Shown: positions 1-64,000 of the stretch, piece by piece | Numbering within the stretch: position 1 is the stretch's first letter | Layout of the letters: each line of letters opens with the position of its first letter | Translations under genes and position numbers: made by a program | Source: Methanobrevibacter gottschalkii DSM 11977 | Lineage (GTDB): Archaea; Methanobacteriota; Methanobacteria; Methanobacteriales; Methanobacteriaceae | Direction: 5' to 3' | Length of the DNA stretch: 64,000 nucleotides | NCBI RefSeq assembly: GCF_003814835.1 | Contig: NZ_RKRG01000001.1 | Location: 496,001-560,000, forward strand | The notes under the pieces: generated by a model | Database searches by the model: none | What the model was told of the DNA's origin: nothing | The model's input: the letters and a program-made list of their open reading frames with translations, nothing else

Positions 1-169
1 CTGCACCAATACCTGCAGCTTCAACATCTCTGTTTACATTTCCTGGTATTACAATTGTACCTTCAGCTACTGATTTTAAAATAAAATCTTCTGAAACATT
101 TTCAATTTTTGCAACATGTTTCATTTCTTCGGTTAAAATTCCTTTTCTTGCATCACTAATTTGAGTCAT
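1..169 (-). CDS. thiC: Phosphomethylpyrimidine synthase ThiC, N-terminal fragment
   Basis: Only the first 56 codons are in the window; the gene continues past position 1. The translation opens [16 protein letters not shown] and continues through a stretch ending VIPGNVNRD, the characteristic N-terminus of ThiC. The family is a radical SAM enzyme that converts aminoimidazole ribotide to HMP-phosphate for thiamine synthesis. The ATG at 167-169 is preceded by a GGTG ribosome site. The 248 bases up to the next gene on the same strand hold no TPP riboswitch motif that I can see. Identification is from N-terminal similarity only; the catalytic cysteines lie outside the window. Confidence 0.85.
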
Positions 170-395
170 TTTATCACACCATAGTCCAATAAGTTTTAAA
201 ACAGTCAAATTTATTTTAATTAAATTTCATTTCAATTTGATATTCTCTTATATTTATTTATTAATATTTAAAGTAATGGGTTTGTATTCAATTAAAATAA
301 TATTGATATATATCAATCTTTTTTGAAAAAATAGTGTTTTTAGTTTTTAAATTGGTAAATAAAGTATTATTGATAAAAATAAAGTGTATTTTAAA

Positions 396-433
396 AAAAG
401 TTAAAAAAAGAATAGATTCAGTAAAATCTATTC
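396..433 (-). terminator. Hairpin-plus-T-run terminator of the PfkB kinase gene
   Basis: A perfect 9-bp inverted repeat, GAATAGATT (410-418) and AATCTATTC (425-433), has a 6-nt loop and overlaps the end of the kinase gene. On the minus strand it is followed by T-rich sequence. Confidence 0.6.
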
Positions 434-1332
434 ATTCTCTCAAATGAATCATCAAAAGTAGGCATATTTGTTTGACAACCTTGGTGCTCGACAATAAATG
501 AGGATACAGTTGATGCAAATTTTGCAGATGCTTCTAACGATTCACCATTTAAAAATCTTGATAAAAATCCCGCTCTATAAGAATCTCCAGCTCCAGTTGG
601 GTCAACAACTTCTGTTTCAATAGCATCAATTTTTATCTTATCTTCATTTGAATAAATTTCACTACCCTTAGCACCGCATGTTTTAACAATTATTTTTGGA
701 CCTAATGTCCTAAGACCATCCAAATCCACTTCGAGGGATTCTAAGATTCTTCCAATTTCATGATGGTTTCCAAAAAGAATAGTAGTGTTTTCAATAACAT
801 CCCTTAACTTTTTTATATCATACATTCCGAGATCCTGACCTGGATCGAATGAAACAAGTAACTCTTCATTTTTAGCTTCTTCAGAACATCTCCAATTAAA
901 ATTAGGATCTCCTGTTGCTAAATGCACTGCTTCAGTATTTTTAATTGCAGATGCGGGTACTTTGCTTTCTGCAAATTCACGAGCAGCACCCCAATAGAAA
1001 TAACTAATTTGATCTTCATTATCATCAGTTAATACAAATGCAGTAGGTGTTGATTCACCCGGAACAATAATCAAAGAATCCGTGTCAATATCTAAATTCT
1101 GCATATGCTCATAATATTCCGTTTTTTTAAAATCTCCACCAACTGCTGAAACTAAAGAAGTTTTTAATCCTAATTTAGCTCCAACACAAGCAACATTTGC
1201 TGCAGCTCCGCCATTAAATGTTTTCATATTTGTTATTGGAGCAGAAAAATTTGCTTTTGGAAATTCAGGCACTCTAATAATGTAGTCATGAGCAGAGTGA
1301 CCAATAGCTAGTAAATCTCTGTTTTTTGCCAT
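418..1332 (-). CDS. PfkB/ribokinase-family sugar or nucleoside kinase
   Basis: This 304-aa protein has the PfkB fold signatures: the N-terminal glycine-rich motif NGGAAANVA and the C-terminal anion-hole motif DPTGAGDSYRAGF with the catalytic Asp. The family phosphorylates sugars or nucleosides with ATP. A related Methanocaldococcus protein acts as a broad nucleoside kinase, so that is the best guess, but the substrate cannot be read from sequence. The ATG is preceded by an AAAGGCGAT ribosome site. It stands alone between thiC and a divergently organised molybdenum/formate gene group, with its own terminator. It is full length and shows nothing unusual. Confidence 0.85.
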   Translation of the reverse strand: MAKNRDLLAIGHSAHDYIIRVPEFPKANFSAPITNMKTFNGGAAANVACVGAKLGLKTSLVSAVGGDFKKTEYYEHMQNLDIDTDSLIIVPGESTPTAFVLTDDNEDQISYFYWGAAREFAESKVPASAIKNTEAVHLATGDPNFNWRCSEEAKNEELLVSFDPGQDLGMYDIKKLRDVIENTTILFGNHHEIGRILESLEVDLDGLRTLGPKIIVKTCGAKGSEIYSNEDKIKIDAIETEVVDPTGAGDSYRAGFLSRFLNGESLEASAKFASTVSSFIVEHQGCQTNMPTFDDSFERMNRFY

Positions 1333-1499
1333 AATATCGCCTTTAAATCTTTTAATCTAATATTGTGTTTTATCATTATTTAATGTTTTGAAAATTCAAA
1401 TTGATGATAAATCACAAAAAAATGTGTTCATATGAGTGTAAATGATAATATGTTATATAATAATAATTTTATTTTCCTAAGAGCATTTGATAAGTATTT

Positions 1500-2366
1500 T
1501 TACATTGGTGTAAAACCTTGTTTTTCAATGCTTTCTTGGGCTTCATTAGTTAAATATTTAATAAATTCATCAACCTTTGCTTTATCTTCATTAACTTTAA
1601 TCAAGCTAATTACATGTTGGGTATTAAATTTTAAAAGTTCGTTTCCTTTAAAGTAACTTGCATTTAAAAATGTATGTAAATTTTTTGAGTTTCTAACTTT
1701 TTTATATGCATCAAATTGCGAACTTACATTTTCTTTAATATTAACATGTATGTCATAATGTTTTAAACTGTTCCATGCCAACCTTTGGGCAGATCCAGAC
1801 ACACTTACAAAATCAAGGTTCTCTAAATCTGAAATACTTTCAATTTTTTCAGAGTCTGGACTTGAAATAAGAACCAGGTAATCATAGGCTATTGGATAAA
1901 AGTTTATATCTCTTTCAAATGCTATTAATGGATCATCTAATGTTAAAATATCAACTACGCCTCTTTTTGCAAGTTCAAAAGCATCTTCATCGTTACTACT
2001 GTAAATATTAGTTTTAAATGGTAATTCTATACTTTCTAAAAGACCAGTACTTATATGGCCTCCAACGATGTTGATGGTGGGTGTTTTTTCAATTTGGATT
2101 GCGTATTTTTTAAATTCTTCTAACAAGTCCAATCCTTCTTTTGTAAGTTCAGTACCATTTCCAAGTTTTTCCGTAAGTTTAAATCCTAATTTTTTTTCTG
2201 CTCTAAGTATTCTTCTATTAAATACTGTATGGGAAATATTTAGTTCTTTTGCAGATTTTCTTTGGGACTTTGTTTTTGTTAGTGAATCAAGACTTTCATA
2301 TAGTTTATATCCATAAACTTCACCCTCTATCTCTAAACTTATCAACCCTTTACTTTCAAATTCCAT
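1500..2366 (-). CDS. ModE-like regulator: LysR-type winged HTH plus substrate-binding-like domain
   Basis: Residues about 20-90 form a winged helix of the ModE/LysR type (SAKELNISHTVFNRRILRAEKKLG). The remainder resembles a periplasmic-binding-protein-like effector domain with no signal peptide, so the protein is probably a cytoplasmic ligand-sensing regulator. In archaea this architecture is often linked to molybdate or tungstate response. Close linkage to fdhD, fdhCAB, moaA and mobB fits that, but the ligand is inference. I chose the ATG at 2366; no clear Shine-Dalgarno precedes it and a TATA-like stretch lies about 25-30 bases upstream, so the message may be leaderless. An imperfect 28-bp palindrome lies just upstream. 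Confidence 0.7.
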   Translation of the reverse strand: MEFESKGLISLEIEGEVYGYKLYESLDSLTKTKSQRKSAKELNISHTVFNRRILRAEKKLGFKLTEKLGNGTELTKEGLDLLEEFKKYAIQIEKTPTINIVGGHISTGLLESIELPFKTNIYSSNDEDAFELAKRGVVDILTLDDPLIAFERDINFYPIAYDYLVLISSPDSEKIESISDLENLDFVSVSGSAQRLAWNSLKHYDIHVNIKENVSSQFDAYKKVRNSKNLHTFLNASYFKGNELLKFNTQHVISLIKVNEDKAKVDEFIKYLTNEAQESIEKQGFTPM

Positions 2367-2367
2367 C

Positions 2368-2395
2368 AATTATAAATAAAATTTTAATCATAATT
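2368..2395. promoter_or_regulatory. Imperfect 28-bp palindrome between modE-like gene and hxlB
   Basis: The arms are AATTAT (2368-2373) and ATAATT (2390-2395), with a perfect inner TAAAATTTTA (2377-2386); 24 of 28 positions are symmetrical. It lies in the short divergent spacer directly before the regulator start codon, so an autoregulatory operator is plausible. The AT-richness of the genome weakens the case. Confidence 0.35.
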
Positions 2396-2423
2396 AATAA
2401 TATCGATTTTGGGATTAGATAAA

Positions 2424-3014
2424 ATGGAAATTATGAAAACTTCTATTAAAGCTATATTGGACAATATTAAAAACGCTGAAGATTTTTTAGATGAAAAAGC
2501 AATTGATGAATTTGAAAATATAATCATTGGTTCTAAAAATATATTTGTTACTGGTGCTGGAAGATCTGGACTCGCTGCTAAAGCTTTTGCAATGAGATTA
2601 ATGCATTTAGGTTTAAGTGCTTATGTTGTGGGGGAAACTATTTCTCCGGCTATTTATGAAGATGACTGTATTATTGCAATTTCTGGTTCTGGTGAGACAA
2701 ATACAATTGTTTCAGCTGTAAAAATTGCTAAAAATAGAGGTTCGAAAGTTTTAGCTTTAACATCTTATCCTGAATCTAGTTTAGGACAACTAGCGGATGC
2801 TTATATTCTGGTTAAAGGAAGAACTAAAAAAGAAGTTGATGATGAAAATTATATGAAACGTCAAATTCATGGGAATTACACTTCTTTAACACCTTTAGGC
2901 ACTGCATTTGAATTAACTACTTTAGTATTTTTAGATGCTATTGTTTCTGAGTTAATGGAGAAAATGCAACAAACTGAAAGTGATTTAAAAGCAAGACATA
3001 CAGTTTTAGAGTAA
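2424..3014 (+). CDS. hxlB: 6-phospho-3-hexuloisomerase (SIS domain)
   Basis: This 196-aa single SIS-domain protein has the motifs VTGAGRSGLAAKAFAMRLMH and AISGSGET typical of 6-phospho-3-hexuloisomerase. The family interconverts arabino-hex-3-ulose 6-phosphate and fructose 6-phosphate. In archaea lacking the oxidative pentose phosphate route it runs toward ribulose 5-phosphate and formaldehyde, supplying pentoses. The ATG at 2424 follows GGGA at a suitable distance; a TTG at 2409 is possible but lacks a ribosome site. It diverges from the ModE-like gene and converges with fdhD, sharing a terminator hairpin. Confidence 0.88.
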   Translation: MEIMKTSIKAILDNIKNAEDFLDEKAIDEFENIIIGSKNIFVTGAGRSGLAAKAFAMRLMHLGLSAYVVGETISPAIYEDDCIIAISGSGETNTIVSAVKIAKNRGSKVLALTSYPESSLGQLADAYILVKGRTKKEVDDENYMKRQIHGNYTSLTPLGTAFELTTLVFLDAIVSELMEKMQQTESDLKARHTVLE

Positions 3015-3033
3015 TTTAATCAAAAATTACTCT
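3008..3033. terminator. Bidirectional terminator between hxlB and fdhD
   Basis: A perfect 10-bp inverted repeat, AGAGTAATTT (3008-3017) and AAATTACTCT (3024-3033), spans both stop codons of the convergent genes, with short T-rich sequence on each side. Confidence 0.6.
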
Positions 3034-3765
3034 ATTTTGATTGTTATATATGTTGCAGCGTTGGCCTCTTAGGAACCCAACAAGAGTTATATTCCCTTTT
3101 TTTGCTATATTATATCCTGAATTGGCTGGCGCTGCATTTGATGCTAAAATTGGCACGCCGGCTCTGCTCATCTTAATTACCATATCTGCTGGCATTCTAC
3201 CACTGTAAATTACGTAGGACTGGTTTAAGTTAAAACCATTTAATAATCCATATCCAATTACTTTATCAACTGCAACATGTCGACTTACATCTTCTTTTAC
3301 GACAAATTGTCCATTATGTACAATTCCTGCTACATGTGTTCCCCCAGTAGCTTGCCATATTTCTGCATTATTTTTTAATTCCTCGATTCTATCAAGTAAT
3401 TCTTTAACATTAACTTGCAGATCAGATTCAACAGGATTCACTTCTTTAATTTTACTTCTCCAGCCACCTGCTGAATCAGAGCATAATACAGTTTCATTTG
3501 TTTTAAGTAATGTATCATCAATTTCTGCATTGATTTGAACACCATCAATTTCAATTTTTTTAATATCCTCTAGTGATTTAACCATATTCTCATTAAATAA
3601 GTATCCAACAGCAAATTCTTTAAGTGAGTCTTCAATTGCAGATAAACTACGTGAAATTTCTCCATTTATTGTTAAAGTAATAGTTTCATCTTTTACAACA
3701 TTTTCTTTTACTTCTTCATGTTGGTTATTTTTATATTTTATGGCATTTACCTTTTCGATTTTCAT
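3016..3765 (-). CDS. fdhD: Formate dehydrogenase accessory protein FdhD
   Basis: This 249-aa protein carries the FdhD signatures TGGTHVAG, EDVSRHVAVDKVIG, GRMPADMV and a C-terminal GFLRGQRCNIY. FdhD passes sulfur to the molybdopterin cofactor of formate dehydrogenase, and the fdh genes lie about 1 kb away, consistent with that role. The ATG has a GAGGAG ribosome site. The usual loop CxxC, essential in the E. coli protein, reads CSDS here (Cys95, Ser98), leaving one of the two cysteines. Family assignment is secure; whether this variant works through one cysteine is unknown. Confidence 0.92.
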   Translation of the reverse strand: MKIEKVNAIKYKNNQHEEVKENVVKDETITLTINGEISRSLSAIEDSLKEFAVGYLFNENMVKSLEDIKKIEIDGVQINAEIDDTLLKTNETVLCSDSAGGWRSKIKEVNPVESDLQVNVKELLDRIEELKNNAEIWQATGGTHVAGIVHNGQFVVKEDVSRHVAVDKVIGYGLLNGFNLNQSYVIYSGRMPADMVIKMSRAGVPILASNAAPANSGYNIAKKGNITLVGFLRGQRCNIYNNQNRVIFD

Positions 3766-3871
3766 TTTTACTCCTCATTTTAAAGATATGTCAATTGTTA
3801 TATTTAAGTTTATGATTATTATATAATATTATATAATATAAATATCTTAAAATCTTAACGAGGTGAAAAAT

Positions 3872-4441
3872 ATGAATATAGATGATTATGATGAACAATT
3901 ACAAAGAGCAGTTGAGTTTCATGGGGAACTTTGTGGAGGTATAGCTATTGGAACTAAACTTGGGATGTATGGTCTCGAGTTATTGGGTATGGAACTAAAT
4001 CAAAGACATAAAAATCTAATAGTAATTTTAGAAAGTGAAAGATGCACATCTGATGGGATTCAATCTGTAACTAAGTGCAGTATTGGTAAAAAATCTTTAA
4101 AACTAGTTTATTATGGAAAATTTGCAGCTACTTTTTATAATATGGATACTGGTGAGGCATACAGAGTTTCAGATGCTGATGCAAATAAAAAAAATAAATC
4201 TAATGAAACAAAAGATGAATTAGTTGAAAGATTTAGAATAACTCCTCCTGAAGAATTATTCAATGTTGAAAGAGTTCATGTTAAACCTTTCAAAGGGGCT
4301 CAAAAACCGGGGGGTAATCATAAAACTCGTTGGTGTAGTGTATGTGGTGAAAAGGTCACTGATGATTATCATAAACTTAGAGCAGGCAAACCAATTTGTG
4401 AATCTTGTGCAAATGGATCATATTATGAAATCATTGAATAA
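3872..4441 (+). CDS. FmdE-family protein with C-terminal zinc finger
   Basis: This 189-aa protein has an N-terminal FmdE-type domain (FHGELCGGIAIGTKLG, then SERCTSDGIQ and the C76-type cysteine of TKCSIG) followed by a zinc-ribbon module WCSVCG...CESC near the C-terminus. FmdE family members are found with molybdenum formylmethanofuran dehydrogenase genes but are not catalytic subunits; a role in metal or cofactor handling has been suggested. The gene precedes fdhCAB in the same direction. The ATG at 3872 follows GAGGTGA; a GTG at 3863 overlaps that ribosome site and is rejected. Precise function is unknown. Confidence 0.82.
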   Translation: MNIDDYDEQLQRAVEFHGELCGGIAIGTKLGMYGLELLGMELNQRHKNLIVILESERCTSDGIQSVTKCSIGKKSLKLVYYGKFAATFYNMDTGEAYRVSDADANKKNKSNETKDELVERFRITPPEELFNVERVHVKPFKGAQKPGGNHKTRWCSVCGEKVTDDYHKLRAGKPICESCANGSYYEIIE

Positions 4442-4604
4442 TTATATTCTTATTTTTTTAGAAAATGTAAAATTATAATTCCAATTTCAATAATATTAAT
4501 ATTATTCTTGTTTTAATGATTGTTATTTTTAATTTTTATCGATTATATCTTTGTATTCAAAAAATGAAGAATGGTTTAATACAAATTTAGAAAAAAAAGA
4601 GTTT

Positions 4605-4617
4605 TAACACGATGTTA
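4605..4617. promoter_or_regulatory. Small palindrome upstream of fdhC
   Basis: TAACA-CGA-TGTTA lies about 200 bases before fdhC, in a 374-base gap that otherwise holds only promoter sequence. It is a possible regulator site, but is weakly supported because it is short. Confidence 0.25.
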
Positions 4618-4699
4618 CTAAAATTCATCATGATTTATCATTAACATTATTTTGATAACTCTTTATATTTAAATATTTCTTTTATTTTCTAATGACAAA

Positions 4700-4777
4700 T
4701 CCTTTATATATTAAACCAGTAATATAAGAACCATAATACTTTGAAACATCTTATATGTGGAATTCATTAAGTATTAT
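4700..4777 (+). promoter_or_regulatory. fdhC promoter and leader inverted repeat
   Basis: A TATA-like CTTTATATATT (about 4702-4712) is followed by a perfect 9-bp inverted repeat, ATAATACTT (4733-4741) and AAGTATTAT (4769-4777), close to the expected transcription start. The repeat could be an operator pair or a leader stem. A GAGG ribosome site precedes fdhC. Confidence 0.4.
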
Positions 4778-4815
4778 AAAAATTAATTTATAAAGGGAAT
4801 AAAGAGGTTGATAAA

Positions 4816-5619
4816 ATGAGTTCATTTAAAAGTCCAGTTGATACTGCAAAAGCAATATCTAAAACAGCTGGAGCAAAAAACTCTGCAAATATTGTTAATG
4901 TAATATTGCTCTCATTCTTAGCAGGAGCTTATATTGCATTCGGTGGTTTATTAGCAATTGTATCTAGCGCAGGTATGATTAAAGCTGGTGCTCCACTTGG
5001 TTTAGAAAAATTCGTATTTGGTGCAGTGTTCCCTGTAGGTTTAATTATTGTTGTTCTTGCAGGATCTGAATTATTCACTGGAAATGTTATGTTTATGGTT
5101 ATGGGTGTTTTAGATGGATCCGCTTCTATTGGCGGACTCGCTAAAAACTGGGTACTCAGTTGGGTTTTCAACTTTGTTGGTGCTTTATTCGTTGCATATG
5201 TTATAGCATTCATGGGCGGTTTATGTCCTACTGACGCATCCGTACCTGCATATGCTATTACTGCTAAAGCTATTGCAGTAGCAGAAGGTAAAGTAACTAT
5301 GCCTTTCACTGTAGCTTTAATTAAAGCTATTGGTTGTAACTGGTTAGTATGTTTGGCTGTATGGTTAGCTAATGTATCTGACGATGCTATTGGTAAGATT
5401 GTTGGTATTTGGTTCCCAATTATGGCTTTCGTTACCCTTGGATTTGAGCACAGTGTAGCAAACATGTGTTTCATCCCATTAGGTATGTTCTTAGGAGCTA
5501 AAGGTGTAACCTGGACTACTATTATTGTAAACAATTTAATCCCAGTTACTATTGGTAACATTATTGGTGGAGGACTCTTCGTAGCTTGTATTTATTGGTA
5601 CACTTTCCTTAAAGAATAA
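4816..5619 (+). CDS. fdhC: Formate transporter FdhC (FNT family)
   Basis: A 267-aa integral membrane protein of the formate/nitrite transporter family with about six hydrophobic segments. Family signatures include [22 protein letters not shown] and the later GFEHSVANM. It should bring formate across the membrane as substrate for FdhAB, encoded immediately downstream. The start follows AAAGAGGTTGATAAA. Length is normal for the family. A strong terminator-like hairpin separates it from fdhA, so transporter and enzyme genes may be transcribed at different levels. Confidence 0.93.
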
Positions 5620-5635
5620 GCTCGTTATGAACTTT

Positions 5636-5670
5636 AAAGAAGCTTATGTTACTTAAGCTTCTTTTTTTTT
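5636..5670 (+). terminator. Terminator/attenuator between fdhC and fdhA
   Basis: A perfect 11-bp stem, AAAGAAGCTTA (5636-5646) with TAAGCTTCTTT (5654-5664), encloses a 7-nt loop and runs into an uninterrupted T tract. It lies inside an otherwise co-directional gene set, so partial read-through is likely. Confidence 0.75.
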
Positions 5671-5707
5671 AAATAATATTAAGATATATATTTTGGAGAT
5701 TATTAAA

Positions 5708-7873
5708 ATGGTTGAAATTAAATATGTTCCAACAATCTGTCCATACTGTGGTACTGGTTGTGGACTCAATTTCGTTGTAAAAGACGGAAAAATTGTTGGT
5801 GTAGAACCTTTAAAAAGAAGCCCTGTAAACGAGGGTAAAGTATGTCCAAAAGGAAACTTTGGATACCAATTTATTAATAGGGAAGACAGATTAACTACTC
5901 CTTTAATAAAAGAAAACGGTGAATTTAGAGAAGCATCTTGGGATGAAGCATTAGATTTAGTTGCTAACAAACTCAAGGAAGTATCTGATGAAGATCCTAA
6001 TAAAGTAGGATTCTATGCATGTGCTCGTTCACCTAATGAAAACATTTACATTACTCAAAAATTAGCTAGGGTGGCTTGTGGTACTCAAAATGTAGACCAC
6101 TGTGCACGTATATGTCACGGACCTACTGTAGCAGGTTTAGCAAATACTTTCGGATCAGGGGCTATGACCAATGGTTTCGACAGTATTAAGGAAGCTGATT
6201 ACATTTTCTGTATTGGATCCAACAACATGGAAGCTCACCCATTATTCGGACGTAAAATGATCCAAGCTAAAGAAAATGGTGCTAAATTAGTAGTATTGGA
6301 TCCAAGATTCACTCCTACTGCTAAAATTGCAGATGAATATGTACAATTTGAAACTGGTACTGACGTAGCTTTAATGAATGCTATGATTAAAGTCATCATC
6401 GACAAAGACTTGCAAGATGATGAGTTTATTGCAAACAGAACCAAAGGTTACGAAGAAATGAAAGAAACTGTCCAAAAATACACATTAGACAAAGTTTCTG
6501 AAATTACCGGTATTAAACCTGAAACTATTGAACACTTGGCTGTTGAATATGCATCTGCTGATAAAGCAGCTATTGTATACTCATTAGGTATTACCGAACA
6601 CTCCCACGGTGCAGATAACGTAATGTCCACTGCAAACCTTGCAATGTTAACTGGTAACATTGGTAGACAAGGTACTGGTGTAAACCCATTAAGAGGACAA
6701 AACAACGTACAAGGTGCTTGTGATATGGGTGCATTACCTTCTGATTACGTAGGATACAGAAAAGTTAAAGACCCAGAAACCACTGCATGGTTCAACGACT
6801 ACTACAGTGGAGATGGTTATGAAGTAAACTTACCAACTACTCCTGGATTAACTTTAGTTGAAATGATGAACGCAGCTCATGCTGGTGACTTAAAAGTATT
6901 ATATATCCATGGGGAAGATCCAGTTCTCTCCGATGCAGATGTAAAACACACTAAAGAAGCACTTGAAAACTTAGAAATGTTAGTTGTTCAAGAATGTTTC
7001 TTAACTGATACTGCACAATGTGCTGATGTTGTTTTGCCTGCAGCAGGTTGGGGTGAACAAGAAGGTACTTTCACTAGTGGTGAAAGAAGAGTACAATGTT
7101 TACACAAAGCTCAAGAACCTCCTGAAGGCGCATGGTTAGATTGGAAAATCATGGAAGAAATTGCAGTCAGAATGGGAGTACCTAGATCTTTATTCCACTA
7201 CGAAACTTCTGAAGATATTTTCAACGAAATCAGGGAATGCGCTCCTATCATGGCAGGTATGAACCGTGAAAGATTAGACACTCCTGAAGCACTTCACTGG
7301 CCTTGTCCTTCTGAAGATGACCCATGTCAACCATTAATGCACAAAGAAAAATTTGCACACCCTGATGGTTTAGGAGTTTTCCAAGCATTAGAACACAAAG
7401 GACCTGTTGAAACTACTGATGAGGAATATCCATTAGTCTTAACTACTACTAGGGTATTGTTCCACTATCACGCTGCAATGACCAGAAGATGTGAAACATT
7501 AAATAATGAAGTAAAAACTGGATTCATCGAAATCAACACTAAAGATGCTGAAGAAAGAGGAATTATTAATGGTGAAGTTGTAAGAGCTTACTCTAGAAGA
7601 GGAGAAATCGCAATTCCTGCACGTGTAACTGATGATATCAGAGAAGGTATTGTAAACATCCCAATGCACTTTGTAGAATGTGCTGCAAACGTATTAACTA
7701 ACTCCGATTCTTTCGACCCTAAATCTAAAATGGTCGAATTAAAAGCTTGTGCTATTAACGTAGAAAAACTCCCTGAAAAAGTAGTCATGAGAGGAGAAGT
7801 CTACAAAGATGGTACTGATACTGAAATTAAAGCTGAAAACATGGCTACTACCACCATTAAAGTAGGTAAATAA
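5708..7873 (+). CDS. fdhA: F420-dependent formate dehydrogenase, alpha (catalytic) subunit
   Basis: This 721-aa protein belongs to the molybdopterin oxidoreductase family. An N-terminal [4Fe-4S] site reads CPYCGTGC with a fourth cysteine at 46. The active site is Cys136-His137 in [12 protein letters not shown], where some methanococci carry selenocysteine, so this is the cysteine form. C-terminal residues form the dinucleotide-binding domain. It oxidises formate to CO2 and passes electrons to F420 through FdhB. Metal (Mo or W) is not readable. I start at the ATG at 5708 after TGGAG; a TTG at 5693 would overlap that site. fdhB follows 17 bases later. Confidence 0.95.
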
Positions 7874-7890
7874 ATAAGGAGTAGATTTAA

Positions 7891-9096
7891 ATGAGCGCAA
7901 AAATTAACGATATGTACTACGCATACTCTGCTATTGAAGATATCAAAGAAAAAGGAGAGTACGGTGGAGTAGTAACTACTATCATGAAATACTTATTAGA
8001 AGAAGGTATCGTTGACGGTGTTGTTGGTGTAACCGAAGGTCATGATATGTATGATGGTGTACCTATTCTCGTAACTGACCCTGCAGATGTAATTAAAACT
8101 GCTGGTTCCGTACACTGCGGTACTTTAAACATTGCTAAATTTGTATCAAAATACTTAGATGGTGCAAGAGACATGAAACTTGCTGTTGCATGTAAACCTT
8201 GTGATGCAATGACCATCAGAGAATTAATGAAAAAAGGTAAAATCATCGAAGATAATGTAATCATGATTGGGGTAAACTGTGGAGGTACTTTCTCACCTGT
8301 TCCTACCATGAACATGATTAGAGATGTATACGAATTAGATCCTAAAGATGTTATCAAAGAAGAAATTTCCAAAGGAAAACTCATTATGGAAACTGCTGAT
8401 GGTGAAAAAGGAATTGCTATTGGTGAGTTAGAAGAACAAGGTTTAGGTAGAAGAGAAAACTGTCAAAGATGTAATCTCAAAATTCCTTCCAATGCTGATA
8501 TGGCTTTAGGTAACTGGGGTGTTATTGGTGATTTAGCTGGAAAAGCAACTTTCATTGAAGTATTCACTGAAAAAGGTGCAGATGCTTTAGGTAAAGTTAT
8601 CGATGCTGGTTTAATTGCTACTGAAGAACCTCTTGAAAAAGGAATCAAAATCAGAGAAAATATTAACAACTTCATGCTCAAAGAGTCCTTGGAGAAAAAA
8701 GATGTTGACTATGCAGGTACTACTGGAGATATTATTGATGTATTCCACATGTATGAAGATGAATTCTCTAAATGTATGAAATGTTACGGTTGTCGTGAAG
8801 CATGTCCTTTATGTTACTGTGATGACTGCTGTCTCGAAACTGAAGGTCCTGAATGGGTACCTGGTGGATACACTCCTGCAGCTCCTTTCTTCCATTTGAC
8901 TCGTTTAGTGCACATGGTTGACGCATGTACTAACTGTGGACAATGTTCAGAAGTATGTCCATGTGAAATACCTGTAGCTAAAGTATGGAGTATTGTAAAC
9001 AATAAAGTAAGAGATATCTACGGATACATTCCTGGTATGGGTAGTGATGATCCACTTCCATTCACTGACCATGTATCCAAAGCTAAATGGATTTAA
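7891..9096 (+). CDS. fdhB: F420-dependent formate dehydrogenase, beta subunit
   Basis: This 401-aa protein is of the FrhB/FdhB family, which binds FAD and reduces coenzyme F420. It has the N-terminal FrhB-like part (EYGGVVTTIMKYLLEEG), a central cysteine site (RRENCQRC) and a C-terminal pair of ferredoxin-type clusters, CMKCYGCREACPLC and CTNCGQCSEVCPC. It forms the electron exit of the formate dehydrogenase with FdhA, and may also pair with heterodisulfide reductase in methanogens. The AAGGAG ribosome site and short spacing show it is co-transcribed with fdhA. A strong terminator hairpin follows. Confidence 0.95.
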   Translation: MSAKINDMYYAYSAIEDIKEKGEYGGVVTTIMKYLLEEGIVDGVVGVTEGHDMYDGVPILVTDPADVIKTAGSVHCGTLNIAKFVSKYLDGARDMKLAVACKPCDAMTIRELMKKGKIIEDNVIMIGVNCGGTFSPVPTMNMIRDVYELDPKDVIKEEISKGKLIMETADGEKGIAIGELEEQGLGRRENCQRCNLKIPSNADMALGNWGVIGDLAGKATFIEVFTEKGADALGKVIDAGLIATEEPLEKGIKIRENINNFMLKESLEKKDVDYAGTTGDIIDVFHMYEDEFSKCMKCYGCREACPLCYCDDCCLETEGPEWVPGGYTPAAPFFHLTRLVHMVDACTNCGQCSEVCPCEIPVAKVWSIVNNKVRDIYGYIPGMGSDDPLPFTDHVSKAKWI

Positions 9097-9132
9097 GGGG
9101 GGGTTCCCTCTTATCCATTTTTATTTTTTACT
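9085..9132 (+). terminator. Terminator after fdhB
   Basis: The stem AAATGGAT (9085-9092) pairs with ATCCATTT (9113-9120) and extends inward through G-rich and C-rich arms. T-rich sequence follows. Confidence 0.75.
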
Positions 9133-9182
9133 CATAAATAATAACACTGTTATATCTTCTTTTTAAAAAATAAACAAGAGTT

Positions 9183-10118
9183 TTAATCCTCTTTGTTAAA
9201 TGGTTCTCGGTTATTAATTCCATTGATAAATAGTTCTTCAAGTTCTTCTTCACTTTTACCATTTCTAATATGTGAAATTAATTCCACTAAATTATCATTT
9301 CTAAGTAAACAAGGTTTTATCTTTCCATCTGGTGTTATTCTTAATCTGGAACAACTTGCACAGAATTTAGCATTATCAACTGGTCTAACTATTTCAATTT
9401 CACCCTCACCAATGTAATATTTCTTACGCCCTTGCATAAATTTACGTTCATGTACTTTATCAGCCATATCAGTTAATTTCTTTTCAAGGGAGTCTAATGA
9501 ATAGTGATGTTCAGCACTGAATTTATCATCTTCACAATTTTCACTTTCAATTAATTCGATCAATTGAAGGATAATTCCATGTTCTTTACAGAATTCAAAC
9601 ATATCTTTTATTTCATGGACATTCACATCTTTCATTATAACCATGTTTATTTTAACAGGGTATAATCCAACTTCAACAGCTTTTAAGATACCTGATTTAG
9701 CTTCATTTAGATAATCCATGTTAGTTACATATTTGTATGTATCTCTGTTTAATGTATCTAAACTAACATTAACTCTATCTAACCCCGCATCTTTTAAGCC
9801 TTTAGCATATTTTTCAAGTAGTACTCCATTTGTAGTCAAGGAAATATCATTAAAATCAAGACTTGCTATTTTTTCAACAATTTCCACTATGTCTTTTCTA
9901 ACCAATGGATCTCCACCAGAAAGTCTCATTCTTTTAACACCAATTTTCCTAGCTATTTTGCTTATTTTATATAATTCATCTGGTGTCATTTCATCTTTTG
10001 ATGAAACCATTCCATCGTGATGACAGTATATGCAGTTTTCGTTGCATCTATTTGTTATTGTGATTCTTAGTGAAAGGATAGGTCTTTCATATTTATCTTT
10101 AACTACGTTTTTTAACAT
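9183..10118 (-). CDS. moaA: GTP 3',8-cyclase MoaA (molybdenum cofactor synthesis)
   Basis: This 311-aa radical SAM enzyme has the SAM cluster CNENCIYC (Cys25, 29, 32), the SGGDPL motif and a C-terminal cysteine set CASCSRLRITPDGKIKPC for the second [4Fe-4S] cluster. It carries out the first step of molybdopterin synthesis from GTP. It is encoded one base downstream of mobB, so the two form an operon. The location between formate dehydrogenase and formylmethanofuran dehydrogenase genes matches the need for cofactor in both enzymes. Length and motifs are normal. Confidence 0.93.
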   Translation of the reverse strand: MLKNVVKDKYERPILSLRITITNRCNENCIYCHHDGMVSSKDEMTPDELYKISKIARKIGVKRMRLSGGDPLVRKDIVEIVEKIASLDFNDISLTTNGVLLEKYAKGLKDAGLDRVNVSLDTLNRDTYKYVTNMDYLNEAKSGILKAVEVGLYPVKINMVIMKDVNVHEIKDMFEFCKEHGIILQLIELIESENCEDDKFSAEHHYSLDSLEKKLTDMADKVHERKFMQGRKKYYIGEGEIEIVRPVDNAKFCASCSRLRITPDGKIKPCLLRNDNLVELISHIRNGKSEEELEELFINGINNREPFNKED

Positions 10119-10119
10119 G

Positions 10120-11157
10120 TTATCTTTCTTCCACTTTGATTCTTAATTCTGCAATTTCCTCATTAATCCTTAAGGAATTTACAATTGCAAAAATTGTTTC
10201 TTTTAGTATCTTCTGTGTAAATCTGTTAATTTCAACATTATGGTTGTTTACTTTAAGGTTAATTGTAGCTTTTTTTAATTCATTGTTTTTGATATTTGAA
10301 ATAGCTATGTCAATCATTTTAGCATTGTCTTCAGTTTTAATGGAATTAATCATTCCTTTAATGGAGTTTGCAACAAGATTTTTTGCGAAGTTGTTGATTT
10401 TTAAATTGTTGCCATTGATCAAAACAGTACATTCAGCGTTAATTGGAGTTTTATCTACTTCATTTGGGATTATTAATTCAATGTTAGATATCTTTTCAAT
10501 ATTATAATCATCTAAATTTAATGTATTTATTACACCAAGCACATTTTGCTTTAAAAAATCACTAACAAATCTATTCAGTCCAACTACTTTATTATCAATT
10601 GAAAGATAACTGTGTACATTATCTAGTTCATCAACAGTTAAGTTTCCTTCACGAATTTCAGATGCAATATTTTCTCCATTGTTATATCCGCAATTATTTG
10701 CAAATAATGTATCTACAATATCATGGGATCTTTCTTCGATAATATCAACTAATTCTTTTAAACCTTTATCATCAATAGTAAAGGAATTTATCTCTTTAAT
10801 TGTATATTCATCGACTACATCAGGGGATGTTGCAATTTTTGGGTAATTATATTTTTTAAATCCTTCAATGACAACGAAGTCGACGGGGTCCATATGTTTT
10901 ATTAAAAATAGCAATCTATTTAAATCCATTTCTTTTCTTGCATTGAAAAATGTTGTTGAACCAATTCCAACGACAACATTGGATCCTGCTTGTTTATGTT
11001 TCCATGTATCGGTATTTTCTTTATCCATTTCCATAGAGTGATGAGAATGTTTGATTGATGCTACATTGTAGCCTCTTTTTGTAAGTTCTTCAATAATTTT
11101 TACTGTTAGTGAAGTTTTTCCAGTATTTTTTCTTCCAACTATAGATACTATTTTCAT
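10120..11157 (-). CDS. mobB: MobB-like GTP-binding protein with threefold C-terminal repeat
   Basis: Residues 1 to about 145 are a MobB P-loop domain (GRKNTGKTS at 8-16, KHSHH near 37), associated with converting molybdopterin to its guanine dinucleotide form. The rest is unusual for MobB: a short segment with a single cysteine (NNCGYNNGENIASEI, about 154-168) that resembles a worn-down Fe-S motif, then three related units of about 45 residues at 184-230, 243-286 and 299-343. Each unit shares a pattern of hydrophobic-N-N, then LN/IN-x-F, then a helix ending VINTL/MINSI/IVNSL. The repeat function is unknown. It is the first gene of the mobB-moaA unit, with an operator-like palindrome 61 bases upstream. 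Confidence 0.85.
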   Translation of the reverse strand: MKIVSIVGRKNTGKTSLTVKIIEELTKRGYNVASIKHSHHSMEMDKENTDTWKHKQAGSNVVVGIGSTTFFNARKEMDLNRLLFLIKHMDPVDFVVIEGFKKYNYPKIATSPDVVDEYTIKEINSFTIDDKGLKELVDIIEERSHDIVDTLFANNCGYNNGENIASEIREGNLTVDELDNVHSYLSIDNKVVGLNRFVSDFLKQNVLGVINTLNLDDYNIEKISNIELIIPNEVDKTPINAECTVLINGNNLKINNFAKNLVANSIKGMINSIKTEDNAKMIDIAISNIKNNELKKATINLKVNNHNVEINRFTQKILKETIFAIVNSLRINEEIAELRIKVEER

Positions 11158-11217
11158 AATATTCTCCCCTTATTATATTAGTGATTGGTACTAATTAAGA
11201 ATTTCTAAATGAATTAT

Positions 11218-11232
11218 GTGTAGTTACTACAC
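11218..11232. promoter_or_regulatory. Palindromic operator candidate, mobB side
   Basis: GTGTAGTTACTACAC is a perfect 7-1-7 palindrome. It lies just downstream of a TATA-like stretch (about 11270-11280 read on the minus strand), near the expected mobB transcription start. It has the same form as the 11538 site. Confidence 0.6.
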
Positions 11233-11461
11233 TTCATGCATTGTCCAATAAATTTTACTTTATTTTGCTAATTTTATAATACTTTTTGCTTATATTCTTA
11301 TTACTAATTTCTTCTTATTTTTATATTTTTCATTGTGTTTTGGCATTATATTTATGTTATCCAATTATTTAAGATATTTTAGTTTCTATTTAATCCAATA
11401 TATAATATGTGCTCTTTATTTTATTATTTTTTTATTAATATTCCTTTTTTTAAAAAAAATT

Positions 11462-11476
11462 GTGTAGTTATCCCAC
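11462..11476. promoter_or_regulatory. Degenerate copy of the GTGTARTNAYTACAC site
   Basis: GTGTAGTTATCCCAC keeps an intact left half and the outer GTG/CAC with the same spacing, but its right half is altered. It lies about 60 bases upstream of the fwd promoter TATA. Confidence 0.35.
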
Positions 11477-11514
11477 AGTTATATATAATAGTTGTGTCTT
11501 CAATCTAGTAGGTA

Positions 11515-11556
11515 AATATATTTATATAAGTAAACATATGTGTAATCATTACACAT
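11515..11556 (+). promoter_or_regulatory. fwd operon promoter with overlapping 19-bp perfect palindrome
   Basis: The TATA-like AATATATTTATATAAG (11515-11530) is followed at 11538-11556 by ATGTGTAATCATTACACAT, a perfect 19-bp palindrome where transcription should start. That position suits a repressor. The core GTGTAAT-N-ATTACAC matches the site upstream of mobB, so both divergent units may share a regulator. Confidence 0.65.
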
Positions 11557-11566
11557 GGTGGTTCAA

Positions 11567-12016
11567 ATGCCAAAACATATTGCGTCTGGTTTAAAATATT
11601 TGGCTGCAGTCAAATTAAAAATGGCGGGTAAAAGTCATCAAGAAATTGCTGACGAGTTAGGTGTTGATAGATCTACTATCTCTCATTATTTGAATGGTAG
11701 AAACTTGTCTTGGAACTCTATTGATGTTGCAAGGACAATCATCGACTTATGTCCCAAAGATTTTTTGACAATGACTGAAGCAATATTTAACAATCCAGAA
11801 CAGAGTCGTAAAATTGTGAATATTTGCAGAGAAAGAAATTTTGAAGCAAAAGTTGAAGATTCTTGTATTGGTTGCGGCTTGTGTGTAAATGCATGTACAA
11901 TGAAAGCTATTAAATTAGAATCATTAAAAGCACATGCAGACTCCATGCAATGTTGTGGTTGTCAGCTTTGTGAAGATGAATGCCCAACTAATTCGATAAA
12001 AATTTTGGAGATTTAA
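11567..12016 (+). CDS. HTH DNA-binding / 2x[4Fe-4S] ferredoxin fusion, first gene of fwd operon
   Basis: This 149-aa protein joins a helix-turn-helix (HQEIADELGVDRSTISHYLNG, about residues 25-45) to a C-terminal ferredoxin domain with two cysteine sets, CIGCGLCVNAC and CCGCQLCEDECP. The fusion suggests a DNA-binding protein whose state depends on Fe-S clusters. Its gene ends one base before fwdF, in the position occupied by the small ferredoxin gene of related fwd operons. I prefer the ATG at 11567 with GGTGG before it over the ATG at 11555. A perfect palindrome covers its promoter, so autoregulation is a reasonable inference. No experiment on this protein is known to me. Confidence 0.75.
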   Translation: MPKHIASGLKYLAAVKLKMAGKSHQEIADELGVDRSTISHYLNGRNLSWNSIDVARTIIDLCPKDFLTMTEAIFNNPEQSRKIVNICRERNFEAKVEDSCIGCGLCVNACTMKAIKLESLKAHADSMQCCGCQLCEDECPTNSIKILEI

Positions 12017-12017
12017 T

Positions 12018-13115
12018 ATGATTAGAAATTTAAAAGAGGTTAAAGACAATAACTTTGACATCACAAGGTCAGCAGACGAAGTTAGAAACTTGTCTTTCAA
12101 TGACCATGTCTGTTTAGGTTGTGGGATTTGTGAATCTACTTGTCCTGTTGAAGCGATTACATTAAATGCAGTTGCTATTGATGCTCGTAACAGACTTTCA
12201 AACGACATCTATTTCAGTGGGCACGAAAAGATTGCTCAAAACTTCCGTGAAGATTTTGATGTTCAAAGAATAAGCATTGACGAAAGTAAATGTGTATTAT
12301 GTGGTATGTGCAGTGGATTATGTCCTGTTGATGCATTGGTATTAACTATTGATGATGTGCCAATTAGAGAAATTGAAGCATATCCTCATTATAATGCTTT
12401 CTCAGAAATTGATGATGATGAATGTATCTACTGTAAAAGATGTGAAATTGCATGTCCTCGTGATGCAATCGTTATCGAAAGAGTTTTACCAGACCGTGCT
12501 GATTTAGTAACTGGTGAAATCAATGTCGATGATGATGAATGTATTTACTGCGGCATATGTGAAGAATTATGTCCTGCAGAAGCAATTGTTGTTGATCATG
12601 AAACTGGTAAAGAATCTATTGTTATTGACAAAGATAAATGTGTATACTGTCTTGTATGTAAAAAATCTTGTCCTACTAATGCGATTAACGCAATTTGTAG
12701 ATTATGTAACTATGGAGAATATGATTTAGATTCTTCAAAATCAGTTGTTAAAGGTAACTCCATCATTGACCCAGACCTTTGTGTCTACTGTGGATGGTGT
12801 GAAGGTGTATGTCCTACCGATGCTGCAAAAGTTAAAAAACCGTTTAAAGGTAGTATTGAAGTTGATGATGAAAAATGTCAAGCTTGTGGTGCTTGTGTAG
12901 ATATTTGTCAATGTAACGCTTTAGCATTCCCTGTATCTACTGGTCCGGGTTCCAGAATGGCACATGTTGTTGCTAATGATGATTACTGTGTACGTTGTAA
13001 AGCATGTGCAAAAGCATGTCCTAACGGCGCTATTACTGTAAAAAGAACTGAAGTTGACCACACTCCTATTAACTCTGCTACTTGGAAAGAAGCTTTAGAT
13101 GCTATTAAAGACTAG
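12018..13115 (+). CDS. fwdF: Polyferredoxin, formylmethanofuran dehydrogenase subunit F
   Basis: This 365-aa protein carries eight ferredoxin-type cysteine motifs in a row (for example CLGCGICESTCP, CVYCGWCEGVCP, CVRCKACAKACP), enough for eight [4Fe-4S] clusters. In the tungsten enzyme it acts as an electron wire connecting Fwd cores and, by the flavin-based bifurcation model, links to heterodisulfide reductase. The seventh motif reads CQACGACVDICQC and lacks the usual proline. The gene lies between the HTH/ferredoxin gene and fwdG with one-base and eight-base gaps. Confidence 0.93.
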   Translation: MIRNLKEVKDNNFDITRSADEVRNLSFNDHVCLGCGICESTCPVEAITLNAVAIDARNRLSNDIYFSGHEKIAQNFREDFDVQRISIDESKCVLCGMCSGLCPVDALVLTIDDVPIREIEAYPHYNAFSEIDDDECIYCKRCEIACPRDAIVIERVLPDRADLVTGEINVDDDECIYCGICEELCPAEAIVVDHETGKESIVIDKDKCVYCLVCKKSCPTNAINAICRLCNYGEYDLDSSKSVVKGNSIIDPDLCVYCGWCEGVCPTDAAKVKKPFKGSIEVDDEKCQACGACVDICQCNALAFPVSTGPGSRMAHVVANDDYCVRCKACAKACPNGAITVKRTEVDHTPINSATWKEALDAIKD

Positions 13116-13123
13116 GTGATTGG

Positions 13124-13354
13124 ATGGAACTAAAAGTTAATCAAGATAATTGTTTAGGATGCGGTATTTGTGTAATCGCATGTCCTGTTAATGCAGCTAT
13201 CAGTCCTGAAAATGCTGGTGGTAACGGTGCAAAGACTGAAGAAGTCATTATGATGGTTGAAAATGGATTTATCAAACTCTTCAGTCCTGAAAAATGTGAA
13301 TTGTGTGGAACATGTCAAATGTTTTGCCCAGTAAATGCTATATGGTTAGAATAA
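13124..13354 (+). CDS. fwdG: Ferredoxin subunit FwdG of formylmethanofuran dehydrogenase
   Basis: A 76-aa dicluster ferredoxin with motifs [12 protein letters not shown] and [12 protein letters not shown]. It carries electrons between the polyferredoxin FwdF and the catalytic FwdB/FwdD pair. Eight bases separate it from fwdF; fwdD follows after 13 bases with an AAGGGGG ribosome site. Confidence 0.93.
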
Positions 13355-13367
13355 GGGGGATTATATA

Positions 13368-13937
13368 ATGTATTATGCTAATACTTATTTAGAAAAACCT
13401 GTAGTGCCTGATGTAAAAATTACTGGTGAAGGAAATACAGAAGTTCTCAAATGTATGTTAAACACTGGATCTGACATATACCAAGGTGCTTGTAAAAAAA
13501 GAGGATCTACATTAAAACAAGAATACAAAAATGTTTCTGGTACTTGTTACATGGATCCTAGGGATATGGCAAAATTGGGTGTAAACAATTGGGATACTGT
13601 TCTTGTTAAAACAGATTTCGGTGAAGTTGTTGTGAACTGTGCAGTATCAAGGGATGCACCTCATGAAGGTACTGTATTCATTTGTAAAGGTCCTTGGGCT
13701 AACACTATTGTAAGTCACGACACTTACTGTTGTTCCGACCCTACTTACAAAGGTATTAAATGTACTGTAGAAAAAACTGATAGAAAAGTATTACTCATGG
13801 CTGATTTAATGAGATGGGTATACAAAAAATACGTTGATGAAGAAGATGACGATGTTGTTGAAAACATGGAATCTTTAGGTGAATTACCTGTTTATCATGG
13901 ACGTAAATGGGAGGAGTTGATTGATCATGACTTATGA
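13368..13937 (+). CDS. fwdD: Formylmethanofuran dehydrogenase subunit D
   Basis: This 189-aa protein matches the C-terminal molybdopterin-dinucleotide-binding domain of formate dehydrogenase-type enzymes, here a separate subunit. It opens with a short lead and has the family stretch [16 protein letters not shown], then [21 protein letters not shown]. With FwdB it forms the tungstopterin site that reduces CO2 to formate. Its last 11 bases overlap the start of fwdB, implying translational coupling. The acidic [15 protein letters not shown] stretch near its end is a surface feature of unknown meaning. Confidence 0.9.
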
Positions 13938-15303
13938 ACCACCTGTAACTGATTATGACCACATTGTTGAAAATTGTACTTGTGCATTTTGTGGTTGTAA
14001 CTGTGATGATTTAGATTACTTAGTAAAAGATAATCATGTTGTTGCTGTAAGACACGCATGCAGATTAGGAGCAAGTAAAATCATGGAAGATATGGATCAA
14101 AGATTACTTGTTCCAATGATTAGGGATGAAAATGGAGAACTCACTGAAGTTGATTGGGATACTGCATTAGATAAAGCTGCAGAGTATATTGCTAATTCTA
14201 TCAGACCTGTATTCTATGGTTGGTCTGAAACTTCAACTGAATGTATGAAAGAAGGTGTAGCATTAGGTGAATACATCGGTGCTGTATTAGATAACCAAGC
14301 TACTATCTGTCACGGTCCTTCTCTCCAAGCTGTACAAAACGCAGGTTATCCTATTCAAACCTTAGGGGAAGTTCAAAATAGGGCTGACATGATTGTTTAC
14401 TCTGGAAGTAACGCTATGAATTCTCACCCTAGACATTTAGCAAGATATGCTGCTTTCTGTCGTGGATACTTCAGACAAAGGGGAAGATTTGACAGAACTG
14501 TTGTAACTATGGATCCTAAATTCTCAGATACTGCAAAATGTTCTGATAAATGGATTGGATTTGAACAAAATGGGGATTATGGTTTTTATAATGCTATTAG
14601 AGCTGTACTTAGAGGAAAAGAATTATACCAGGATGTAATTTCTGGAATTCCAAAAGAAGATATTTATGAATTGGCAGAAGAAATGAAACAAGCTGAATTT
14701 GGTGTTCTCTTCTTCGGTTTAGGTTTAACCCACACTTTATCAAAACAAAGAAACATTGATATTGCTATTAAAATGGTACAGGACTTAAACAAATACAGTA
14801 AATGGGGACTTACTCCTATGAGAGGTCACTTCAACGTAAACGGATTCAACATTTTCATGGCATTTGAATGTGGATTTGCTTTCGGTGTTGACTACTGTAG
14901 AGGTTACCCAAGATATATGTTAGGTGAAACCAACACTATCGATTTATTAGTCAGAAAAGAACCTGACTGTTTCATGGTTATTGCAGCGGATCCTGGTGCT
15001 CACTTCCCTAATGGAGCAAACCAACACTTAGCTGATATTCCTGTTATTCAAATCGATATTCACTGGGGTCCTTCCACTGAACTCGCTGATGTAGTATTGC
15101 CTGGTTCATTCATCGCTGTAGAATGTGATGGTACCAGTTATCGTATGGATGGGGTTCCTATATACATGAAAAAAGCAATCGACAAACCTGAAACTTGTCG
15201 TGACGATGAATGGATCGTCCGTGAATTGAAAGAAAGAGTAATGAAACTCAGAGAAGAGCCTAATGTAGCTCCAAAATATGTGCCAAATCCAAACGCACTC
15301 TAA
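13927..15303 (+). CDS. fwdB: Formylmethanofuran dehydrogenase subunit B (catalytic)
   Basis: This 458-aa catalytic subunit has an N-terminal [4Fe-4S] site (CAFCGCNC, plus Cys45) and active-site Cys128-His129 in [10 protein letters not shown]. Cysteine rather than selenocysteine ligates the metal. It reduces CO2 to formate, which passes inside the complex to FwdA for condensation with methanofuran. The ATG at 13927 follows GGGAGGAG and overlaps the end of fwdD. Operon order and the tungsten-type gene set suggest W as metal, but the sequence alone does not prove it. Confidence 0.94.
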
Positions 15304-15312
15304 GGTGATATA

Positions 15313-17028
15313 ATGGAATATATTCTTAAAAATGGTATTGTCTACGACCCAGCTAATGAAATTAACGGTGAGAAAAAGGACGTCATGTTTAAAGATGGTA
15401 TTATTGTAGATGACGTATCCTCAGATGCTAAAGTCTTAGACGTTACCGATAAAATAGTCATGCCGGCAGGTATTGACCCTCACGCACACATTGCAGGTCC
15501 TAAACTTGTAGTTGGAAGATTATACAGACCTGAAGATTCCAGAAGAGGTGTTACTCAAAAAACCAAAGTATTAAGATCCGAATCTGGTTTCTCCATCCCA
15601 AGTTGTCCTGCAACTGGTTACAGATACTCAAGATTAGGTTACGGTACTGTTGTTGAAGCAGCTATGCCTCCTCTTGAAGCAAAACACACTCACGAAGAAA
15701 TTGCAACTATTCCTCAATTAGATATTCCAGCTTTACCATTATTCGGTAACAACTGGTTTGTAATGGAATATGCAAAAGATAACAATATTGAAGATATCGC
15801 AGCATTTGTAGCTGCATGGTTAAAAATCTCCAAAGGTTACGGAATTAAAATCGTAAATCCATGTGGAAGTGAAGCATGGGGTTGGGGTATGAACGTACAT
15901 GGTGTAAATGATAAAGCACCTTACTTTGACGTAACTTCCAAAGAAGTTGTTGTTGCTTTAGCAAAAGCTAACGAAATGTTAAACTTACCTCACTCTATTC
16001 ACATTCACCCTAATGACTTAGGACACCCTGGTAATGTACCAACTACTCTTGAAACTATGGATGCAGTTAAAAACATTAAAAAAGGTTCTAAAGCTGCTGA
16101 AATCAGAGATCAAGTTATGCACCTTTGTCACTTACAATTCCATGCATATACTGGTAACAGTTGGAAAGATGCTGCATCTGGTGCAGAAGAACTTACTAAG
16201 TACATTAACAAACATGATCATGTTACTTGTGATGTAGGTCAAATTACTTTCGATGAAACTACTACTATGACTGCAGATGCTCCTATGGAGTACGATTTAT
16301 TCAAATTATCTGGTTTAAAATGGACTAACAAAGATATTGAATGTGAAACTGCAGCAGGTATTATTCCATGTATTTACTCACCTAAAAACCCTGTTAACAC
16401 TTTACAATGGGCTATTGGTCTTGAATTGTTCTTACAAATTGAGGATCCATGGAAAGTATGTTTAACTACTGACCACCCTAACGCAGGTCCGTTCACCAGA
16501 TATCCTAGAATCATCTCTTGGTTAATGAGTAACCAAAGAAGAATGGAAATGATTGAAAACAGAGAAGTTCACAAATGGGCAGAAAAAAGAACTACTCTTG
16601 CAACTCTCGACAGAGAATACGATTTCTATGATATTGCTACTATTACAAGATCTGCTCCTGCTAAAATCTACGGATTTACAGATAGAGGTGCACTTACCCC
16701 TGGCTACAGAGCAGACATTGCTGTATATGATATTAATCCTAATGAGATTGACCCATCCAGACAAGCTGCTGACATCGAAAAAGGTTTCAACATAGCTGAT
16801 TACACTATTAAAGATGGTCAAATCTTAGTAAAAGATAAAGAAATTGTAAAAGTTAAAGAAAGTCAAAACATGTGGGTTAACGTAAAAGGATGGGAACAAA
16901 ACGAGCAAAAAGTTATTGATAACATAATGCCGTTCTTTACCCAATATTACTCAGTCAAATGGGAAAACTACCCAGTACATGACCATTACGTATCCAACCC
17001 AATTAGAATAGATGTTGATGGTAAATAG
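15313..17028 (+). CDS. fwdA: Formylmethanofuran dehydrogenase subunit A (amidohydrolase)
   Basis: This 571-aa protein is an amidohydrolase-fold subunit holding a binuclear zinc centre. Metal-ligand motifs are visible: DPHAHIAGP near residue 56, [12 protein letters not shown] in the middle and a later TTDHPNAG aspartate region. It condenses formate from the FwdB site with methanofuran to formylmethanofuran. It sits nine bases after fwdB with GGTG ahead of the ATG. Length agrees with the family. Confidence 0.94.
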
Positions 17029-17039
17029 GGGTGTTTAAT

Positions 17040-17906
17040 TTGAAAACAATAACATTTGATCAAATAAAAACTTCTTCAATCGCTTTAGAATTCGATGAAG
17101 TAATTCCTGATGAAATTTTTTCATGGACTGAAGCTGATTTTGCAAAATATCAAGTTCCTATTGGAAATTCTAGATTCCCAATTACTGACTTCTTCGACAT
17201 TACTGTTGAAGGGGATGCTGCTGGACCTGATGAAGTTAAAATGATTCTCAACGGTGATTTAAACAGAGTAAAATACATTGGTTGTAAAATGAGTGGTGGA
17301 GACATCGTCTGTAACAGTAGTGTAGATTTACATGTGGGTGCAGAAATGTCTGGCGGATCCATTCTTGTTAAAGGTAATGCGGCTGCTCATGCTGGAAGAG
17401 AAATGTCTGGAGGATACCTTGAAATCGAAGGTAATACTAAAGAATTCACTGGTGCTTCTTACATTGGTGAATGGAGAGGTATGACTGGAGGACAAATTGT
17501 TGTTGGCGGCAATGCTGGTAAACAATGTGGTGAATGTTTAACTGGTGGAAGAATTCACGTTAAAGGTAATTGTGATATCTTAGCCGGTATTCACATGACT
17601 AAAGGTATTATTGAAATTGACGGTGACGTAAACCGTTGGCCTGGCGGACAAATGAAAAACGGTAACATCATTATTCACGGATTCCTTGGAAGATTACTTG
17701 AAGGTTTTGTTCTTGATGGTGTTGTGGAAAATCCTGAAATCGAAGGTACTACTTTCGAAGGTAAATATATTAAATATACTGGAGATATTGGTCTTAATGG
17801 TAAAGGTAACCTTTACTTAGGTGCTGAAGCTAACAAAGAAAAATTGGCATCTTATGGTGAAATTGACGACGAATATACTTCAATTAGAGAATATAGGAAT
17901 TTATAA
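17040..17906 (+). CDS. fwdC: Formylmethanofuran dehydrogenase subunit C
   Basis: This 288-aa protein consists largely of a right-handed beta-helix built of GG-x-(I/V)-x-(V/I)-x-G repeats ([19 protein letters not shown] and similar), like the C-terminal domain of glutamate synthase. It is the scaffold subunit that binds FwdA and FwdB-D. I favour a TTG start at 17040, preceded by AGGGGTG, giving [10 protein letters not shown]; a GTG at 17031 would lie inside that ribosome site. It is the last gene of the operon and ends in a hairpin terminator. Confidence 0.9.
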
Positions 17907-17935
17907 TTCCTCTCTATTTTTTCTTTTTTTTTTAA
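17895..17935 (+). terminator. Terminator of the fwd operon
   Basis: AGGAATT (17895-17901) and AATTCCT (17905-17911) form a 7-bp perfect stem. It spans the fwdC stop codon and is followed by long T runs. Confidence 0.7.
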
Positions 17936-17954
17936 ACAAATATGGGTAGGTAGA

Positions 17955-18245
17955 ATGATAGAAGAAATTGAAATGACTTTTGATGAAGTATTAAGTTATG
18001 TTAAAACTAAAGTGGATGTTGGTGATGTTTTAGAAATTTCTTATAATCGTATTTTTGCTCCTGGTGAAGTTTTAGGATTCACAGAAGAAGATGATATGAC
18101 AGGAGAAGGTTTTAGAGTAGGTCTTCAATTAAATGGTGAAATTTTAAATCAATCTATTGAAATTGATTTTAATGAAATTGAAGATGATTTAATTGAAATG
18201 CGTCATATTACTGACGAAAAAGAACTTATTATAGAAATTTTGTAA
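17955..18245 (+). CDS. DUF2097 family protein, copy 1
   Basis: This small acidic 96-aa protein matches the pattern I recall for DUF2097, a family restricted to Methanobacteria. It shares the core DVLEISYNRIFAPGEVLG with the next gene. There are no membrane segments, cysteines or catalytic motifs. Function is unknown. It follows the fwd operon terminator after about 20 bases and is probably transcribed separately or by read-through. The ATG follows GGGTAGGTAGA. Confidence 0.7.
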   Translation: MIEEIEMTFDEVLSYVKTKVDVGDVLEISYNRIFAPGEVLGFTEEDDMTGEGFRVGLQLNGEILNQSIEIDFNEIEDDLIEMRHITDEKELIIEIL

Positions 18246-18366
18246 TTTCTCTTTTTTTATATTTATTTTTTCATTATATTTTCTATGAAAAATTATTTGT
18301 TCGTTATAATACAAACAACTTTATATATGATAACTTTTATATTATATTTTATAAGGGATGATTATC

Positions 18367-18657
18367 ATGAAAGAATTAAAATTAACAACAAAAGAAGCTG
18401 TAAATTACTTAAAGGAAAATGTTGACATTCATGATAGGATTGAAATTTCATATAATAGAATTTTCGCTGAAGGTGAAATATTAAATATGGACTTTTCTGA
18501 ATATTTTGGGAAACCAGGTTTTAAAATGTTAATTTCTCTTGATGAAAGTCATTTAGGAGCTACTGTTGAAATAGATGTTTATGAAGTTGAAGATGATATT
18601 ATTGAATTTAATCATTATCCTAAAGATGGTGAAGAGGTAGATGTAACTGTAATTTAG
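18367..18657 (+). CDS. DUF2097 family protein, copy 2
   Basis: A 96-aa paralogue of the preceding protein; the shared core reads RIEISYNRIFAEGEIL and the acidic tail ends VEDDIIEFNHYP. It has its own TATA-like promoter (TTTATATATG near 18310). I start at the ATG at 18367 after AAGGGATGA rather than the in-frame ATG at 18358, which overlaps the ribosome site. The stop abuts the end of convergent nrpR. Tandem duplication is evident; function is unknown. Confidence 0.7.
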   Translation: MKELKLTTKEAVNYLKENVDIHDRIEISYNRIFAEGEILNMDFSEYFGKPGFKMLISLDESHLGATVEIDVYEVEDDIIEFNHYPKDGEEVDVTVI

Positions 18658-20340
18658 TTATAATCTATCCATTTTTTCAAAAGGTAATAGTTTTTCAATT
18701 GCTTTAACTTCAACATCAATTCCTTTTTCTTTTATTGCACCAATAGTATTTAAACCACTGCCTGTAACAATACCAAAATTATAATTGTCTGCTTTTGCAT
18801 TGTATGTTACTTCTCTTGGCTTTCCAATTTTATATATTGAAAATCCAATATTGTTTAAAATCTCTAAAAGTTGGACACTATGCTCACGAGATATATATGG
18901 TATCTCTTTAAAACTAGCTAAAATTTTGTTAGATCCATTATTCCTAGTTATTGATGTCATATTTTTAGCTAAAAATATTTTATGAGGATCTTCTGTGGAT
19001 CCGTTGTATGAAATTAGGTCAATAAATAATGGTGGTTCGGTCAGTTCAAGTAAACCGCCATATTTTGGGTTACTCATGACGCCATTGTCTATTAAAATTC
19101 CATCAATACTTAAACTACAGATTGTTGCAATGCCTATTTTTGAATCATTAGTTGGATGGTTAATTAATTTATAATAAGGATTAATATATTTTGGATTATC
19201 ATTGTATGTTTCTTCCATTACAGATAATGATTTGTCTATTTTATCTTTATCAATAAAAGAAACATTGGATATGATATCTCCTTTTCGTTTTTCAATGTCA
19301 AAATTGACTTGTTGTATCAAATTCCATGTTTTTGAAAGTAAAAATGATATTTTTTGTTGAGGAGTAGGTTTTATATCTTTTAAAACGGGTTTAATCTTTG
19401 AGGTTATTGGAGACAAGGTTTTAAAATCTTTAATTTCCTCTGCTATTTTTATTTCAATATCCTGATTCTGTTCTTGAACTGCACAAAATGGTGTGATTCC
19501 ACCAACTATTGATATTCCAACCATTCCTTCAGGTACAGAAAGTCCTAAAATATCTTTTTCTTCTTCAGAAATAGCTATTACACCACCAATTCCTATTTTA
19601 TCTAATTTATTAATGATATTTATAGCTTTTTCTCGTCCGATTCCAGGTATTAATCTGAAATTTGCAGGTATAATTCCTTCACCATTTTCAACTACATCCA
19701 TGATTGATGTGCATCCTTTTGCTGAAAATGCTTCAAGTGGGGGAACAGATGTTTTTTTGTAGGATATTAATTCAGTAAATTTGACAGGTTCAGAATCTTC
19801 AATTTTTAGTAGTCCTCCATATTTTGGTTGTGAAGGAATTCCCTCATTAAGCAGCACTCCATCAATTGTTGTTCCACATAATGTTGTTACTTCCATTTCA
19901 CCATTATTGCCAATACGATTTAAATTAACATAAGGGCTAACAGAAAGGTCACTTTGGATAATATTTTTAATTATATCAACTGATTCTTCATTATAGATGG
20001 TGGAGGTATTGACAACAACTTTTCCTTCTTGTGTCATATAGTTGAAGTCAGTTAAATATATCATTTCTTCAAATTTTGAATAAATGAAGTCAACTTGATC
20101 ATAAATCAATCCTTTTTCTAATTTTTCAAGACCAAGTTTTGTAATTTTTCTTCCAGAATTTCCAATTCTTTCAGTAAAACCTTTTTCATCTAATATCTGC
20201 ATATGATATCTGACTGCACGTTCGCCAAGATTAAATCCTTTGTTTTTCAGTTCATCAGCAATTAATTTGGAACCAGTAGGTTTTTCCTGTTCACTCAGTA
20301 TCCTTAAAATTTCAATCATTCGATGTTCCGATTCTGACAT
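18658..20340 (-). CDS. nrpR: Nitrogen regulatory repressor NrpR
   Basis: This 560-aa protein has an N-terminal winged helix (HRMIEILRILSEQEKPTGSK, about 6-70) and two copies of the NrpR effector domain. Both contain IDGVLLNEG/IDGILIDNG and PKYGGLL motifs (about 85-300 and 330-555). NrpR represses nitrogen-assimilation genes and is released by 2-oxoglutarate. It lies immediately downstream of glnA in the same direction, and the glnA promoter carries a GGAA-N6-TTCC operator, so it probably controls, and may be co-transcribed with, glnA. Confidence 0.93.
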   Translation of the reverse strand: MSESEHRMIEILRILSEQEKPTGSKLIADELKNKGFNLGERAVRYHMQILDEKGFTERIGNSGRKITKLGLEKLEKGLIYDQVDFIYSKFEEMIYLTDFNYMTQEGKVVVNTSTIYNEESVDIIKNIIQSDLSVSPYVNLNRIGNNGEMEVTTLCGTTIDGVLLNEGIPSQPKYGGLLKIEDSEPVKFTELISYKKTSVPPLEAFSAKGCTSIMDVVENGEGIIPANFRLIPGIGREKAINIINKLDKIGIGGVIAISEEEKDILGLSVPEGMVGISIVGGITPFCAVQEQNQDIEIKIAEEIKDFKTLSPITSKIKPVLKDIKPTPQQKISFLLSKTWNLIQQVNFDIEKRKGDIISNVSFIDKDKIDKSLSVMEETYNDNPKYINPYYKLINHPTNDSKIGIATICSLSIDGILIDNGVMSNPKYGGLLELTEPPLFIDLISYNGSTEDPHKIFLAKNMTSITRNNGSNKILASFKEIPYISREHSVQLLEILNNIGFSIYKIGKPREVTYNAKADNYNFGIVTGSGLNTIGAIKEKGIDVEVKAIEKLLPFEKMDRL

Positions 20341-20393
20341 AAAAAAGCCTCTCAGTCAATATCCATTTAAAAAATTAAAAAACAATATTTTGA

Positions 20394-21752
20394 TCAGATA
20401 TCTAAATATTTTTTCTGTTCGTATCCAAATACTTGAACACGGTATTCATCCCATTCTTTGTATTTAAGTTCTAAGAATTTTTCACTTACATGAGAGCCTA
20501 ACGCATTAAGAATTAATGGATCTTCTTCAAGTGAGTGGTATGCTTCCCATAAACTTGTTGGCAAGACTTTAATTCCTCTTTCAATTCTTTCTTCTTCACT
20601 CATGCTATAAATATCAAGTTCTACAGGTTCACCCGGGTCAATCTTATTGACAATACCATCAATACCCGCTTCAAGCATAACAGTAAATGCTAGGTATGGG
20701 TTACATGCAGGATCAGGGGATCTATATTCAATACGGGTTGCTTTTCCACGTGCTGCCGGAACTCTAATTAATGCAGATCTGTTTCTAAGACCATATGCTC
20801 TGTAAACCGGCGCTTCATAACCCGGAACTAAACGTTTATATGAATTTACTATAGGGTTGGTAATAGCAGTAACTGCTGGGGCATGTTTTAATAATCCTCC
20901 CATGAAGTAAAGAGCATCTTTTGAAAGTCCATTTTCAGAATCAGGGTCTGAAAATAGGTTTTTATCTCCTTTAAATACGGATTGATGACAGTGCATTCCA
21001 CTGCCACTTACACCGAAAAACGGTTTTGGCATAAATGTTACTCTATAATCTAATTGATCGAAAGTCGCCATGTTGTCTACAATAGCTTTAATTGCTTGTT
21101 TAAATGTAATTACTGCGTCTGCAGTTTTAAGCGCATCTTTAAATTTAAATGCAATTTCATTTTGGCCGGGAGCTACTTCATGGTGGGATGCTTCAACTTC
21201 AAAGTCTAGATCTTCTAAGTTTAATGTTAATTCTCTTCTGAAGTCAGGTCCTTTATCGAGAGGTTCAACATCAAAGTATCCTGCATTGTCATAAGGCATA
21301 GGATATCCATTTTCATCAATGTCTACAATAAAGAATTCTGGTTCAGGACCAATATTGTATTTTAATCCCATTTTTGCAATATGGGATAATGATTTTTTAA
21401 GTACTCCTCTTGGATCTCCTGCAAATGGTTTTTTCTCAGGAGTCCATACATCACAGATAAATCTGCATGTTGCAGATTCCTCCGGTCTCCATGAAAGTCT
21501 TGAATATGTGTTAATATCTGGTTTTAAAACTAAATCACTGTCATTGATGCCAACAAATCCTGCAATTGATGAACCATCAAATAACATACCTTCGTTGAAC
21601 AGTTCACTCATGTCATCTTCAGGATTGAATGGTATTACAATGTTTTTTACAGTACCATTAATATCAACAAATTGTAAACGGATAAATTTAATATTGTCCT
21701 CTTTCATTATTTCGGTTATTCTTTCGATTTTTTCTTCTGGGATATCGCTCAT
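20394..21752 (-). CDS. glnA: Glutamine synthetase type I
   Basis: This 452-aa GlnA has the class signatures FDGSSIAGF, the [10 protein letters not shown] metal-site motif, and [10 protein letters not shown]. The C-terminal adenylylation-type tyrosine segment is not obvious, consistent with archaeal enzymes regulated by direct binding. It makes glutamine from glutamate and ammonia. The ATG at 21752 has GGAG about nine bases upstream; an in-frame ATG at 21767 has no ribosome site but cannot be excluded. The NrpR operator lies about 50 bases upstream, and nrpR follows. Confidence 0.93.
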
Positions 21753-21799
21753 TAAATCAAGCTCCATAATAAATTAATCATGATTAATTTAACATAGTC

Positions 21800-21813
21800 G
21801 GAAAATATTTTCC
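21800..21813. promoter_or_regulatory. NrpR operator at the glnA promoter
   Basis: GGAAAATATTTTCC is a perfect GGAA-N6-TTCC palindrome, the operator form described for NrpR in methanococci. It lies about 28 bases downstream of a TATA box (TTTATATAC, 21841-21849 on the minus strand), covering the expected transcription start. Confidence 0.8.
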
Positions 21814-22006
21814 ATTGCATGTTATATCTTAATCTATTAGTATATAAACATTTGTAAAAAATAGTTATATATTGGCATTATGCAAGTTTTAGTATATTAA
21901 TGTATAGATTTTATATTTTTTAATAGAGTTATTAATATTAATTTATGATATAAGTATATTTTTGTTCAAATCAATATACAAAATGAATAAAATTTTGATT
22001 TAATGT

Positions 22007-22759
22007 TTAGATTTCTTCTAGTAAAAATGAACCTAAATCCAATAAATCAAATGTTAAAATTTTTGGGGCAACAGTAACTTTTCCAACACCAGTAATGATT
22101 TTATAAGCTTCCATCGCTTGAAGACAGCCAATTAAATTTGGGGTTGGCCCGATAACTGGCGGCGTACCTGATGTAATATTTTTTAAACTTTCAGTGACTT
22201 CTTCAGTTAAGTCTTTCCCAAATGATGGGAGGTTGAACATTTCTTCATAACTTTTAGTATTGGGCAAGAATGTTGTAACTTGACCAAGAGTTCCATGAAT
22301 GGCTCCATGTATGAATGGAATTTTTTTCTCAATAGCTTTTCTTGATGAAATGACTCTTGTTAGGACATTGTCAAGAGCATCAATAACAATGTCTGAATCT
22401 CCAATAATCTTATCAATATTGGTCTCATCGACATGTTCATTAAATCCAGTTACTTTTACATATGGATTTATTAACCTGACTTTGTCTTTTGCAACTTCAC
22501 TTTTGGCTATTCCAATACCATTTAAATTTGCAAAATTCTGCCTATTTAAGTTTGACATGTCAAAGGAATCTTCATCAACTAGAATAATTTCTCCAACACC
22601 CATTCTTGCAAGCATTTCAATGGTTTGACCTCCAATACCACCACATCCAATCACAGTAATCTTAGTATCTTTAAATTTTTGTTGTTCGCTTCTTGTAACA
22701 ATACTCATTTGACGGGAGACTATTTCCCAATATCCGTCACCTATATATCTTGTTGGCAT
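22007..22759 (-). CDS. ThiF/MoeB/HesA-family adenylyltransferase (E1-like)
   Basis: This 250-aa protein has the E1-like nucleotide-binding motif VIGCGGIGGQTIEMLARMGVG, the adenylation-site arginine in NLNRQNF, and DALDNVLTR. Such enzymes adenylate the C-terminal glycine of small ubiquitin-like sulfur carriers (MoaD, ThiS, SAMP). The CxxC pairs that bind zinc in MoeB are absent, as is the usual sulfur-transfer cysteine position, so the reaction is uncertain. The downstream position next to an Fe-S aldo/keto reductase gives no clear pathway. Confidence 0.82.
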   Translation of the reverse strand: MPTRYIGDGYWEIVSRQMSIVTRSEQQKFKDTKITVIGCGGIGGQTIEMLARMGVGEIILVDEDSFDMSNLNRQNFANLNGIGIAKSEVAKDKVRLINPYVKVTGFNEHVDETNIDKIIGDSDIVIDALDNVLTRVISSRKAIEKKIPFIHGAIHGTLGQVTTFLPNTKSYEEMFNLPSFGKDLTEEVTESLKNITSGTPPVIGPTPNLIGCLQAMEAYKIITGVGKVTVAPKILTFDLLDLGSFLLEEI

Positions 22760-22771
22760 TTTTTCACCTAT

Positions 22772-23938
22772 TTAAAAATGATTAAATTCACTACCAAAGT
22801 ATTCGTATACTTTTTGAAGTTCTTCTGGAATATTTAACATTTGTGTACAGAATGGTATGCATTCTCCACAGTTTATACAACTATCTGCTCTTGAATCATC
22901 ATCTATTAATGTGAAATATTGCATAGCACTAGCTTTAGGATTCTGCATCATGTGTGCAATATTATATTCAGTTAAACAATTTATTATATCAACACCATGC
23001 GGACAAGGCATGCAGTAACCACACCGGGTGCAACTGTTTCCAAGAAAAGTTCTATAAGTTCTTGCAACTTCCCTTATCAATTCCTGATCATTTTCACTTA
23101 TTTTATCTTCAATAGATGCAATTCTAACATTTTCTTTAACTTGATTTAAACTGTTCATACCGCTGAATACACAATCAACATCATTTCTATTCCATAAATA
23201 TTGCAATGCCCATTCAACAGGAGTTCTTTTCTTTTCTGCTGTAGACCATAATTCTTGAACTTCATTGGGGATGTTTTGAACAAGTCTTCCTCCACGAAGA
23301 GGTTCCATAACCATACTCCCCATATTGATTTCTTTTAAATAATTAAGGCCCATTACACCTGATTGGTAATACTCATCAAGATAATTCATCTGAGTTAGTG
23401 CAACTTCCCATTTAGGATATTCATCAAGTATTTCAATTAAATAATCTATTTCAATATGGGATGAAAATCCAACATGTTTGATTTTACCACTACTTAAACA
23501 ATCATCTAAAAAATCAAGCACTTCCAAATCATGTACCTTATTCCAATCCGGAACGGTTAGTGAATGTAGGAGATAAAGGTCAATGTAGTCTGTTTGCAAT
23601 TTTTCAAGTTGAATATCTAAATAATATTCAAAATCAGTTTTCTTTTCTATTAACCAGGATGGTGATTTTGTTTGTAGTAAGATTTCATCTCTTAAATTGT
23701 TTTCTTTTAGAAATTCACCAAGAAATTTTTCACTGTTTCCATTACCGTCGATTCCTGCGCTGTGGTAAGGGTAAGCTGTATCAATTATATTAATTCCATT
23801 TTCAATTCCATAACTTAACATTTCAGATGCTTCTTGCTTATCAATATCTGCATTGGAATTGATTGTAGGCAATCTCATAGTTCCAAAACCAAGTCTTGAT
23901 ACTTTAAGACCAGTTTTTCCAAGTGTATTATATAACAT
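22772..23938 (-). CDS. Aldo/keto reductase with C-terminal ferredoxin domain
   Basis: This 388-aa protein has an AKR barrel (LGFGTMRLP; Asp-Tyr catalytic region IDTAYPYH; DLYLLHS) and a C-terminal dicluster ferredoxin domain, CTRCGYCMPCPHGVD and CINCGECIPFC. The family is widespread in anaerobes; physiological substrates are mostly unknown and ferredoxin may replace NADPH in part. I start at the ATG at 23938 after TTGAGGTTTGAA; an upstream in-frame ATG at 23962 lacks a ribosome site. It is followed 12 bases later by the ThiF-like gene. Confidence 0.85.
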   Translation of the reverse strand: MLYNTLGKTGLKVSRLGFGTMRLPTINSNADIDKQEASEMLSYGIENGINIIDTAYPYHSAGIDGNGNSEKFLGEFLKENNLRDEILLQTKSPSWLIEKKTDFEYYLDIQLEKLQTDYIDLYLLHSLTVPDWNKVHDLEVLDFLDDCLSSGKIKHVGFSSHIEIDYLIEILDEYPKWEVALTQMNYLDEYYQSGVMGLNYLKEINMGSMVMEPLRGGRLVQNIPNEVQELWSTAEKKRTPVEWALQYLWNRNDVDCVFSGMNSLNQVKENVRIASIEDKISENDQELIREVARTYRTFLGNSCTRCGYCMPCPHGVDIINCLTEYNIAHMMQNPKASAMQYFTLIDDDSRADSCINCGECIPFCTQMLNIPEELQKVYEYFGSEFNHF

Positions 23939-23993
23939 TTCAAACCTCAAGTAATTTAACAATTGTTTATTATTTTGATAAAAAGAGTATAAA

Positions 23994-24020
23994 ATTATTA
24001 TTATTATTATTATTATTATT
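23994..24020. repeat. ATT trinucleotide microsatellite
   Basis: About nine tandem ATT units lie in the gap between the aldo/keto reductase and tRNA-Met genes. Slippage at this site would not affect a gene. Confidence 0.9.
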
Positions 24021-24074
24021 TGAAAATAAGTTTTTTAAAAAATAAGTTAGATGAACTTCCTGGGATTTTTAGGA

Positions 24075-24184
24075 TGCCGGGGGCGGGATTCGAACCCGCG
24101 ATCTCACGGTATCCCAGGAATACGTCAGAGCACTGCATTATTACCCTATGAGCCGTGCGCTCTAACCAGCTGAGCCACCCCGGC
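24075..24184 (-). tRNA. tRNA-Met(CAU), elongator type, with 36-nt intron
   Basis: Read on the minus strand: acceptor GCCGGGG (5' end 24184) pairs with CCCCGGC ending at 24076, with discriminator A at 24075. The D arm is GCTC...GAGC, the anticodon stem CACGG/CCGTG, the anticodon loop CTCATA-A with CAT, and the T arm GCGGG-TTCGAAT-CCCGC. The loop is broken between positions 37 and 38 by 36 bases (24111-24146), the canonical archaeal intron site. The exonic length is 74 nt and CCA is not encoded. The acceptor begins G-C rather than the initiator form, so I call it elongator. Confidence 0.93.
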
Positions 24185-24568
24185 ATCTAACAATAATATA
24201 TTATTACTGTATTATATTTATACTTTTTGTTTTTTGGGGTTTTTATTAAAATTATTATAATTTACAGATTTAATTAATGTTTTTTTAAATTCCTTTTTAC
24301 AAATATCTGTTTTTAATACTGATTTTGAATTTTAAAAAGTATTTTTTACAATTCGTCTGTTTAATTAATGTTGTTTTCATTTAAATTTAAAATTTTATTA
24401 AAACACATTCAATGCCTATTAATTGGAATAATATGGTATTTTTTAAGTATTTAATTGTCGTGTATTATTTTATTTATTATTTTTTTATTCTGAAATAAAA
24501 AATAGTATAATTTAAAGGTTATAAATAATATAATTATTACTGTATAATTCTTATTAGGAGTAATTTTT
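24185..24568. other. Gene-free spacer between tRNA-Met and SAH hydrolase
   Basis: About 384 bases, very AT-rich, without a supportable gene. TTTAATTAATGTT occurs twice. A TATA-like GGTTATAAATAATAT near 24518-24530 probably drives the next gene. Confidence 0.6.
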
Positions 24569-25819
24569 ATGAGTAAAGTTAAAGATATATCTTTGGCACC
24601 TGAGGGTATCAGGAAAATTGAATGGGTTCAAAAACATATGCCTGTTTTAGAACACATTAAACAAGAGTATTTGGAGACCCAACCTTTTAAAGGCATTACT
24701 ATTGGTTCATGTTTACATTTGGAGCCTAAAACTATTAATTTAGGTTTGACTTTAATGGCAGGTGGGGCTGAAGTAGCAATGACTGGTTGTAACCCATTAT
24801 CCACTCATGATGATGCAGTTGCCGGTGCTGCTGATTTGGGTTTAAATGTTTATGGTTGGAGGGAACAAGATGATGAAGAATATTATCAAACTATTAATAT
24901 GGTACTTGATCATAAACCCGATATAATTATTGACGATGGTGCAGACATGATTATGGTGCTTCACAATGAAAGGACTGAATTATTAAGTCGTATTAAAGGA
25001 GCTTGTGAAGAGACTACTACTGGTGTGCACAGATTACAAGCAATGCATGCTGATGGGGCATTAAAATTTCCAGTTATTGCTGTAAATGATGCTTATACTA
25101 AATATTTATTTGATAACAGATATGGAACTGGTCAATCAAGTTTTGATGCGATAATGGGAACAACCAACATGGTAATCGCAGGAAAAACAGTAACAATCTG
25201 TGGTTATGGATGGTGTGGAAGAGGACTTGCACTTAGAGCTGATGGTCTTGGTGCAGATGTTATTGTAACTGAAGTAGACCCAATCAGAGCACTTGAAGCA
25301 AGAATGGATGGGTACAGAGTAATGACCATAAGGGAAGCAGTAAAGCAATCAGACTTAATCATCACAGTAACAGGTAATTCAGATATTATAAGTGGGGATG
25401 ATTTCAAATACATGAAGGACGGGTGCATGCTTGCAAATTCAGGACATTTTAATGTTGAAATCAACAGACCAGATTTAGAAGCTATTTCAACTGAGGTAAA
25501 AGAAGTACGTGAAAGTATTGAAGAGTTTACCACTAAAGATGGACGTAAGATTTATCTTTTAGCTGATGGTCGTCTTGTAAATTTATCAGCTGCACGTGGA
25601 CAAGGACATCCTGCTGAAATTATGGATATGAGTTTTGCTGTACAAGCATTATCTGCAAAACATATTCTTGAAAATGATTTATCTGTAGGTGTGACTAAGG
25701 CACCAGATGAAATCGACTACAGTGTAGCAACAATGAAATTAAAAGCTATGGGTATTAAAATTGACTCATTAACTGATAAACAAAAAGATTATATGTCTAA
25801 TTGGCAAGAAGGAACATAA
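24569..25819 (+). CDS. ahcY: S-adenosyl/S-inosyl-L-homocysteine hydrolase
   Basis: This 416-aa protein matches the SAH hydrolase family: substrate part with TGCNPLSTHDD and HNERTELLSRIKGACEETTTG, NAD-binding GYGWCGRGLA near residue 212, and the C-terminal DEIDYSVATMKLKAMGI. It removes the product of SAM-dependent methyl transfer. In methanogens the true substrate can be S-inosylhomocysteine; sequence alone does not decide. The start follows TTAGGAG. A terminator hairpin overlaps the stop codon and a DUF2119 gene starts 21 bases later. Confidence 0.93.
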   Translation: MSKVKDISLAPEGIRKIEWVQKHMPVLEHIKQEYLETQPFKGITIGSCLHLEPKTINLGLTLMAGGAEVAMTGCNPLSTHDDAVAGAADLGLNVYGWREQDDEEYYQTINMVLDHKPDIIIDDGADMIMVLHNERTELLSRIKGACEETTTGVHRLQAMHADGALKFPVIAVNDAYTKYLFDNRYGTGQSSFDAIMGTTNMVIAGKTVTICGYGWCGRGLALRADGLGADVIVTEVDPIRALEARMDGYRVMTIREAVKQSDLIITVTGNSDIISGDDFKYMKDGCMLANSGHFNVEINRPDLEAISTEVKEVRESIEEFTTKDGRKIYLLADGRLVNLSAARGQGHPAEIMDMSFAVQALSAKHILENDLSVGVTKAPDEIDYSVATMKLKAMGIKIDSLTDKQKDYMSNWQEGT

Positions 25820-25839
25820 ATTCCTTCAATTTTTATTTT
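25808..25839 (+). terminator. Terminator of the SAH hydrolase gene
   Basis: GAAGGAA (25808-25814) pairs with TTCCTTC (25821-25827) over the stop codon and is followed by T-rich sequence. Confidence 0.6.
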
Positions 25840-25840
25840 C

Positions 25841-26491
25841 ATGTCTTTTTTTAAATATATTGATAATGGTGAAGGTCCAACAAAACTATTTATTGGTGGA
25901 CTTCATGGAAATGAAGGTACCACATCTTTAAAGTTCATTAAAAGAATTAAAGATGAAAATCTATCCTCTGGACAATTCTATTTTTATAATTTTGATAAAA
26001 CTCCATATATTTCGACTGTTGATAAAGAGTATTATAAATCTGAGTTGGGTCAAAAAGTTTTAGGTTTAATTGAATATCTATGTCCTGATTTTTACACAGA
26101 GCTTCATTGCTATAATCTTAAAAATTATGATAAATTAACTTCAATGGAGAGATATAAAAAAACAGGTATTCCTCCACTTATTAAGCTGGGAAATCATGTT
26201 CTAGTTTCGTCAGTATCTCCATTAATTAGGATGACTTATTTTTCCACTGAAACCGTATGCAAAACATTGGAATTTCCGTGTTTTGAAAAATTAAACTCGG
26301 AGATTATTGAAAAATATAATTTTAACAAGAGTCTGGCAATTGAAACCTATGAAGAGTTACTCAATTTAATTTTAAGTTCACCTTCTAGAGATCATTTTGA
26401 AAGAGAAATGTTGAAAAAACATGAAAATCAGGTTCATATAGCTATGAGGTATGCAGAAAAGGTATTTGGCAAAGATTTCCCACCATATTAA
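25841..26491 (+). CDS. DUF2119 protein, M14-like zinc deacylase fold
   Basis: This 216-aa protein resembles DUF2119, an uncharacterised methanogen family. Visible features fit a small succinylglutamate-desuccinylase or carboxypeptidase M14 fold: GGLHGNEG gives His-x-x-Glu zinc ligands, ELHCY supplies the third histidine, and TLEFPCF may hold the catalytic glutamate. It may therefore hydrolyse an amide or acyl group in the cytoplasm. Substrate is unknown. It follows the SAH hydrolase gene closely, which may reflect shared metabolism or mere proximity. Confidence 0.65.
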   Translation: MSFFKYIDNGEGPTKLFIGGLHGNEGTTSLKFIKRIKDENLSSGQFYFYNFDKTPYISTVDKEYYKSELGQKVLGLIEYLCPDFYTELHCYNLKNYDKLTSMERYKKTGIPPLIKLGNHVLVSSVSPLIRMTYFSTETVCKTLEFPCFEKLNSEIIEKYNFNKSLAIETYEELLNLILSSPSRDHFEREMLKKHENQVHIAMRYAEKVFGKDFPPY

Positions 26492-26503
26492 TTGAGGAAT
26501 AAA

Positions 26504-26839
26504 ATGAATTTTTTAAATAATTGTATTATTGTTTTCCATGTTACTCATAGGTTCGTTAAAGATGTTCAAATTAAAGGGATATTGGACATGGATTATTATG
26601 GTGAAATAGAAAATCCATTACAATATTTTGATGAGGATAAAAACTTAATTTGGCATATTCCACCAAATCCTTATAGGGGAGGCACAAAGGAATATGTTGC
26701 TTATAAAAAATTAATTGAAGAATTTAAACCGGACGATGGATTTATTGAACTTTTGGCTGTTTGCGGGGAATATCCGGAATATTATCATTATGATTGGTAT
26801 GATATAGAGATGGAAGCTTTAACTTGGGAATCAATCTAA
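26504..26839 (+). CDS. Uncharacterised 111-aa acidic protein
   Basis: I do not recognise the family. The ATG at 26504 follows GAGG and the stop is 3 bases inside the convergent FEN1 end. The protein has no transmembrane segment; it is rich in Tyr, Asp, Glu and Pro, with an aromatic segment EYPEYYHYDWYDIE near the C-terminus. It lies 13 bases after the DUF2119 gene and probably forms an operon with it. Confidence 0.6.
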   Translation: MNFLNNCIIVFHVTHRFVKDVQIKGILDMDYYGEIENPLQYFDEDKNLIWHIPPNPYRGGTKEYVAYKKLIEEFKPDDGFIELLAVCGEYPEYYHYDWYDIEMEALTWESI

Positions 26840-27819
26840 AACCAAGCATCAAGACTTCCTTGCGATGAATTTAAGTTTTTAAGTTTATCTGATGCTTTTA
26901 AAACACGATCTTCGGAAAATCCATGTTCATAGCATAAAAATTCAATAATCTTATCTTTTTGAGGTTTTTCCCATTTGATTTTATAATCAGTATTTACATT
27001 ATGGTTTAAGAAGATTTCACGAACTTCATCTAAATCATGAGCTGATTCTTTTTGAAGTTCTGCTATTTTTTCTTTTAATTGACCTTTATGAGCTAATTTA
27101 AGTGCTGTTTTAGCACCTACGCCTTTTAAACCATCACAAAAATCAGTTCCAATTAATATTCCCATGTCAATTAATTCTTCTCTTGTTATATCTAATTCTC
27201 TTAGAACTTTATCCAATTGATAGAACTCTAGGTTCCCAAGATTTGAATTGACAGCAAGATTTCTAACAACTCTTTTAGCTCCAAACAATAGACAATCATA
27301 GTCTTGTGATGCAACTGCATAAGCATCTCCATTTTGAACTAAATATGCTGCTTGAGCTTCACCTTCGCCTTTTGCATCAACATAAGGAATTCCCATTAAT
27401 GTTAATAACTTTTTAGAAGATGAAATAATCTCAGGTGATAATTTCGATGATCTCATTGCAAATTTACGCGCTTTTTCAGCATCTCCTCTTGATAATGCAT
27501 CTTTGTAGATTTTTTCAGCTTCTTCCCTAACTTCTCTTCTTTTGGCTTGAGTCTCACTTTTTAGTTCGGGTGCTTTTCCATCAAAGATATAAATTGGTTT
27601 TATATCTTTTTCGACCATTGATGAGTTTCTATATAATATTCCGCTTAAATGGGATGTGATGTTTCCATTTTCATCAGTTAAGGGTCTGCCATCTCTTTGT
27701 CTGATTGTAGATAAGAATTGGAAAAGTGTATTGAATGCATCAATTGATACAGTTCTTCCTTCTAAATCTTTAAAACTAATTGATTCTGGTTCAATTATAT
27801 CTTTTAGTTTAACACCCAT
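26836..27819 (-). CDS. fen: Flap endonuclease 1
   Basis: This 327-aa FEN1 has the N-terminal XPG region (SIDAFNTLFQF with Asp27), the internal XPG region GEGEAQAAYL with the acidic metal ligands, and IGTDFCDGLKGVGAKTALKL, a helix-hairpin-helix. The C-terminus ends QGSLDAWF, a PCNA-binding PIP box. It removes 5' flaps in replication and repair. The start follows GGTGTAGAAA. It converges with the gene before it with a 4-base overlap and lies 13 bases downstream of the chorismate-lyase-like gene. Confidence 0.94.
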   Translation of the reverse strand: MGVKLKDIIEPESISFKDLEGRTVSIDAFNTLFQFLSTIRQRDGRPLTDENGNITSHLSGILYRNSSMVEKDIKPIYIFDGKAPELKSETQAKRREVREEAEKIYKDALSRGDAEKARKFAMRSSKLSPEIISSSKKLLTLMGIPYVDAKGEGEAQAAYLVQNGDAYAVASQDYDCLLFGAKRVVRNLAVNSNLGNLEFYQLDKVLRELDITREELIDMGILIGTDFCDGLKGVGAKTALKLAHKGQLKEKIAELQKESAHDLDEVREIFLNHNVNTDYKIKWEKPQKDKIIEFLCYEHGFSEDRVLKASDKLKNLNSSQGSLDAWF

Positions 27820-27832
27820 TTTCTACACCTAA

Positions 27833-28396
27833 TTATATTTCTGTAAAATAGCTGATTGGGAACACTTCTTTAATCCACATTAATATCTTGTCATGGTTGA
27901 TAATGACGTAGTCTCTTGCAAGCATGTCTTCGTCAGTGCCAAATAATTCCTTTAAAGTTTCATTAGGTTTTTCAATGTATATGTTATTGATTTCTCTTCT
28001 TGATTCGATATTGTAGTTTTTTAAGATTCTACCAATTGGTATATCTGCTCTGATTAAATCAGCACAAACTTCTTTAGTGCATCTAGATAACGGAATGTGT
28101 GATATTGCATATATTAAAGGCTTCCCGTTTCTATGCATTATAACTTCACGGTAATTAATTTCATCCCCTTTATTAACATTGACTAATTTAGCATGATATT
28201 CGTCCGCATCCTCGAAATGCTGATCAAGGGTAGACAATGTTATTTTCCCATATAAAACATCTAATATTGCTGTAATTGATCCGTCAGTTGTTAATAAAAT
28301 CTTTTGAGTATTTGAGAAATTTTTACCATATTCTTGTTCTACTTGAGTTATCTTATCAATAAGACCTCTATTTGCTTCATTTTTCGGCTCAGACAT
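27833..28396 (-). CDS. Chorismate-lyase-like protein (4-hydroxybenzoate synthesis)
   Basis: This 187-aa protein belongs to the DUF98/UbiC-like family. A Methanocaldococcus member converts chorismate to 4-hydroxybenzoate, precursor of the methanopterin side chain. Family features include TTDGSITAILDVLYGKI, the polar core YREVIMHRNGKPLIYAISHIP and the repeated C-terminal IPIGRILKNYNIESRRE. The gene sits between homoaconitase and fen, nine bases from homoaconitase, so it groups with coenzyme synthesis genes. Function by homology only. Confidence 0.75.
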   Translation of the reverse strand: MSEPKNEANRGLIDKITQVEQEYGKNFSNTQKILLTTDGSITAILDVLYGKITLSTLDQHFEDADEYHAKLVNVNKGDEINYREVIMHRNGKPLIYAISHIPLSRCTKEVCADLIRADIPIGRILKNYNIESRREINNIYIEKPNETLKELFGTDEDMLARDYVIINHDKILMWIKEVFPISYFTEI

Positions 28397-28404
28397 TTAA
28401 ATCA

Positions 28405-29658
28405 CTATAAATCTTTTGGATTAGTAATAACACCTTTAATTGCTGATGCTGCCACTACTTTTGAATTAGATAAATATACTGAAGACTTCGGATCACCCAT
28501 TCTACCTTTAAAATTTCTATTGGTTGTTGAAATACATGATTCACCTTCGGATAATACTCCCATGTGTCCTCCAAGACATGGTCCACATCCTGGATTGCAA
28601 ATAATAGCTCCTGCATCTATAAATGTATCGATATAGCCTAAATGCATTGCTTGCTTGTAGATTTCTCTTGAAGCTGGAAGAATAATTAATCTGATGTCAT
28701 CGTTAATTTTCTTACCTTCCAATATTTCTGCTGCATCTTTTAAATCAGAAAGTCTACCGTTGGTACATGAACCGATTAAGCATTGATTTATTACAGTTCC
28801 TTCAATTTTAGAAATTCCCTTAACATTGTCCACATCATTTGGACATGCAATTTGCGGTTCCATGCCTTCAATGTCAAAATGCATTTCTTTTGAATAAACT
28901 GCATCTTCATCTGACTTTATAATATTTAATTCAGATTCATTTTTGCCAGTTCTTTGGCAGATATAGTTAATAACCTCACGATTTGGTTCCATTATACCAT
29001 TTTTAGCACCCATTTCAATAGCCATATTACACATGGTTGCTCTTCCTTCAACTCCCATTTTTTCTATAGTTTCACCGCAGAATTCAGCAGTCCTGTATGT
29101 TGCTCCTGCAATTCCGGTTTCTCCGATAATGTTTAAAATTATATCTTTTGGTGCAATATATGGGTTTAATTCACCTTCAACTTTCATTCTAATTGCTTCA
29201 GGAACCATAAACCATGTTTTACCAGTTGCCCAAACCATTGCAAGGTCAGTTGCACCCATACCTGTTGAAAATGCTCCAAATGCACCATAAGTACATGTGT
29301 GTGAGTCAGCACCAACAATAACCATCCCAGGCTCAACTAATCCCATTTCAGGAACAACTTGATGACATATTCCTTCACCATGAATAAAGTTTTTAGTAAT
29401 ATTTTGTGTTTTAATAAAGTCACGACAGACTTTTTGAAATTCTGCAGAACCTATTGTGTTTGCAGGAATGTTGTGATCGAATATAATGGCTATTTTTTCA
29501 GGATCCCATACATTTTTCGCTACTTTTTCAAATGTTTTAATAGCTGGTGGTGAGGTTCCGTCATGCGACATTGCAAGATCAACGGGAATTTCAATGATTT
29601 CGCCAGATGTTACTTCATGGCCTGCTTTTGCAGATAATATTTTTTCAGTAATATTCAT
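28405..29658 (-). CDS. aksD: Homoaconitase / isopropylmalate dehydratase large subunit
   Basis: This 417-aa aconitase-family large subunit has the cluster cysteines in IGSCTNGR and in CNPGCGPCLGG, and the substrate motif GADSHTCTYGAFG. The family contains both LeuC and AksD, which are hard to separate by eye. Immediate linkage (6 bases) to a homocitrate-synthase-like gene favours AksD, the enzyme that isomerises homocitrate and its homologues toward coenzyme B. The small subunit is not in this window. Confidence 0.8.
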   Translation of the reverse strand: MNITEKILSAKAGHEVTSGEIIEIPVDLAMSHDGTSPPAIKTFEKVAKNVWDPEKIAIIFDHNIPANTIGSAEFQKVCRDFIKTQNITKNFIHGEGICHQVVPEMGLVEPGMVIVGADSHTCTYGAFGAFSTGMGATDLAMVWATGKTWFMVPEAIRMKVEGELNPYIAPKDIILNIIGETGIAGATYRTAEFCGETIEKMGVEGRATMCNMAIEMGAKNGIMEPNREVINYICQRTGKNESELNIIKSDEDAVYSKEMHFDIEGMEPQIACPNDVDNVKGISKIEGTVINQCLIGSCTNGRLSDLKDAAEILEGKKINDDIRLIILPASREIYKQAMHLGYIDTFIDAGAIICNPGCGPCLGGHMGVLSEGESCISTTNRNFKGRMGDPKSSVYLSNSKVVAASAIKGVITNPKDL

Positions 29659-29664
29659 CCTAAT

Positions 29665-30834
29665 CTATTCCTTTTTGCTGATTTTTTTAACTATTTCTTT
29701 GAATACTTTATCATTGATATATTTTCCTTCTTCTCTGGATTTTTTAACTTCTCTGACGATTTGAATAAGTTCATCATCACTCACATCAAGTTCACATTCA
29801 GTTAACTTAGCTTTCACAGCTCTACATCCTGAATGTTTACCTAAAACAAGTTGTCTTTTTTGTCCAACTAATTCTGGAACATATGGTTCATAACATAGGG
29901 GTTCTTCGATAACTGCATCAACATGAATTCCGGATTCGTGTCTAAATATATTATTTCCAACAACAGGTTTATTGTATGGAATTGGAAGTCCGCTGGCTTC
30001 TGATACAATATTGGACAATTCTTTAATGTATTTGGTTTTAAATCCGTAATCTTTACCGTAAAGTATTTTTAAAGCCATAATTAATTCTTCTAATGAAGCA
30101 TTTCCTGCTCTTTCTCCAATACCATTAACAGTTGTGGAAATACCTTTTGCTCCTGCCAAAATACCGGTAATTGAGTTGATAACAGCAAGACCAAAGTCAT
30201 TGTGACAGTGAAGTGCAATGTTTATATCTAAATCTTTTACAAGTTCTCTTACAAGATAATCGATACCTTGTGGTGTTATTGCACCAGTAGTATCTGCAAT
30301 GTGTACTCTGTCAGCACCACATTCTTCTGCCTTTGAATAAATTCTTTTTAAAAATTCAATATCAGTTCTTGTAGCATCTTCTGCTGAAAATGCAACGTAT
30401 AATCCATGATCTTTAGCATAATCAATTGCAGTTTCGCATAGGTTAATTGCATCTTGGCGTGTTATGTGCATTTTGTGGTCTAAATGAATGTCAGAAGTTC
30501 CAACAAAAGTAATGATCCCCCCCACATCACAATCAAGAGCTGCATCAATGTCTTCTGTTTTAGTTCTAGTCAAACCTAAAATTGTAGCATCAAGACCTTC
30601 ATTGGCAATTGCCTTTACAGTTTCCTTTTCTTTTTCAGAAACTATTGGAAAACCAGCTTCAATTTGATGAATTTTGAATTGATCAAGTTTTCTAGCTATT
30701 TCTAATTTTTCATCAAAACTAAAACAAACACCAGGGGTTTGCTCTCCATCTCTTAATGTTGTATCATAAATGAGTAAATCTTCCGGAAAATTTAACTCAT
30801 ATTCTTTGTTATAATGACTGATAAAATATTGCAA
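29665..30834 (-). CDS. aksA: Homocitrate synthase (coenzyme B pathway)
   Basis: This 389-aa protein of the isopropylmalate/homocitrate synthase family has DTTLRDGEQTPGV at the start of the barrel, the metal motif HCHNDFGLA and NGIGERAGNASLEE, then GNNIFRHESGIH. Condensation of 2-oxoacids with acetyl-CoA extends the chain toward 2-oxosuberate for coenzyme B. Isopropylmalate synthase or citramalate synthase is an alternative, but linkage to aksD supports AksA. The start is uncertain: the TTG at 30834 has GTGAT upstream; an in-frame GTG at 30843 lacks a ribosome site. Confidence 0.8.
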   Translation of the reverse strand: MQYFISHYNKEYELNFPEDLLIYDTTLRDGEQTPGVCFSFDEKLEIARKLDQFKIHQIEAGFPIVSEKEKETVKAIANEGLDATILGLTRTKTEDIDAALDCDVGGIITFVGTSDIHLDHKMHITRQDAINLCETAIDYAKDHGLYVAFSAEDATRTDIEFLKRIYSKAEECGADRVHIADTTGAITPQGIDYLVRELVKDLDINIALHCHNDFGLAVINSITGILAGAKGISTTVNGIGERAGNASLEELIMALKILYGKDYGFKTKYIKELSNIVSEASGLPIPYNKPVVGNNIFRHESGIHVDAVIEEPLCYEPYVPELVGQKRQLVLGKHSGCRAVKAKLTECELDVSDDELIQIVREVKKSREEGKYINDKVFKEIVKKISKKE

Positions 30835-30878
30835 TATAATCACATCTTATAAAAATTAATCTGAATATATAATATATA

Positions 30879-31430
30879 TTAATTAGTTATATTTAAGTTT
30901 TCCAAAAGCTCCAAATAGGAAGTTCTATCAAAGCCCTCTGTTATGTTTAATTTTTCAAATAAATCAAAAATAGATTTTTGAGCTTTAGAATAATCTTCTC
31001 CATCTTTTAATCCAATTTCTATTTCCATATAAGGGTCAAGTCCTTCAATATCGTCTAGGGATATTTCGAAGTTTTCATAAGTATAGTATTGTCTATTTTT
31101 TCTGACAGTTCTTACTTTCCTAAAACCGATTGCTTCAAAGATGTCTGAACATTTTTCAGCATCTTCTATTTTCATTTCAATTTCTTTTCTGGTTTTTGAT
31201 TTTTTATCAATTTTCGGGCCTTTGTAAGTTATAAATATATCAACGTTGTCATTTTCTTTTGTTGTTCTAATTCTTAATGCTTCATCACTCTCAGCAAAGT
31301 TTACAATAGGGCTATTGAAGTATATGTCTTCTTGAAACTCTTTTTTGCTTTTTGTTGCCCCAATATTCTCTAATTTTTTTTCCATTTCACTAAAGCTTGT
31401 GATTTTAGCTTTCACTTCAACTTCTATCAT
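30879..31430 (-). CDS. CYTH-domain protein (CyaB/thiamine triphosphatase-like)
   Basis: This 183-aa protein begins MIEVEVKAKI, the EXEXK signature of CYTH phosphohydrolases, and contains LRIRT and the alternating basic-acidic strands expected for the triphosphate tunnel. Archaeal members are annotated as class IV adenylate cyclase, but many are inorganic triphosphatases. Activity cannot be decided here. The ATG follows GATGATAAC. It stands alone, upstream of aksA, and diverges from tbp over a long spacer. Confidence 0.85.
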   Translation of the reverse strand: MIEVEVKAKITSFSEMEKKLENIGATKSKKEFQEDIYFNSPIVNFAESDEALRIRTTKENDNVDIFITYKGPKIDKKSKTRKEIEMKIEDAEKCSDIFEAIGFRKVRTVRKNRQYYTYENFEISLDDIEGLDPYMEIEIGLKDGEDYSKAQKSIFDLFEKLNITEGFDRTSYLELLENLNITN

Positions 31431-31639
31431 GTTATCATCTAATTAACAAAAATTATTTTGTATTAATCTTTATAATCTAATATTTTTTTAAAAAAGTTAC
31501 TAAAAAGTAGTAACATTTATAAATAACTATTATCTTATTATTATTTTAATTTTATATATAAATAAAATCTTATTTTCAAAATTAAAAAAATTATAATTTT
31601 CTTTAAAATTTTTTATATATTATTTAAATAAACATACCT

Positions 31640-31664
31640 TTATATACTATTTAAATTAAATAGT
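31640..31664 (+). promoter_or_regulatory. tbp promoter TATA and overlapping 19-bp palindrome
   Basis: The 312-base gap before tbp holds no gene. TTTATATAC (31640-31648) is the best TATA. ACTATTTAAATTAAATAGT (31646-31664) is a perfect 19-bp palindrome that overlaps its downstream edge, leaving a leader of about 70 bases. It could serve as an operator, possibly for TBP itself. Confidence 0.45.
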
Positions 31665-31742
31665 TTATTAGTAAAAATTTAACTGATTTTTTGTTTTCTT
31701 AAATTTTACTATTCTACTTTTAATAATTAAGGAGGTTTTAAA

Positions 31743-32288
31743 TTGACCGATGTTGAGATAAAAATTGAAAACATTGTTGCTTCTGCAAGCATTGGTAAAG
31801 ACATTGTTCTTACTGAAGTGTCCCAAGCTTTAGAAGGGGTTAATTTTAATCGTGAACAGTTTCCAGGATTAGTATTTAAACTTAAAGATCCTAAAACAGC
31901 AGCATTAATATTTAGCTCTGGTAAGCTTGTATGTACTGGAGCAAAATCTATAGATGATTCTAAATTAGCAATCAAAAAAACTGTAGATTTAATGAGGACT
32001 ATTGATACTGAAATTCCTCATGAGTTTGAAATTAAAATTCAGAATATTGTGGCTTCTGCTAACTTGGAATCCACATTAAACTTAGAAGCCGTAGCTTTAG
32101 AACTTGAAAATACTGAATATGAACCAGAACAATTCCCTGGTTTAGTATACAGATTATCTGACCCTAAAGTGGTTTTATTATTATTTGGCTCAGGTAAAGT
32201 GGTTTGTACTGGAGCTAAAACTAAAAGTGACGCTAAATTAGGTGTCGAAAGAGCTTACGATAGATTAAGTGAGCTAGATTTAATATAA
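31743..32288 (+). CDS. tbp: TATA-box-binding protein
   Basis: This 181-aa archaeal TBP is made of two direct repeats, each with IVASA, a QFPGLVF/QFPGLVY segment and SGKLVCTGAKS/SGKVVCTGAKT. It binds TATA elements with TFB to recruit RNA polymerase. It starts at TTG 31743 behind a strong GGAGG ribosome site; no ATG is available nearby. The next gene, a SerB fusion, starts 12 bases after its stop. Confidence 0.95.
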   Translation: MTDVEIKIENIVASASIGKDIVLTEVSQALEGVNFNREQFPGLVFKLKDPKTAALIFSSGKLVCTGAKSIDDSKLAIKKTVDLMRTIDTEIPHEFEIKIQNIVASANLESTLNLEAVALELENTEYEPEQFPGLVYRLSDPKVVLLLFGSGKVVCTGAKTKSDAKLGVERAYDRLSELDLI

Positions 32289-32300
32289 TTGGTGGTATTA

Positions 32301-33842
32301 TTGATTAAACTTGTAGTATTTGACTTAGATAATGTTATTATTGATGGTGAAGCAATAGATGAGATAGGAAAAATAGCAAATGTTGAAGAAGACATAGCTG
32401 CAATTACTGAAAAAGCTATGCAAGGGGAAATTGACTTTGAAACTTCTATTAAAGACAGAGTTCAACTTCTTGAGGGTATATCTATTGAAGATATCGAAAA
32501 AGTTGCTGACGAACTCCCTTTAATACCTGGTGCTTTAGAAACTATCAAATCTTTAAAAGATAATAACTTAGATGTGGCTATTATTAGCGGTAGTTTTGAT
32601 GTAGTGGCTGAAAAAATAAAAGATAAACTTGGTGTAGACAAAGTTTACACTAATAGTTTCACAGTCGAAGATGGTAAATTAACTGGTGAAGTGACTGGTC
32701 CTTTAGTATCTGGTTCTAAATTAGATGTTTTAAACGGGCTTGTTGAAGAAGCAGGAATTACTTTAGATGAAGTAGTTGCTGTTGGAGATGGCGCTAATGA
32801 CATTTCCATGATTGAATCAGCAGGTTGCGGAATTGCATTCAATGCAAAAGATTCTGTAAAAGAAATTGCTGATGTTGTAATAGATGAAAAAGACTTATGC
32901 AAAGTCTCAGAAAAAATCCTTAATCAATTAACCACTGATAATGCTGGAAACGAAACTGTAGAAAAAAAAGCTGAAGAAAAAAATACTCTTCCTAAATCTG
33001 ATTTTGTCCTTGCTGACACCATGGAAGGTGTAAGAAAACAAAAAGATGAAAAAGAAGCTGAAATTGCTAAAGTGGCTGAAGAAAGAGAAAATTTCAACAG
33101 AATGGCTAAAGAACAACGTAAAATTAGAGATGAATTAAACGCATCTTTAAAAGAAAACTTAAACAAAGCTATTGAATTTAGAAATGAACGTAATGAAATC
33201 AATAAAGCTGTTGAATCCGCCAAAAAAGCTCGTAATGAAGCTAACAATAAAATTAAAAGTTTAGAATGGTCTTCTGGTAAACGCGATAAAATTAAAATAG
33301 AAAATGAAATCAAAAAAATTGATAAAATCATTGAAACTCGTGTTTTAGACATTAAAAAAGAAAATCAGCTTGTTAAAAATGCAAATGATCTCAGAAAACA
33401 ATTAATGAAAATTCATGAAGATGAATCTGTTCAAGGCGAATCTCAAGAACTCAAAAAATTATCTGAAGAAGAACACGAAAAAGTTATCACTCTTTCTGAA
33501 AAAGCCCAAGCGGCTCATGAAGAAATGCTTACTTACTTCAGAAAAACTGATGATATAAGAACTGCTGCTGACGAAGCACACAAAAATTTCATTGAAGCAC
33601 GTAAAAATGCTTCTGCTAAACATGAAGAATTTAAAAATATCTTAAGTGATATTCATGTTATCAACAAAAAATTAGGTTCCCATAGACCTAAGAAAAGAAG
33701 AAATGATAACAAACCTTCTAGCGGATCTAATAGAAACCGTGAAGAAAAAGAAAGAGCTGAAGAAATCTTTGCTAAATTCAAAAATGGTGGAAAAGTCTCT
33801 ACTGAAGAGATTTTACTCTTACAAAAATACAATATAGGTTAA
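32301..33842 (+). CDS. serB: Phosphoserine-phosphatase-like HAD fused to long coiled coil
   Basis: Residues 1 to about 210 are a HAD phosphatase of the SerB type: DLDNVIIDG near the start, IISGSFD and AVGDGANDISMIESAG. It would hydrolyse phosphoserine, although the first motif is DLDNV rather than DxDST. Residues about 225-470 form a long charged coiled coil (KEAEIAKVAEERENFNRMAK and on), resembling archaeal COG1340-type proteins, followed by a basic tail and a final helix. The joined architecture suggests that coiled coil and phosphatase work together or that the enzyme is scaffolded. TTG at 32301 follows GGTGGT. Ends in a terminator. Confidence 0.8.
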   Translation: MIKLVVFDLDNVIIDGEAIDEIGKIANVEEDIAAITEKAMQGEIDFETSIKDRVQLLEGISIEDIEKVADELPLIPGALETIKSLKDNNLDVAIISGSFDVVAEKIKDKLGVDKVYTNSFTVEDGKLTGEVTGPLVSGSKLDVLNGLVEEAGITLDEVVAVGDGANDISMIESAGCGIAFNAKDSVKEIADVVIDEKDLCKVSEKILNQLTTDNAGNETVEKKAEEKNTLPKSDFVLADTMEGVRKQKDEKEAEIAKVAEERENFNRMAKEQRKIRDELNASLKENLNKAIEFRNERNEINKAVESAKKARNEANNKIKSLEWSSGKRDKIKIENEIKKIDKIIETRVLDIKKENQLVKNANDLRKQLMKIHEDESVQGESQELKKLSEEEHEKVITLSEKAQAAHEEMLTYFRKTDDIRTAADEAHKNFIEARKNASAKHEEFKNILSDIHVINKKLGSHRPKKRRNDNKPSSGSNRNREEKERAEEIFAKFKNGGKVSTEEILLLQKYNIG

Positions 33843-33870
33843 GATTCTAACCTATTCTTTTTTTATTTTT
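33834..33870 (+). terminator. Terminator of the SerB-fusion gene
   Basis: ATAGGTTA (33834-33841) and TAACCTAT (33848-33855) form an 8-bp perfect stem over the stop codon, followed by a T-rich run. Confidence 0.65.
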
Positions 33871-33882
33871 TAAGGTCTTAAA

Positions 33883-34029
33883 ATGACGGAAGAAAAAATT
33901 GAAACTTGTTTCATATGTGGTAAAAAATTTGATATGAATAAGGCGGAACTTGGATATTATCGTAATGGTAAGTACCCGATCTGTGACTTCTGTGCTGATT
34001 TTTACCGTTTTTATAATGAAGAATTATAA
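33883..34029 (+). CDS. Small zinc-ribbon protein, 48 aa
   Basis: A compact reading frame starts at ATG 33883 with AAGG at the usual distance. It encodes 48 residues with two CxxC knuckles, CFICGKKF and CDFCADF, 28 residues apart. This is a typical single zinc ribbon, probably for RNA or DNA binding or protein contact. It is short and its family unknown; the intact cysteines and ribosome site support it as real. Confidence 0.65.
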   Translation: MTEEKIETCFICGKKFDMNKAELGYYRNGKYPICDFCADFYRFYNEEL

Positions 34030-34138
34030 CTTTTTTTAAATTTTCTAATCTCAACTTTTTTCAAAATATTTTTATATAACATACTATTTTATATTATATC
34101 CAGTATTATTTTTTTTTAAACTTTGAGGGTTGTATAAA

Positions 34139-36295
34139 ATGCATGAAGTAATTGTATGTGAAAAGCCAACATCTGCTGAAAAAATAGCAAAAGCACTTTC
34201 ACCAAGTGCAAAAAAGAAAGTATATAATAAAAAAGTAAAATATTGGGAACTCAAAAAGGGTTCAAAAGATATTACGGTTGTATCTGCTGTCGGACACCTT
34301 TATTCACTTACTCCTGATAACCCAAAAGATAAAGTTTACTTTGATCTTCACTGGGCTCCGGCTTATGAAGTTAATAAAAGGGGAAGCGGATTTACTAAAG
34401 ATTATGTGAGGGCTATTAAAAAACTTGGAAGAAATGCGGACTCATATATTCATGCTTGTGATTATGATACTGAAGGAACATTAATTGGTTATAATGCATT
34501 AAAATACGCTTGCGGTCAAGAAAATTTAGATAAAGTTTCTCGTATGAAATTTTCCACATTAACCAAAAAAGACTTGCTTGAAGCTTATGACAATAGAATA
34601 GAATTGGATATGAATCAGGTAGATACTGGTATTGCAAGACATGTATTGGATTATTATTTCGGAGTAAACATTTCCAAAGCTTTAATGAAATCAGTAAGCA
34701 ATGCTAAACACAGATTTTTAAAATTATCAGCAGGCCGTGTTCAAACACCTACTTTATCAATTTTGGTTGAAAGGGAAAAAGAAATTAAGGATTTTGTTCC
34801 AGAACCTTATTGGTTAATCAAAGCTGTTGTTGAAGGAAACATTGAAGTCAATCATATTGATGGTAAAATTTTTGATAGGGATAGAGCTGAGGAAATCATG
34901 ACTAAATGTCAAGGAAAAGATGCTATTGTTGATAGAATCAGCTTTTCCAATTCCACAACAAAACCTCCGGTACCATTTAACTTAGGAGGACTTCAATCTG
35001 AAGCTTATAATGTATTCGGATTTTCCCCTAAAAAAACACAAACTATTGCTCAAAATCTTTATACTTCAGGTTATACTTCTTACCCTCGTACCTCTTCACA
35101 AAAATTACCTGAAAGTCTTGATTTTAAATCAATATTTACTCAATTAGGGTATGATGGTGAATTTAAAAAGCATATTGATCAGCTTCCATCTAAATTAAAA
35201 CCGAACAATGGTAAAAAGGATGATGCAGCACATCCTGCAATTCATCCAACTGGAATTTTACCCCAAGGCTTATCTAAAGATGATAAAAAGATTTATGAGC
35301 TTATTGTTTATAGATTTATTTCAGTGTTCTTTGAAGCAGCTAAATTCGAAACAATGAGTGCTACATTGGACATTGAAGGTGAAAAGTTTCGTTTTAAACG
35401 TAGAAGAGTTACTCATAAGGGTTGGATGGAACATTATCCATTTAGAAAAATTGATGATGAAATATTCCCTGATATTAAAGAGGATGATTTAATGAAAGTC
35501 CTGGAGTTAATTTCTGATGAAAAAGAAACTAAACCTCCTGCAAGATATAATCAAGCGTCACTTATTAAAGAACTTGAAAAAAGAGAACTTGGTACTAAAG
35601 CAACTCGTGCAGATATTATTGATAAATTGTATGACCGTAAATACATAACAGGCACTCAACAAATTGAAGTGAATCAATTAGGTGAAAACATGATTGATAC
35701 TTTGAGTATTTATTGTAATAATTTAACTTCAGAGGAACTTACTCGTGACCTGCAAATCAAACTTGATGGTATTAGCAATAATAAATCAACTCGTAGAGAA
35801 ATCATAGATGAAGGGGAAAAAGATGTTAAAGTTATTTTAGAGGATATTACTAAAAATTCAAATGAGATTGGTTCTAAATTATATGAATCATATCAGGAAA
35901 GTAACATTATTGGAACCTGTCCCACTTGTGGAGGCAATCTTGTAAAAAGATATTCTCCAAAGACTAAAAGTTCATTTGTTGGTTGTGCTAATTATCCGGA
36001 TTGCACTACTAGTTATTCTATTCCAAAAGGTACCAACTTCCTTAAAAAAACTTGTGAAAAATGTGGACTTCCTATAATCTCATTCGGTAAACCTCGCCAG
36101 CGTGCATGTTTGGATTCTAACTGTGGAAAAGATAAAACTAAAATTCACAAACCTACTGAAGTTGGTAAGTGTCCGAATTGTGGCAAACCACTTTTAAAAC
36201 GTTCGGGACGTTATGGTGAATTTATTGGATGTAAAGGATTTCCAAAATGCAAATTCACATGTTCCGTTGATGAACTTGAAAGTAAACTAAAATAA
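34139..36295 (+). CDS. topA: DNA topoisomerase I (type IA)
   Basis: This 718-aa type IA topoisomerase opens with a TOPRIM domain ([15 protein letters not shown], then [13 protein letters not shown] carrying the acidic ligands) and has the active-site tyrosine region [14 protein letters not shown]. The C-terminus has three CxxC-type zinc motifs ([22 protein letters not shown]). It relaxes negatively supercoiled DNA. The ATG at 34139 follows TGAGGGTTG; a TTG at 34130 is rejected because it lies in that site. Length is standard for euryarchaeal TopA. Confidence 0.94.
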
Positions 36296-36594
36296 TTTTT
36301 TAATTTTATTTTATTTTTAATCAAATATACATTATAATCATATTTTTTGAGGATATTTTTTTATTTCTTTTAGGTTATTTCTTTCTTTTTTTAACATTTT
36401 CTAAATTGTAATCAATTTTGTTAACATTTATGATATGCATAATGCTTAATAATGTTGAAAAATAAAAATATAATCTAATAAAAATATTCTTTCTTTCAAT
36501 ATTTTTATTTTGCATTTAAATTTATTTCAATAATTATTTATTGTTTTGAAATTTGAAACAATATTTTTTTAAACGAATTAAAACGAGGAATTCG
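36296..36594. other. Spacer before aglB
   Basis: 299 bases with no supportable gene. AT-rich sequence with T runs after topA and a GAGGA ribosome site just before aglB. Confidence 0.6.
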
Positions 36595-39273
36595 ATGAAT
36601 AAAGAAACAAAGATGACAATAGTCAAATCAGTTTTTATTATTTTAATTCTGCTCGCAGTTGTTTTTGCTCTTAAAATGCCTGCTGCTGATTTACCTTTAA
36701 TTACTGATGAAGCTAAAGGAGAATATGTTGATTCTTCAGGTCTTCCTTATTTCAGTGAAATGGATTCATATTATAACTTAAGGTTGACTGAAGATTATAT
36801 TGATCATGGTTATGTTGGTGATCAAATAATAAATGGTAGTGAGTGGGATATGCACAGGTATGCTCCTACTGGTAATCAGATTAATTATGAACTAGGTATT
36901 GTGTATGTAACTTCTTTCTTGCATGATATCTTTGGAGGAGATCACTCAGTTAGAGAAATAGCATTCTGGACAGGAGCTATTATATCAACACTTGCAGTAA
37001 TTCCAGCGTATATTTTCTCAAGAAGGTTAACTAATGAGTATGGTGCAATTGTAGCAACACTTATTATAGCTCTTGCTCCAAACTACTTTGCACATACATT
37101 TCCGGGATTTTTTGATACAGATATGTTCTATTACATATTTTCATTGTTCTTCATATTCTTCTTTGTAGAGAGTATAAGAGCGAAAAAAATAGCATATAAA
37201 TTGCTATTTGCAATTTTATCAATTATATCTATTGGATTGTTCTCACAATCATGGACAGGTTATATATTTTACATAGGACTTATGGGAATATTTTCAATTG
37301 TTTATTTAATCGCTTGTTATTACTTTAATATTGGTGAAGATTCTCAAGATGAATATTCAAGTAAATTACATTGGTTTATTAACCAAAATGCTTTAAAATC
37401 CATTTTGATTTTGGGAATTATTGGATTCATTGGTCTTGCAATATTCAAAGGGTTAGATGGTGTAACTGGATTATTCGGAAGCTTACTTTCATTACTTTCA
37501 TTACAATCCGCTTCCAGAGTTGTTGGCGGTTTCCCTAATGTACTTGTTTCTGTTGCAGAGATGCAAATTCCATCCATGCTTGGAAGCGGTATGAATTCAT
37601 TATTTTTAGCTAACACTAATGGTGCTGTAAACGGTATTGGTGGTATTGGTGTTTTATTTGCTGGATTAACAGTTGCATATTTATTCGTAAGAAACATATT
37701 CAGGATTAAGGGAAATTCTGTTAAAACAGAATCCAATGTTAAACCACAAAAATCTGAAAGGTTATCCTCATCTAAAAGACTTGATAATAAACGTAAACTT
37801 AAAATTGATTTAAGCAGATATAATCTTGAATTTGTATCTGATATTTTATCTGATAAAAAATTAACACTTTTATATGGTACTTTGTTTATTGTATGGCTTG
37901 TAGTAACTGCTCTTGCTGTAACAAGAGGTTCAAGATTTATTACTACAATTGTATTGCCATTTGCTCTTTTAACAGGCATATTTGTAAGTATTGCGATGGA
38001 ATATATTAGAAATAAAATAACCGATGATAGGATTTTATTGGCTATCACTGCAATTGCAGCTATTTTTGTTGCAGTTCCAGTTTCTACTGTCAATTCCATT
38101 TTTGCGATTTTGGTGTTTGTTGCTATTGTGGGCATTGGTGCAGTATCTATTTATGTGCTCAAACCAAAAGCTACATCTGGAAGGAAACTTCCAATTAAAA
38201 AGCACATTGCAATAATTGCTATTGTACTTGCTTTAGTAACTCCATGTATTTGTGGTGCTTTCTTAACTTCTGAATCTGTTGTTCCAGGCACAAGCGATTC
38301 AATGTGGAATGCAATGACTTGGGTTAATGAAACTCAGAGTGATGATACTGTATTGACATCTTGGTGGGACTTTGGTTACCTCTTTGAGATTGCTGCAGAT
38401 AAACAAGTAACATTCGATGGAGGTTCACAATCTGGAGATCGTGCATTTTGGCTTGGCCAGGCCATGACAACGGATAATCTGGAATTGTCTGCAGGTATAT
38501 TTAGAATGCTTGATACAACAGGTGATAAAGCTGTTGAATCATTAGTGAATATTACCGAGGATACCGGTAAATCAGTTGATATTTTAATTGATATTTTACC
38601 AATGAAATCAGATGATGCTCAAAAAACATTACAAAGTAAGTATCACTTAACAGCGGCTCAAGCAAATGAGGTAGTCCAATATTCACACCCTAAAAATCCA
38701 CGTCCTGTAATATTTGTCGCATCTTCTGATATGCTTCAAAAAGCTGGCTGGTGGAGTTACTTCGGTGCTTGGAACTTTACAAACCAAAGCTCTGAAAACT
38801 ACAATTACTATGTTCCAACAGAGCAGGTAAAAGTTAATCCGGGTTCAACTGGTAAACTGGCATTACTTGATGATCAGGGTATGACTGTAAATGCTGTAAT
38901 CCAAAGAGGCTCTGGCAACAATTCAACTACTGCATATACTGAAGCTGTTTATACTGATAGTGGAAAACAGATTATGGTAAATGATACTCCATACAATCCA
39001 TTGAATATTTCAAACTTAATGGTTATTGAAGATGGATATGTCATGAAGAATCAGTCTGTTGGAAATGTAAAAGATGCAAACTACACACTCCTTTTAATTG
39101 GTGAAAAGAATCAATACACTCCAATTTTAATGAGTAATGAGCTAGCGAACTCAATGTTTACTAGATTATACTTATATGGTGGAGCCGGTCAAAACATTTT
39201 TGAAAATGTCCATACGGAAAATGGAGTGATGTTGTTTAAAGTAAACTTTAATAATACGGCTGCTGGTGCTTAA
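36595..39273 (+). CDS. aglB: Oligosaccharyltransferase AglB (STT3)
   Basis: This 892-aa membrane enzyme has a short N-terminal tail, an anchor helix about residue 12-32, and the catalytic loop motif SEMDSYYNLR. About twelve further hydrophobic segments run to residue 570, then an extracellular globular domain carries the STT3 signature WWDFG (590-594, Tyr to Phe relative to the common WWDYG). It transfers the lipid-linked glycan to Asn in surface and pilin-like proteins. Start is ATG 36595 behind GAGGA. It ends in a terminator hairpin. Stands alone, with no other agl genes in view. Confidence 0.92.
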   Translation: MNKETKMTIVKSVFIILILLAVVFALKMPAADLPLITDEAKGEYVDSSGLPYFSEMDSYYNLRLTEDYIDHGYVGDQIINGSEWDMHRYAPTGNQINYELGIVYVTSFLHDIFGGDHSVREIAFWTGAIISTLAVIPAYIFSRRLTNEYGAIVATLIIALAPNYFAHTFPGFFDTDMFYYIFSLFFIFFFVESIRAKKIAYKLLFAILSIISIGLFSQSWTGYIFYIGLMGIFSIVYLIACYYFNIGEDSQDEYSSKLHWFINQNALKSILILGIIGFIGLAIFKGLDGVTGLFGSLLSLLSLQSASRVVGGFPNVLVSVAEMQIPSMLGSGMNSLFLANTNGAVNGIGGIGVLFAGLTVAYLFVRNIFRIKGNSVKTESNVKPQKSERLSSSKRLDNKRKLKIDLSRYNLEFVSDILSDKKLTLLYGTLFIVWLVVTALAVTRGSRFITTIVLPFALLTGIFVSIAMEYIRNKITDDRILLAITAIAAIFVAVPVSTVNSIFAILVFVAIVGIGAVSIYVLKPKATSGRKLPIKKHIAIIAIVLALVTPCICGAFLTSESVVPGTSDSMWNAMTWVNETQSDDTVLTSWWDFGYLFEIAADKQVTFDGGSQSGDRAFWLGQAMTTDNLELSAGIFRMLDTTGDKAVESLVNITEDTGKSVDILIDILPMKSDDAQKTLQSKYHLTAAQANEVVQYSHPKNPRPVIFVASSDMLQKAGWWSYFGAWNFTNQSSENYNYYVPTEQVKVNPGSTGKLALLDDQGMTVNAVIQRGSGNNSTTAYTEAVYTDSGKQIMVNDTPYNPLNISNLMVIEDGYVMKNQSVGNVKDANYTLLLIGEKNQYTPILMSNELANSMFTRLYLYGGAGQNIFENVHTENGVMLFKVNFNNTAAGA

Positions 39274-39282
39274 CTAGCAGTT

Positions 39283-39314
39283 AGATTAGGATTTTCCTAA
39301 TCTTTCTTTTTTTA
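39283..39314 (+). terminator. Terminator of aglB
   Basis: AGATTAGGA (39283-39291) and TCCTAATCT (39295-39303) form a 9-bp stem with a 3-nt loop and a following T run. Confidence 0.7.
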
Positions 39315-39336
39315 TTATAATTAATATGGTGATTTA

Positions 39337-40431
39337 ATGGGGATAGAGGAGAAAATAAAAGATATTGAAGATGAAATACAAAAGACACCATATAATAAAG
39401 CTACTTCACATCATATAGGTAAGCTTAAAGCTAAATTATCTAAATTAAAAGAAGAATCATTACAAAGAAGTAGCGGTGGCCATAAAGGTCAAGGATTTCA
39501 CGTTAAAAAAACTGGGGATGCAACTGTTGTACTTGTTGGATTTCCATCAGTTGGTAAATCTACTCTCTTAAATGAAATTACTAACGCTGAAAGTAAGGTT
39601 GGAGCTTACCAATTCACAACATTGGATATTGTTCCGGGTGTTATGGAACATAAAAATGCAAAAATCCAGGTGTTTGATATTCCAGGAATTATTACAGGAG
39701 CAAGTAGCGGTAAAGGTAGAGGAAAAGAAATTTTATCCGTTGCAAGAACTGCAGATTTAATTTTAATCGTTCTTGATACTTTAAACCCACAGCATTTGGA
39801 TGTGATTTTAAATGAATTGAGAAACATTGGTATCAGACCTAATGAAAAGGAACCTGATGTAACTGTCAAAAGGAAAAAACTTGGTGGCATTCACATTTCA
39901 TCAACCTGTCCGCTTACTCATTTGGATGAAAAGATTATCAGATCCATCATTAATGAGTATGGTATGCATAATGCAGACATACTTTTCCGTGATGATGTGA
40001 CTATGGATCAATTTATTGATGTTCTTGATAGAAATAAATCATATGTTCCGATGAAAATCTTATTAAATAAGGTGGATCTTGTAGATGATTCATACCTTGA
40101 GGAACTCAAGAAATACATTCCAGATTTCATTCCAATTTCTGCGGATAAAAAAACTAACATTGATGAGTTAAAGGATATTATTTTTGACAATCTTAATTTG
40201 GTTAGGGTTTATTTAAAACCCCAAGGTAGAAAGGCGGACATGAACGATCCGTTGGTCATTAAAAAAGGCACAACCGTAATTGGTGCATGCCGCAAACTTC
40301 ACCGCGAGTTTGTGAAAAATTTCCGTCATGCTAAGGTCTGGGGAACATCAGTTAAATTCCCAGGTCAAAAAGTAGGTCCTGACCATGTACTTGATGACGA
40401 AGATGTTTTAAGAATTATTCTTAAAAAATAA
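39337..40431 (+). CDS. Drg/Obg-family GTPase with TGS domain
   Basis: This 364-aa protein has G1 GFPSVGKST near residue 69, G3 DIPG, and G4 NKVD. The C-terminus includes a TGS segment ([18 protein letters not shown]) typical of archaeal Drg-type GTPases. The family binds RNA or ribosomes and acts in translation control. The ATG at 39337 follows GGTGATTTA. It is separated from the kinase gene by a terminator. Confidence 0.9.
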
Positions 40432-40446
40432 TTCTTCTTTTTTTGA
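40411..40446 (+). terminator. Terminator of the Drg-type GTPase gene
   Basis: AGAATTATT (40411-40419) and AATAATTCT (40427-40435) form a 9-bp stem over the stop codon, with T-rich sequence after it. Confidence 0.6.
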
Positions 40447-40450
40447 TATT

Positions 40451-40996
40451 ATGAGTGAAGCTATTTTTATAACTGGTACTCCATGCACTGGAAAAACAAC
40501 TGTCAGTGAAGTATTGTCTTCTAAATTAAACTGCAAGTTAATTAAGATTAATGATTTGGCTATTGAAAATGATTTTGTTTTAGGGATTGATGAGGAGAAA
40601 GGATATAGAATCATTGATATTGAGGCACTTGATGAGAAAGTTTCAGAGATTATTTCTGAAAGTGATGAGTTAATTATATTTGAAGGGCATTTGGCTCATT
40701 TATGCTCAGGAGCAGATAAAGTAATAGTTTTGAGAGTGAATCCTGATATTCTACGTCCAAGACTTGAAGCTCGTGATTATTCTGAAAGCAAGATTCGTGA
40801 AAACTTGGAAGCCGAAGCAATGGGAGTATGTACTTCAGAGGCTTTTGAAGAATATGGTGATAAAATTTCTGAAATTGATGTTAGCAAATTGTCAATTGAA
40901 GAGACTGTTAATGTAATTTCATATGTGATTGAAGATAAACTAGATTTTCCAGTTGGTGAAGTTGATTTCATGGACTGGTTAATTTCAAACTTTTAA
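40451..40996 (+). CDS. AK6/Fap7-type adenylate kinase
   Basis: This 181-aa P-loop protein opens with FITGTPCTGKTT, contains the FEGHLAHLC segment and the RLEARDYSESKIRENLEAEAMG stretch diagnostic of the AK6/Fap7 group. This group phosphorylates AMP and in eukaryotes and archaea aids small-subunit ribosome maturation. The C-terminus ends FMDWLISNF. No obvious ribosome site precedes the ATG, which may be read by coupling or as a leaderless message. Confidence 0.85.
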   Translation: MSEAIFITGTPCTGKTTVSEVLSSKLNCKLIKINDLAIENDFVLGIDEEKGYRIIDIEALDEKVSEIISESDELIIFEGHLAHLCSGADKVIVLRVNPDILRPRLEARDYSESKIRENLEAEAMGVCTSEAFEEYGDKISEIDVSKLSIEETVNVISYVIEDKLDFPVGEVDFMDWLISNF

Positions 40997-41104
40997 CTTT
41001 TTTTTCACTTTATTTTGTTCAGCATGAATTAATAATTATTGTTATTTAATTTCATTAATTCTTTTTTATTTTTATTATTTTGAGAAATAATTATATATTA
41101 TATT

Positions 41105-41312
41105 TTATATAAACAATAATGTCGTATCATTTTCATGACCAATGCCTTCGGTCCTTTTATGAGGGAAGTTGATACTGTCTATGATTAGAAGAAACCCAGC
41201 ATTGGATAGGCTGCCAGTTTCGAGGGTTACTCGAGGAGCGAAGGGTATTCTAGCGATGAGTCAAGAGAGTTAGTATACTGGCAAAATTCATTTCAAGAAG
41301 TTTTTTAATTTA
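41105..41312 (+). ncRNA. Candidate structured non-coding RNA, unknown family
   Basis: A strong TATA (TTTATATAAAC, 41104-41114) is followed by about 190 bases without a reading frame and then by TTTTTT. The G+C is higher than in the surrounding spacer. Pairings seen: GTATCA (41124-41129) with TGATAC (41170-41175); inside it GACC (41137-41140) with GGTC (41150-41153); GCCAGT (41213-41218) with ACTGGC (41277-41282); inside that TCGAG (41220-41224) with CTCGA (41230-41234). It does not match SRP RNA, RNase P RNA or riboswitch signatures I know. The 3' sequence GTATACTGGCAAAATT recurs at 46.8 kb. Confidence 0.6.
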
Positions 41313-41372
41313 TAAAAAAAATATTTTTATTTTATTTTACTTTTAATCTATTATAATATGTGGGAGAATAGT

Positions 41373-41944
41373 ATGGAAGAATATTTGATGGAAACACCCA
41401 GCATTGATTACATGAATCCACTTATTCAAGATAATGTTCAGGAATAAGAAATGAATCTGAAAATCAACTGGACTACATCAAGCAATGTTATATGTTTGTT
41501 AGGGATGAAATTCCTCACTCATGGGATATTGAAACAAATATAGTTTCAAGAACCGCCAGTGATGTGCTTGAAAATAAAACTGGAATCTGCTGGACAAAAT
41601 CATGTCTTCTTGCAGCACTTCTAAGAGCAAATAAAATTCCATCAGGCATCAGTTATCAACTGCTTACAAGAGCGGATGATGCAAGTGAAGGTTATATGAT
41701 TCATGCATTAAACACAGTGTATTTAAAAGATTTTAATAAATGGATTAGGCTTGATGCTCGGGGAAATAAAGAAAATGTAAATGCGCAGTTTAGCTTGGAT
41801 GAAGAATGTTTGGCATATTCAATTAGAAGTGAATTGGGTGAAATTGACTATCATGACAATCATGCAGATTTGGATGATAGATTGGTTAATGTCCTGAATG
41901 AAAGTGAAAGCATATTGGAAATCTCAACAGACTTTGAATTTTAG
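41373..41944 (+). pseudogene. Transglutaminase-like protein, frameshifted near its 5' end
   Basis: Coding from ATG 41373 (MEEYLMETPSIDYMNPLIQ) hits a stop at about 41446. The next frame continues without a break (ESENQLDYIKQCYMFVRDEI). The main part is a transglutaminase-like domain with apparent triad Cys in TGICWTKS, His in MIHALNTVYL and Asp in WIRLDARG. Bacterial and archaeal relatives are proteases or amidases. A single-base change near 41440-41447 would restore one product of about 190 aa, and the start could instead be internal. It may be a sequencing error or an inactivated gene. The ATP-grasp gene follows two bases after the stop. Confidence 0.65.
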
Positions 41945-41946
41945 TA

Positions 41947-42771
41947 ATGGGGGAAACAAATGTGAAAATACTGTATTTAACTGATTTGTACTATGAAGCC
42001 AAAGGCAGAAAGTATTTTGAAGAGGATTTATATATTTCTGGAATATTAAAGGAACATTTTGACATTGCATTGTGTCATCCGAAAAACTCAAAGGATTTTG
42101 AAAACGATGTGGATTTAATCGTTTTTAGAAATACTGGTCCTGTAACTGGTTTTGAGGAGGAGTATGAATCATTTGTCAAAAGGGTAACTTCAAACGATAT
42201 CAGGACTTTCAATGAGTTTGTAGGCAAAGCGGACATGAAAGGCAAACAATACCTTTTGGATTTGACATTAGATGGATATCCTGTTATTCCAACCATTGAT
42301 GATCTTGAAAACATAAATCTGATTCCGGATTGTGAAGAGTATGTCATTAAACCGAAGGATGGTGCAGATTCAATAGGTCTGGAATTTCTAACAAAGAGTG
42401 AATTATTTGAAAAAAACCTCGTGAACATGCTAATACAACCTGCAATTGACTTTGAATATGAGGTATCGTTCTATTTCATCAATGACAGCTTGGAATATGC
42501 ATTATATGCTCCGAATAAGGACAAACGATGGGAACTTGAAAAATATGAATTCAGCCAAAGGGATAAGGAGTTTGCAGAAAAATTCATTGCTTGGAATGAC
42601 ATTGAAAACGGAATCCAAAGAGTGGATGCCTGCAGAACAAAAGAGGGCGAATTATTATTGGTGGAGCTTGAGGATTTAAATCCTTATCTGTCTATTTTGG
42701 AGCTGGATGAAAAAACAAAAGATGATTTCATGAATCATTTGATTATTGCTTTAAAAAACATTTGCGATTAA
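41947..42771 (+). CDS. ATP-grasp-like ligase
   Basis: This 274-aa protein reads as an ATP-grasp fold: an N-terminal half ending in FNEFVGKADMKGKQYLLDL, then EEYVIKPKDGADSIGLEFL (ATP-binding lysine and glycine loop), and C-terminal LLLVELEDLNPYLS with acidic/asparagine metal ligands. These enzymes couple ATP to peptide or amide bond formation. It is adjacent to the transglutaminase-like gene. Start is ATG 41947 or possibly GTG 41962, which has GGGGG before it. Substrate unknown. Confidence 0.65.
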   Translation: MGETNVKILYLTDLYYEAKGRKYFEEDLYISGILKEHFDIALCHPKNSKDFENDVDLIVFRNTGPVTGFEEEYESFVKRVTSNDIRTFNEFVGKADMKGKQYLLDLTLDGYPVIPTIDDLENINLIPDCEEYVIKPKDGADSIGLEFLTKSELFEKNLVNMLIQPAIDFEYEVSFYFINDSLEYALYAPNKDKRWELEKYEFSQRDKEFAEKFIAWNDIENGIQRVDACRTKEGELLLVELEDLNPYLSILELDEKTKDDFMNHLIIALKNICD

Positions 42772-43107
42772 CCATAATTATTTCATGGTCATTATCTGTA
42801 ATATATGGTGTAGTGGCGAAAAATACATTATTTTTGTATTGTATACGGGCAACAAGATTTTTAAATGATTTATAGTCTTTATAATATCTATTAAACTTTA
42901 ATATTTGTTTCATCAGATAATAACTTAGTATCGGTTATTAAATAGGTTAATCAATTATTATTCATTCTTATTTTCATAAAAACAGTTTTTTAATTAATTA
43001 TTTTTTTTGGCTGTTTTGGCTGTTTTTAGGTGGGTGCTTATATTTTGTATAGTGTTGGTATAACATTAACTTTATATGGATTTTGCTTAATGGAGTTATT
43101 CCTTCAC
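42772..43107. other. Gene-free spacer carrying one repeat copy
   Basis: 336 bases without a supportable gene. Apart from the repeat at 42808-42852, it holds AT-rich sequence and a T-rich stretch with the words GGCTGTTTT repeated near 43010-43028. Confidence 0.6.
42808..42852 (+). repeat. Dispersed GTGTAG...GTATAC-GGCAA repeat, copy A
   Basis: It aligns with 46812-46857 over about 45 bases with one gap; shared words include GTGTAG, GGC-AAAA, ATTAT and GTATAC-GGCAA. The last part also matches the 3' end of the RNA at 41.1 kb. Confidence 0.6.
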
Positions 43108-43494
43108 CTAATTGTTTATCAATGTATTTTTGAATATGTTCTCTAATTCGATTTTAGTTTCATCATCATAGAATTCATTGCCCAAATCGGTAGTTAATGT
43201 AAACATTGCGAGTTCATAAACTACCTTATTAAGTTTTTTCCCTTTATCAGTTAATGTGTATTCAATAATTTGCTTATCTTCATCGTTGTTTCTAGAGATA
43301 AGTCCGTTTTCTTCCATTTCTTTTAGACAATTGCTTAAAACTTTATTAGATAGATTAGGTTTTCCATCTTTAAATTCATTGAAACGTTTTTTTCCAAAAA
43401 ACATATCTCTCAAGATTTGAATAACCCATTTTCTGCTAATCAATTCCATGGCAAGTTCCATTGGGCATTTTTCTGCTTTTTTATCATTATTCAT
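43108..43494 (-). CDS. HxlR-family winged-helix regulator
   Basis: This 128-aa protein has the HxlR signature CPMELAMELISRKWVIQILRD, followed by RFNEFK and LSNKVLSNCLKEMEENGLI, the recognition helix and wing. HxlR proteins often sense electrophiles or redox changes through an N-terminal cysteine; here one lies in KAEKCPME. The ATG at 43494 follows AGGAGAC. It diverges from the repeat peptide gene and is the likely regulator of that cluster. Confidence 0.88.
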   Translation of the reverse strand: MNNDKKAEKCPMELAMELISRKWVIQILRDMFFGKKRFNEFKDGKPNLSNKVLSNCLKEMEENGLISRNNDEDKQIIEYTLTDKGKKLNKVVYELAMFTLTTDLGNEFYDDETKIELENIFKNTLINN

Positions 43495-43546
43495 ATAATG
43501 TCTCCTACTGTTATAATATTCATTAATCAATATTAATTAGTTTTAA

Positions 43547-43564
43547 GTAACTTGGAGGTAACTT
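43547..43564. promoter_or_regulatory. GTAACTT direct repeat in divergent spacer
   Basis: GTAACTT occurs at 43547-43553 and 43558-43564, one helical turn apart, between the HxlR gene and the peptide gene. It is a candidate HxlR operator; the evidence is spacing and position only. Confidence 0.35.
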
Positions 43565-43640
43565 TATTCTTTTTATATCTGCTGAAATATACTATAATTA
43601 AATAAAAGTTTACTTTTATTAAAATTTAAGGTGATAAATT

Positions 43641-44038
43641 ATGAAATTTAATGCATGGAATAATAATGAGAAATTTTTCTCATCAAAAATCGCACAAAAT
43701 GTAATTTCTACCGCTTGTGGTTCTGATATTAACACTGCTTGTGGCAGTGATGTGGCTGCTTCTGCTTGTGGTTCTGATATTAACACTGCTTGTGGCAGTG
43801 ATGTGGCTGCTTCTGCTTGTGGTTCTGATATTAACACTGCTTGTGGCAGTGATGTGGCTGCTTCTGCTTGTGGTTCTGATATTAACACTGCTGTGGCAGT
43901 GATGTGGCTGCTTCTGCTTGTGGTTCTGATATTAACACTGCTTGTGGCAGTGATGTGGCTGCTTCTGCTTGTGGTTCTGATATTAACACTGCATGTGGAT
44001 CAGATATCACCACAGCTTGTGGTTCAGACAGATTTTAA
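43641..44038 (+). pseudogene. ACGSD-repeat peptide precursor, one base short
   Basis: After a leader of about 24 residues (MKFNAWNNNEKFFSSKIAQN, VIST) the protein is built of ACGSD units alternating with linkers INT and VAAS, ending ITT-ACGSD-RF. Thirteen units are visible in DNA, but a missing T near 43891 breaks the frame in unit eight. Restoring it gives one 132-residue product with 13 cysteines. Such Cys repeats next to a radical SAM/SPASM enzyme mark a ribosomally made, modified peptide. From memory, NCBI/TIGRFAM lists an ACGX-repeat peptide with such an enzyme; product and function are unknown. The ribosome site is AAGGTGA. Frame loss may be a sequencing error, a mutation or switching. 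Confidence 0.75.
43713..43966 (+). repeat. Five tandem 51-bp units in the peptide gene
   Basis: Units begin at 43713, 43764, 43815, 43866 (50 bases, one T missing) and 43916, and are otherwise identical. A diverged sixth starts at 43967. Each unit encodes ACGSDINT-ACGSDVAAS. The 17-codon period keeps the frame when units are gained or lost. Confidence 0.95.
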
Positions 44039-44056
44039 GATTAATTCAATCTTAAA
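44034..44056 (+). terminator. Hairpin between peptide and radical SAM genes
   Basis: TTTAAGATT (44034-44042) and AATCTTAAA (44048-44056) form a 9-bp perfect stem over the peptide stop codon, with T-rich sequence behind. As an attenuator it would give more peptide message than enzyme message. Confidence 0.6.
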
Positions 44057-44100
44057 TATTTTATTTTTTTATATACTATTTTTTTGAGGAGTTGTTTTTT

Positions 44101-45129
44101 ATGGCTGATTTTTTTGCATTTCAATGGCATATCCTTGATGACTGTGACCAGCGATGCAAGCATTGCTATATTTTTTCAGAAGAAAATGACAAGGAATTAA
44201 TAACAATGAAATATGAGGATATGGAAATTGTTTTAGATAACTGCTTAAAATTCTGCCTGAAAACAAACAGGACACCATATTTCAGCATTACTGGAGGAGA
44301 CCCGATTCTTCATCCTGATTTTTGGCAATTGCTTGAAATGTTGCACGAAAAGAAGATTCACTATTCAATACTGGGAAACCCCTTTCATATTACCGATGAA
44401 GTTGCAAAAAGACTTAAAAGCTTAAGCTGCAGGCAGTATCAACTGTCTTTGGATGGTCTAAGAGACACCCATGACTATTTTAGAAAACCCGGTTCGTTTG
44501 ACATTACACTTGAAAAAATTAGAATCTTGCAGGATGCAGGAGTCAGAGCCAGCATCATGACGACAGTTTCCAAGACAAACATTGATGAAATTCCAGATTT
44601 GATTGATGTCGTTGTTGAAAATAATGCATGTTTATTCAGCTTTGCAAGATATTGTCCGACAAGCCTTGAAAAAGCGGCACAAATGACTTCTGAAGAATAT
44701 AAAAACCTTTTGGCAAAGGTATGGGAAAAATACAATGAATATAAAGACAGCAAAACATTTTTTACACTAAAGGATCATCTATGGACATTATTCTTATATG
44801 AAAAAGGGTTATATGAGATTCCAGAAAATTTGAATGATGATATTGTCTATGATGGATGCAATTGTGGAAACAGTCATTTGACAATTTTGCCGTCAGGTGA
44901 TGTATTCGCATGTCGCAGAATGGACAGTAAGGTTGGAAATGCCTTAAATGAATCAATATATGATATTTTCATGGGTGATAATATGGATGAATACAGACAA
45001 TTTGAAAAATTCGAAAAATGCAGCCGATGCGAATTGCTGAGATTCTGCAGAGGGTGTCCGGCGGTAAGTTACGGAACAACTCATGACATGTATTCTCCAG
45101 ACCCCCAATGCTGGAAAGTGGTGTTATAA
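44101..45129 (+). CDS. Radical SAM/SPASM peptide-modifying enzyme
   Basis: This 342-aa enzyme has the radical SAM cluster CDQRCKHC (Cys15, 19, 22), a SITGGDPILHP glycine-rich SAM site, and a C-terminal SPASM domain with cysteines in GCNCGN, FACRR, CSRCELLRFCRGC and PQCW that bind auxiliary [4Fe-4S] clusters. Enzymes of this type install thioether or other crosslinks on small peptides, so the adjacent ACGSD peptide is the probable substrate. The ATG at 44101 follows TGAGGAG. Its stop overlaps the start of the next gene by one base. The reaction is inferred from family and context. Confidence 0.88.
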   Translation: MADFFAFQWHILDDCDQRCKHCYIFSEENDKELITMKYEDMEIVLDNCLKFCLKTNRTPYFSITGGDPILHPDFWQLLEMLHEKKIHYSILGNPFHITDEVAKRLKSLSCRQYQLSLDGLRDTHDYFRKPGSFDITLEKIRILQDAGVRASIMTTVSKTNIDEIPDLIDVVVENNACLFSFARYCPTSLEKAAQMTSEEYKNLLAKVWEKYNEYKDSKTFFTLKDHLWTLFLYEKGLYEIPENLNDDIVYDGCNCGNSHLTILPSGDVFACRRMDSKVGNALNESIYDIFMGDNMDEYRQFEKFEKCSRCELLRFCRGCPAVSYGTTHDMYSPDPQCWKVVL

Positions 45130-46094
45130 TGAAAGCAGTTGTTTTGGAAAAAACTTGTAATGCTGACGAGTTGAAAGTCAGCGAAGTTGAAATTCCTAAA
45201 GTTAAAGATGGTTGGGTTTTAGTTAAGATTCTAGGCTTTGGAATTAACAGGGCTGAAGTAATTTTAAGGGATTATGAAGCCGATGAAGATTATATTGAAT
45301 TGCCTGTAATTCCCGGTATTGAATGCGTTGGAAAAGTAGTTGATTCATCAAATACTCGATTTAAAAACGGGGATAGGATAGCTGCACTTATGGGTGGAAT
45401 GGGAAGAAGTTTTGATGGAGGATATGCCGAATATGCTCTACTTCCTGAAAAAATTGTCTTTAAAATTGATGAAGATGTTTTTGACAAATTGACATTGGAG
45501 GAAATAATAGCAATTCCTGAAACTTATTTCACTGCCTATGGGTCTTTAATGTCACTTAATCTTGTAAAGGATGATACTCTATTAATCAGAGGTGCAACCT
45601 CTGCATTGGGCCTTTCTGCAATGCAACTTGCAAACTCAATGGGATGTGAAATATTTGCAACGTCCAGAAGTGAAGAAAGATTTGGTAAGTTAAAGTCAAA
45701 TGGTGCGGATGAGTGCTTTGCTGATGATGGTTGTTTGGCTGAAAAATTAAATTGTGATAAGGTACTGGAATTGATTGGCCCTAAAACTCTTGAAGATTCA
45801 ATGAAATGCATTAACAGTGGAGGAATATGCTGTGTTACAGGTGTTTTGGGAGGTATTGAGTATATGGATGAATTCGATCCAATCAAGATTATCCCAAATG
45901 GCAGGTACTTGACTTCTTTTTTCAGCAATTATCCGACACAGGAGATAATGGACAACATATTTGATTTCATTATTAAAAATAACATCAAACCTGAAATTTC
46001 AAGAGTATTCTATAATTTGGAAGATATTGGAAAAGCTCATACTTTGATGGAGTCAAACATGGCTCAAGGAAAGATTATATTTAAATTGGAGTAG
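45129..46094 (+). CDS. Medium-chain dehydrogenase/quinone-oxidoreductase-like protein
   Basis: This 321-aa MDR protein has an N-terminal GroES-like part (VLVKILGFGINRAEV; VIPGIECVGKV) and a nucleotide-binding RGATSALGLSAMQLA segment. Catalytic zinc ligands are not evident, placing it with quinone oxidoreductase or enoyl reductase types. The start overlaps the radical SAM stop (TAATG), so translation is coupled. It may reduce dehydro-residues or serve another step in the peptide pathway; this is inference. An in-frame ATG at 45108 lies inside the previous gene and is rejected. Confidence 0.8.
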   Translation: MKAVVLEKTCNADELKVSEVEIPKVKDGWVLVKILGFGINRAEVILRDYEADEDYIELPVIPGIECVGKVVDSSNTRFKNGDRIAALMGGMGRSFDGGYAEYALLPEKIVFKIDEDVFDKLTLEEIIAIPETYFTAYGSLMSLNLVKDDTLLIRGATSALGLSAMQLANSMGCEIFATSRSEERFGKLKSNGADECFADDGCLAEKLNCDKVLELIGPKTLEDSMKCINSGGICCVTGVLGGIEYMDEFDPIKIIPNGRYLTSFFSNYPTQEIMDNIFDFIIKNNIKPEISRVFYNLEDIGKAHTLMESNMAQGKIIFKLE

Positions 46095-46099
46095 TTAAT

Positions 46100-46711
46100 A
46101 TGGTTACTAAAGAAGAATGTTTTAAACAATTAAGAGATGTGATTGATGCGGTTTTATCCACTGTTGATGATAATGGCAATCCTCAATCAAGAATTATTGA
46201 TATAATGCATATTGAAGATGATAAAATATATTTTCTAACTGGCCGTGGAAAACATGTTTATTCAGAAATAATAAATCATCCAAAGGTTAGTTATTTAAGC
46301 TTAAAAGACAATAAATCCATTAGAATTAGTGGTGAAGCTCATAAATTGGACAATCAAAAATATTGGATTGATTTAATATTTGAAAACAATCCATTTATGA
46401 ATAATGTTTATCCGGGAAATGCGAGATATATTTTAGAACCTTTTTGCATTGAAGATTATGAAATGGAATTCTTTGATTTGACACAAAAGCCTATTTTCAG
46501 ACAATCCTTCAAATTCGGTGATGTTGAAATAACAGTTAAGGGATTTGAGATAACTGGTGATTGTATTGCTTGCGGTACTTGTCAGGCATGTTGTCCGCAG
46601 CAGATTCCAGTTTTTGTTGACGATAAGTTTGAAATTCCGCCGGAACATTGTTTGCATTGTGGATTATGTTATGAAAATTGTCCGAATGATGCGATTGTTA
46701 AAAGGGAATAA
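46100..46711 (+). CDS. Pyridoxamine-phosphate-oxidase-like flavin protein fused to ferredoxin
   Basis: This 203-aa protein has an N-terminal FMN-binding split barrel of the PNPOx type (DAVLSTVDDNGNPQSRIID, YFLTGRGKHVYSEI) and a C-terminal dicluster ferredoxin, CIACGTCQACCP and CLHCGLCYENCP. The fusion suggests electron transfer between ferredoxin and a flavin. Located five bases after the MDR gene, last in the cluster, it may supply electrons to the radical SAM enzyme or modify the product. GGAG precedes the ATG. Confidence 0.8.
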   Translation: MVTKEECFKQLRDVIDAVLSTVDDNGNPQSRIIDIMHIEDDKIYFLTGRGKHVYSEIINHPKVSYLSLKDNKSIRISGEAHKLDNQKYWIDLIFENNPFMNNVYPGNARYILEPFCIEDYEMEFFDLTQKPIFRQSFKFGDVEITVKGFEITGDCIACGTCQACCPQQIPVFVDDKFEIPPEHCLHCGLCYENCPNDAIVKRE

Positions 46712-46811
46712 TTGATTCATTTCTTATTGGTGTTTTAGTGTTTGTTATTTAATAAATCATGTTTAAAAAGCATTATGTCAATTTTATATAAGTTGGGATA
46801 CAATATTGTAT

Positions 46812-46857
46812 GTGTAGGGGCTAAAAGTATATTATATTTTGTGGAGTATACTGGCAA
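46812..46857 (+). repeat. Dispersed repeat, copy B, behind its own TATA
   Basis: It is homologous to 42808-42852 and shares GTATACTGGCAAAATT with the RNA at 41.1 kb. TTTATATAAG lies about 30 bases upstream and a perfect palindrome ATACAATATTGTAT just before it, so it may begin a short transcript that runs toward the insertion sequence. Confidence 0.55.
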
Positions 46858-46875
46858 AATTTCATAAAAATATTT

Positions 46876-48133
46876 AGGGGTCTGAATTTTTTAGTTTTCA
46901 GATAATTGTTGTATGGCTGTTTTAGAGTAGAATCCTTGCGATATGATTAGTGCTCCTAAAAATACATTTAAATATACTGTTTTTTCAACTGATTCAGGTG
47001 TGTATTTGTGTATTTGCCTCATGTTGAGTCCTTGTTTGAGTAATTTGAAGAAATCTTCAATTTTACCCCTTTATTGGTTTGAATTTTTTCCAGTTGTCTA
47101 GTTTTTTTAGTAATTCGTGTTTTAAGTTGTTGTAAAATCTTTTTTCGGTCAGGATTTTCTTTGTTTTCTTAAATACATGTAATGGGTAGGATAATTGATT
47201 ATCTAGTTTGGTTCTTTTGAAATTGTCTCTTGGAAAAATGAAAGGAACGATTTTTATATTTGCTAATTCCTATTTGATAGTTTTTATAGCTGTAATAACC
47301 TTTGTCAAAAATTACTGTGTCTCCTTTTTGAATTATACGTCTTTTTTGGAGATTTTCCATAACGTTGTCAAAAAGTTTTGCATCATTTGGGGGCTCCAGA
47401 ATGGATTAAAATACAAACGGGATTCATACTATCGTAATTAATGACAACAGTTGCTTTAAATCCAATATAAAATCCTTTTGATGATGAATAACTCCATTTT
47501 AAATTCAAAGTTTCTAGATGTTCTTTTTTCTTTTTATTTCTGTAGAAATTAAAATCTAAGTTCACTGGTGTGGCATCCACTATAAAAGTCTTTTTTCCTC
47601 TTCTTTTAACACGATTTCTTGAATTTAAAATGCGATTTAATGCTTTAATGAGATTATCGGAGTTCTGAAGTGATAAAAGTTTTGTAAACCTGATCAGCAC
47701 TCCAAACTTCAGAAATATTAAAGTATTTACGAAGTTTTTCTTTAGATTCAAGCTCACTCAAGATGAATGGAATATCTAAACCAAAGAACATGCTGATAAA
47801 TATAATTTTAAAAGTAAATACTTGTTTATTCAAGTTTTTAAAGCCAAATGAAGCTAAAATTTCAGAAGTTTCTCGGGAATCCATAATTTTAAATATTTCT
47901 TTCAACAAAATGTAATTTGGGTCTTTAATATCTAAATTTAATCTGTGTTTCATTTTTATCACTAAATAAACTTATGTAACACATAATATTTAAATTTATC
48001 GATATTAAGACCCTTTTTATTAAAATTAACGCTAACAAAAATGTATTTTTACAAACCATACGAAATAAATGAAAAAAATACGAAAAATAGAACAAATTAA
48101 GCCGAATTTTAATCAAAAAAATTCAGACCCCCT
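46876..48133 (-). mobile_element. Degraded insertion sequence A
   Basis: The element is 1258 bases, bounded by inverted repeats AGGGGTCTGAATTTTTT (left) and AGGGGGTCTGAATTTTTTT (right, minus strand). Flanks read AAATATTT and AAATATAT, a possible imperfect 8-bp target duplication. It contains one transposase gene on the minus strand with several frameshifts. Size and ends recall ISM1-type elements of Methanobrevibacter, but I cannot confirm the family. Confidence 0.8.
46891..47953 (-). pseudogene. DDE transposase of insertion sequence A, at least three frameshifts
   Basis: Starts MKHRLNLDIKDPNYILLKEI; a second segment has FIVDATPVNLDFNFYRN; a third reads DAKLFDNVMENLQKRRII and GDTVIFDKGYYSYKN; the last ends KTVYLNVFLGALIISQGFYS. 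Together they match an IS4/IS5-like DDE transposase broken by single-base changes. No intact transposase is encoded. Confidence 0.8.
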
Positions 48134-48151
48134 AAATATATTATTAATAAA

Positions 48152-48778
48152 ATGTTAAAATCTGAAAATGGAATCATTAATCAAATAGGGTCTAGAATAT
48201 TAACTAGAAAAGCCATATTAAATAATTCCATAAATTATATAGAAAAATGTGTAAGTTCCAATAATATTTTTAAAAGAAGAGGAGTTATAGAGGCAATTTC
48301 AGTAGAATTTGATGCTATAAATGATTATTCCTTTTTAAAACAAATTATTTCATGTTTTTTAAATGAAACCGATGTAGAAATTTTAAGTAATTTATCTAAG
48401 GTAATGGATAAAATTACTAGAAATAACTGTTCTTATTTTAAAGATGAAATTTTAAAATATATTTCTAAAGATTTAGATAATCACTACTATTTACATTTAA
48501 TAAATAGTTTTTATGAAATTTCTGGTGGAGAAGAAGATGAATTTATTTTAAAAGCTATAAAACCATTCATCGATTACTTTGAAAAAAATAGCATAGATAT
48601 CCGAAAAATAGATGCATCAATTTCGACTAGAATATCTGATATAATATTAAAGATTTATGAAGAAAATTTAGGTGATAACTCTATTAAAAATCAATGCTTA
48701 GATTATATTGATATCATAGTTAAAGATGATTTATACTATTTTGAAAATAAACTTAATGAAAAATTTGAGTTACTTTAA
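48152..48778 (+). CDS. Uncharacterised helical-repeat protein next to insertion sequence A
   Basis: I do not recognise this 208-aa protein. It is rich in Ile, Leu, Lys, Asp and Asn with amphipathic helices (FLKQIISCFLNETDVEILSNL), suggesting a HEAT-like repeat fold. There is no signal peptide or membrane segment. No ribosome site precedes the ATG, and it begins 18 bases after the insertion sequence, so the original 5' end may be lost. Confidence 0.5.
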   Translation: MLKSENGIINQIGSRILTRKAILNNSINYIEKCVSSNNIFKRRGVIEAISVEFDAINDYSFLKQIISCFLNETDVEILSNLSKVMDKITRNNCSYFKDEILKYISKDLDNHYYLHLINSFYEISGGEEDEFILKAIKPFIDYFEKNSIDIRKIDASISTRISDIILKIYEENLGDNSIKNQCLDYIDIIVKDDLYYFENKLNEKFELL

Positions 48779-48900
48779 AGTGACTGACAAAATATTAACT
48801 TTTTGACAAGATTTATAAAATGCATAATCCATAATACTTTATCAAACTATTACTATCATATATAACTCGCAATACAAATCAATTACTCTGATTAATGATT

Positions 48901-50111
48901 TTACAAATCATAAAAACTCTTATAATCTCCAATATCTGTTACTTCATTAAAATAACAAATTAAAAACAATATTAAATTTTCAGCAATGATTTTGACAATA
49001 GCTTGATCAGATTGAGTTATTTCACCATGAATATTTTCATGAACCAGATTGTTTCGTTTAATTTTGATGAATTTAACTCTTTGAATTATTTTATCCGGAT
49101 ATCGGCACATTTTTAATAATTTTCCCATATATTTTACTAATTTTTCATCTTTCATTCCGCCATGAATATCTTTTATAATTCTTTCACTAAGTGACCAAAA
49201 TTTTCTAAATGAATTTTCAATTGTATTTTCCAAAGCAGAAATATAATACAAACAAAAATAATCTTTTATTTTATCATATAATTCCTTATTATTTAATTCA
49301 ATTACATTTTTTAAAAGAGTACATTCATGAGGCATATGATTATTAAAATTTATTTTTTTAGATTTATCCATTTTAATTGATGTACTCATAATATCATATT
49401 GTCTGTCTATCTCAAAAATTTCATATTTTGAGTTAGTTCCAATTAATGCATTGATTTGTAAGTCCGTTATTTTATGATCCAATGTAATTTCATTAATATG
49501 CCACTTTTCAGTATCATAATTAATCTATGAATATATGTTATATATCCAAAAAAGGAATAAATTGCATTCAAAGCTTCAGATTTAACAAATTCATAATCTC
49601 TGGCATCAGCAGCATATTTAAGCATCAAAAATTTAGAACTATTAAATTTGTATTTTATTTCATCATCCAAATCAAGTTCATTTTCAAAATTATAACTTGA
49701 AAACTCAAAAATTTTTAAATTGAAATATTTTAATGTCTCGATTAGATTATCATTACTTTTAAGTTTTATGGGAATATTAGTGTAAATTATAATGTTAATT
49801 TGTTCTTTATCCATAGCGTTATACTCTAAATACATTTTATTTAATTCTACTAGAAAATTATCTAAAATATCAGATTCATCATTATTTTGAATTTTTCTTA
49901 AAATACTAGAAATATTTATTAAATAAATTTGCTTAGATAATGTTGCTTTAACAAACATTTCTTTAATGTTAGATTTTTGATTCATCAAATCCCAAATTGT
50001 TTCATAGTAATATTTTGGGTCATTGCTAGTACTATTGATAGCTTCAAAACTTTTAATTAAAGTCTGTTTTAATGAATTTAATTTTCTAGTAGTATATTCT
50101 ATTTTATTCAT
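48901..50111 (-). pseudogene. Possible ApeA-like HEPN defence protein, frameshifted
   Basis: Two reading frames join as one gene: the first (214 aa, MNKIEYTTRKLNSLKQTLIK) runs to HRLIMILKSGILMK and the second continues in another frame with DTEKWHINEITLDHKITDLQ. A single-base change near 49528 separates them. The C-terminal part has FRKFWSLSERIIKDIHGG and KRNNLVHE, fitting the R-x4-H motif of HEPN ribonucleases as in ApeA-type antiviral proteins. Intact length would be about 400 aa. Whether the break is real is not decidable here. Neighbours: vsr and AbrB-like genes. Confidence 0.5.
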
Positions 50112-50236
50112 ATTATCACTATTTCACTATACAATGATAACCTTTTCACTAGAATCAATATCGAGATTGCAAATTTAAAAAATAAAACTGTATGGCCTGT
50201 AATCTACATATTTAAATATCCATTAATTTTAGCAAT

Positions 50237-50659
50237 TTACAGTTTGGAAGTTATTTGAGCGTATAAATCCTCAAGTGTTTGTTCAACCTTATCTTTTTTC
50301 AATTCACATTCCCACACAGTGATGACATTCCATCCCATTTTCTCTAATTCTTTCTGATTATGTTTGTCACGTTCTCTGTTTCTGTAAAGTTTCTTTTCCC
50401 AGTAATCAACATTTGATTTTGGAATTCTCGCATACTTGCATCCCTCATGGAGATGCCAAAAACATCCATGAACGAACACAATAGTTTTATATTTTGGCAA
50501 GACAATGTCCGGACTCCCAGGATATCTTTCATCGTTCTTCCTGAAGCGAAGGCCTCTTGAGAACAAATAACTACGAACAATAATTTCTGGTTTAGTATCT
50601 TTGCATTTTATTCTTGACATAACATAACTGCGAGTCTCTTTGCTAAATGTATCGACCAT
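50237..50659 (-). CDS. vsr: Very short patch repair endonuclease
   Basis: This 140-aa protein has the Vsr pattern: SYVMSRIKCKDTKPE, GSPDIVLPKYKTIVFVHGCFWH with the catalytic Asp and His, and the C-terminal GWNVITVWECEL. It nicks next to T:G mismatches made by deamination of 5-methylcytosine. Such genes normally accompany a cytosine methylase, and none is in view, so the methylase may be elsewhere or lost. GAGGT precedes the start. Confidence 0.93.
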   Translation of the reverse strand: MVDTFSKETRSYVMSRIKCKDTKPEIIVRSYLFSRGLRFRKNDERYPGSPDIVLPKYKTIVFVHGCFWHLHEGCKYARIPKSNVDYWEKKLYRNRERDKHNQKELEKMGWNVITVWECELKKDKVEQTLEDLYAQITSKL

Positions 50660-50725
50660 ATATAACCTCTAATTAAAAATCATGTTTATAAAATTGAAAA
50701 TAAAATAGGGTAATTAACGAACCAT

Positions 50726-50899
50726 TTAATCTTTATATACTAATTCATAAATTATTTTAATAGAATCATTTTCTTTAACAATGCCCACTTTAAAAACATC
50801 ACCTGCATGAATATCATATTCTTTACTAATTTTTGCAGGAATTGTTATATCTAATGTTTTTGTACCATGTCTTCCTCTAACTTTGACAATGTCGCTCAT
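50726..50899 (-). CDS. AbrB/SpoVT-like DNA-binding protein, 57 aa
   Basis: The frame from ATG 50899 to TAA at 50726 encodes a swapped-hairpin AbrB-type protein: VRGRHGTKTLDITIPAKISKE then HAGDVFKVGIV. These proteins regulate neighbouring toxin, restriction or stress genes. The ribosome site is poor. It diverges from the truncated gene at 51007 over a spacer with three TGTACA sites. Confidence 0.7.
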   Translation of the reverse strand: MSDIVKVRGRHGTKTLDITIPAKISKEYDIHAGDVFKVGIVKENDSIKIIYELVYKD

Positions 50900-50918
50900 G
50901 ATTAGAAGTTTGATTAAA

Positions 50919-50951
50919 TGTACATTTAATATTTTATGTACATAATGTACA
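50919..50951. promoter_or_regulatory. Three TGTACA boxes in divergent spacer
   Basis: TGTACA occurs at 50919, 50937 and 50946 with spacing of 18 and 9 bases, between the AbrB-like gene and the gene at 51007. It is self-complementary; a multimeric regulator such as the AbrB-like protein may bind it. Confidence 0.45.
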
Positions 50952-51006
50952 TTAATTGTTATTTTAAACTTGTGTCAAAATTATAATATAATTATGGAGT
51001 GATTAT

Positions 51007-51148
51007 ATGGGACAAGATGGATTTGAAAATGAAACACTATTAATGGAAGCTCTTAACAACAAAAGATTCAATGAATTAAATAAAAACTTAAAAGATGTGA
51101 TAACATTTACATCTGAAAAGCCCATTAATGAAAAATATGCTGATACAA
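51007..51148 (+). pseudogene. 5' fragment of an unidentified gene cut by insertion sequence B
   Basis: The reading frame starts MGQDGFENETLLMEALNNKR behind GGAGTGATTAT and runs to ...NEKYADT, where insertion sequence B begins. Sequence on the far side (52997 onward) starts RHTPKSNICNK and could be its continuation. No family is recognised. Confidence 0.5.
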
Positions 51149-52996
51149 GGCATTGTCTAAAATTGTCATGATGTAATGTCTGTTTTTTTATTGATGGAAT
51201 GGTTTTGGATGTTTTTTGGTTTTTTGTATAAAACATTTCTTTCTGTCCATCTAATTTTTTGCAGTCTAATCCATCGTATTAGGCCTTCTTTTGTTCTGTA
51301 TTTTCTTTTTAAGTGTCTTGGTAGTGTTATTTTGAAGTATCCTTCGATTTTATTGTTTGTTCGAGGTATTTGTGTGTTTTTATAGTATTCTGTTGTTTTG
51401 TCGAATTTTTTTTATTTAGATTTTTTTAAGAATTTTTGTGTATTGTCGTCAAATGGGGTCTAATTGTTGATATATTGTTCTGAATCTTCTTATTACTCCT
51501 TTTTGTGTGTCTGTGTCATAAATATTGGATATTCTTTTCGTTGATTTGTTCTTGTTCTTTTAATTCTTTTCTTTTTTGTTTTAATTCTTTTTTGTATCTT
51601 TTGTTTTCTTGTTCTAATTTTTTTCGCTTTTTTATTCTTCTTTTTTTCTTGTTTTGTCTTTTTTTTGATACTCGTCCTTTTAATCCTTTGCTGAAGTTCT
51701 TTAATTCTATTATTTTGACTTTATTTTCTTCTATTTTTGTTTCTAGTGTTTGTATTCTTCTTTGTATTTTTGTTTATTTTTTTTGTAGGCTTTGTCATTG
51801 TGGTTTTTGATGATGTGGAATATTTGCAGAGTTGGTGTTTGATACATATTCTCTCGATTATTGCTGGATATGCTGGATGGCCATCTGTTATTAGTATTTT
51901 TTTTAGGTAATCCTTCTAGGGAGTATTTTAGGAAGATTTCAATGAATTCTTTGTCGAAATCTTCTCGATTAATTACTTGATCATTGATTAATTAAGTTGG
52001 TTACAGCACCTATTTATGGTTAATCTAACAATTTCTATGCCATTATCGTGTAAAATATTCTTCATCATAAATGGTATATTCCGCTAGATTCTATTTTACA
52101 TTCTTTCAGGAGTTGTTGGAGGTTTTCTTCTTTTTTTTTGTGATGAATGAATCAGAATTATATTGATTCGTGATAATAATACTGTTTGACGGTTTAATTT
52201 TATTCCATTTTTTCGAGTTCTATAAATTCTGACCTTTTTTTGGTAAGATAAATATTCAATAGACTCGTATTCTAGTGATTTTTCGCAAATTACTCGGTGT
52301 ATAATTGGAATATCTTTTTTTATGAAATTTTCTAAGCTGGTGAAATGTGTTTTTCCACATTCCTGGACAGATGTATTGTTTTTTTACGTATTTTCTCCCA
52401 TTTGTTTGGTTTAGCAGGTCTGGAGCCATTACTATTCATGGAACTGCTGCAATTTGGACATAATGGCCTGTTATATTCATAATAAATAATTTCCGTATAG
52501 TAATCACCATAATACTCTTGAAAAAAGTCCAAATCATCTGGACTGATTAAATTACACACATTCAGCTGATTTGAATCAAAAAAAATACAAAGGCTTATTT
52601 AAGATATCAACAATATTATTATTTGTAAAGGGTTTTATTGAGGTCATATATAATAAATATGCCCTTTACATTATTTATATGCTTTTATTTTTAATATTAC
52701 TTTTTTTAAATACTTGAATTTAGTATAAACTTGATATTTAACCGATTAGTTAATATATCTATCATTGATAAACTTGTTAAATTTAAAATATAGGAATGTT
52801 TCATCAAAAATAAACTTCACAACAAAATAGTTCACTTAAATTAATCAAATATTATGTTTAAGAGGATATAAAAAAACTAAGAATAATCTATTTTTGATTT
52901 AATTAATTTATAAATCTCCAAATTACATATATGATGATATTAACTTGCAAATAATAAAATAAACTATGCCCCATCATGACAATTATAGACAATGCC
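51149..52996 (-). mobile_element. Degraded insertion sequence B
   Basis: The element is 1848 bases, framed by 25-bp inverted repeats (51149-51173 and 52972-52996) that differ at one position; both begin GGCATTGTCTA read inward. Inside, the minus strand carries a much decayed transposase. A partial copy lies at about 58.55-58.78 kb. Confidence 0.85.
51190..52559 (-). pseudogene. Decayed transposase of insertion sequence B
   Basis: The N-terminus (MCNLISPDDLDFFQEYYG) has a zinc knuckle CPNCSSS. Later fragments in shifting frames include ILITDGHPAYPAIIERI, a catalytic-core piece, and a basic coiled region, ending RWTERNVLYKKP. Numerous stops and frameshifts show the gene is dead. Confidence 0.75.
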
Positions 52997-53000
52997 CAGA

Positions 53001-53538
53001 CATACTCCAAAATCTAATATTTGCAATAAATTATCACCTGTTGATTGTATAAATAAAATTAAAAGTGTAATAACTGAAAAAAGAAGCATTGGGCACGGTA
53101 ATGTTTATGGAATTTCTGGAGACAATCAAGAGATTACACAAATAAACGAAGCGATAAAGTTGGATAAAGGTTTTCAGTTTGTATTGAACTGTGAATCTGA
53201 AGCTCATTTATCCCAATTGGAGGATTTGATTAAAAAGGAATTAACTTCTAATGAGTATATATGTGGAGATGCTTCCCGGTGCAGAGTTTTCTGTTGAAAA
53301 TGTAATGGGAATCCATGAACTGATATTTAAGGAAGTTGTAACCCAAAAAAGAGATTGTGGAACAGCTATGGTTGGGTCTTCAATATATCATCAGGGTGCT
53401 GAATCCCAGTGCATAGAATATGTTGCTTCGGCAAATATCAGGTTTGATTGCAACATATCTAATGTTAATGTATTGATAAATGAGATAGTATCAGATTTTG
53501 CAGATAAAGGTTATGGCGTAAGTGTTGAGTTTATCTAA
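53001..53538 (+). pseudogene. Unidentified gene remnant with one frameshift
   Basis: Two overlapping frames join: RHTPKSNICNKLSPVDCINK...LIKKELTSNEY, then VEMLPGAEFSVENVMGIHELI...GYGVSVEFI. A single-base change near 53260-53290 separates them. The 5' end may be the fragment before insertion sequence B. No known domain is recognised. A short further frame (NDRIGFTKKRLWNFS, about 53560-53680) follows and could be another remnant. Confidence 0.5.
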
Positions 53539-53799
53539 AAATTAATTTCCTTGTTGGAAATGATAGAATTGGATTTACTAAGAAGAGGTTATGGAATTTC
53601 TCGAAAAAAATAACTGCATATCCAAATGAAGCTATTCATGATGACTGTGTAGTTACATTCACTGGATGGTATGGGTAACAGCGTTTATTGTCTTTTTTTA
53701 AAAATTTTTCTGTGTTTTTTCATAAATTAACTGTTTGAAAATATTTATTAAGGATGATTACATGTTAAAATAAGAATTCGTTACAAGGTGTGATTTTTC

Positions 53800-54097
53800 A
53801 TGGTTTTTAATATTGATGATATTAAAAAAAGAGTTATTCCAATTGTAATAAAGTATGGTATTAATACTTTTAGCCTTTTTGGATCTTATGCTCGAGGTGA
53901 TGCTAATGAAAATAGTGATTTGGATTTTGTAATGGATAAATGTGATTTAAAAGGATTACAATATGTTTCTTTAGTCCAAGATTTGGAAAAGGAATTTAAC
54001 TGTCATGTTGATGTTATCAGTAAAGGAAGTTCAAATAAAAAAATTTCTTGAAGTGGTACGTAATGAGGAGGTTCTTTTATATGAACGAGAAAGATAA
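53800..54097 (+). pseudogene. MntA-type nucleotidyltransferase antitoxin, frameshifted
   Basis: The MNT motif FGSYARGDANENSDLDF is intact near residues 27-43. The frame ends at 54051, but adding one base in the A run at about 54040 extends it to FLEVVRNEEVLLYERER, ending at 54097, the usual C-terminus. MntA proteins adenylylate HepT partner toxins. The next gene is a matching HepT-like fragment. Confidence 0.7.
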
Positions 54098-54438
54098 TCG
54101 ATGGGCTGAAACTATAATTGGATATTGTAATCGTATTGACGATTACTTGAATCGTTTTGATGATGATAAAGAGATTTACATGTCAGATAGTTTATATAAA
54201 GATGCTTGTGCATTAGTTATTATTCCGATTGTGAATTTGCAAATAATTTTCAGATAAATTTCGTGAAGAATATGATGGAATCGCATGGAGTCAGTTAATC
54301 GGTTTGGGAAATTTTACTGCTCATAATTATGAAAATATTGTTGATGATATAATTTGGGAAATTATGCATGATGATGTTCCAGAAATCAAGGAGTATTTGA
54401 AAAATATTTTGTATGGTGTAAACATTCAAAGTAGATGA
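54081..54438 (+). pseudogene. HepT-like HEPN toxin partner, two frameshifts
   Basis: The piece MNEKDNRWAETIIGYCNRID ... ALVIIP breaks near 54230. Later frames supply KFREEYDGIAWSQLIGLGNFTAHNYENIVDDIIWEIM. Two single-base losses in short runs explain this. The normal HEPN motif RN-x3-H reads GN-x3-H here, so even the repaired protein lacks the arginine. Confidence 0.65.
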
Positions 54439-54632
54439 ATTTCATAAAAGCGAAATTCCTACTGTAAAAAAACTAAAAATCAAAAAAGCTTATAGCATTT
54501 TACAGACTCCTTTTTTAAAAGTAAGTCATTTAAAGTTATTTATTATATTGGCATTGAAATTGACATTAACAATAGAATTTTCATATGCAAAATCTAATTT
54601 AAATGTTTCGTAAAGTACATATAACGAAACGT

Positions 54633-54926
54633 TTATAGTTCAAAATTGAAGCTCACTGTTGTAAATTTCATTCCACTGTCTCTGATTTTTTTAGATTTTA
54701 TTTCAACATCTCCGTATTTCTTTAAGAAAGAATTAATTTCTCTAGAAACAGTGTCGTATTTTTTTCTGTCGTAAACTCTGTAATTTCCCATAAATTTAAC
54801 GGTTTCATTTTTATTCAGAACATTTATTTTGTCCAATCTGAAAGATTCGTTATTTTTCTCTAAAACAGAGTTTATTTTCTCCACTATCTCTTCTTTGATT
54901 TTCTCTTTTTCTTCACTGCTAATCAT
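54633..54926 (-). CDS. Uncharacterised 97-aa basic protein
   Basis: I do not recognise it. It has many Lys, Glu and Asn residues, with a helical N-terminus (SSEEKEKIKEEIVEKINSVLEK) and beta-rich remainder (KFMGNYRVYDRKKYDTVSRE). There is no close ribosome site. It is an isolated gene in a decayed region; it may be a real small protein. Confidence 0.4.
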   Translation of the reverse strand: MISSEEKEKIKEEIVEKINSVLEKNNESFRLDKINVLNKNETVKFMGNYRVYDRKKYDTVSREINSFLKKYGDVEIKSKKIRDSGMKFTTVSFNFEL

Positions 54927-55645
54927 GAAATCATCTTCTATTTGTTCTTATAATTGTCTTGTTGATAAGTTTGATATTCCACAAGAACGTTATTGCTAGA
55001 TTAAAAGTTTATTTATACTATGTTATCTTCATTATTTTTATAATTTATGTGGAAAATCATTATTATTAAATTTAATGAATGTTTGTTATGAAAAACATAG
55101 GAGATACAGATGAAATTGTCAGAAGTAGCTTTCAGAAGACCGTGAGTTTGAAGTAAGCAGAGCAACATTTTCAAGATTCAAAAAATATCATTCAACCGAT
55201 ATGTTAAAGATTCAATAGCTCTCATTCAAAGACAAATTAAATATAACAACATTCATTAAGATGATATTGGCTTGTTTATTGATGCCCTTCCACAACAGGT
55301 CACAGATATCAAAACAGGGTTTGAAAACCTTGACAAGATTGCAAAAATGCAGTAAACATTGAAATGGACTTTGATGGGTAGGATAAGGAAATAATGTATG
55401 CCGATGAGAAAAATATAGTAAAATACTTGATTGGGTAAATTAATGTTTTTTGGTTGATTTAACAATTTTATCATCTCCTTCCAGTATTTGATTTATATGT
55501 TGTGCATTCTTATTAAATTATTATTTGTATGCTTTATATAGATTGCATTATTATTAAATTACAAGTATTATGATTTCTATAGGGAGCATATTTAAATATT
55601 ATTTTAAACATATTTTATTTCATATGATATTTTGAAGTGAATTTC
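54927..55645. other. Gene-free stretch with decayed coding fragments
   Basis: 719 bases. Short frames such as DIGLFIDALPQQVTDIKTGF (about 55259-55330) suggest remains of a lost gene, but several stops interrupt. No intact feature is seen. The 3' part holds the upstream region of the next gene. Confidence 0.45.
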
Positions 55646-56866
55646 ATGATTAAACGGGAATTATATTTAAATCAAATTCGTCATCTTTTTGGATCTGATT
55701 TTATTAAGGTGATTGTAGGATTGAGAAGATGTGGTAAAACTTCTTTACTAAAGAGCATTATTGGAGAACTTCAGGATAAAGGTGTTAAAAAAGAAAATAT
55801 TATTTATATTTCCTTTGAGTTGGTTCAATATAAAAATATTTTTAATGCGCATCAATTGGATGAGCTTATTTTAAAATTGGTCGAAGGTCTTGAAGGTAAA
55901 ATATATCTTCTTTTTGATGAAATTCAACAGGTGGAATTTTGGGAAAAATCAATCAACTCCTATCAGGCTTCATTTGACTGCGATATTTATATAACAGGGT
56001 CAAACTCTAAACTGTTGTCAAACGAATTGGCCACACTTCTTTCAGGTCGTTATGTTAAAATCAATTTGTATCCGTTCTCTTTTGCTGAAATTTTACAGTA
56101 TAAGCAAGAAATTAATGGTTTGAAATTAAATGAAATGAATCTGAAAGAACTATTCAATGAATATTTGTTATTTGGGGGAATGCCTGGGTTGCTTCCGATT
56201 AAAGATGAATCAACTAAGATTAATATACTTCATGATATTTATGACTCCATTGTAATTAATGATGTTCTTTCACGATATAAGATTAATGAAATTGATTTAT
56301 TCATGAGATTTTCTTATTATCTGATGAATTCAACCGGTCAAACATTCTCAAAAACAAGTATAACTAATTATTTGAAAAATGAAAATAAAAAAACTTCTAG
56401 AAATACAATATCAAATTTTACAAAATATCTTGAAGATTCGTTGTTCTGTAAAAAAGTAATGCGTCAGGATATTATAGGCAAAAAATTGTTAAAAACTGAA
56501 GAGAAATATTATTTGGCAGATCAGGGATTTCATCATGCTTTAGTTGATAATAATAGTGATTGGTTAGGTAGGATATTGGAAAATGTTGTTTATAATGAGT
56601 TGATTCGGAGAGGTTATTCTGTAAAAATTGGTAAAATTAAAAATAAAGAAATAGATTTTGTTTGTGAAAAACAGGATAATAAGATTTATGTTCAGGTAGC
56701 TTATCTCTTATCAACACCAGAAACAATTGAAAGAGAATTTTCTCCTTTATTTGATGTTCCAGATAAATATAGAGCATATGTTTTAAGTATGGATGAAGTT
56801 AACTTATCTGAAGGTGGGATTATTCACGAAAATATCATTGATTTCTTATTGGATTATGAAATTTAA
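55646..56866 (+). CDS. AAA-family ATPase with DUF4143 domain
   Basis: This 406-aa protein has an N-terminal P-loop (VGLRRCGKTSLL), Walker B LLFDEIQQVE, and sensor ITGSNSKLLS with the SGRYVKINLYPFSF signature of AAA_14. The C-terminal DUF4143 region has nuclease-like KIGKIKNKEIDFVCEKQDNKIYVQVAY. Members are common in accessory regions; role unknown, perhaps defence or regulation. The ATG at 55646 follows GAAGTGA. The gene is intact. Confidence 0.85.
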   Translation: MIKRELYLNQIRHLFGSDFIKVIVGLRRCGKTSLLKSIIGELQDKGVKKENIIYISFELVQYKNIFNAHQLDELILKLVEGLEGKIYLLFDEIQQVEFWEKSINSYQASFDCDIYITGSNSKLLSNELATLLSGRYVKINLYPFSFAEILQYKQEINGLKLNEMNLKELFNEYLLFGGMPGLLPIKDESTKINILHDIYDSIVINDVLSRYKINEIDLFMRFSYYLMNSTGQTFSKTSITNYLKNENKKTSRNTISNFTKYLEDSLFCKKVMRQDIIGKKLLKTEEKYYLADQGFHHALVDNNSDWLGRILENVVYNELIRRGYSVKIGKIKNKEIDFVCEKQDNKIYVQVAYLLSTPETIEREFSPLFDVPDKYRAYVLSMDEVNLSEGGIIHENIIDFLLDYEI

Positions 56867-57047
56867 ATGGTTTTATAGCTTTTGTACGATGAATATATGA
56901 ATGGGGTATATTATTAAAAAGCACTAAATAATTGTATTTAGTGCTTATATATAGGTTATTAATGTTTAAATTACCTCAATACTGAGGAAATTTTTTTAAC
57001 TAAATAATTTTAATTCAATGATCAAATTGCTAAAGTTCAATCATATC

Positions 57048-57989
57048 TTATAATAAATTATTTATTGGGTGTGTTTCAATTGGTTCTGTGCTTAAATCTT
57101 TTGCTGCTTCAGCAATGAACATGTCTGTCTGTGCAATAGCTGGGAAGCATATTGTTGCATTGTCTATTGGGCCGAATAATACGAAATCACCACAGCTCAT
57201 TACCTGGAGAATGTTGGCTCCAATATCGCATACTGTGAATGCAGTTTTATTGCCGGTCTCATTTTTATAATCTCTTAACCAATCCCATGCTGAAGGAATA
57301 TTGTGGATACCGGAACCTACAGGATAACCCCATTTTGCTTTTTCTGCAAAAGAAGCTCTACCTGCAACACCTGCACCCTGACCTAATGGGGTAACGGCTG
57401 TATCCATCATGAATTTGGTGATGCCGCAATCTTCAGCGACTTCAAGCAAACCTTTTTCATAAGCGCCATCATCACCATTTTCCCACATTGCAATCTTACC
57501 TTGCACTGTGGAATTCATAGGGTTGAATCCTAAGATTATTGAAGAATCGATATTTGTTTCTTTTAGAGCATCCATTTCAGATTTGTCTGCGGACATATTG
57601 ATGGAGTTATAAATTGCTCTTTCAGTTAATCCCACTTCATCCGCATATTGAGCACCCGCTACTCTTGCATCTGCTGAAGTGGAATCTATCAGGAAGGGTA
57701 TATCACATAAATCACCAACAAATTCTAAATATTTCACAATTGCTTCTTCAGTTTGACCGAATACCTGTGCAATACATGGATTCCCAGTTATATCGGACAT
57801 GCTAATCATATCATTCAATAATTTTTCAGCGCTTTCATGATCGAAATCACCGGTAAGTTCATCGTTGATTATGTTGTGTCCGCCATAAAAGATTGTACCA
57901 CATAGAACTGTAGGATATTCTCCCGGTTGACCGCCCATTTTTACACCGGCAAAGTCAAACACATGTTGTTCTTTATCAAATTTGAACAT
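57048..57989 (-). CDS. mtrH: Methyltransferase MtrH, solitary copy
   Basis: This 313-aa protein is the MtrH subunit of tetrahydromethanopterin S-methyltransferase: KMGGQPGEYPTVLCGTIFYGGH at the N-terminus, IDSTSADARVAGAQYA, and GYPVGSGIHNIPSAWDWL. MtrH transfers a methyl group between methyl-H4MPT and the corrinoid. It normally ends the mtrEDCBAFGH operon, but none of the other subunits is here, so this may be an extra, specialised copy working with another corrinoid protein. AGAGGTT precedes the start. It stands alone. Confidence 0.88.
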   Translation of the reverse strand: MFKFDKEQHVFDFAGVKMGGQPGEYPTVLCGTIFYGGHNIINDELTGDFDHESAEKLLNDMISMSDITGNPCIAQVFGQTEEAIVKYLEFVGDLCDIPFLIDSTSADARVAGAQYADEVGLTERAIYNSINMSADKSEMDALKETNIDSSIILGFNPMNSTVQGKIAMWENGDDGAYEKGLLEVAEDCGITKFMMDTAVTPLGQGAGVAGRASFAEKAKWGYPVGSGIHNIPSAWDWLRDYKNETGNKTAFTVCDIGANILQVMSCGDFVLFGPIDNATICFPAIAQTDMFIAEAAKDLSTEPIETHPINNLL

Positions 57990-58543
57990 TTTAATTAACC
58001 TCTTTAGTTTATTTCGATCTATGGATATGTGTTACATATCTGAAAAAAACATAATGTCATATAACAAATTAACTATTCATAAATAATTAATTATTTCATA
58101 TCTTAGACCAATTAAATATATAAAAATAACTAATATATAAATATATGGATTTTTAATAAGTATTTTGTAATATTAACATATCTAATCCTATTTTTTATAA
58201 AATAAATGGAAAATAATCATTTTCAATTATAATGAATATTAATTAAAGTTGAAATGAAACAAACTTAAAAATATCTAATTCTCTGATTTCTGGTATTGAA
58301 AATGAAAAAAAATAAAATAATAAGAATTAATCATTATAAATTGAAAAAAATACATATTATCATTCAAAAAAAGACATCTGTTTTAAAAATTATCCAAAAA
58401 TTTATATTTGATGTTTATAAAGTTAATTGGATTAATTTTTCTGCATGTTCGATGATTTTATTTAGATTTAACACTAAATAATCTGATTTCTCATTCGTGG
58501 TGTTTTTGATGATTTAAGGATTTTGAAGGTCTTTTTCTTTTTG
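57990..58543. other. Gene-free AT-rich spacer
   Basis: About 550 bases upstream of mtrH without a supportable gene. A lysine-rich frame at 58296-58481 has no ribosome site and looks random. Confidence 0.5.
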
Positions 58544-58784
58544 TTTGATGAATGAATCTGCATATAATTTCCTAAATTGTATTCATCATAATACTCATCA
58601 AAAAAAGCCCAAATAATCAGGATGAATGGATTGCTGATAAAAAATATGTTTAATTGAATTAAAAAACAGATATGTAATCTATTTTAATATAAAATATTAA
58701 TAGTTCTTAAATTGCGTATAAACAGTAATAAATGACTATAGAAAATATAAATGTCATACCATAATAACAATTTTAGACAGTGCC
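58544..58784. mobile_element. Partial copy of insertion sequence B
   Basis: The right end (58760-58784) matches the 25-bp inverted repeat of element B at 21 positions. The stretch near 58585-58650 matches the transposase N-terminal coding part (CATAATACTC, CAAAAAAAGCCCAAAT). The rest is deleted, so the element is dead. Confidence 0.7.
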
Positions 58785-58786
58785 AA

Positions 58787-59152
58787 TTAATTGATAAAAA
58801 ATAAAAAAGAGTATAATGGATTATAATCTGCTGGAACAGGTGCAACAATACTTACAAAGATGAAATCTTCATTCCCTGTGTTTGTAGCTCCATGGCACAG
58901 TCCTTTTGGAGTTACCGCAACCTGTCCTTTTTTAATTGGAATCTCATCACCCAGTTCCGGATAGAATACTCCTTCCCCCTGTATGCAAATCCAGATGTCA
59001 TCGGAATTGTTGTGGGTGTGGCAAGCTACTTCTTGACCTGGTTTTACACACCATACAGAACCGCTTGTGGAATCTGTTGTGTAAAATACTGTTTTTACTG
59101 CTTCTTCACCTTCAATTGCAAACTCTGAAATGTTATATGATCTTTCATCCAT
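58787..59152 (-). CDS. Single-domain cupin protein
   Basis: This 121-aa protein has the cupin motif 1 GQEVACHTHNNSDDIWICIQG and motif 2 PKGLCHGATNTG, giving His ligands for a metal. It is a small beta-barrel likely to bind a small molecule or metal. The stop lies three bases beyond the element-B remnant, and its last residues (YSFLFFIN) may come from disturbed sequence. AAGGTG precedes the start. Confidence 0.8.
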   Translation of the reverse strand: MDERSYNISEFAIEGEEAVKTVFYTTDSTSGSVWCVKPGQEVACHTHNNSDDIWICIQGEGVFYPELGDEIPIKKGQVAVTPKGLCHGATNTGNEDFIFVSIVAPVPADYNPLYSFLFFIN

Positions 59153-59543
59153 AATAACACCTTCTGTTTACATTTATTATCTCCAATAATATAAATATAT
59201 AATAGGTTTAGGCTCTTTCAAAAATTTGTATGATTTAAATATCTGCAAGTTTTTTATTTAAAACATTTTCTTAATATTTGGAGTTATTTTTATAATTTAA
59301 AGCTAATTAATCCGTTATTTTGAAAAATTTAAATGAATAGATTAATCGAAAAATTAGTTATCGCACAAGTTTTTGAAAGAGCCGAAGGGCTTTATATACA
59401 AACCTTTATTAATGTTAATAAACATAGTTATTTTTAATATTCATATTAACCTAAGGTTAAATTTTAACTATGGTTCTTGTTTTAATTTGCGCAAATCATT
59501 TTAATCCAATCATGAATATTATATCCTAAAAAGAGAGGATATT
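59153..59543. other. Gene-free spacer upstream of rnp4
   Basis: 391 bases of AT-rich sequence with no supportable gene. It separates the decayed accessory region from the information-processing cluster and should hold the promoters of the cupin gene and rnp4. Confidence 0.5.
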
Positions 59544-59909
59544 TTGAGTAGAGGAAAAAGACCAAAGTGGATGATTGAAATAGCTAAGGAAAGAATGGAA
59601 ATTCTTTTTAATCGTGCTGAGATGGAGTTCATCAACCATCCTGAGCGATCCAATCGATATGTCGAACTGGCATTGAAATTGTCTACCAAATACAATACTA
59701 AAATTCCTGAAAAATGGGGTAGAAGATATTGTAGGAATTGTAAAAGTTTCCTCTCACCTGGTCGCAATTGCACCGTCCGGCTAGTTAACTCTGAAGTTAA
59801 CATTTTTTGTGGTGAATGTGATCATGTAATGAAAATTCCATATCATAAGGAAAAAAAGAATAAAAGGAGAGCAAAATATGAGTCAATCAAAAAAAGAAAT
59901 GATGAATAG
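59544..59909 (+). CDS. rnp4: RNase P protein component 4 (Rpp21/Rnp4)
   Basis: This 121-aa protein has the basic N-terminus MSRGKRPKW, a helical part, and the zinc ribbon CRNCKSFLSPGRNC...CGEC. It binds RNase P RNA to help mature tRNA 5' ends. The TTG start at 59544 follows GAGAGGA. Its last 32 bases overlap the yhbY start, showing translational coupling. Confidence 0.9.
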   Translation: MSRGKRPKWMIEIAKERMEILFNRAEMEFINHPERSNRYVELALKLSTKYNTKIPEKWGRRYCRNCKSFLSPGRNCTVRLVNSEVNIFCGECDHVMKIPYHKEKKNKRRAKYESIKKRNDE

Positions 59910-60135
59910 AGCTCTTTCCGCTATGACAATTAATATTGGTAAGAATGGCATTAATGAAAATGTTATTGATGAAATTAAACGCCAACTCGATTCTAATGAA
60001 ATTGTCAAACTTAAATTTGCAAAAAATATCGCTAGAGATAAAGATAAATTCATAGATGATATTGTCTCTCAAACAAGAGCTAAGCTTATTGATGTTAGAG
60101 GACATGTCGCTGTAATTTATAAAAAAAAGCCTTAA
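59878..60135 (+). CDS. YhbY/CRM-domain RNA-binding protein
   Basis: This 85-aa protein is a single CRM (YhbY) domain: INIGKNGINENVIDEIKRQL and VKLKFAKNIARD, ending RGHVAVIYKKKP. Related bacterial protein binds pre-50S ribosomal particles. It starts inside rnp4 with AGGAG upstream. A GGGCCCTA/TAGGTC inverted segment lies in the gap after it. Confidence 0.88.
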   Translation: MSQSKKEMMNRALSAMTINIGKNGINENVIDEIKRQLDSNEIVKLKFAKNIARDKDKFIDDIVSQTRAKLIDVRGHVAVIYKKKP

Positions 60136-60230
60136 ACATTATAAATTTAGAGTTACGGGCCCTATTTTTTAGGTCTTAAATTTACAGTGGATTAAGCTAC
60201 AATTATTTAATAAAATATTGGAGAATTAAT

Positions 60231-60668
60231 ATGACTACTGTATTTGATGTACCTGCAGATTTATTAATTAAAAAAGTCGCAGATGAATTTAAAAATAATG
60301 ATAAGATCAATTCCCCTGCATGGTCCAATTTTGTTAAAACTGGTGTTCACAAGGAAAGAAAACCAGAAAACGTAGATTGGTGGTATGTAAGGACTGCTTC
60401 CATTATCAGAAGAGTGTATATGGATGGTCCTGTGGGTGTTATGAGTTTAAGAACTTTCTACGGTGGTAAAAAAGACCGTGGTGTACGTCCTGAAGTATTT
60501 AGAAAAGGTAGTGGGTCTATTGTTAGAACCTCATTACATCAATTGGAAGATGCAGGACTTGTTGAAAAAGTTGAAGGTGGAAGAGTTGTTACTCCAGCAG
60601 GAAGATCATTCTTGGATAAACTTTCTGCTGAAATCATTAAAGATGTTCCTGGTCTTGAAAAATACTAA
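60231..60668 (+). CDS. rps19e: Ribosomal protein S19e
   Basis: This 145-aa protein has WWYVRTASIIRRVYMDGPVGV and LRTFYGGKKDRGVRPEVFRKG, core elements of S19e, a component of the archaeal 30S subunit. GGAG precedes the ATG. It leads a run of translation genes in one direction. Confidence 0.95.
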   Translation: MTTVFDVPADLLIKKVADEFKNNDKINSPAWSNFVKTGVHKERKPENVDWWYVRTASIIRRVYMDGPVGVMSLRTFYGGKKDRGVRPEVFRKGSGSIVRTSLHQLEDAGLVEKVEGGRVVTPAGRSFLDKLSAEIIKDVPGLEKY

Positions 60669-60689
60669 TTATATTTTGGAGAGTTTGAT

Positions 60690-61046
60690 ATGAGCGATTT
60701 AGATGAAATTCGTCAAAAAAGAATGGCTGAATTACAAGCTCAACAAGCTGCTATGCAGAATCAAGCACAACAACAAGCTATGGCTCAAGCACAACAGCAA
60801 GAAGCACAAGCAAAATTTGAATCTCAGAAAAAACAAATTATTGCTCAAATTATGACTTCTGAAGCTCGTAATAGGTTGTCTAATCTTAAATTAACTAAAC
60901 CTGAACTTGTTAATCAAATTGAACTTCAATTGATTCAATCAGCTCAGTCTGGAAGTTTAAGAGGAAAAGTGACTGATGAACAGCTTAAAGTTCTTTTAAG
61001 ACAAATTGCTGGTCAAAAAAGAGAGATTAAAATTACAAGGAAATAA
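60690..61046 (+). CDS. PDCD5-like DNA-binding protein
   Basis: This 118-aa protein has a Gln/Ala-rich N-terminal helix (residues 10-50) and the PDCD5 core AQIMTSEARNRLSNLKLTKP, ending RQIAGQKREIKITRK. Archaeal members are small DNA-binding or chaperone-associated proteins. It lies 21 bases after rps19e with GGAG ahead of the start. Confidence 0.92.
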   Translation: MSDLDEIRQKRMAELQAQQAAMQNQAQQQAMAQAQQQEAQAKFESQKKQIIAQIMTSEARNRLSNLKLTKPELVNQIELQLIQSAQSGSLRGKVTDEQLKVLLRQIAGQKREIKITRK

Positions 61047-61051
61047 TATTG

Positions 61052-61636
61052 ATGAAAGCTGGTGTATTATATAGTGGTGGAAAGGATTCGTCTTTTGTAG
61101 CAGTAATGCTTAAAAGATTAGGTCTTGACGTAGAACTATGCACTGCAAACTTTGGTGTTTACGATTCATACATTCCAGCAAGCAAATCTGCCGAAGCGTT
61201 AGGTTTCAAGCACAATGTCCTGAAAATGGATTATGGCATTTTGGATGATACTTGTGACATGATTATGAATGACGGATTTCCGAATGATGGAATCAAGTTT
61301 ATTCATGCTAGAACTGTTGAAAAGCTTGCAGATGATTTTGATATTATTGCAGATGGGACAAGAAGAGATGATAGGACTCCAAAATTGAATATCAATCAAA
61401 TCAAAAGTCTTGAAGACAGGAAAAATGTTCAATATATTAACCTTGACAGTTTCGGACACAAGTCTGTTAAACTAATAACTTCAAGTCTGTTTGAAATTTC
61501 ACACGAAAGATCAAATAAGGACAACAGTTCCGATTTTGAAGTTGAAATAAGGACTTTGATTGATGAGAAAGGAGGAAACTCATTAGATATATTCCCAGAA
61601 CATTATCAAACTCGTGTTATAGGATATAAAAAATAA
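61052..61636 (+). CDS. PP-loop ATP-binding protein (alpha hydrolase family)
   Basis: This 194-aa protein has the PP-loop motif [15 protein letters not shown] at the N-terminus, and [21 protein letters not shown] which recalls tRNA thiolation or diphthamide-type enzymes. It probably adenylates a substrate for amide or thio transfer. The ATG at 61052 follows AAGGAAATAATATT; the preceding TTG is one codon earlier. Substrate unknown. Confidence 0.8.
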
Positions 61637-61662
61637 TTATTATATGTATTACAGGTGAGAAA

Positions 61663-61818
61663 ATGAGTAGAAATAAACCATTAGCTAAAAAATTAAGAAT
61701 GGCAAAAGCAAACAAACAAAATAGGAGAATTCCAATCTGGGCTTATGCTAAAACTAACCGTAAACTTAGATACAGACCAAAACCTAGACATTGGAGAAGA
61801 AACAGTCTTAAATTATAA
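61663..61818 (+). CDS. rpl39e: Ribosomal protein L39e
   Basis: A 51-aa basic protein beginning [20 protein letters not shown], with ending [12 protein letters not shown], the whole L39e. It belongs to the large subunit near the exit tunnel. GGTGAG precedes the ATG. It sits directly before rpl31e, its standard neighbour. Confidence 0.95.
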
Positions 61819-61830
61819 TGAGGGGTTATT

Positions 61831-62076
61831 ATGGAAAGAGTTTACACAATTCCACTTAGAAATGTTAAAGAAATTAAAAGAACTATCAGAGCTCCTAGAG
61901 CTATTAGAGAAGTTAAAAATTTCTTAACTAAACACATGAAAGCTGAAGAAGTCAAAATTGATGAATCTATCAATCATGCTATTTGGAAAAGAGGTATCCA
62001 AAAAATACCTTCTAAAATTACTGTAAAAGCAGTTAAAGATGATGATGGTGTTGTAACAGCTACTTTAGCAGAATAG
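61831..62076 (+). CDS. rpl31e: Ribosomal protein L31e
   Basis: This 81-aa protein has [18 protein letters not shown] and [17 protein letters not shown], the L31e signature, part of the archaeal 50S subunit near the exit tunnel. It follows rpl39e by 12 bases with GAGG before its ATG. Confidence 0.95.
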
Positions 62077-62118
62077 CTTTGTTCACTACCATACTATTGA
62101 GTAACGTGAGGTAACAAT

Positions 62119-62793
62119 ATGTTAAAAAGAGTAGATATCGTTGGAAATCCAAATATTGGTGTATTTATTCTGGCAACTGATGAGTATGCTATTGTTCCTT
62201 ATAATCTTTTAGATGAAAAAGCCGATATTATTAAGGAAACATTGGATGTTGATGTTGTTAAATCCTCAATTTCTGGATGTAGTCTTATCGGATCTTTAGC
62301 TGTAGCTAATTCAAACGGAATGGTTGTTTCACCACATGTTTTAGATAGGGAAATTAAACAGTTTGAAGATTTAGGTATTAATGTAGCTACTGTTCCCGGT
62401 CAATATACTGCATTAGGCAATATCATTGCAGCAAATGATAAGGGAGCTCTTGCAAGTCCATTTTTATCTGAAAAAGCAATTAACATTATCGAAGAAACTT
62501 TGGATGTAAATGTTGAATCCACTTCTATGGTTGGAAGTGACATTATTGGATCCATGATTCAAGTTACAAATAAAGGATTTTTAATAAGTTCTAATGCTGT
62601 TAAATCTGAAATTAGTTTTGCTCAAGAAGTATTTGGTGTAGAAGGGGATATTGGTACTGTTGGAAAAGGTATTTCTTTAGTGGGTGCTTGTTCCATTGCT
62701 AATTCAAAAGGAGCAATTGTTGCTAAAGATAGTACTGGTCCTGAAATGGCTAGAGTTGAAGAAGCATTAGGCTTTTTAGATGATGATTTTTAA
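62119..62793 (+). CDS. eif6: Translation initiation factor 6 (aIF6)
   Basis: This 224-aa protein has five pseudo-repeats (for example NPNIGVFILATDEYAIV, TALGNIIAANDKGALASP, GKGISLVGACSIANSKGAI) typical of aIF6. It binds the large subunit and blocks subunit joining. GAGG precedes the ATG. Standard order L39e-L31e-aIF6-LX-prefoldin is kept. Confidence 0.95.
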   Translation: MLKRVDIVGNPNIGVFILATDEYAIVPYNLLDEKADIIKETLDVDVVKSSISGCSLIGSLAVANSNGMVVSPHVLDREIKQFEDLGINVATVPGQYTALGNIIAANDKGALASPFLSEKAINIIEETLDVNVESTSMVGSDIIGSMIQVTNKGFLISSNAVKSEISFAQEVFGVEGDIGTVGKGISLVGACSIANSKGAIVAKDSTGPEMARVEEALGFLDDDF

Positions 62794-62817
62794 TTAATAT
62801 ATCTTGAGGGATTTTAT

Positions 62818-63042
62818 ATGATAACAAAAATTTACAGAGTTAAAGGTACTTTTGTAATGGGTGATGAATATCATAAATTTACTAAAGAATTCAAAGCTAC
62901 TTGTGAAGCGGATATCGAAGAAAAAATATACGAACGTTTCGGAAGTAAACACAGAATTAACAGGAACCAAATTTCTATTTCAGAAATCGTAGAAATTGCT
63001 CCTGAAGATGTTGTTGACCCTATTGTAAAAGACATTTTATAG
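62818..63042 (+). CDS. rpl18a: Ribosomal protein LX (L18a)
   Basis: A 74-aa protein, MITKIYRVKGTFVMGDEYH and then RFGSKHRINRNQISISEI, typical of LX/L18a. It follows aIF6 with GAGGG ahead of the ATG. Confidence 0.93.
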   Translation: MITKIYRVKGTFVMGDEYHKFTKEFKATCEADIEEKIYERFGSKHRINRNQISISEIVEIAPEDVVDPIVKDIL

Positions 63043-63061
63043 ACACTTTGAAGGTGTTAAT

Positions 63062-63496
63062 ATGGAAGATCAGCAAAAACTAAACAGTCTTCTTAACGAA
63101 ATTAATGTATACAGACAACAAGCTGATTTAATTCAACAACAAATTGAATTAATCAGAACTTCTATGGCTGAAGTGGATGCATTATTCTCTGCTTTGGATG
63201 ATATCGAAGGTAAAGAATCTGTCGAAGCTTTTGTACCTGTTGGTGCTGGTTCATTCGTTAAAGGAGAACTTAAAAGTACTGATGAAATTATTGTAAGTAT
63301 TGGAGCAGGACTTGCTGTTAAAAAAGATGCTGATGGCGCTCGTGAAATTTTAAACGGGCAAAAAAAAGACTTAACTGATAGCTTAGACAAAATGTTAGCT
63401 AACTTGCAGCAATGCACAGACATTGTAGGCAGTCTTCAGGCTCAAGCTGAACAAATTGCAGCAGCGGCTCAAGGAAAAATGACCCAAATGGGATAA
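63062..63496 (+). CDS. pfdA: Prefoldin alpha subunit
   Basis: This 144-aa protein has two coiled-coil helices flanking a short beta hairpin region (AFVPVGAGSFVKGELK), the alpha prefoldin pattern, ending in a helix of Ala and Gln. With the beta subunit it forms the jellyfish-like hexamer that delivers unfolded proteins to chaperonin. It ends the cluster and is followed by a T-rich tract. Confidence 0.93.
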   Translation: MEDQQKLNSLLNEINVYRQQADLIQQQIELIRTSMAEVDALFSALDDIEGKESVEAFVPVGAGSFVKGELKSTDEIIVSIGAGLAVKKDADGAREILNGQKKDLTDSLDKMLANLQQCTDIVGSLQAQAEQIAAAAQGKMTQMG

Positions 63497-63612
63497 TTTT
63501 TCCACTTATTTTTTTTATTTATATTTAACAAATTTTAATTGCTTGTTTTTTTAATTTAACTTTTATTTTACATTACTAGAAACTTAAGATTTTTTGATGA
63601 AATTTTTTTATT

Positions 63613-63933
63613 GGGTGTTGATCTATTTAGAAAGCTTCATAAAATTCGTAAATCATTAAAAGAGAACATGGGCACTGAAATTTCACATCAAAGTATAGGA
63701 AACATCATTTTTAATGTCAGTATTAATGAAATAAAAAGCCATGAAAAGTTGGACATTTTTCATGATTATTATATTTGATAGTCTTTGGGTTAAAGAATGG
63801 AAAATTGGATCTGCCTTTTGGTTTTATTCGACTTAAAATTAAATACTATAGTAACCAAATTAGTTGATTCAGAGACAATAAACAACATATACAACTTTTT
63901 AAACCAATCACTACATAATCAAGAGAAAAAATA
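63613..63933 (+). pseudogene. Fragment of a DDE transposase
   Basis: A translated stretch GVDLFRKLHKIRKSLKENMG-TEISHQSIGNIIF and a second, DLKLNTIVTKLVDSETIN-NIYNFLNQSLHNQEKK, resemble pieces of an archaeal DDE transposase but lie in different frames, with internal stops. The frame ends at 63931-63933. It marks the edge of another dead element; no terminal repeats are seen within the window. Confidence 0.55.
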
Positions 63934-64000
63934 AATTGATAATTCCTGAATTCAAAAAACTTATATATTACATCACTGACTCAAAAATAGTATTAATGTT

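Follow-up and report, generated by a model that had tools for sequence, protein, structure and literature searches.

The question raised by this locus, which lies in a window of 64,000 nucleotides from Methanobrevibacter gottschalkii DSM 11977, is what use a cell could make of a repetitive cysteine peptide encoded beside a radical SAM/SPASM enzyme and two redox proteins. On balance we consider it probable that the genes form an HxlR-controlled, intracellular thiol/electrophile-stress cassette built on a radical SAM-modified Cys-Gly repeat peptide. An earlier note on this DNA had described five genes in a fixed order, with an HxlR regulator facing the repeat gene and the MDR gene overlapping the radical SAM gene by one base; gene coordinates and family matches (Table 1) confirm the order, the opposed orientation and the overlap (TAATG). 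The hairpin that had been called attenuator-like is also present, and the nearest relatives (loci L033–L038) have it too; since it is weak (approximately -4 to -6 kcal/mol), a role as attenuator is only possible.

Table 1. Features of the cassette, in positions of the window
Feature	Position	Strand	Remarks
HxlR/DUF24 family regulator	43108..43494	-	128 aa, ATG at 43494; PF01638 73 bits (cut-off 20.8)
Putative HxlR operator	43547..43562	+	GTAACTTGGAGGTAAC (GTAAC-N6-GTWAC); between HxlR and precursor genes
ACGX-type precursor ORF as sequenced	43641..44087	+	leader MKFNAWNNNEKFFSSKIAQNVIST, 7 in-frame ACGSD units, frameshifted hydrophobic tail
Tandem repeat array	43713..44035	+	13 ACGSD units at DNA level, 51-bp double unit; 1-nt deletion ~43889-43892
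Rest of array, other frame	43887..44038	+	6 ACGSD units; end ACGSDRF* = C-terminus of relatives
9-bp AT-rich hairpin, T tracts after	44034..44056	+	between precursor and radical SAM genes; possible weak attenuator
Radical SAM/SPASM enzyme rSAM_ACGX	44101..45129	+	342 aa; TIGR04340 569 bits
MDR, zinc-free quinone oxidoreductase-like, NAD(P)H-type	45129..46094	+	321 aa; PF08240, PF00107
PNPOx-like flavin domain + 2[4Fe-4S] ferredoxin fusion	46100..46711	+	203 aa; PF01243, Fer4 families

The enzyme belongs to the ACGX family of TIGRFAM that the earlier note had named (TIGR04340, 569.2 bits against a cut-off of 400), residues 4–341 aligning with positions 2–341 of the 341-position model; judged by this membership, the enzyme and its kind of peptide already have entries in family databases. 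PF04055 and PF13186 both match. The CxxxCxxC motif (C15, C19, C22) is invariant in an alignment of 29 members, as are C185 and, in the SPASM region, C253, C255, C271, C307, C310, C316, C319 and C337. No N-terminal RRE-like domain was found in the 342 residues. The predicted structure (pLDDT 88.6) gave Foldseek matches to SuiB, SkfB and TigE. Two other assignments were rejected on score, namely anaerobic sulfatase maturase (TIGR03942; 71.3 bits, cut-off 349) and PapB-type ranthipeptide maturase (NF047865; 71.4 bits, cut-off 340).

One claim of the earlier note, a single peptide with 13 ACGSD units, did not hold. The array (period 51, 5.6 copies, 98% matches) spaces its Cys-Gly codons by 24 or 27 nt with the single exception of 23 nt between 43869 and 43892, and this one-nucleotide deletion near 43891 splits the frames. 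Units 1–7 are read in frame from the ATG at 43641; units 8–13 need another frame, which is open as far as ACGSDRF*, the C-terminus to be expected. The open reading frame as sequenced therefore runs from its seven units into some 60 hydrophobic residues (AVAVMWLLLLVVLIL...). The readable arrays of relatives are each in one frame. Many relatives' contigs break off within the array (loci L006, L007, L012, L013, L035 and L036), for which reason an assembly or base-call error and a mutation of the strain are given equal likelihood. Phase variation through gain or loss of repeat units was rejected as the cause, because a 51-nt unit preserves the frame and a 1-nt indel is needed.

Across relatives the repeat follows the pattern A-C-G-(S/A/T)-(D/E or G-D): 533 of 539 core cysteines are followed by Gly and 509 preceded by Ala, the acidic residue being spaced as CX2D/E in methanogens and CX3D/E in bacteria. 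Arrays are long and variable, with 2 to 13 units, and the unit itself differs strongly between phyla. The precursor model TIGR04341 (cut-off 28 bits) matched neither the window ORF nor an intact Methanobrevibacter homologue at an E-value of 0.01; the bacterial homologues score 48–67 bits. Where the sequence upstream of the radical SAM gene could be read in relatives, an ACG-repeat precursor almost always adjoins that gene, with a short leader that is conserved across phyla. Family membership, adjacency and leader together strongly indicate that the repetitive peptide would be the substrate of the radical SAM/SPASM enzyme, and the modification would most likely consist of carbon-sulfur links from Cys to a neighbouring Asp/Glu or Gly. 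The same adjacency and conserved leader, as expected of an enzyme substrate, count against a phytochelatin-like peptide, unmodified or lightly modified, that buffers thiols or binds metal while the enzyme acts elsewhere or makes a minor change. We hold such a peptide to be improbable, even with Cys-Gly repeats and acidic residues like those of thiol- and metal-binding peptides and with an HxlR regulator and a sirtuin (below) that suggest thiol stress.

The reductases were the second part of the earlier proposal, and their co-occurrence with the ACGX system was borne out. In 139 Methanobacteriaceae genomes the MDR and PNPOx-ferredoxin genes each accompany the radical SAM gene in 30 of 33 cases (p = 1e-24 and 4e-21), and both also lie beside it in Bacteroidota, Bacillota, Thermoplasmatota and others. 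Thus neither outcome named beforehand as contrary to the proposal, a grouping with unrelated SPASM enzymes or neighbours that do not co-occur, made its appearance. The MDR protein resembles TIGR02824, with a score below that family's cut-off, and its matches in the PDB are quinone oxidoreductases. The PNPOx-ferredoxin protein has both CxxCxxCxxxCP motifs, a Cys7 that is near-invariant in the alignment, and a predicted structure (pLDDT 94.9) matching PNPOx, NimA/NimC and general-stress-protein folds.

The cassette as a whole has the order HxlR, ACGX peptide, radical SAM enzyme, one NAD(P)H reductase and often PNPOx/2[4Fe-4S], and crosses domains, from a gut methanogen to many gut bacteria. Its reductase is an MDR or a nitroreductase, never both: 27 of 45 loci have only MDR, 13 only nitroreductase and five neither (exclusion p = 1e-7). 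Since they exclude each other, the two look like substitutes in one role. Two Elusimicrobia loci retain peptide and radical SAM enzyme, and lack reductase and HxlR. Dedicated reductases that substitute for each other, an intracellular layout and identical repeated units suited to excision would also fit a peptide-derived redox cofactor (compare mycofactocin and PQQ), its units excised and matured for use by the MDR or nitroreductase and the PNPOx-ferredoxin protein; we think this unlikely, as no peptidase recurs in the cassette and the unit is so different from phylum to phylum.

Among the gene clusters present in at least 7 of 87 loci, no transporter/exporter, protease or immunity families were found. 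This survey covered the genes beside the cassette, and an exporter could still sit elsewhere in the genome.

A secreted, crosslinked peptide (a ranthipeptide or sactipeptide acting as bacteriocin or signal), for which MDR and PNPOx-ferredoxin would provide tailoring or electrons, is in our judgement a rather doubtful explanation. The radical SAM enzyme does resemble SuiB, SkfB and TigE, makers of peptide natural products; ACGSD supplies a Cys-x2-Asp spacing, and PapB accepts Cys-Asp separations of 0–6 residues (PMC9413430); and ranthipeptides are frequent among rumen bacteria (PMC13289728). Against this, the survey of 87 loci turned up no recurrent exporter, leader protease or immunity gene, the array is a variable repeat and not a single defined core, and the reductases and the SirTM/Zn-macrodomain pair are metabolic or stress genes. 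The lack of a recurrent exporter or protease, the nitroreductase swap, the cross-domain spread and the SirTM/Zn-macrodomain pair in many bacteria together point away from a secreted product.

HxlR, present in 34 of 45 loci with full flanks, has an invariant Cys10-Pro11 near its N-terminus in an alignment of 24 cassette-linked proteins. HxlR fold and conserved N-terminal Cys are the marks of the DUF24 thiol sensors, and the protein is a putative member of these. In this group the conserved N-terminal Cys is the sensor for quinones, diamide and HOCl, and the targets under control include nitroreductases and flavin disulfide reductases (PMC6943732). The redox control suggested earlier is thus plausible from the invariant Cys-Pro pair. 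The sequence GTAACYNNNNRGTWAC is matched exactly at only two places in the genome (1.88 Mb), one at the cassette and the other approximately 160 bp upstream of a Zn-macrodomain/SirTM pair. The putative operator occurs in 17 of 20 methanogen cassettes, and upstream of Zn-macrodomain/SirTM in 13 of 41 methanogen loci (0.8 expected from whole-set shuffles), mostly with a divergent HxlR. At the latter position it is no commoner in genomes with the radical SAM gene (5/21) than in those without (8/20); for this reason it is best described as a putative HxlR-class site that is not ACGX-specific. A regulon marking only ACGX-bearing genomes was rejected, the site being as common in ACGX-negative ones.

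SirTM, the class M ADP-ribosylating sirtuin, lies within 5 kb of the radical SAM gene in 22 of 37 Lachnospiraceae cassettes/genomes, in 20 of these 22 co-oriented and downstream. The query was a sequence from locus L112 preceded by about 30 residues that are approximate; a genuine sequence throughout gave the same positions in the two Lachnospiraceae genomes (G147, G152) that were searched with both. SirTM was also found near the cassette in Sporomusa, Treponema, Bacteroidaceae and Erysipelotrichales, and is absent from many Prevotella-type cassettes. Its defining features are QG in place of HG, a GVGx[NT]TP motif and a neighbouring macrodomain (PMC4518038). The proteins found here match 5a3a (E = 5e-54), have QG replacing HG and GVGxNTP (VQGDYG and GVGFNTP in locus L051), and adjoin a Zn-macrodomain (NF003163, 335 bits, cut-off 272). 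GcvH-L and LplA2, genes of the SirTM extended operon, were not recognised among the neighbours read. No SirTM was found next to the cassette in methanogens, where the SirTM/Zn-macrodomain pair is located elsewhere in the genome, and 45 of 75 SirTM-bearing Methanobacteriaceae have no rSAM_ACGX, so that SirTM there has other targets or acts alone. The sharing of an operon with an ADP-ribosylating sirtuin pair in many bacteria suggests an internal stress device, not a secreted antibiotic. According to the literature cited, Zn-macrodomains cleave Asp/Glu- and Cys-linked ADP-ribose, which an acidic, Cys-rich peptide from the same operon would fit.

The stress cassette that we favour would work as follows. 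HxlR, with its conserved Cys-Pro and putative operator, would sense disulfide, quinone or other electrophile stress and alter expression of the divergent operon. The modified peptide would not leave the cell, and would act there as a multivalent carrier whose sulfur takes part in redox exchange or traps electrophiles. Two partners would service it: an NAD(P)H reductase, which is MDR here and a nitroreductase in other genomes, and the PNPOx/2[4Fe-4S] protein, which would exchange electrons between flavin and Fe-S centres of low potential. The SirTM and Zn-macrodomain linked to it in many bacteria may ADP-ribosylate and de-ribosylate a component of the cassette, the peptide's Asp or Cys residues being plausible sites; the methanogen pair lies in a separate HxlR-type operon. 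A bolder version, which we put forward only tentatively, is that 'minimal' SirTM/Zn-macrodomain pairs act on the modified ACGX peptide in place of lipoyl-GcvH-L. In archaea and bacteria alike, and under the control of HxlR, ADP-ribosylation (Asp/Cys) would switch the peptide's redox function off and the Zn-macrodomain would switch it on again. The ACGX enzyme-peptide pair, so far a database entry only, thereby gains a testable role in thiol/electrophile stress, and, if the proposal is true, rumen and gut methanogens share one redox-peptide device with bacteria. The literature searched contained no description of the HxlR, MDR/nitroreductase, PNPOx-ferredoxin or SirTM/Zn-macrodomain partners of ACGX, and nothing relevant on the ACGX family, on HxlR with RiPPs, or on sirtuin, macrodomain and radical SAM together.

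The closest known system is the 'ACGX system' of NCBIfam (TIGR04340/TIGR04341), with which the locus shares an enzyme above the cut-off, an adjacent ACG-repeat precursor and a short leader, whereas the methanogen ACGSD precursor gives no TIGR04341 match (E above 0.01). PapB and the ranthipeptides (freyrasin, with Cys-Asp thioethers) likewise pair a SPASM enzyme with several cysteines, each followed at a short distance by an acidic residue; but NF047865 gives 71 bits against 340, the present enzyme has no RRE, and its partners are redox and ADP-ribosylation proteins. SuiB, SkfB and TigE, the solved RiPP maturases, are the top matches by fold and sequence, yet share only some 16–23% identity, and their N-terminal peptide-binding region is absent here. 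The YodB, CatR and HypR (DUF24) regulons of Bacillus subtilis are not known to contain a radical SAM peptide or SirTM. They do resemble the cassette in placing an N-terminal Cys regulator beside nitro-, azo- or quinone-type reductases (PMC6943732). The SirTM/Zn-macrodomain extended operon, with GcvH-L, LplA2, OYE and LLM and a link to oxidative stress, similarly combines SirTM and a Zn-macrodomain with neighbouring flavin/NAD(P)H oxidoreductases and with a carrier that bears sulfur (PMC4518038, PMC11490716). Here, in contrast, the carrier would be a radical SAM-linked Cys-repeat peptide in place of lipoyl-GcvH-L, under the control of HxlR.

On re-reading the sequence, the five genes of the cassette were found at the positions that the earlier note had given. 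The radical SAM protein belongs, as had been supposed, to the ACGX family, scoring 569 bits against TIGR04340 (rSAM_ACGX; cut-off 400); the next model is SbtM (204 bits, cut-off 350). The PapB model falls short (71 bits, cut-off 340), and an identity as anaerobic sulfatase maturase was rejected (71 bits, cut-off 349). A CxxxCxxC motif, eight cysteines in the SPASM region and C185 are common to 29 rSAM_ACGX members. The predicted structure (pLDDT 88.6) is closest to SuiB, SkfB and TigE, all of them peptide maturases, and the 342-amino acid protein lacks an extra N-terminal recognition domain. Downstream of the cassette (46891–47962, minus strand) several short overlapping ORFs have the look of a decayed transposase; the pieces tested gave no Pfam match.

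Genes of the cassette, in window coordinates
Gene	Position	Remark
HxlR	43108–43494	minus strand
Repeat precursor	43641	start ATG
Radical SAM	44101–45129	
MDR	45129–46094	start inside the radical SAM stop (TAATG)
PNPOx-ferredoxin	46100–46711	

The 13 ACGSD units ascribed to the precursor are all present in the DNA but do not lie in a single frame. Their Cys-Gly codons are spaced by 24 or 27 nt with the sole exception of 23 nt between 43869 and 43892, a one-base deletion in the tandem array. Because of it the frame from 43641 holds seven units and an out-of-frame, hydrophobic, membrane-like tail ending at 44087, and the remaining six run in a second frame to a C-terminal ACGSDRF and stop, as in close relatives. 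The readable arrays of relatives are in one frame, and since the contigs of many relatives break off within the array, it is quite possible that the frameshift is an assembly error.

Where the sequence upstream of an rSAM gene could be read, a precursor almost always adjoins the gene, and such pairs come from Methanobacteriota, Thermoplasmatota, Bacteroidota, Bacillota, Spirochaetota, Elusimicrobiota and Synergistota; at two loci (L041, L089) none was found beside the rSAM gene. Core cysteines are followed by Gly in 533 of 539 cases and preceded by Ala in 509. Methanogen-type arrays have D/E second after this Gly (CX2D/E) in 169 of 229 CG units, and bacterial arrays alternate CGSAC with CGAGD (CX3D/E). 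The enzyme–peptide pair is already catalogued; its peptide model, TIGR04341, is matched by bacterial precursor homologues and not by an intact Methanobrevibacter precursor. Since Methanobacteriota fall in one part of the rSAM tree and Thermoplasmatota in another, some of the latter nested among Bacillota, the cassette was probably transferred between domains on more than one occasion, such tree-based counts being no proof.

Several loci depart from this layout. Two from Elusimicrobia (L071, L073) combine rSAM with a Cys-repeat peptide of divergent sequence (TGCGCSSC, TGCNI); HxlR, reductase and SirTM, a class M ADP-ribosylating sirtuin, are all missing there. A Methanobrevibacter rSAM_ACGX locus (L117, genome G091; 2804–3022 and 3258–4265) lacks MDR and has genes of flavodoxin-like and nitroreductase-like type; its partner peptide is degenerate (TSCCIDTT repeats, PCGSN), and its rSAM match in a whole-genome search contains one internal stop. 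In a Methanobacteriaceae relative of genus g12, with close homologues in Methanosphaera (L114, genome G117; 2346–3367), the rSAM gene is broken into two ORFs, the precursor is intact, and MDR, PNPOx-Fd and HxlR are present.

The earlier note's proposal that the reductase genes belong with the peptide is borne out in 139 Methanobacteriaceae genomes: rSAM is present in 33, MDR in 32 (30 shared, p = 1e-24) and PNPOx-Fd in 36 (30 shared, p = 4e-21). Among 45 full-flank loci of all phyla, MDR and a nitroreductase never occur together: 27 have the former, 13 the latter and five neither (p = 1e-7), an exclusion that further loci from Lachnospiraceae (six nitroreductase, two MDR) also obey. Given this exclusion, the two are taken as non-homologous replacements in one role, that of NAD(P)H reductase. 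PNPOx-Fd is modelled as an FMN-split-barrel joined to a two-cluster ferredoxin. The neighbour clusters shared by at least 7 of 87 loci include no exporter, protease or immunity gene. At L113 (genome G064, 3123–6910) an ABC transporter pair (a permease with fused binding domain and an ATPase) lies between homologues of MDR and PNPOx-Fd, with no rSAM_ACGX gene; these two reductases can thus exist without the peptide. A DUF1848 protein (PF08902), whose C-terminal CGHGCLYCYANY motif recalls those of Fe-S or radical SAM sites, recurs by the cassette in Bacillota (L050, L051, L061, L062, L064, L096, L097).

Clustering of cassette neighbours also brought out a sirtuin and a macrodomain. The former gives a match to Streptococcus pyogenes SirTM (E = 5e-54) and shows the features of class M, QG in place of HG and GVGxNTP (PMC4518038); the latter matches Zn-macrodomains. 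SirTM occurs in 24 of 50 cassette genomes, 14 times within the cassette locus. Of 299 Lachnospiraceae genomes, 37 have rSAM_ACGX, 140 SirTM and 32 both (p = 1e-7); in 22 of the 37 SirTM lies within 5 kb of rSAM_ACGX, co-oriented downstream in 20. One such locus (L131) is a full operon, with HxlR facing precursor, rSAM, MDR, PNPOx-Fd, Zn-macro and SirTM. In Methanobacteriaceae the two are not adjacent, and SirTM is present in 30 of 33 rSAM-positive versus 45 of 106 other genomes (p = 4e-7, related genomes not being independent; p = 4e-4 within the window's genus, 66 genomes assumed). The 45 SirTM-bearing methanogen genomes without rSAM_ACGX count against an exclusive pairing. At L123 (genome G046, 3917–14771), about 16 kb from a cassette, lies a redox island of four HxlR-like, two flavodoxin-like and two PNPOx-like genes with a second, divergent SirTM.

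HxlR is encoded at 34 of the 45 full-flank loci, and its Cys10-Pro11 is invariant in 24 aligned proteins; in DUF24 regulators of Bacillus subtilis the cysteine at that position senses quinones, diamide and HOCl (PMC6943732). GTAAC-N6-GTWAC is common to the HxlR–precursor gaps of methanogen cassettes. The putative operator pattern GTAACYNNNNRGTWAC, derived from these gaps before the sequence round the SirTM pair was read, is matched exactly at two places of the 1.88-Mb genome: 43547–43562 of the window and C1:300037–300052, which lies some 160 bp upstream of Zn-macro/SirTM. Reversed, the pattern finds no exact match there. Within 460 bp round the start of the pair the site occurs at 13 of 41 methanogen loci, most of the 13 with a divergent HxlR, as against 0.8 sites in the whole set after shuffling. 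Since it is no commoner in the rSAM-positive genomes among these, the site marks the pair as generally under HxlR control. The window's HxlR may bind both putative sites.

A scheme can be proposed in which HxlR would sense redox state, the rSAM enzyme would form C-S crosslinks in a peptide retained intracellularly, electrons would be transferred to that peptide, and ADP-ribosylation would operate in the same setting. As far as the searched literature shows, the HxlR–reductase–SirTM/Zn-macro setting is undescribed. Zn-macrodomains strip off both Asp/Glu- and Cys-linked ADP-ribose, and that of Methanobrevibacter oralis cannot act on GcvH-L (PMC11490716); another substrate must therefore exist in such genomes. 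The extended SirTM operon offers a parallel: there a flavin oxidoreductase is bound by the sulfur carrier lipoyl-GcvH-L, whose Asp27 is ADP-ribosylated (PMC4518038; PMC11490716), and here, by analogy, the rSAM-linked Cys/Asp-repeat peptide with its reductases may take the place of that carrier.
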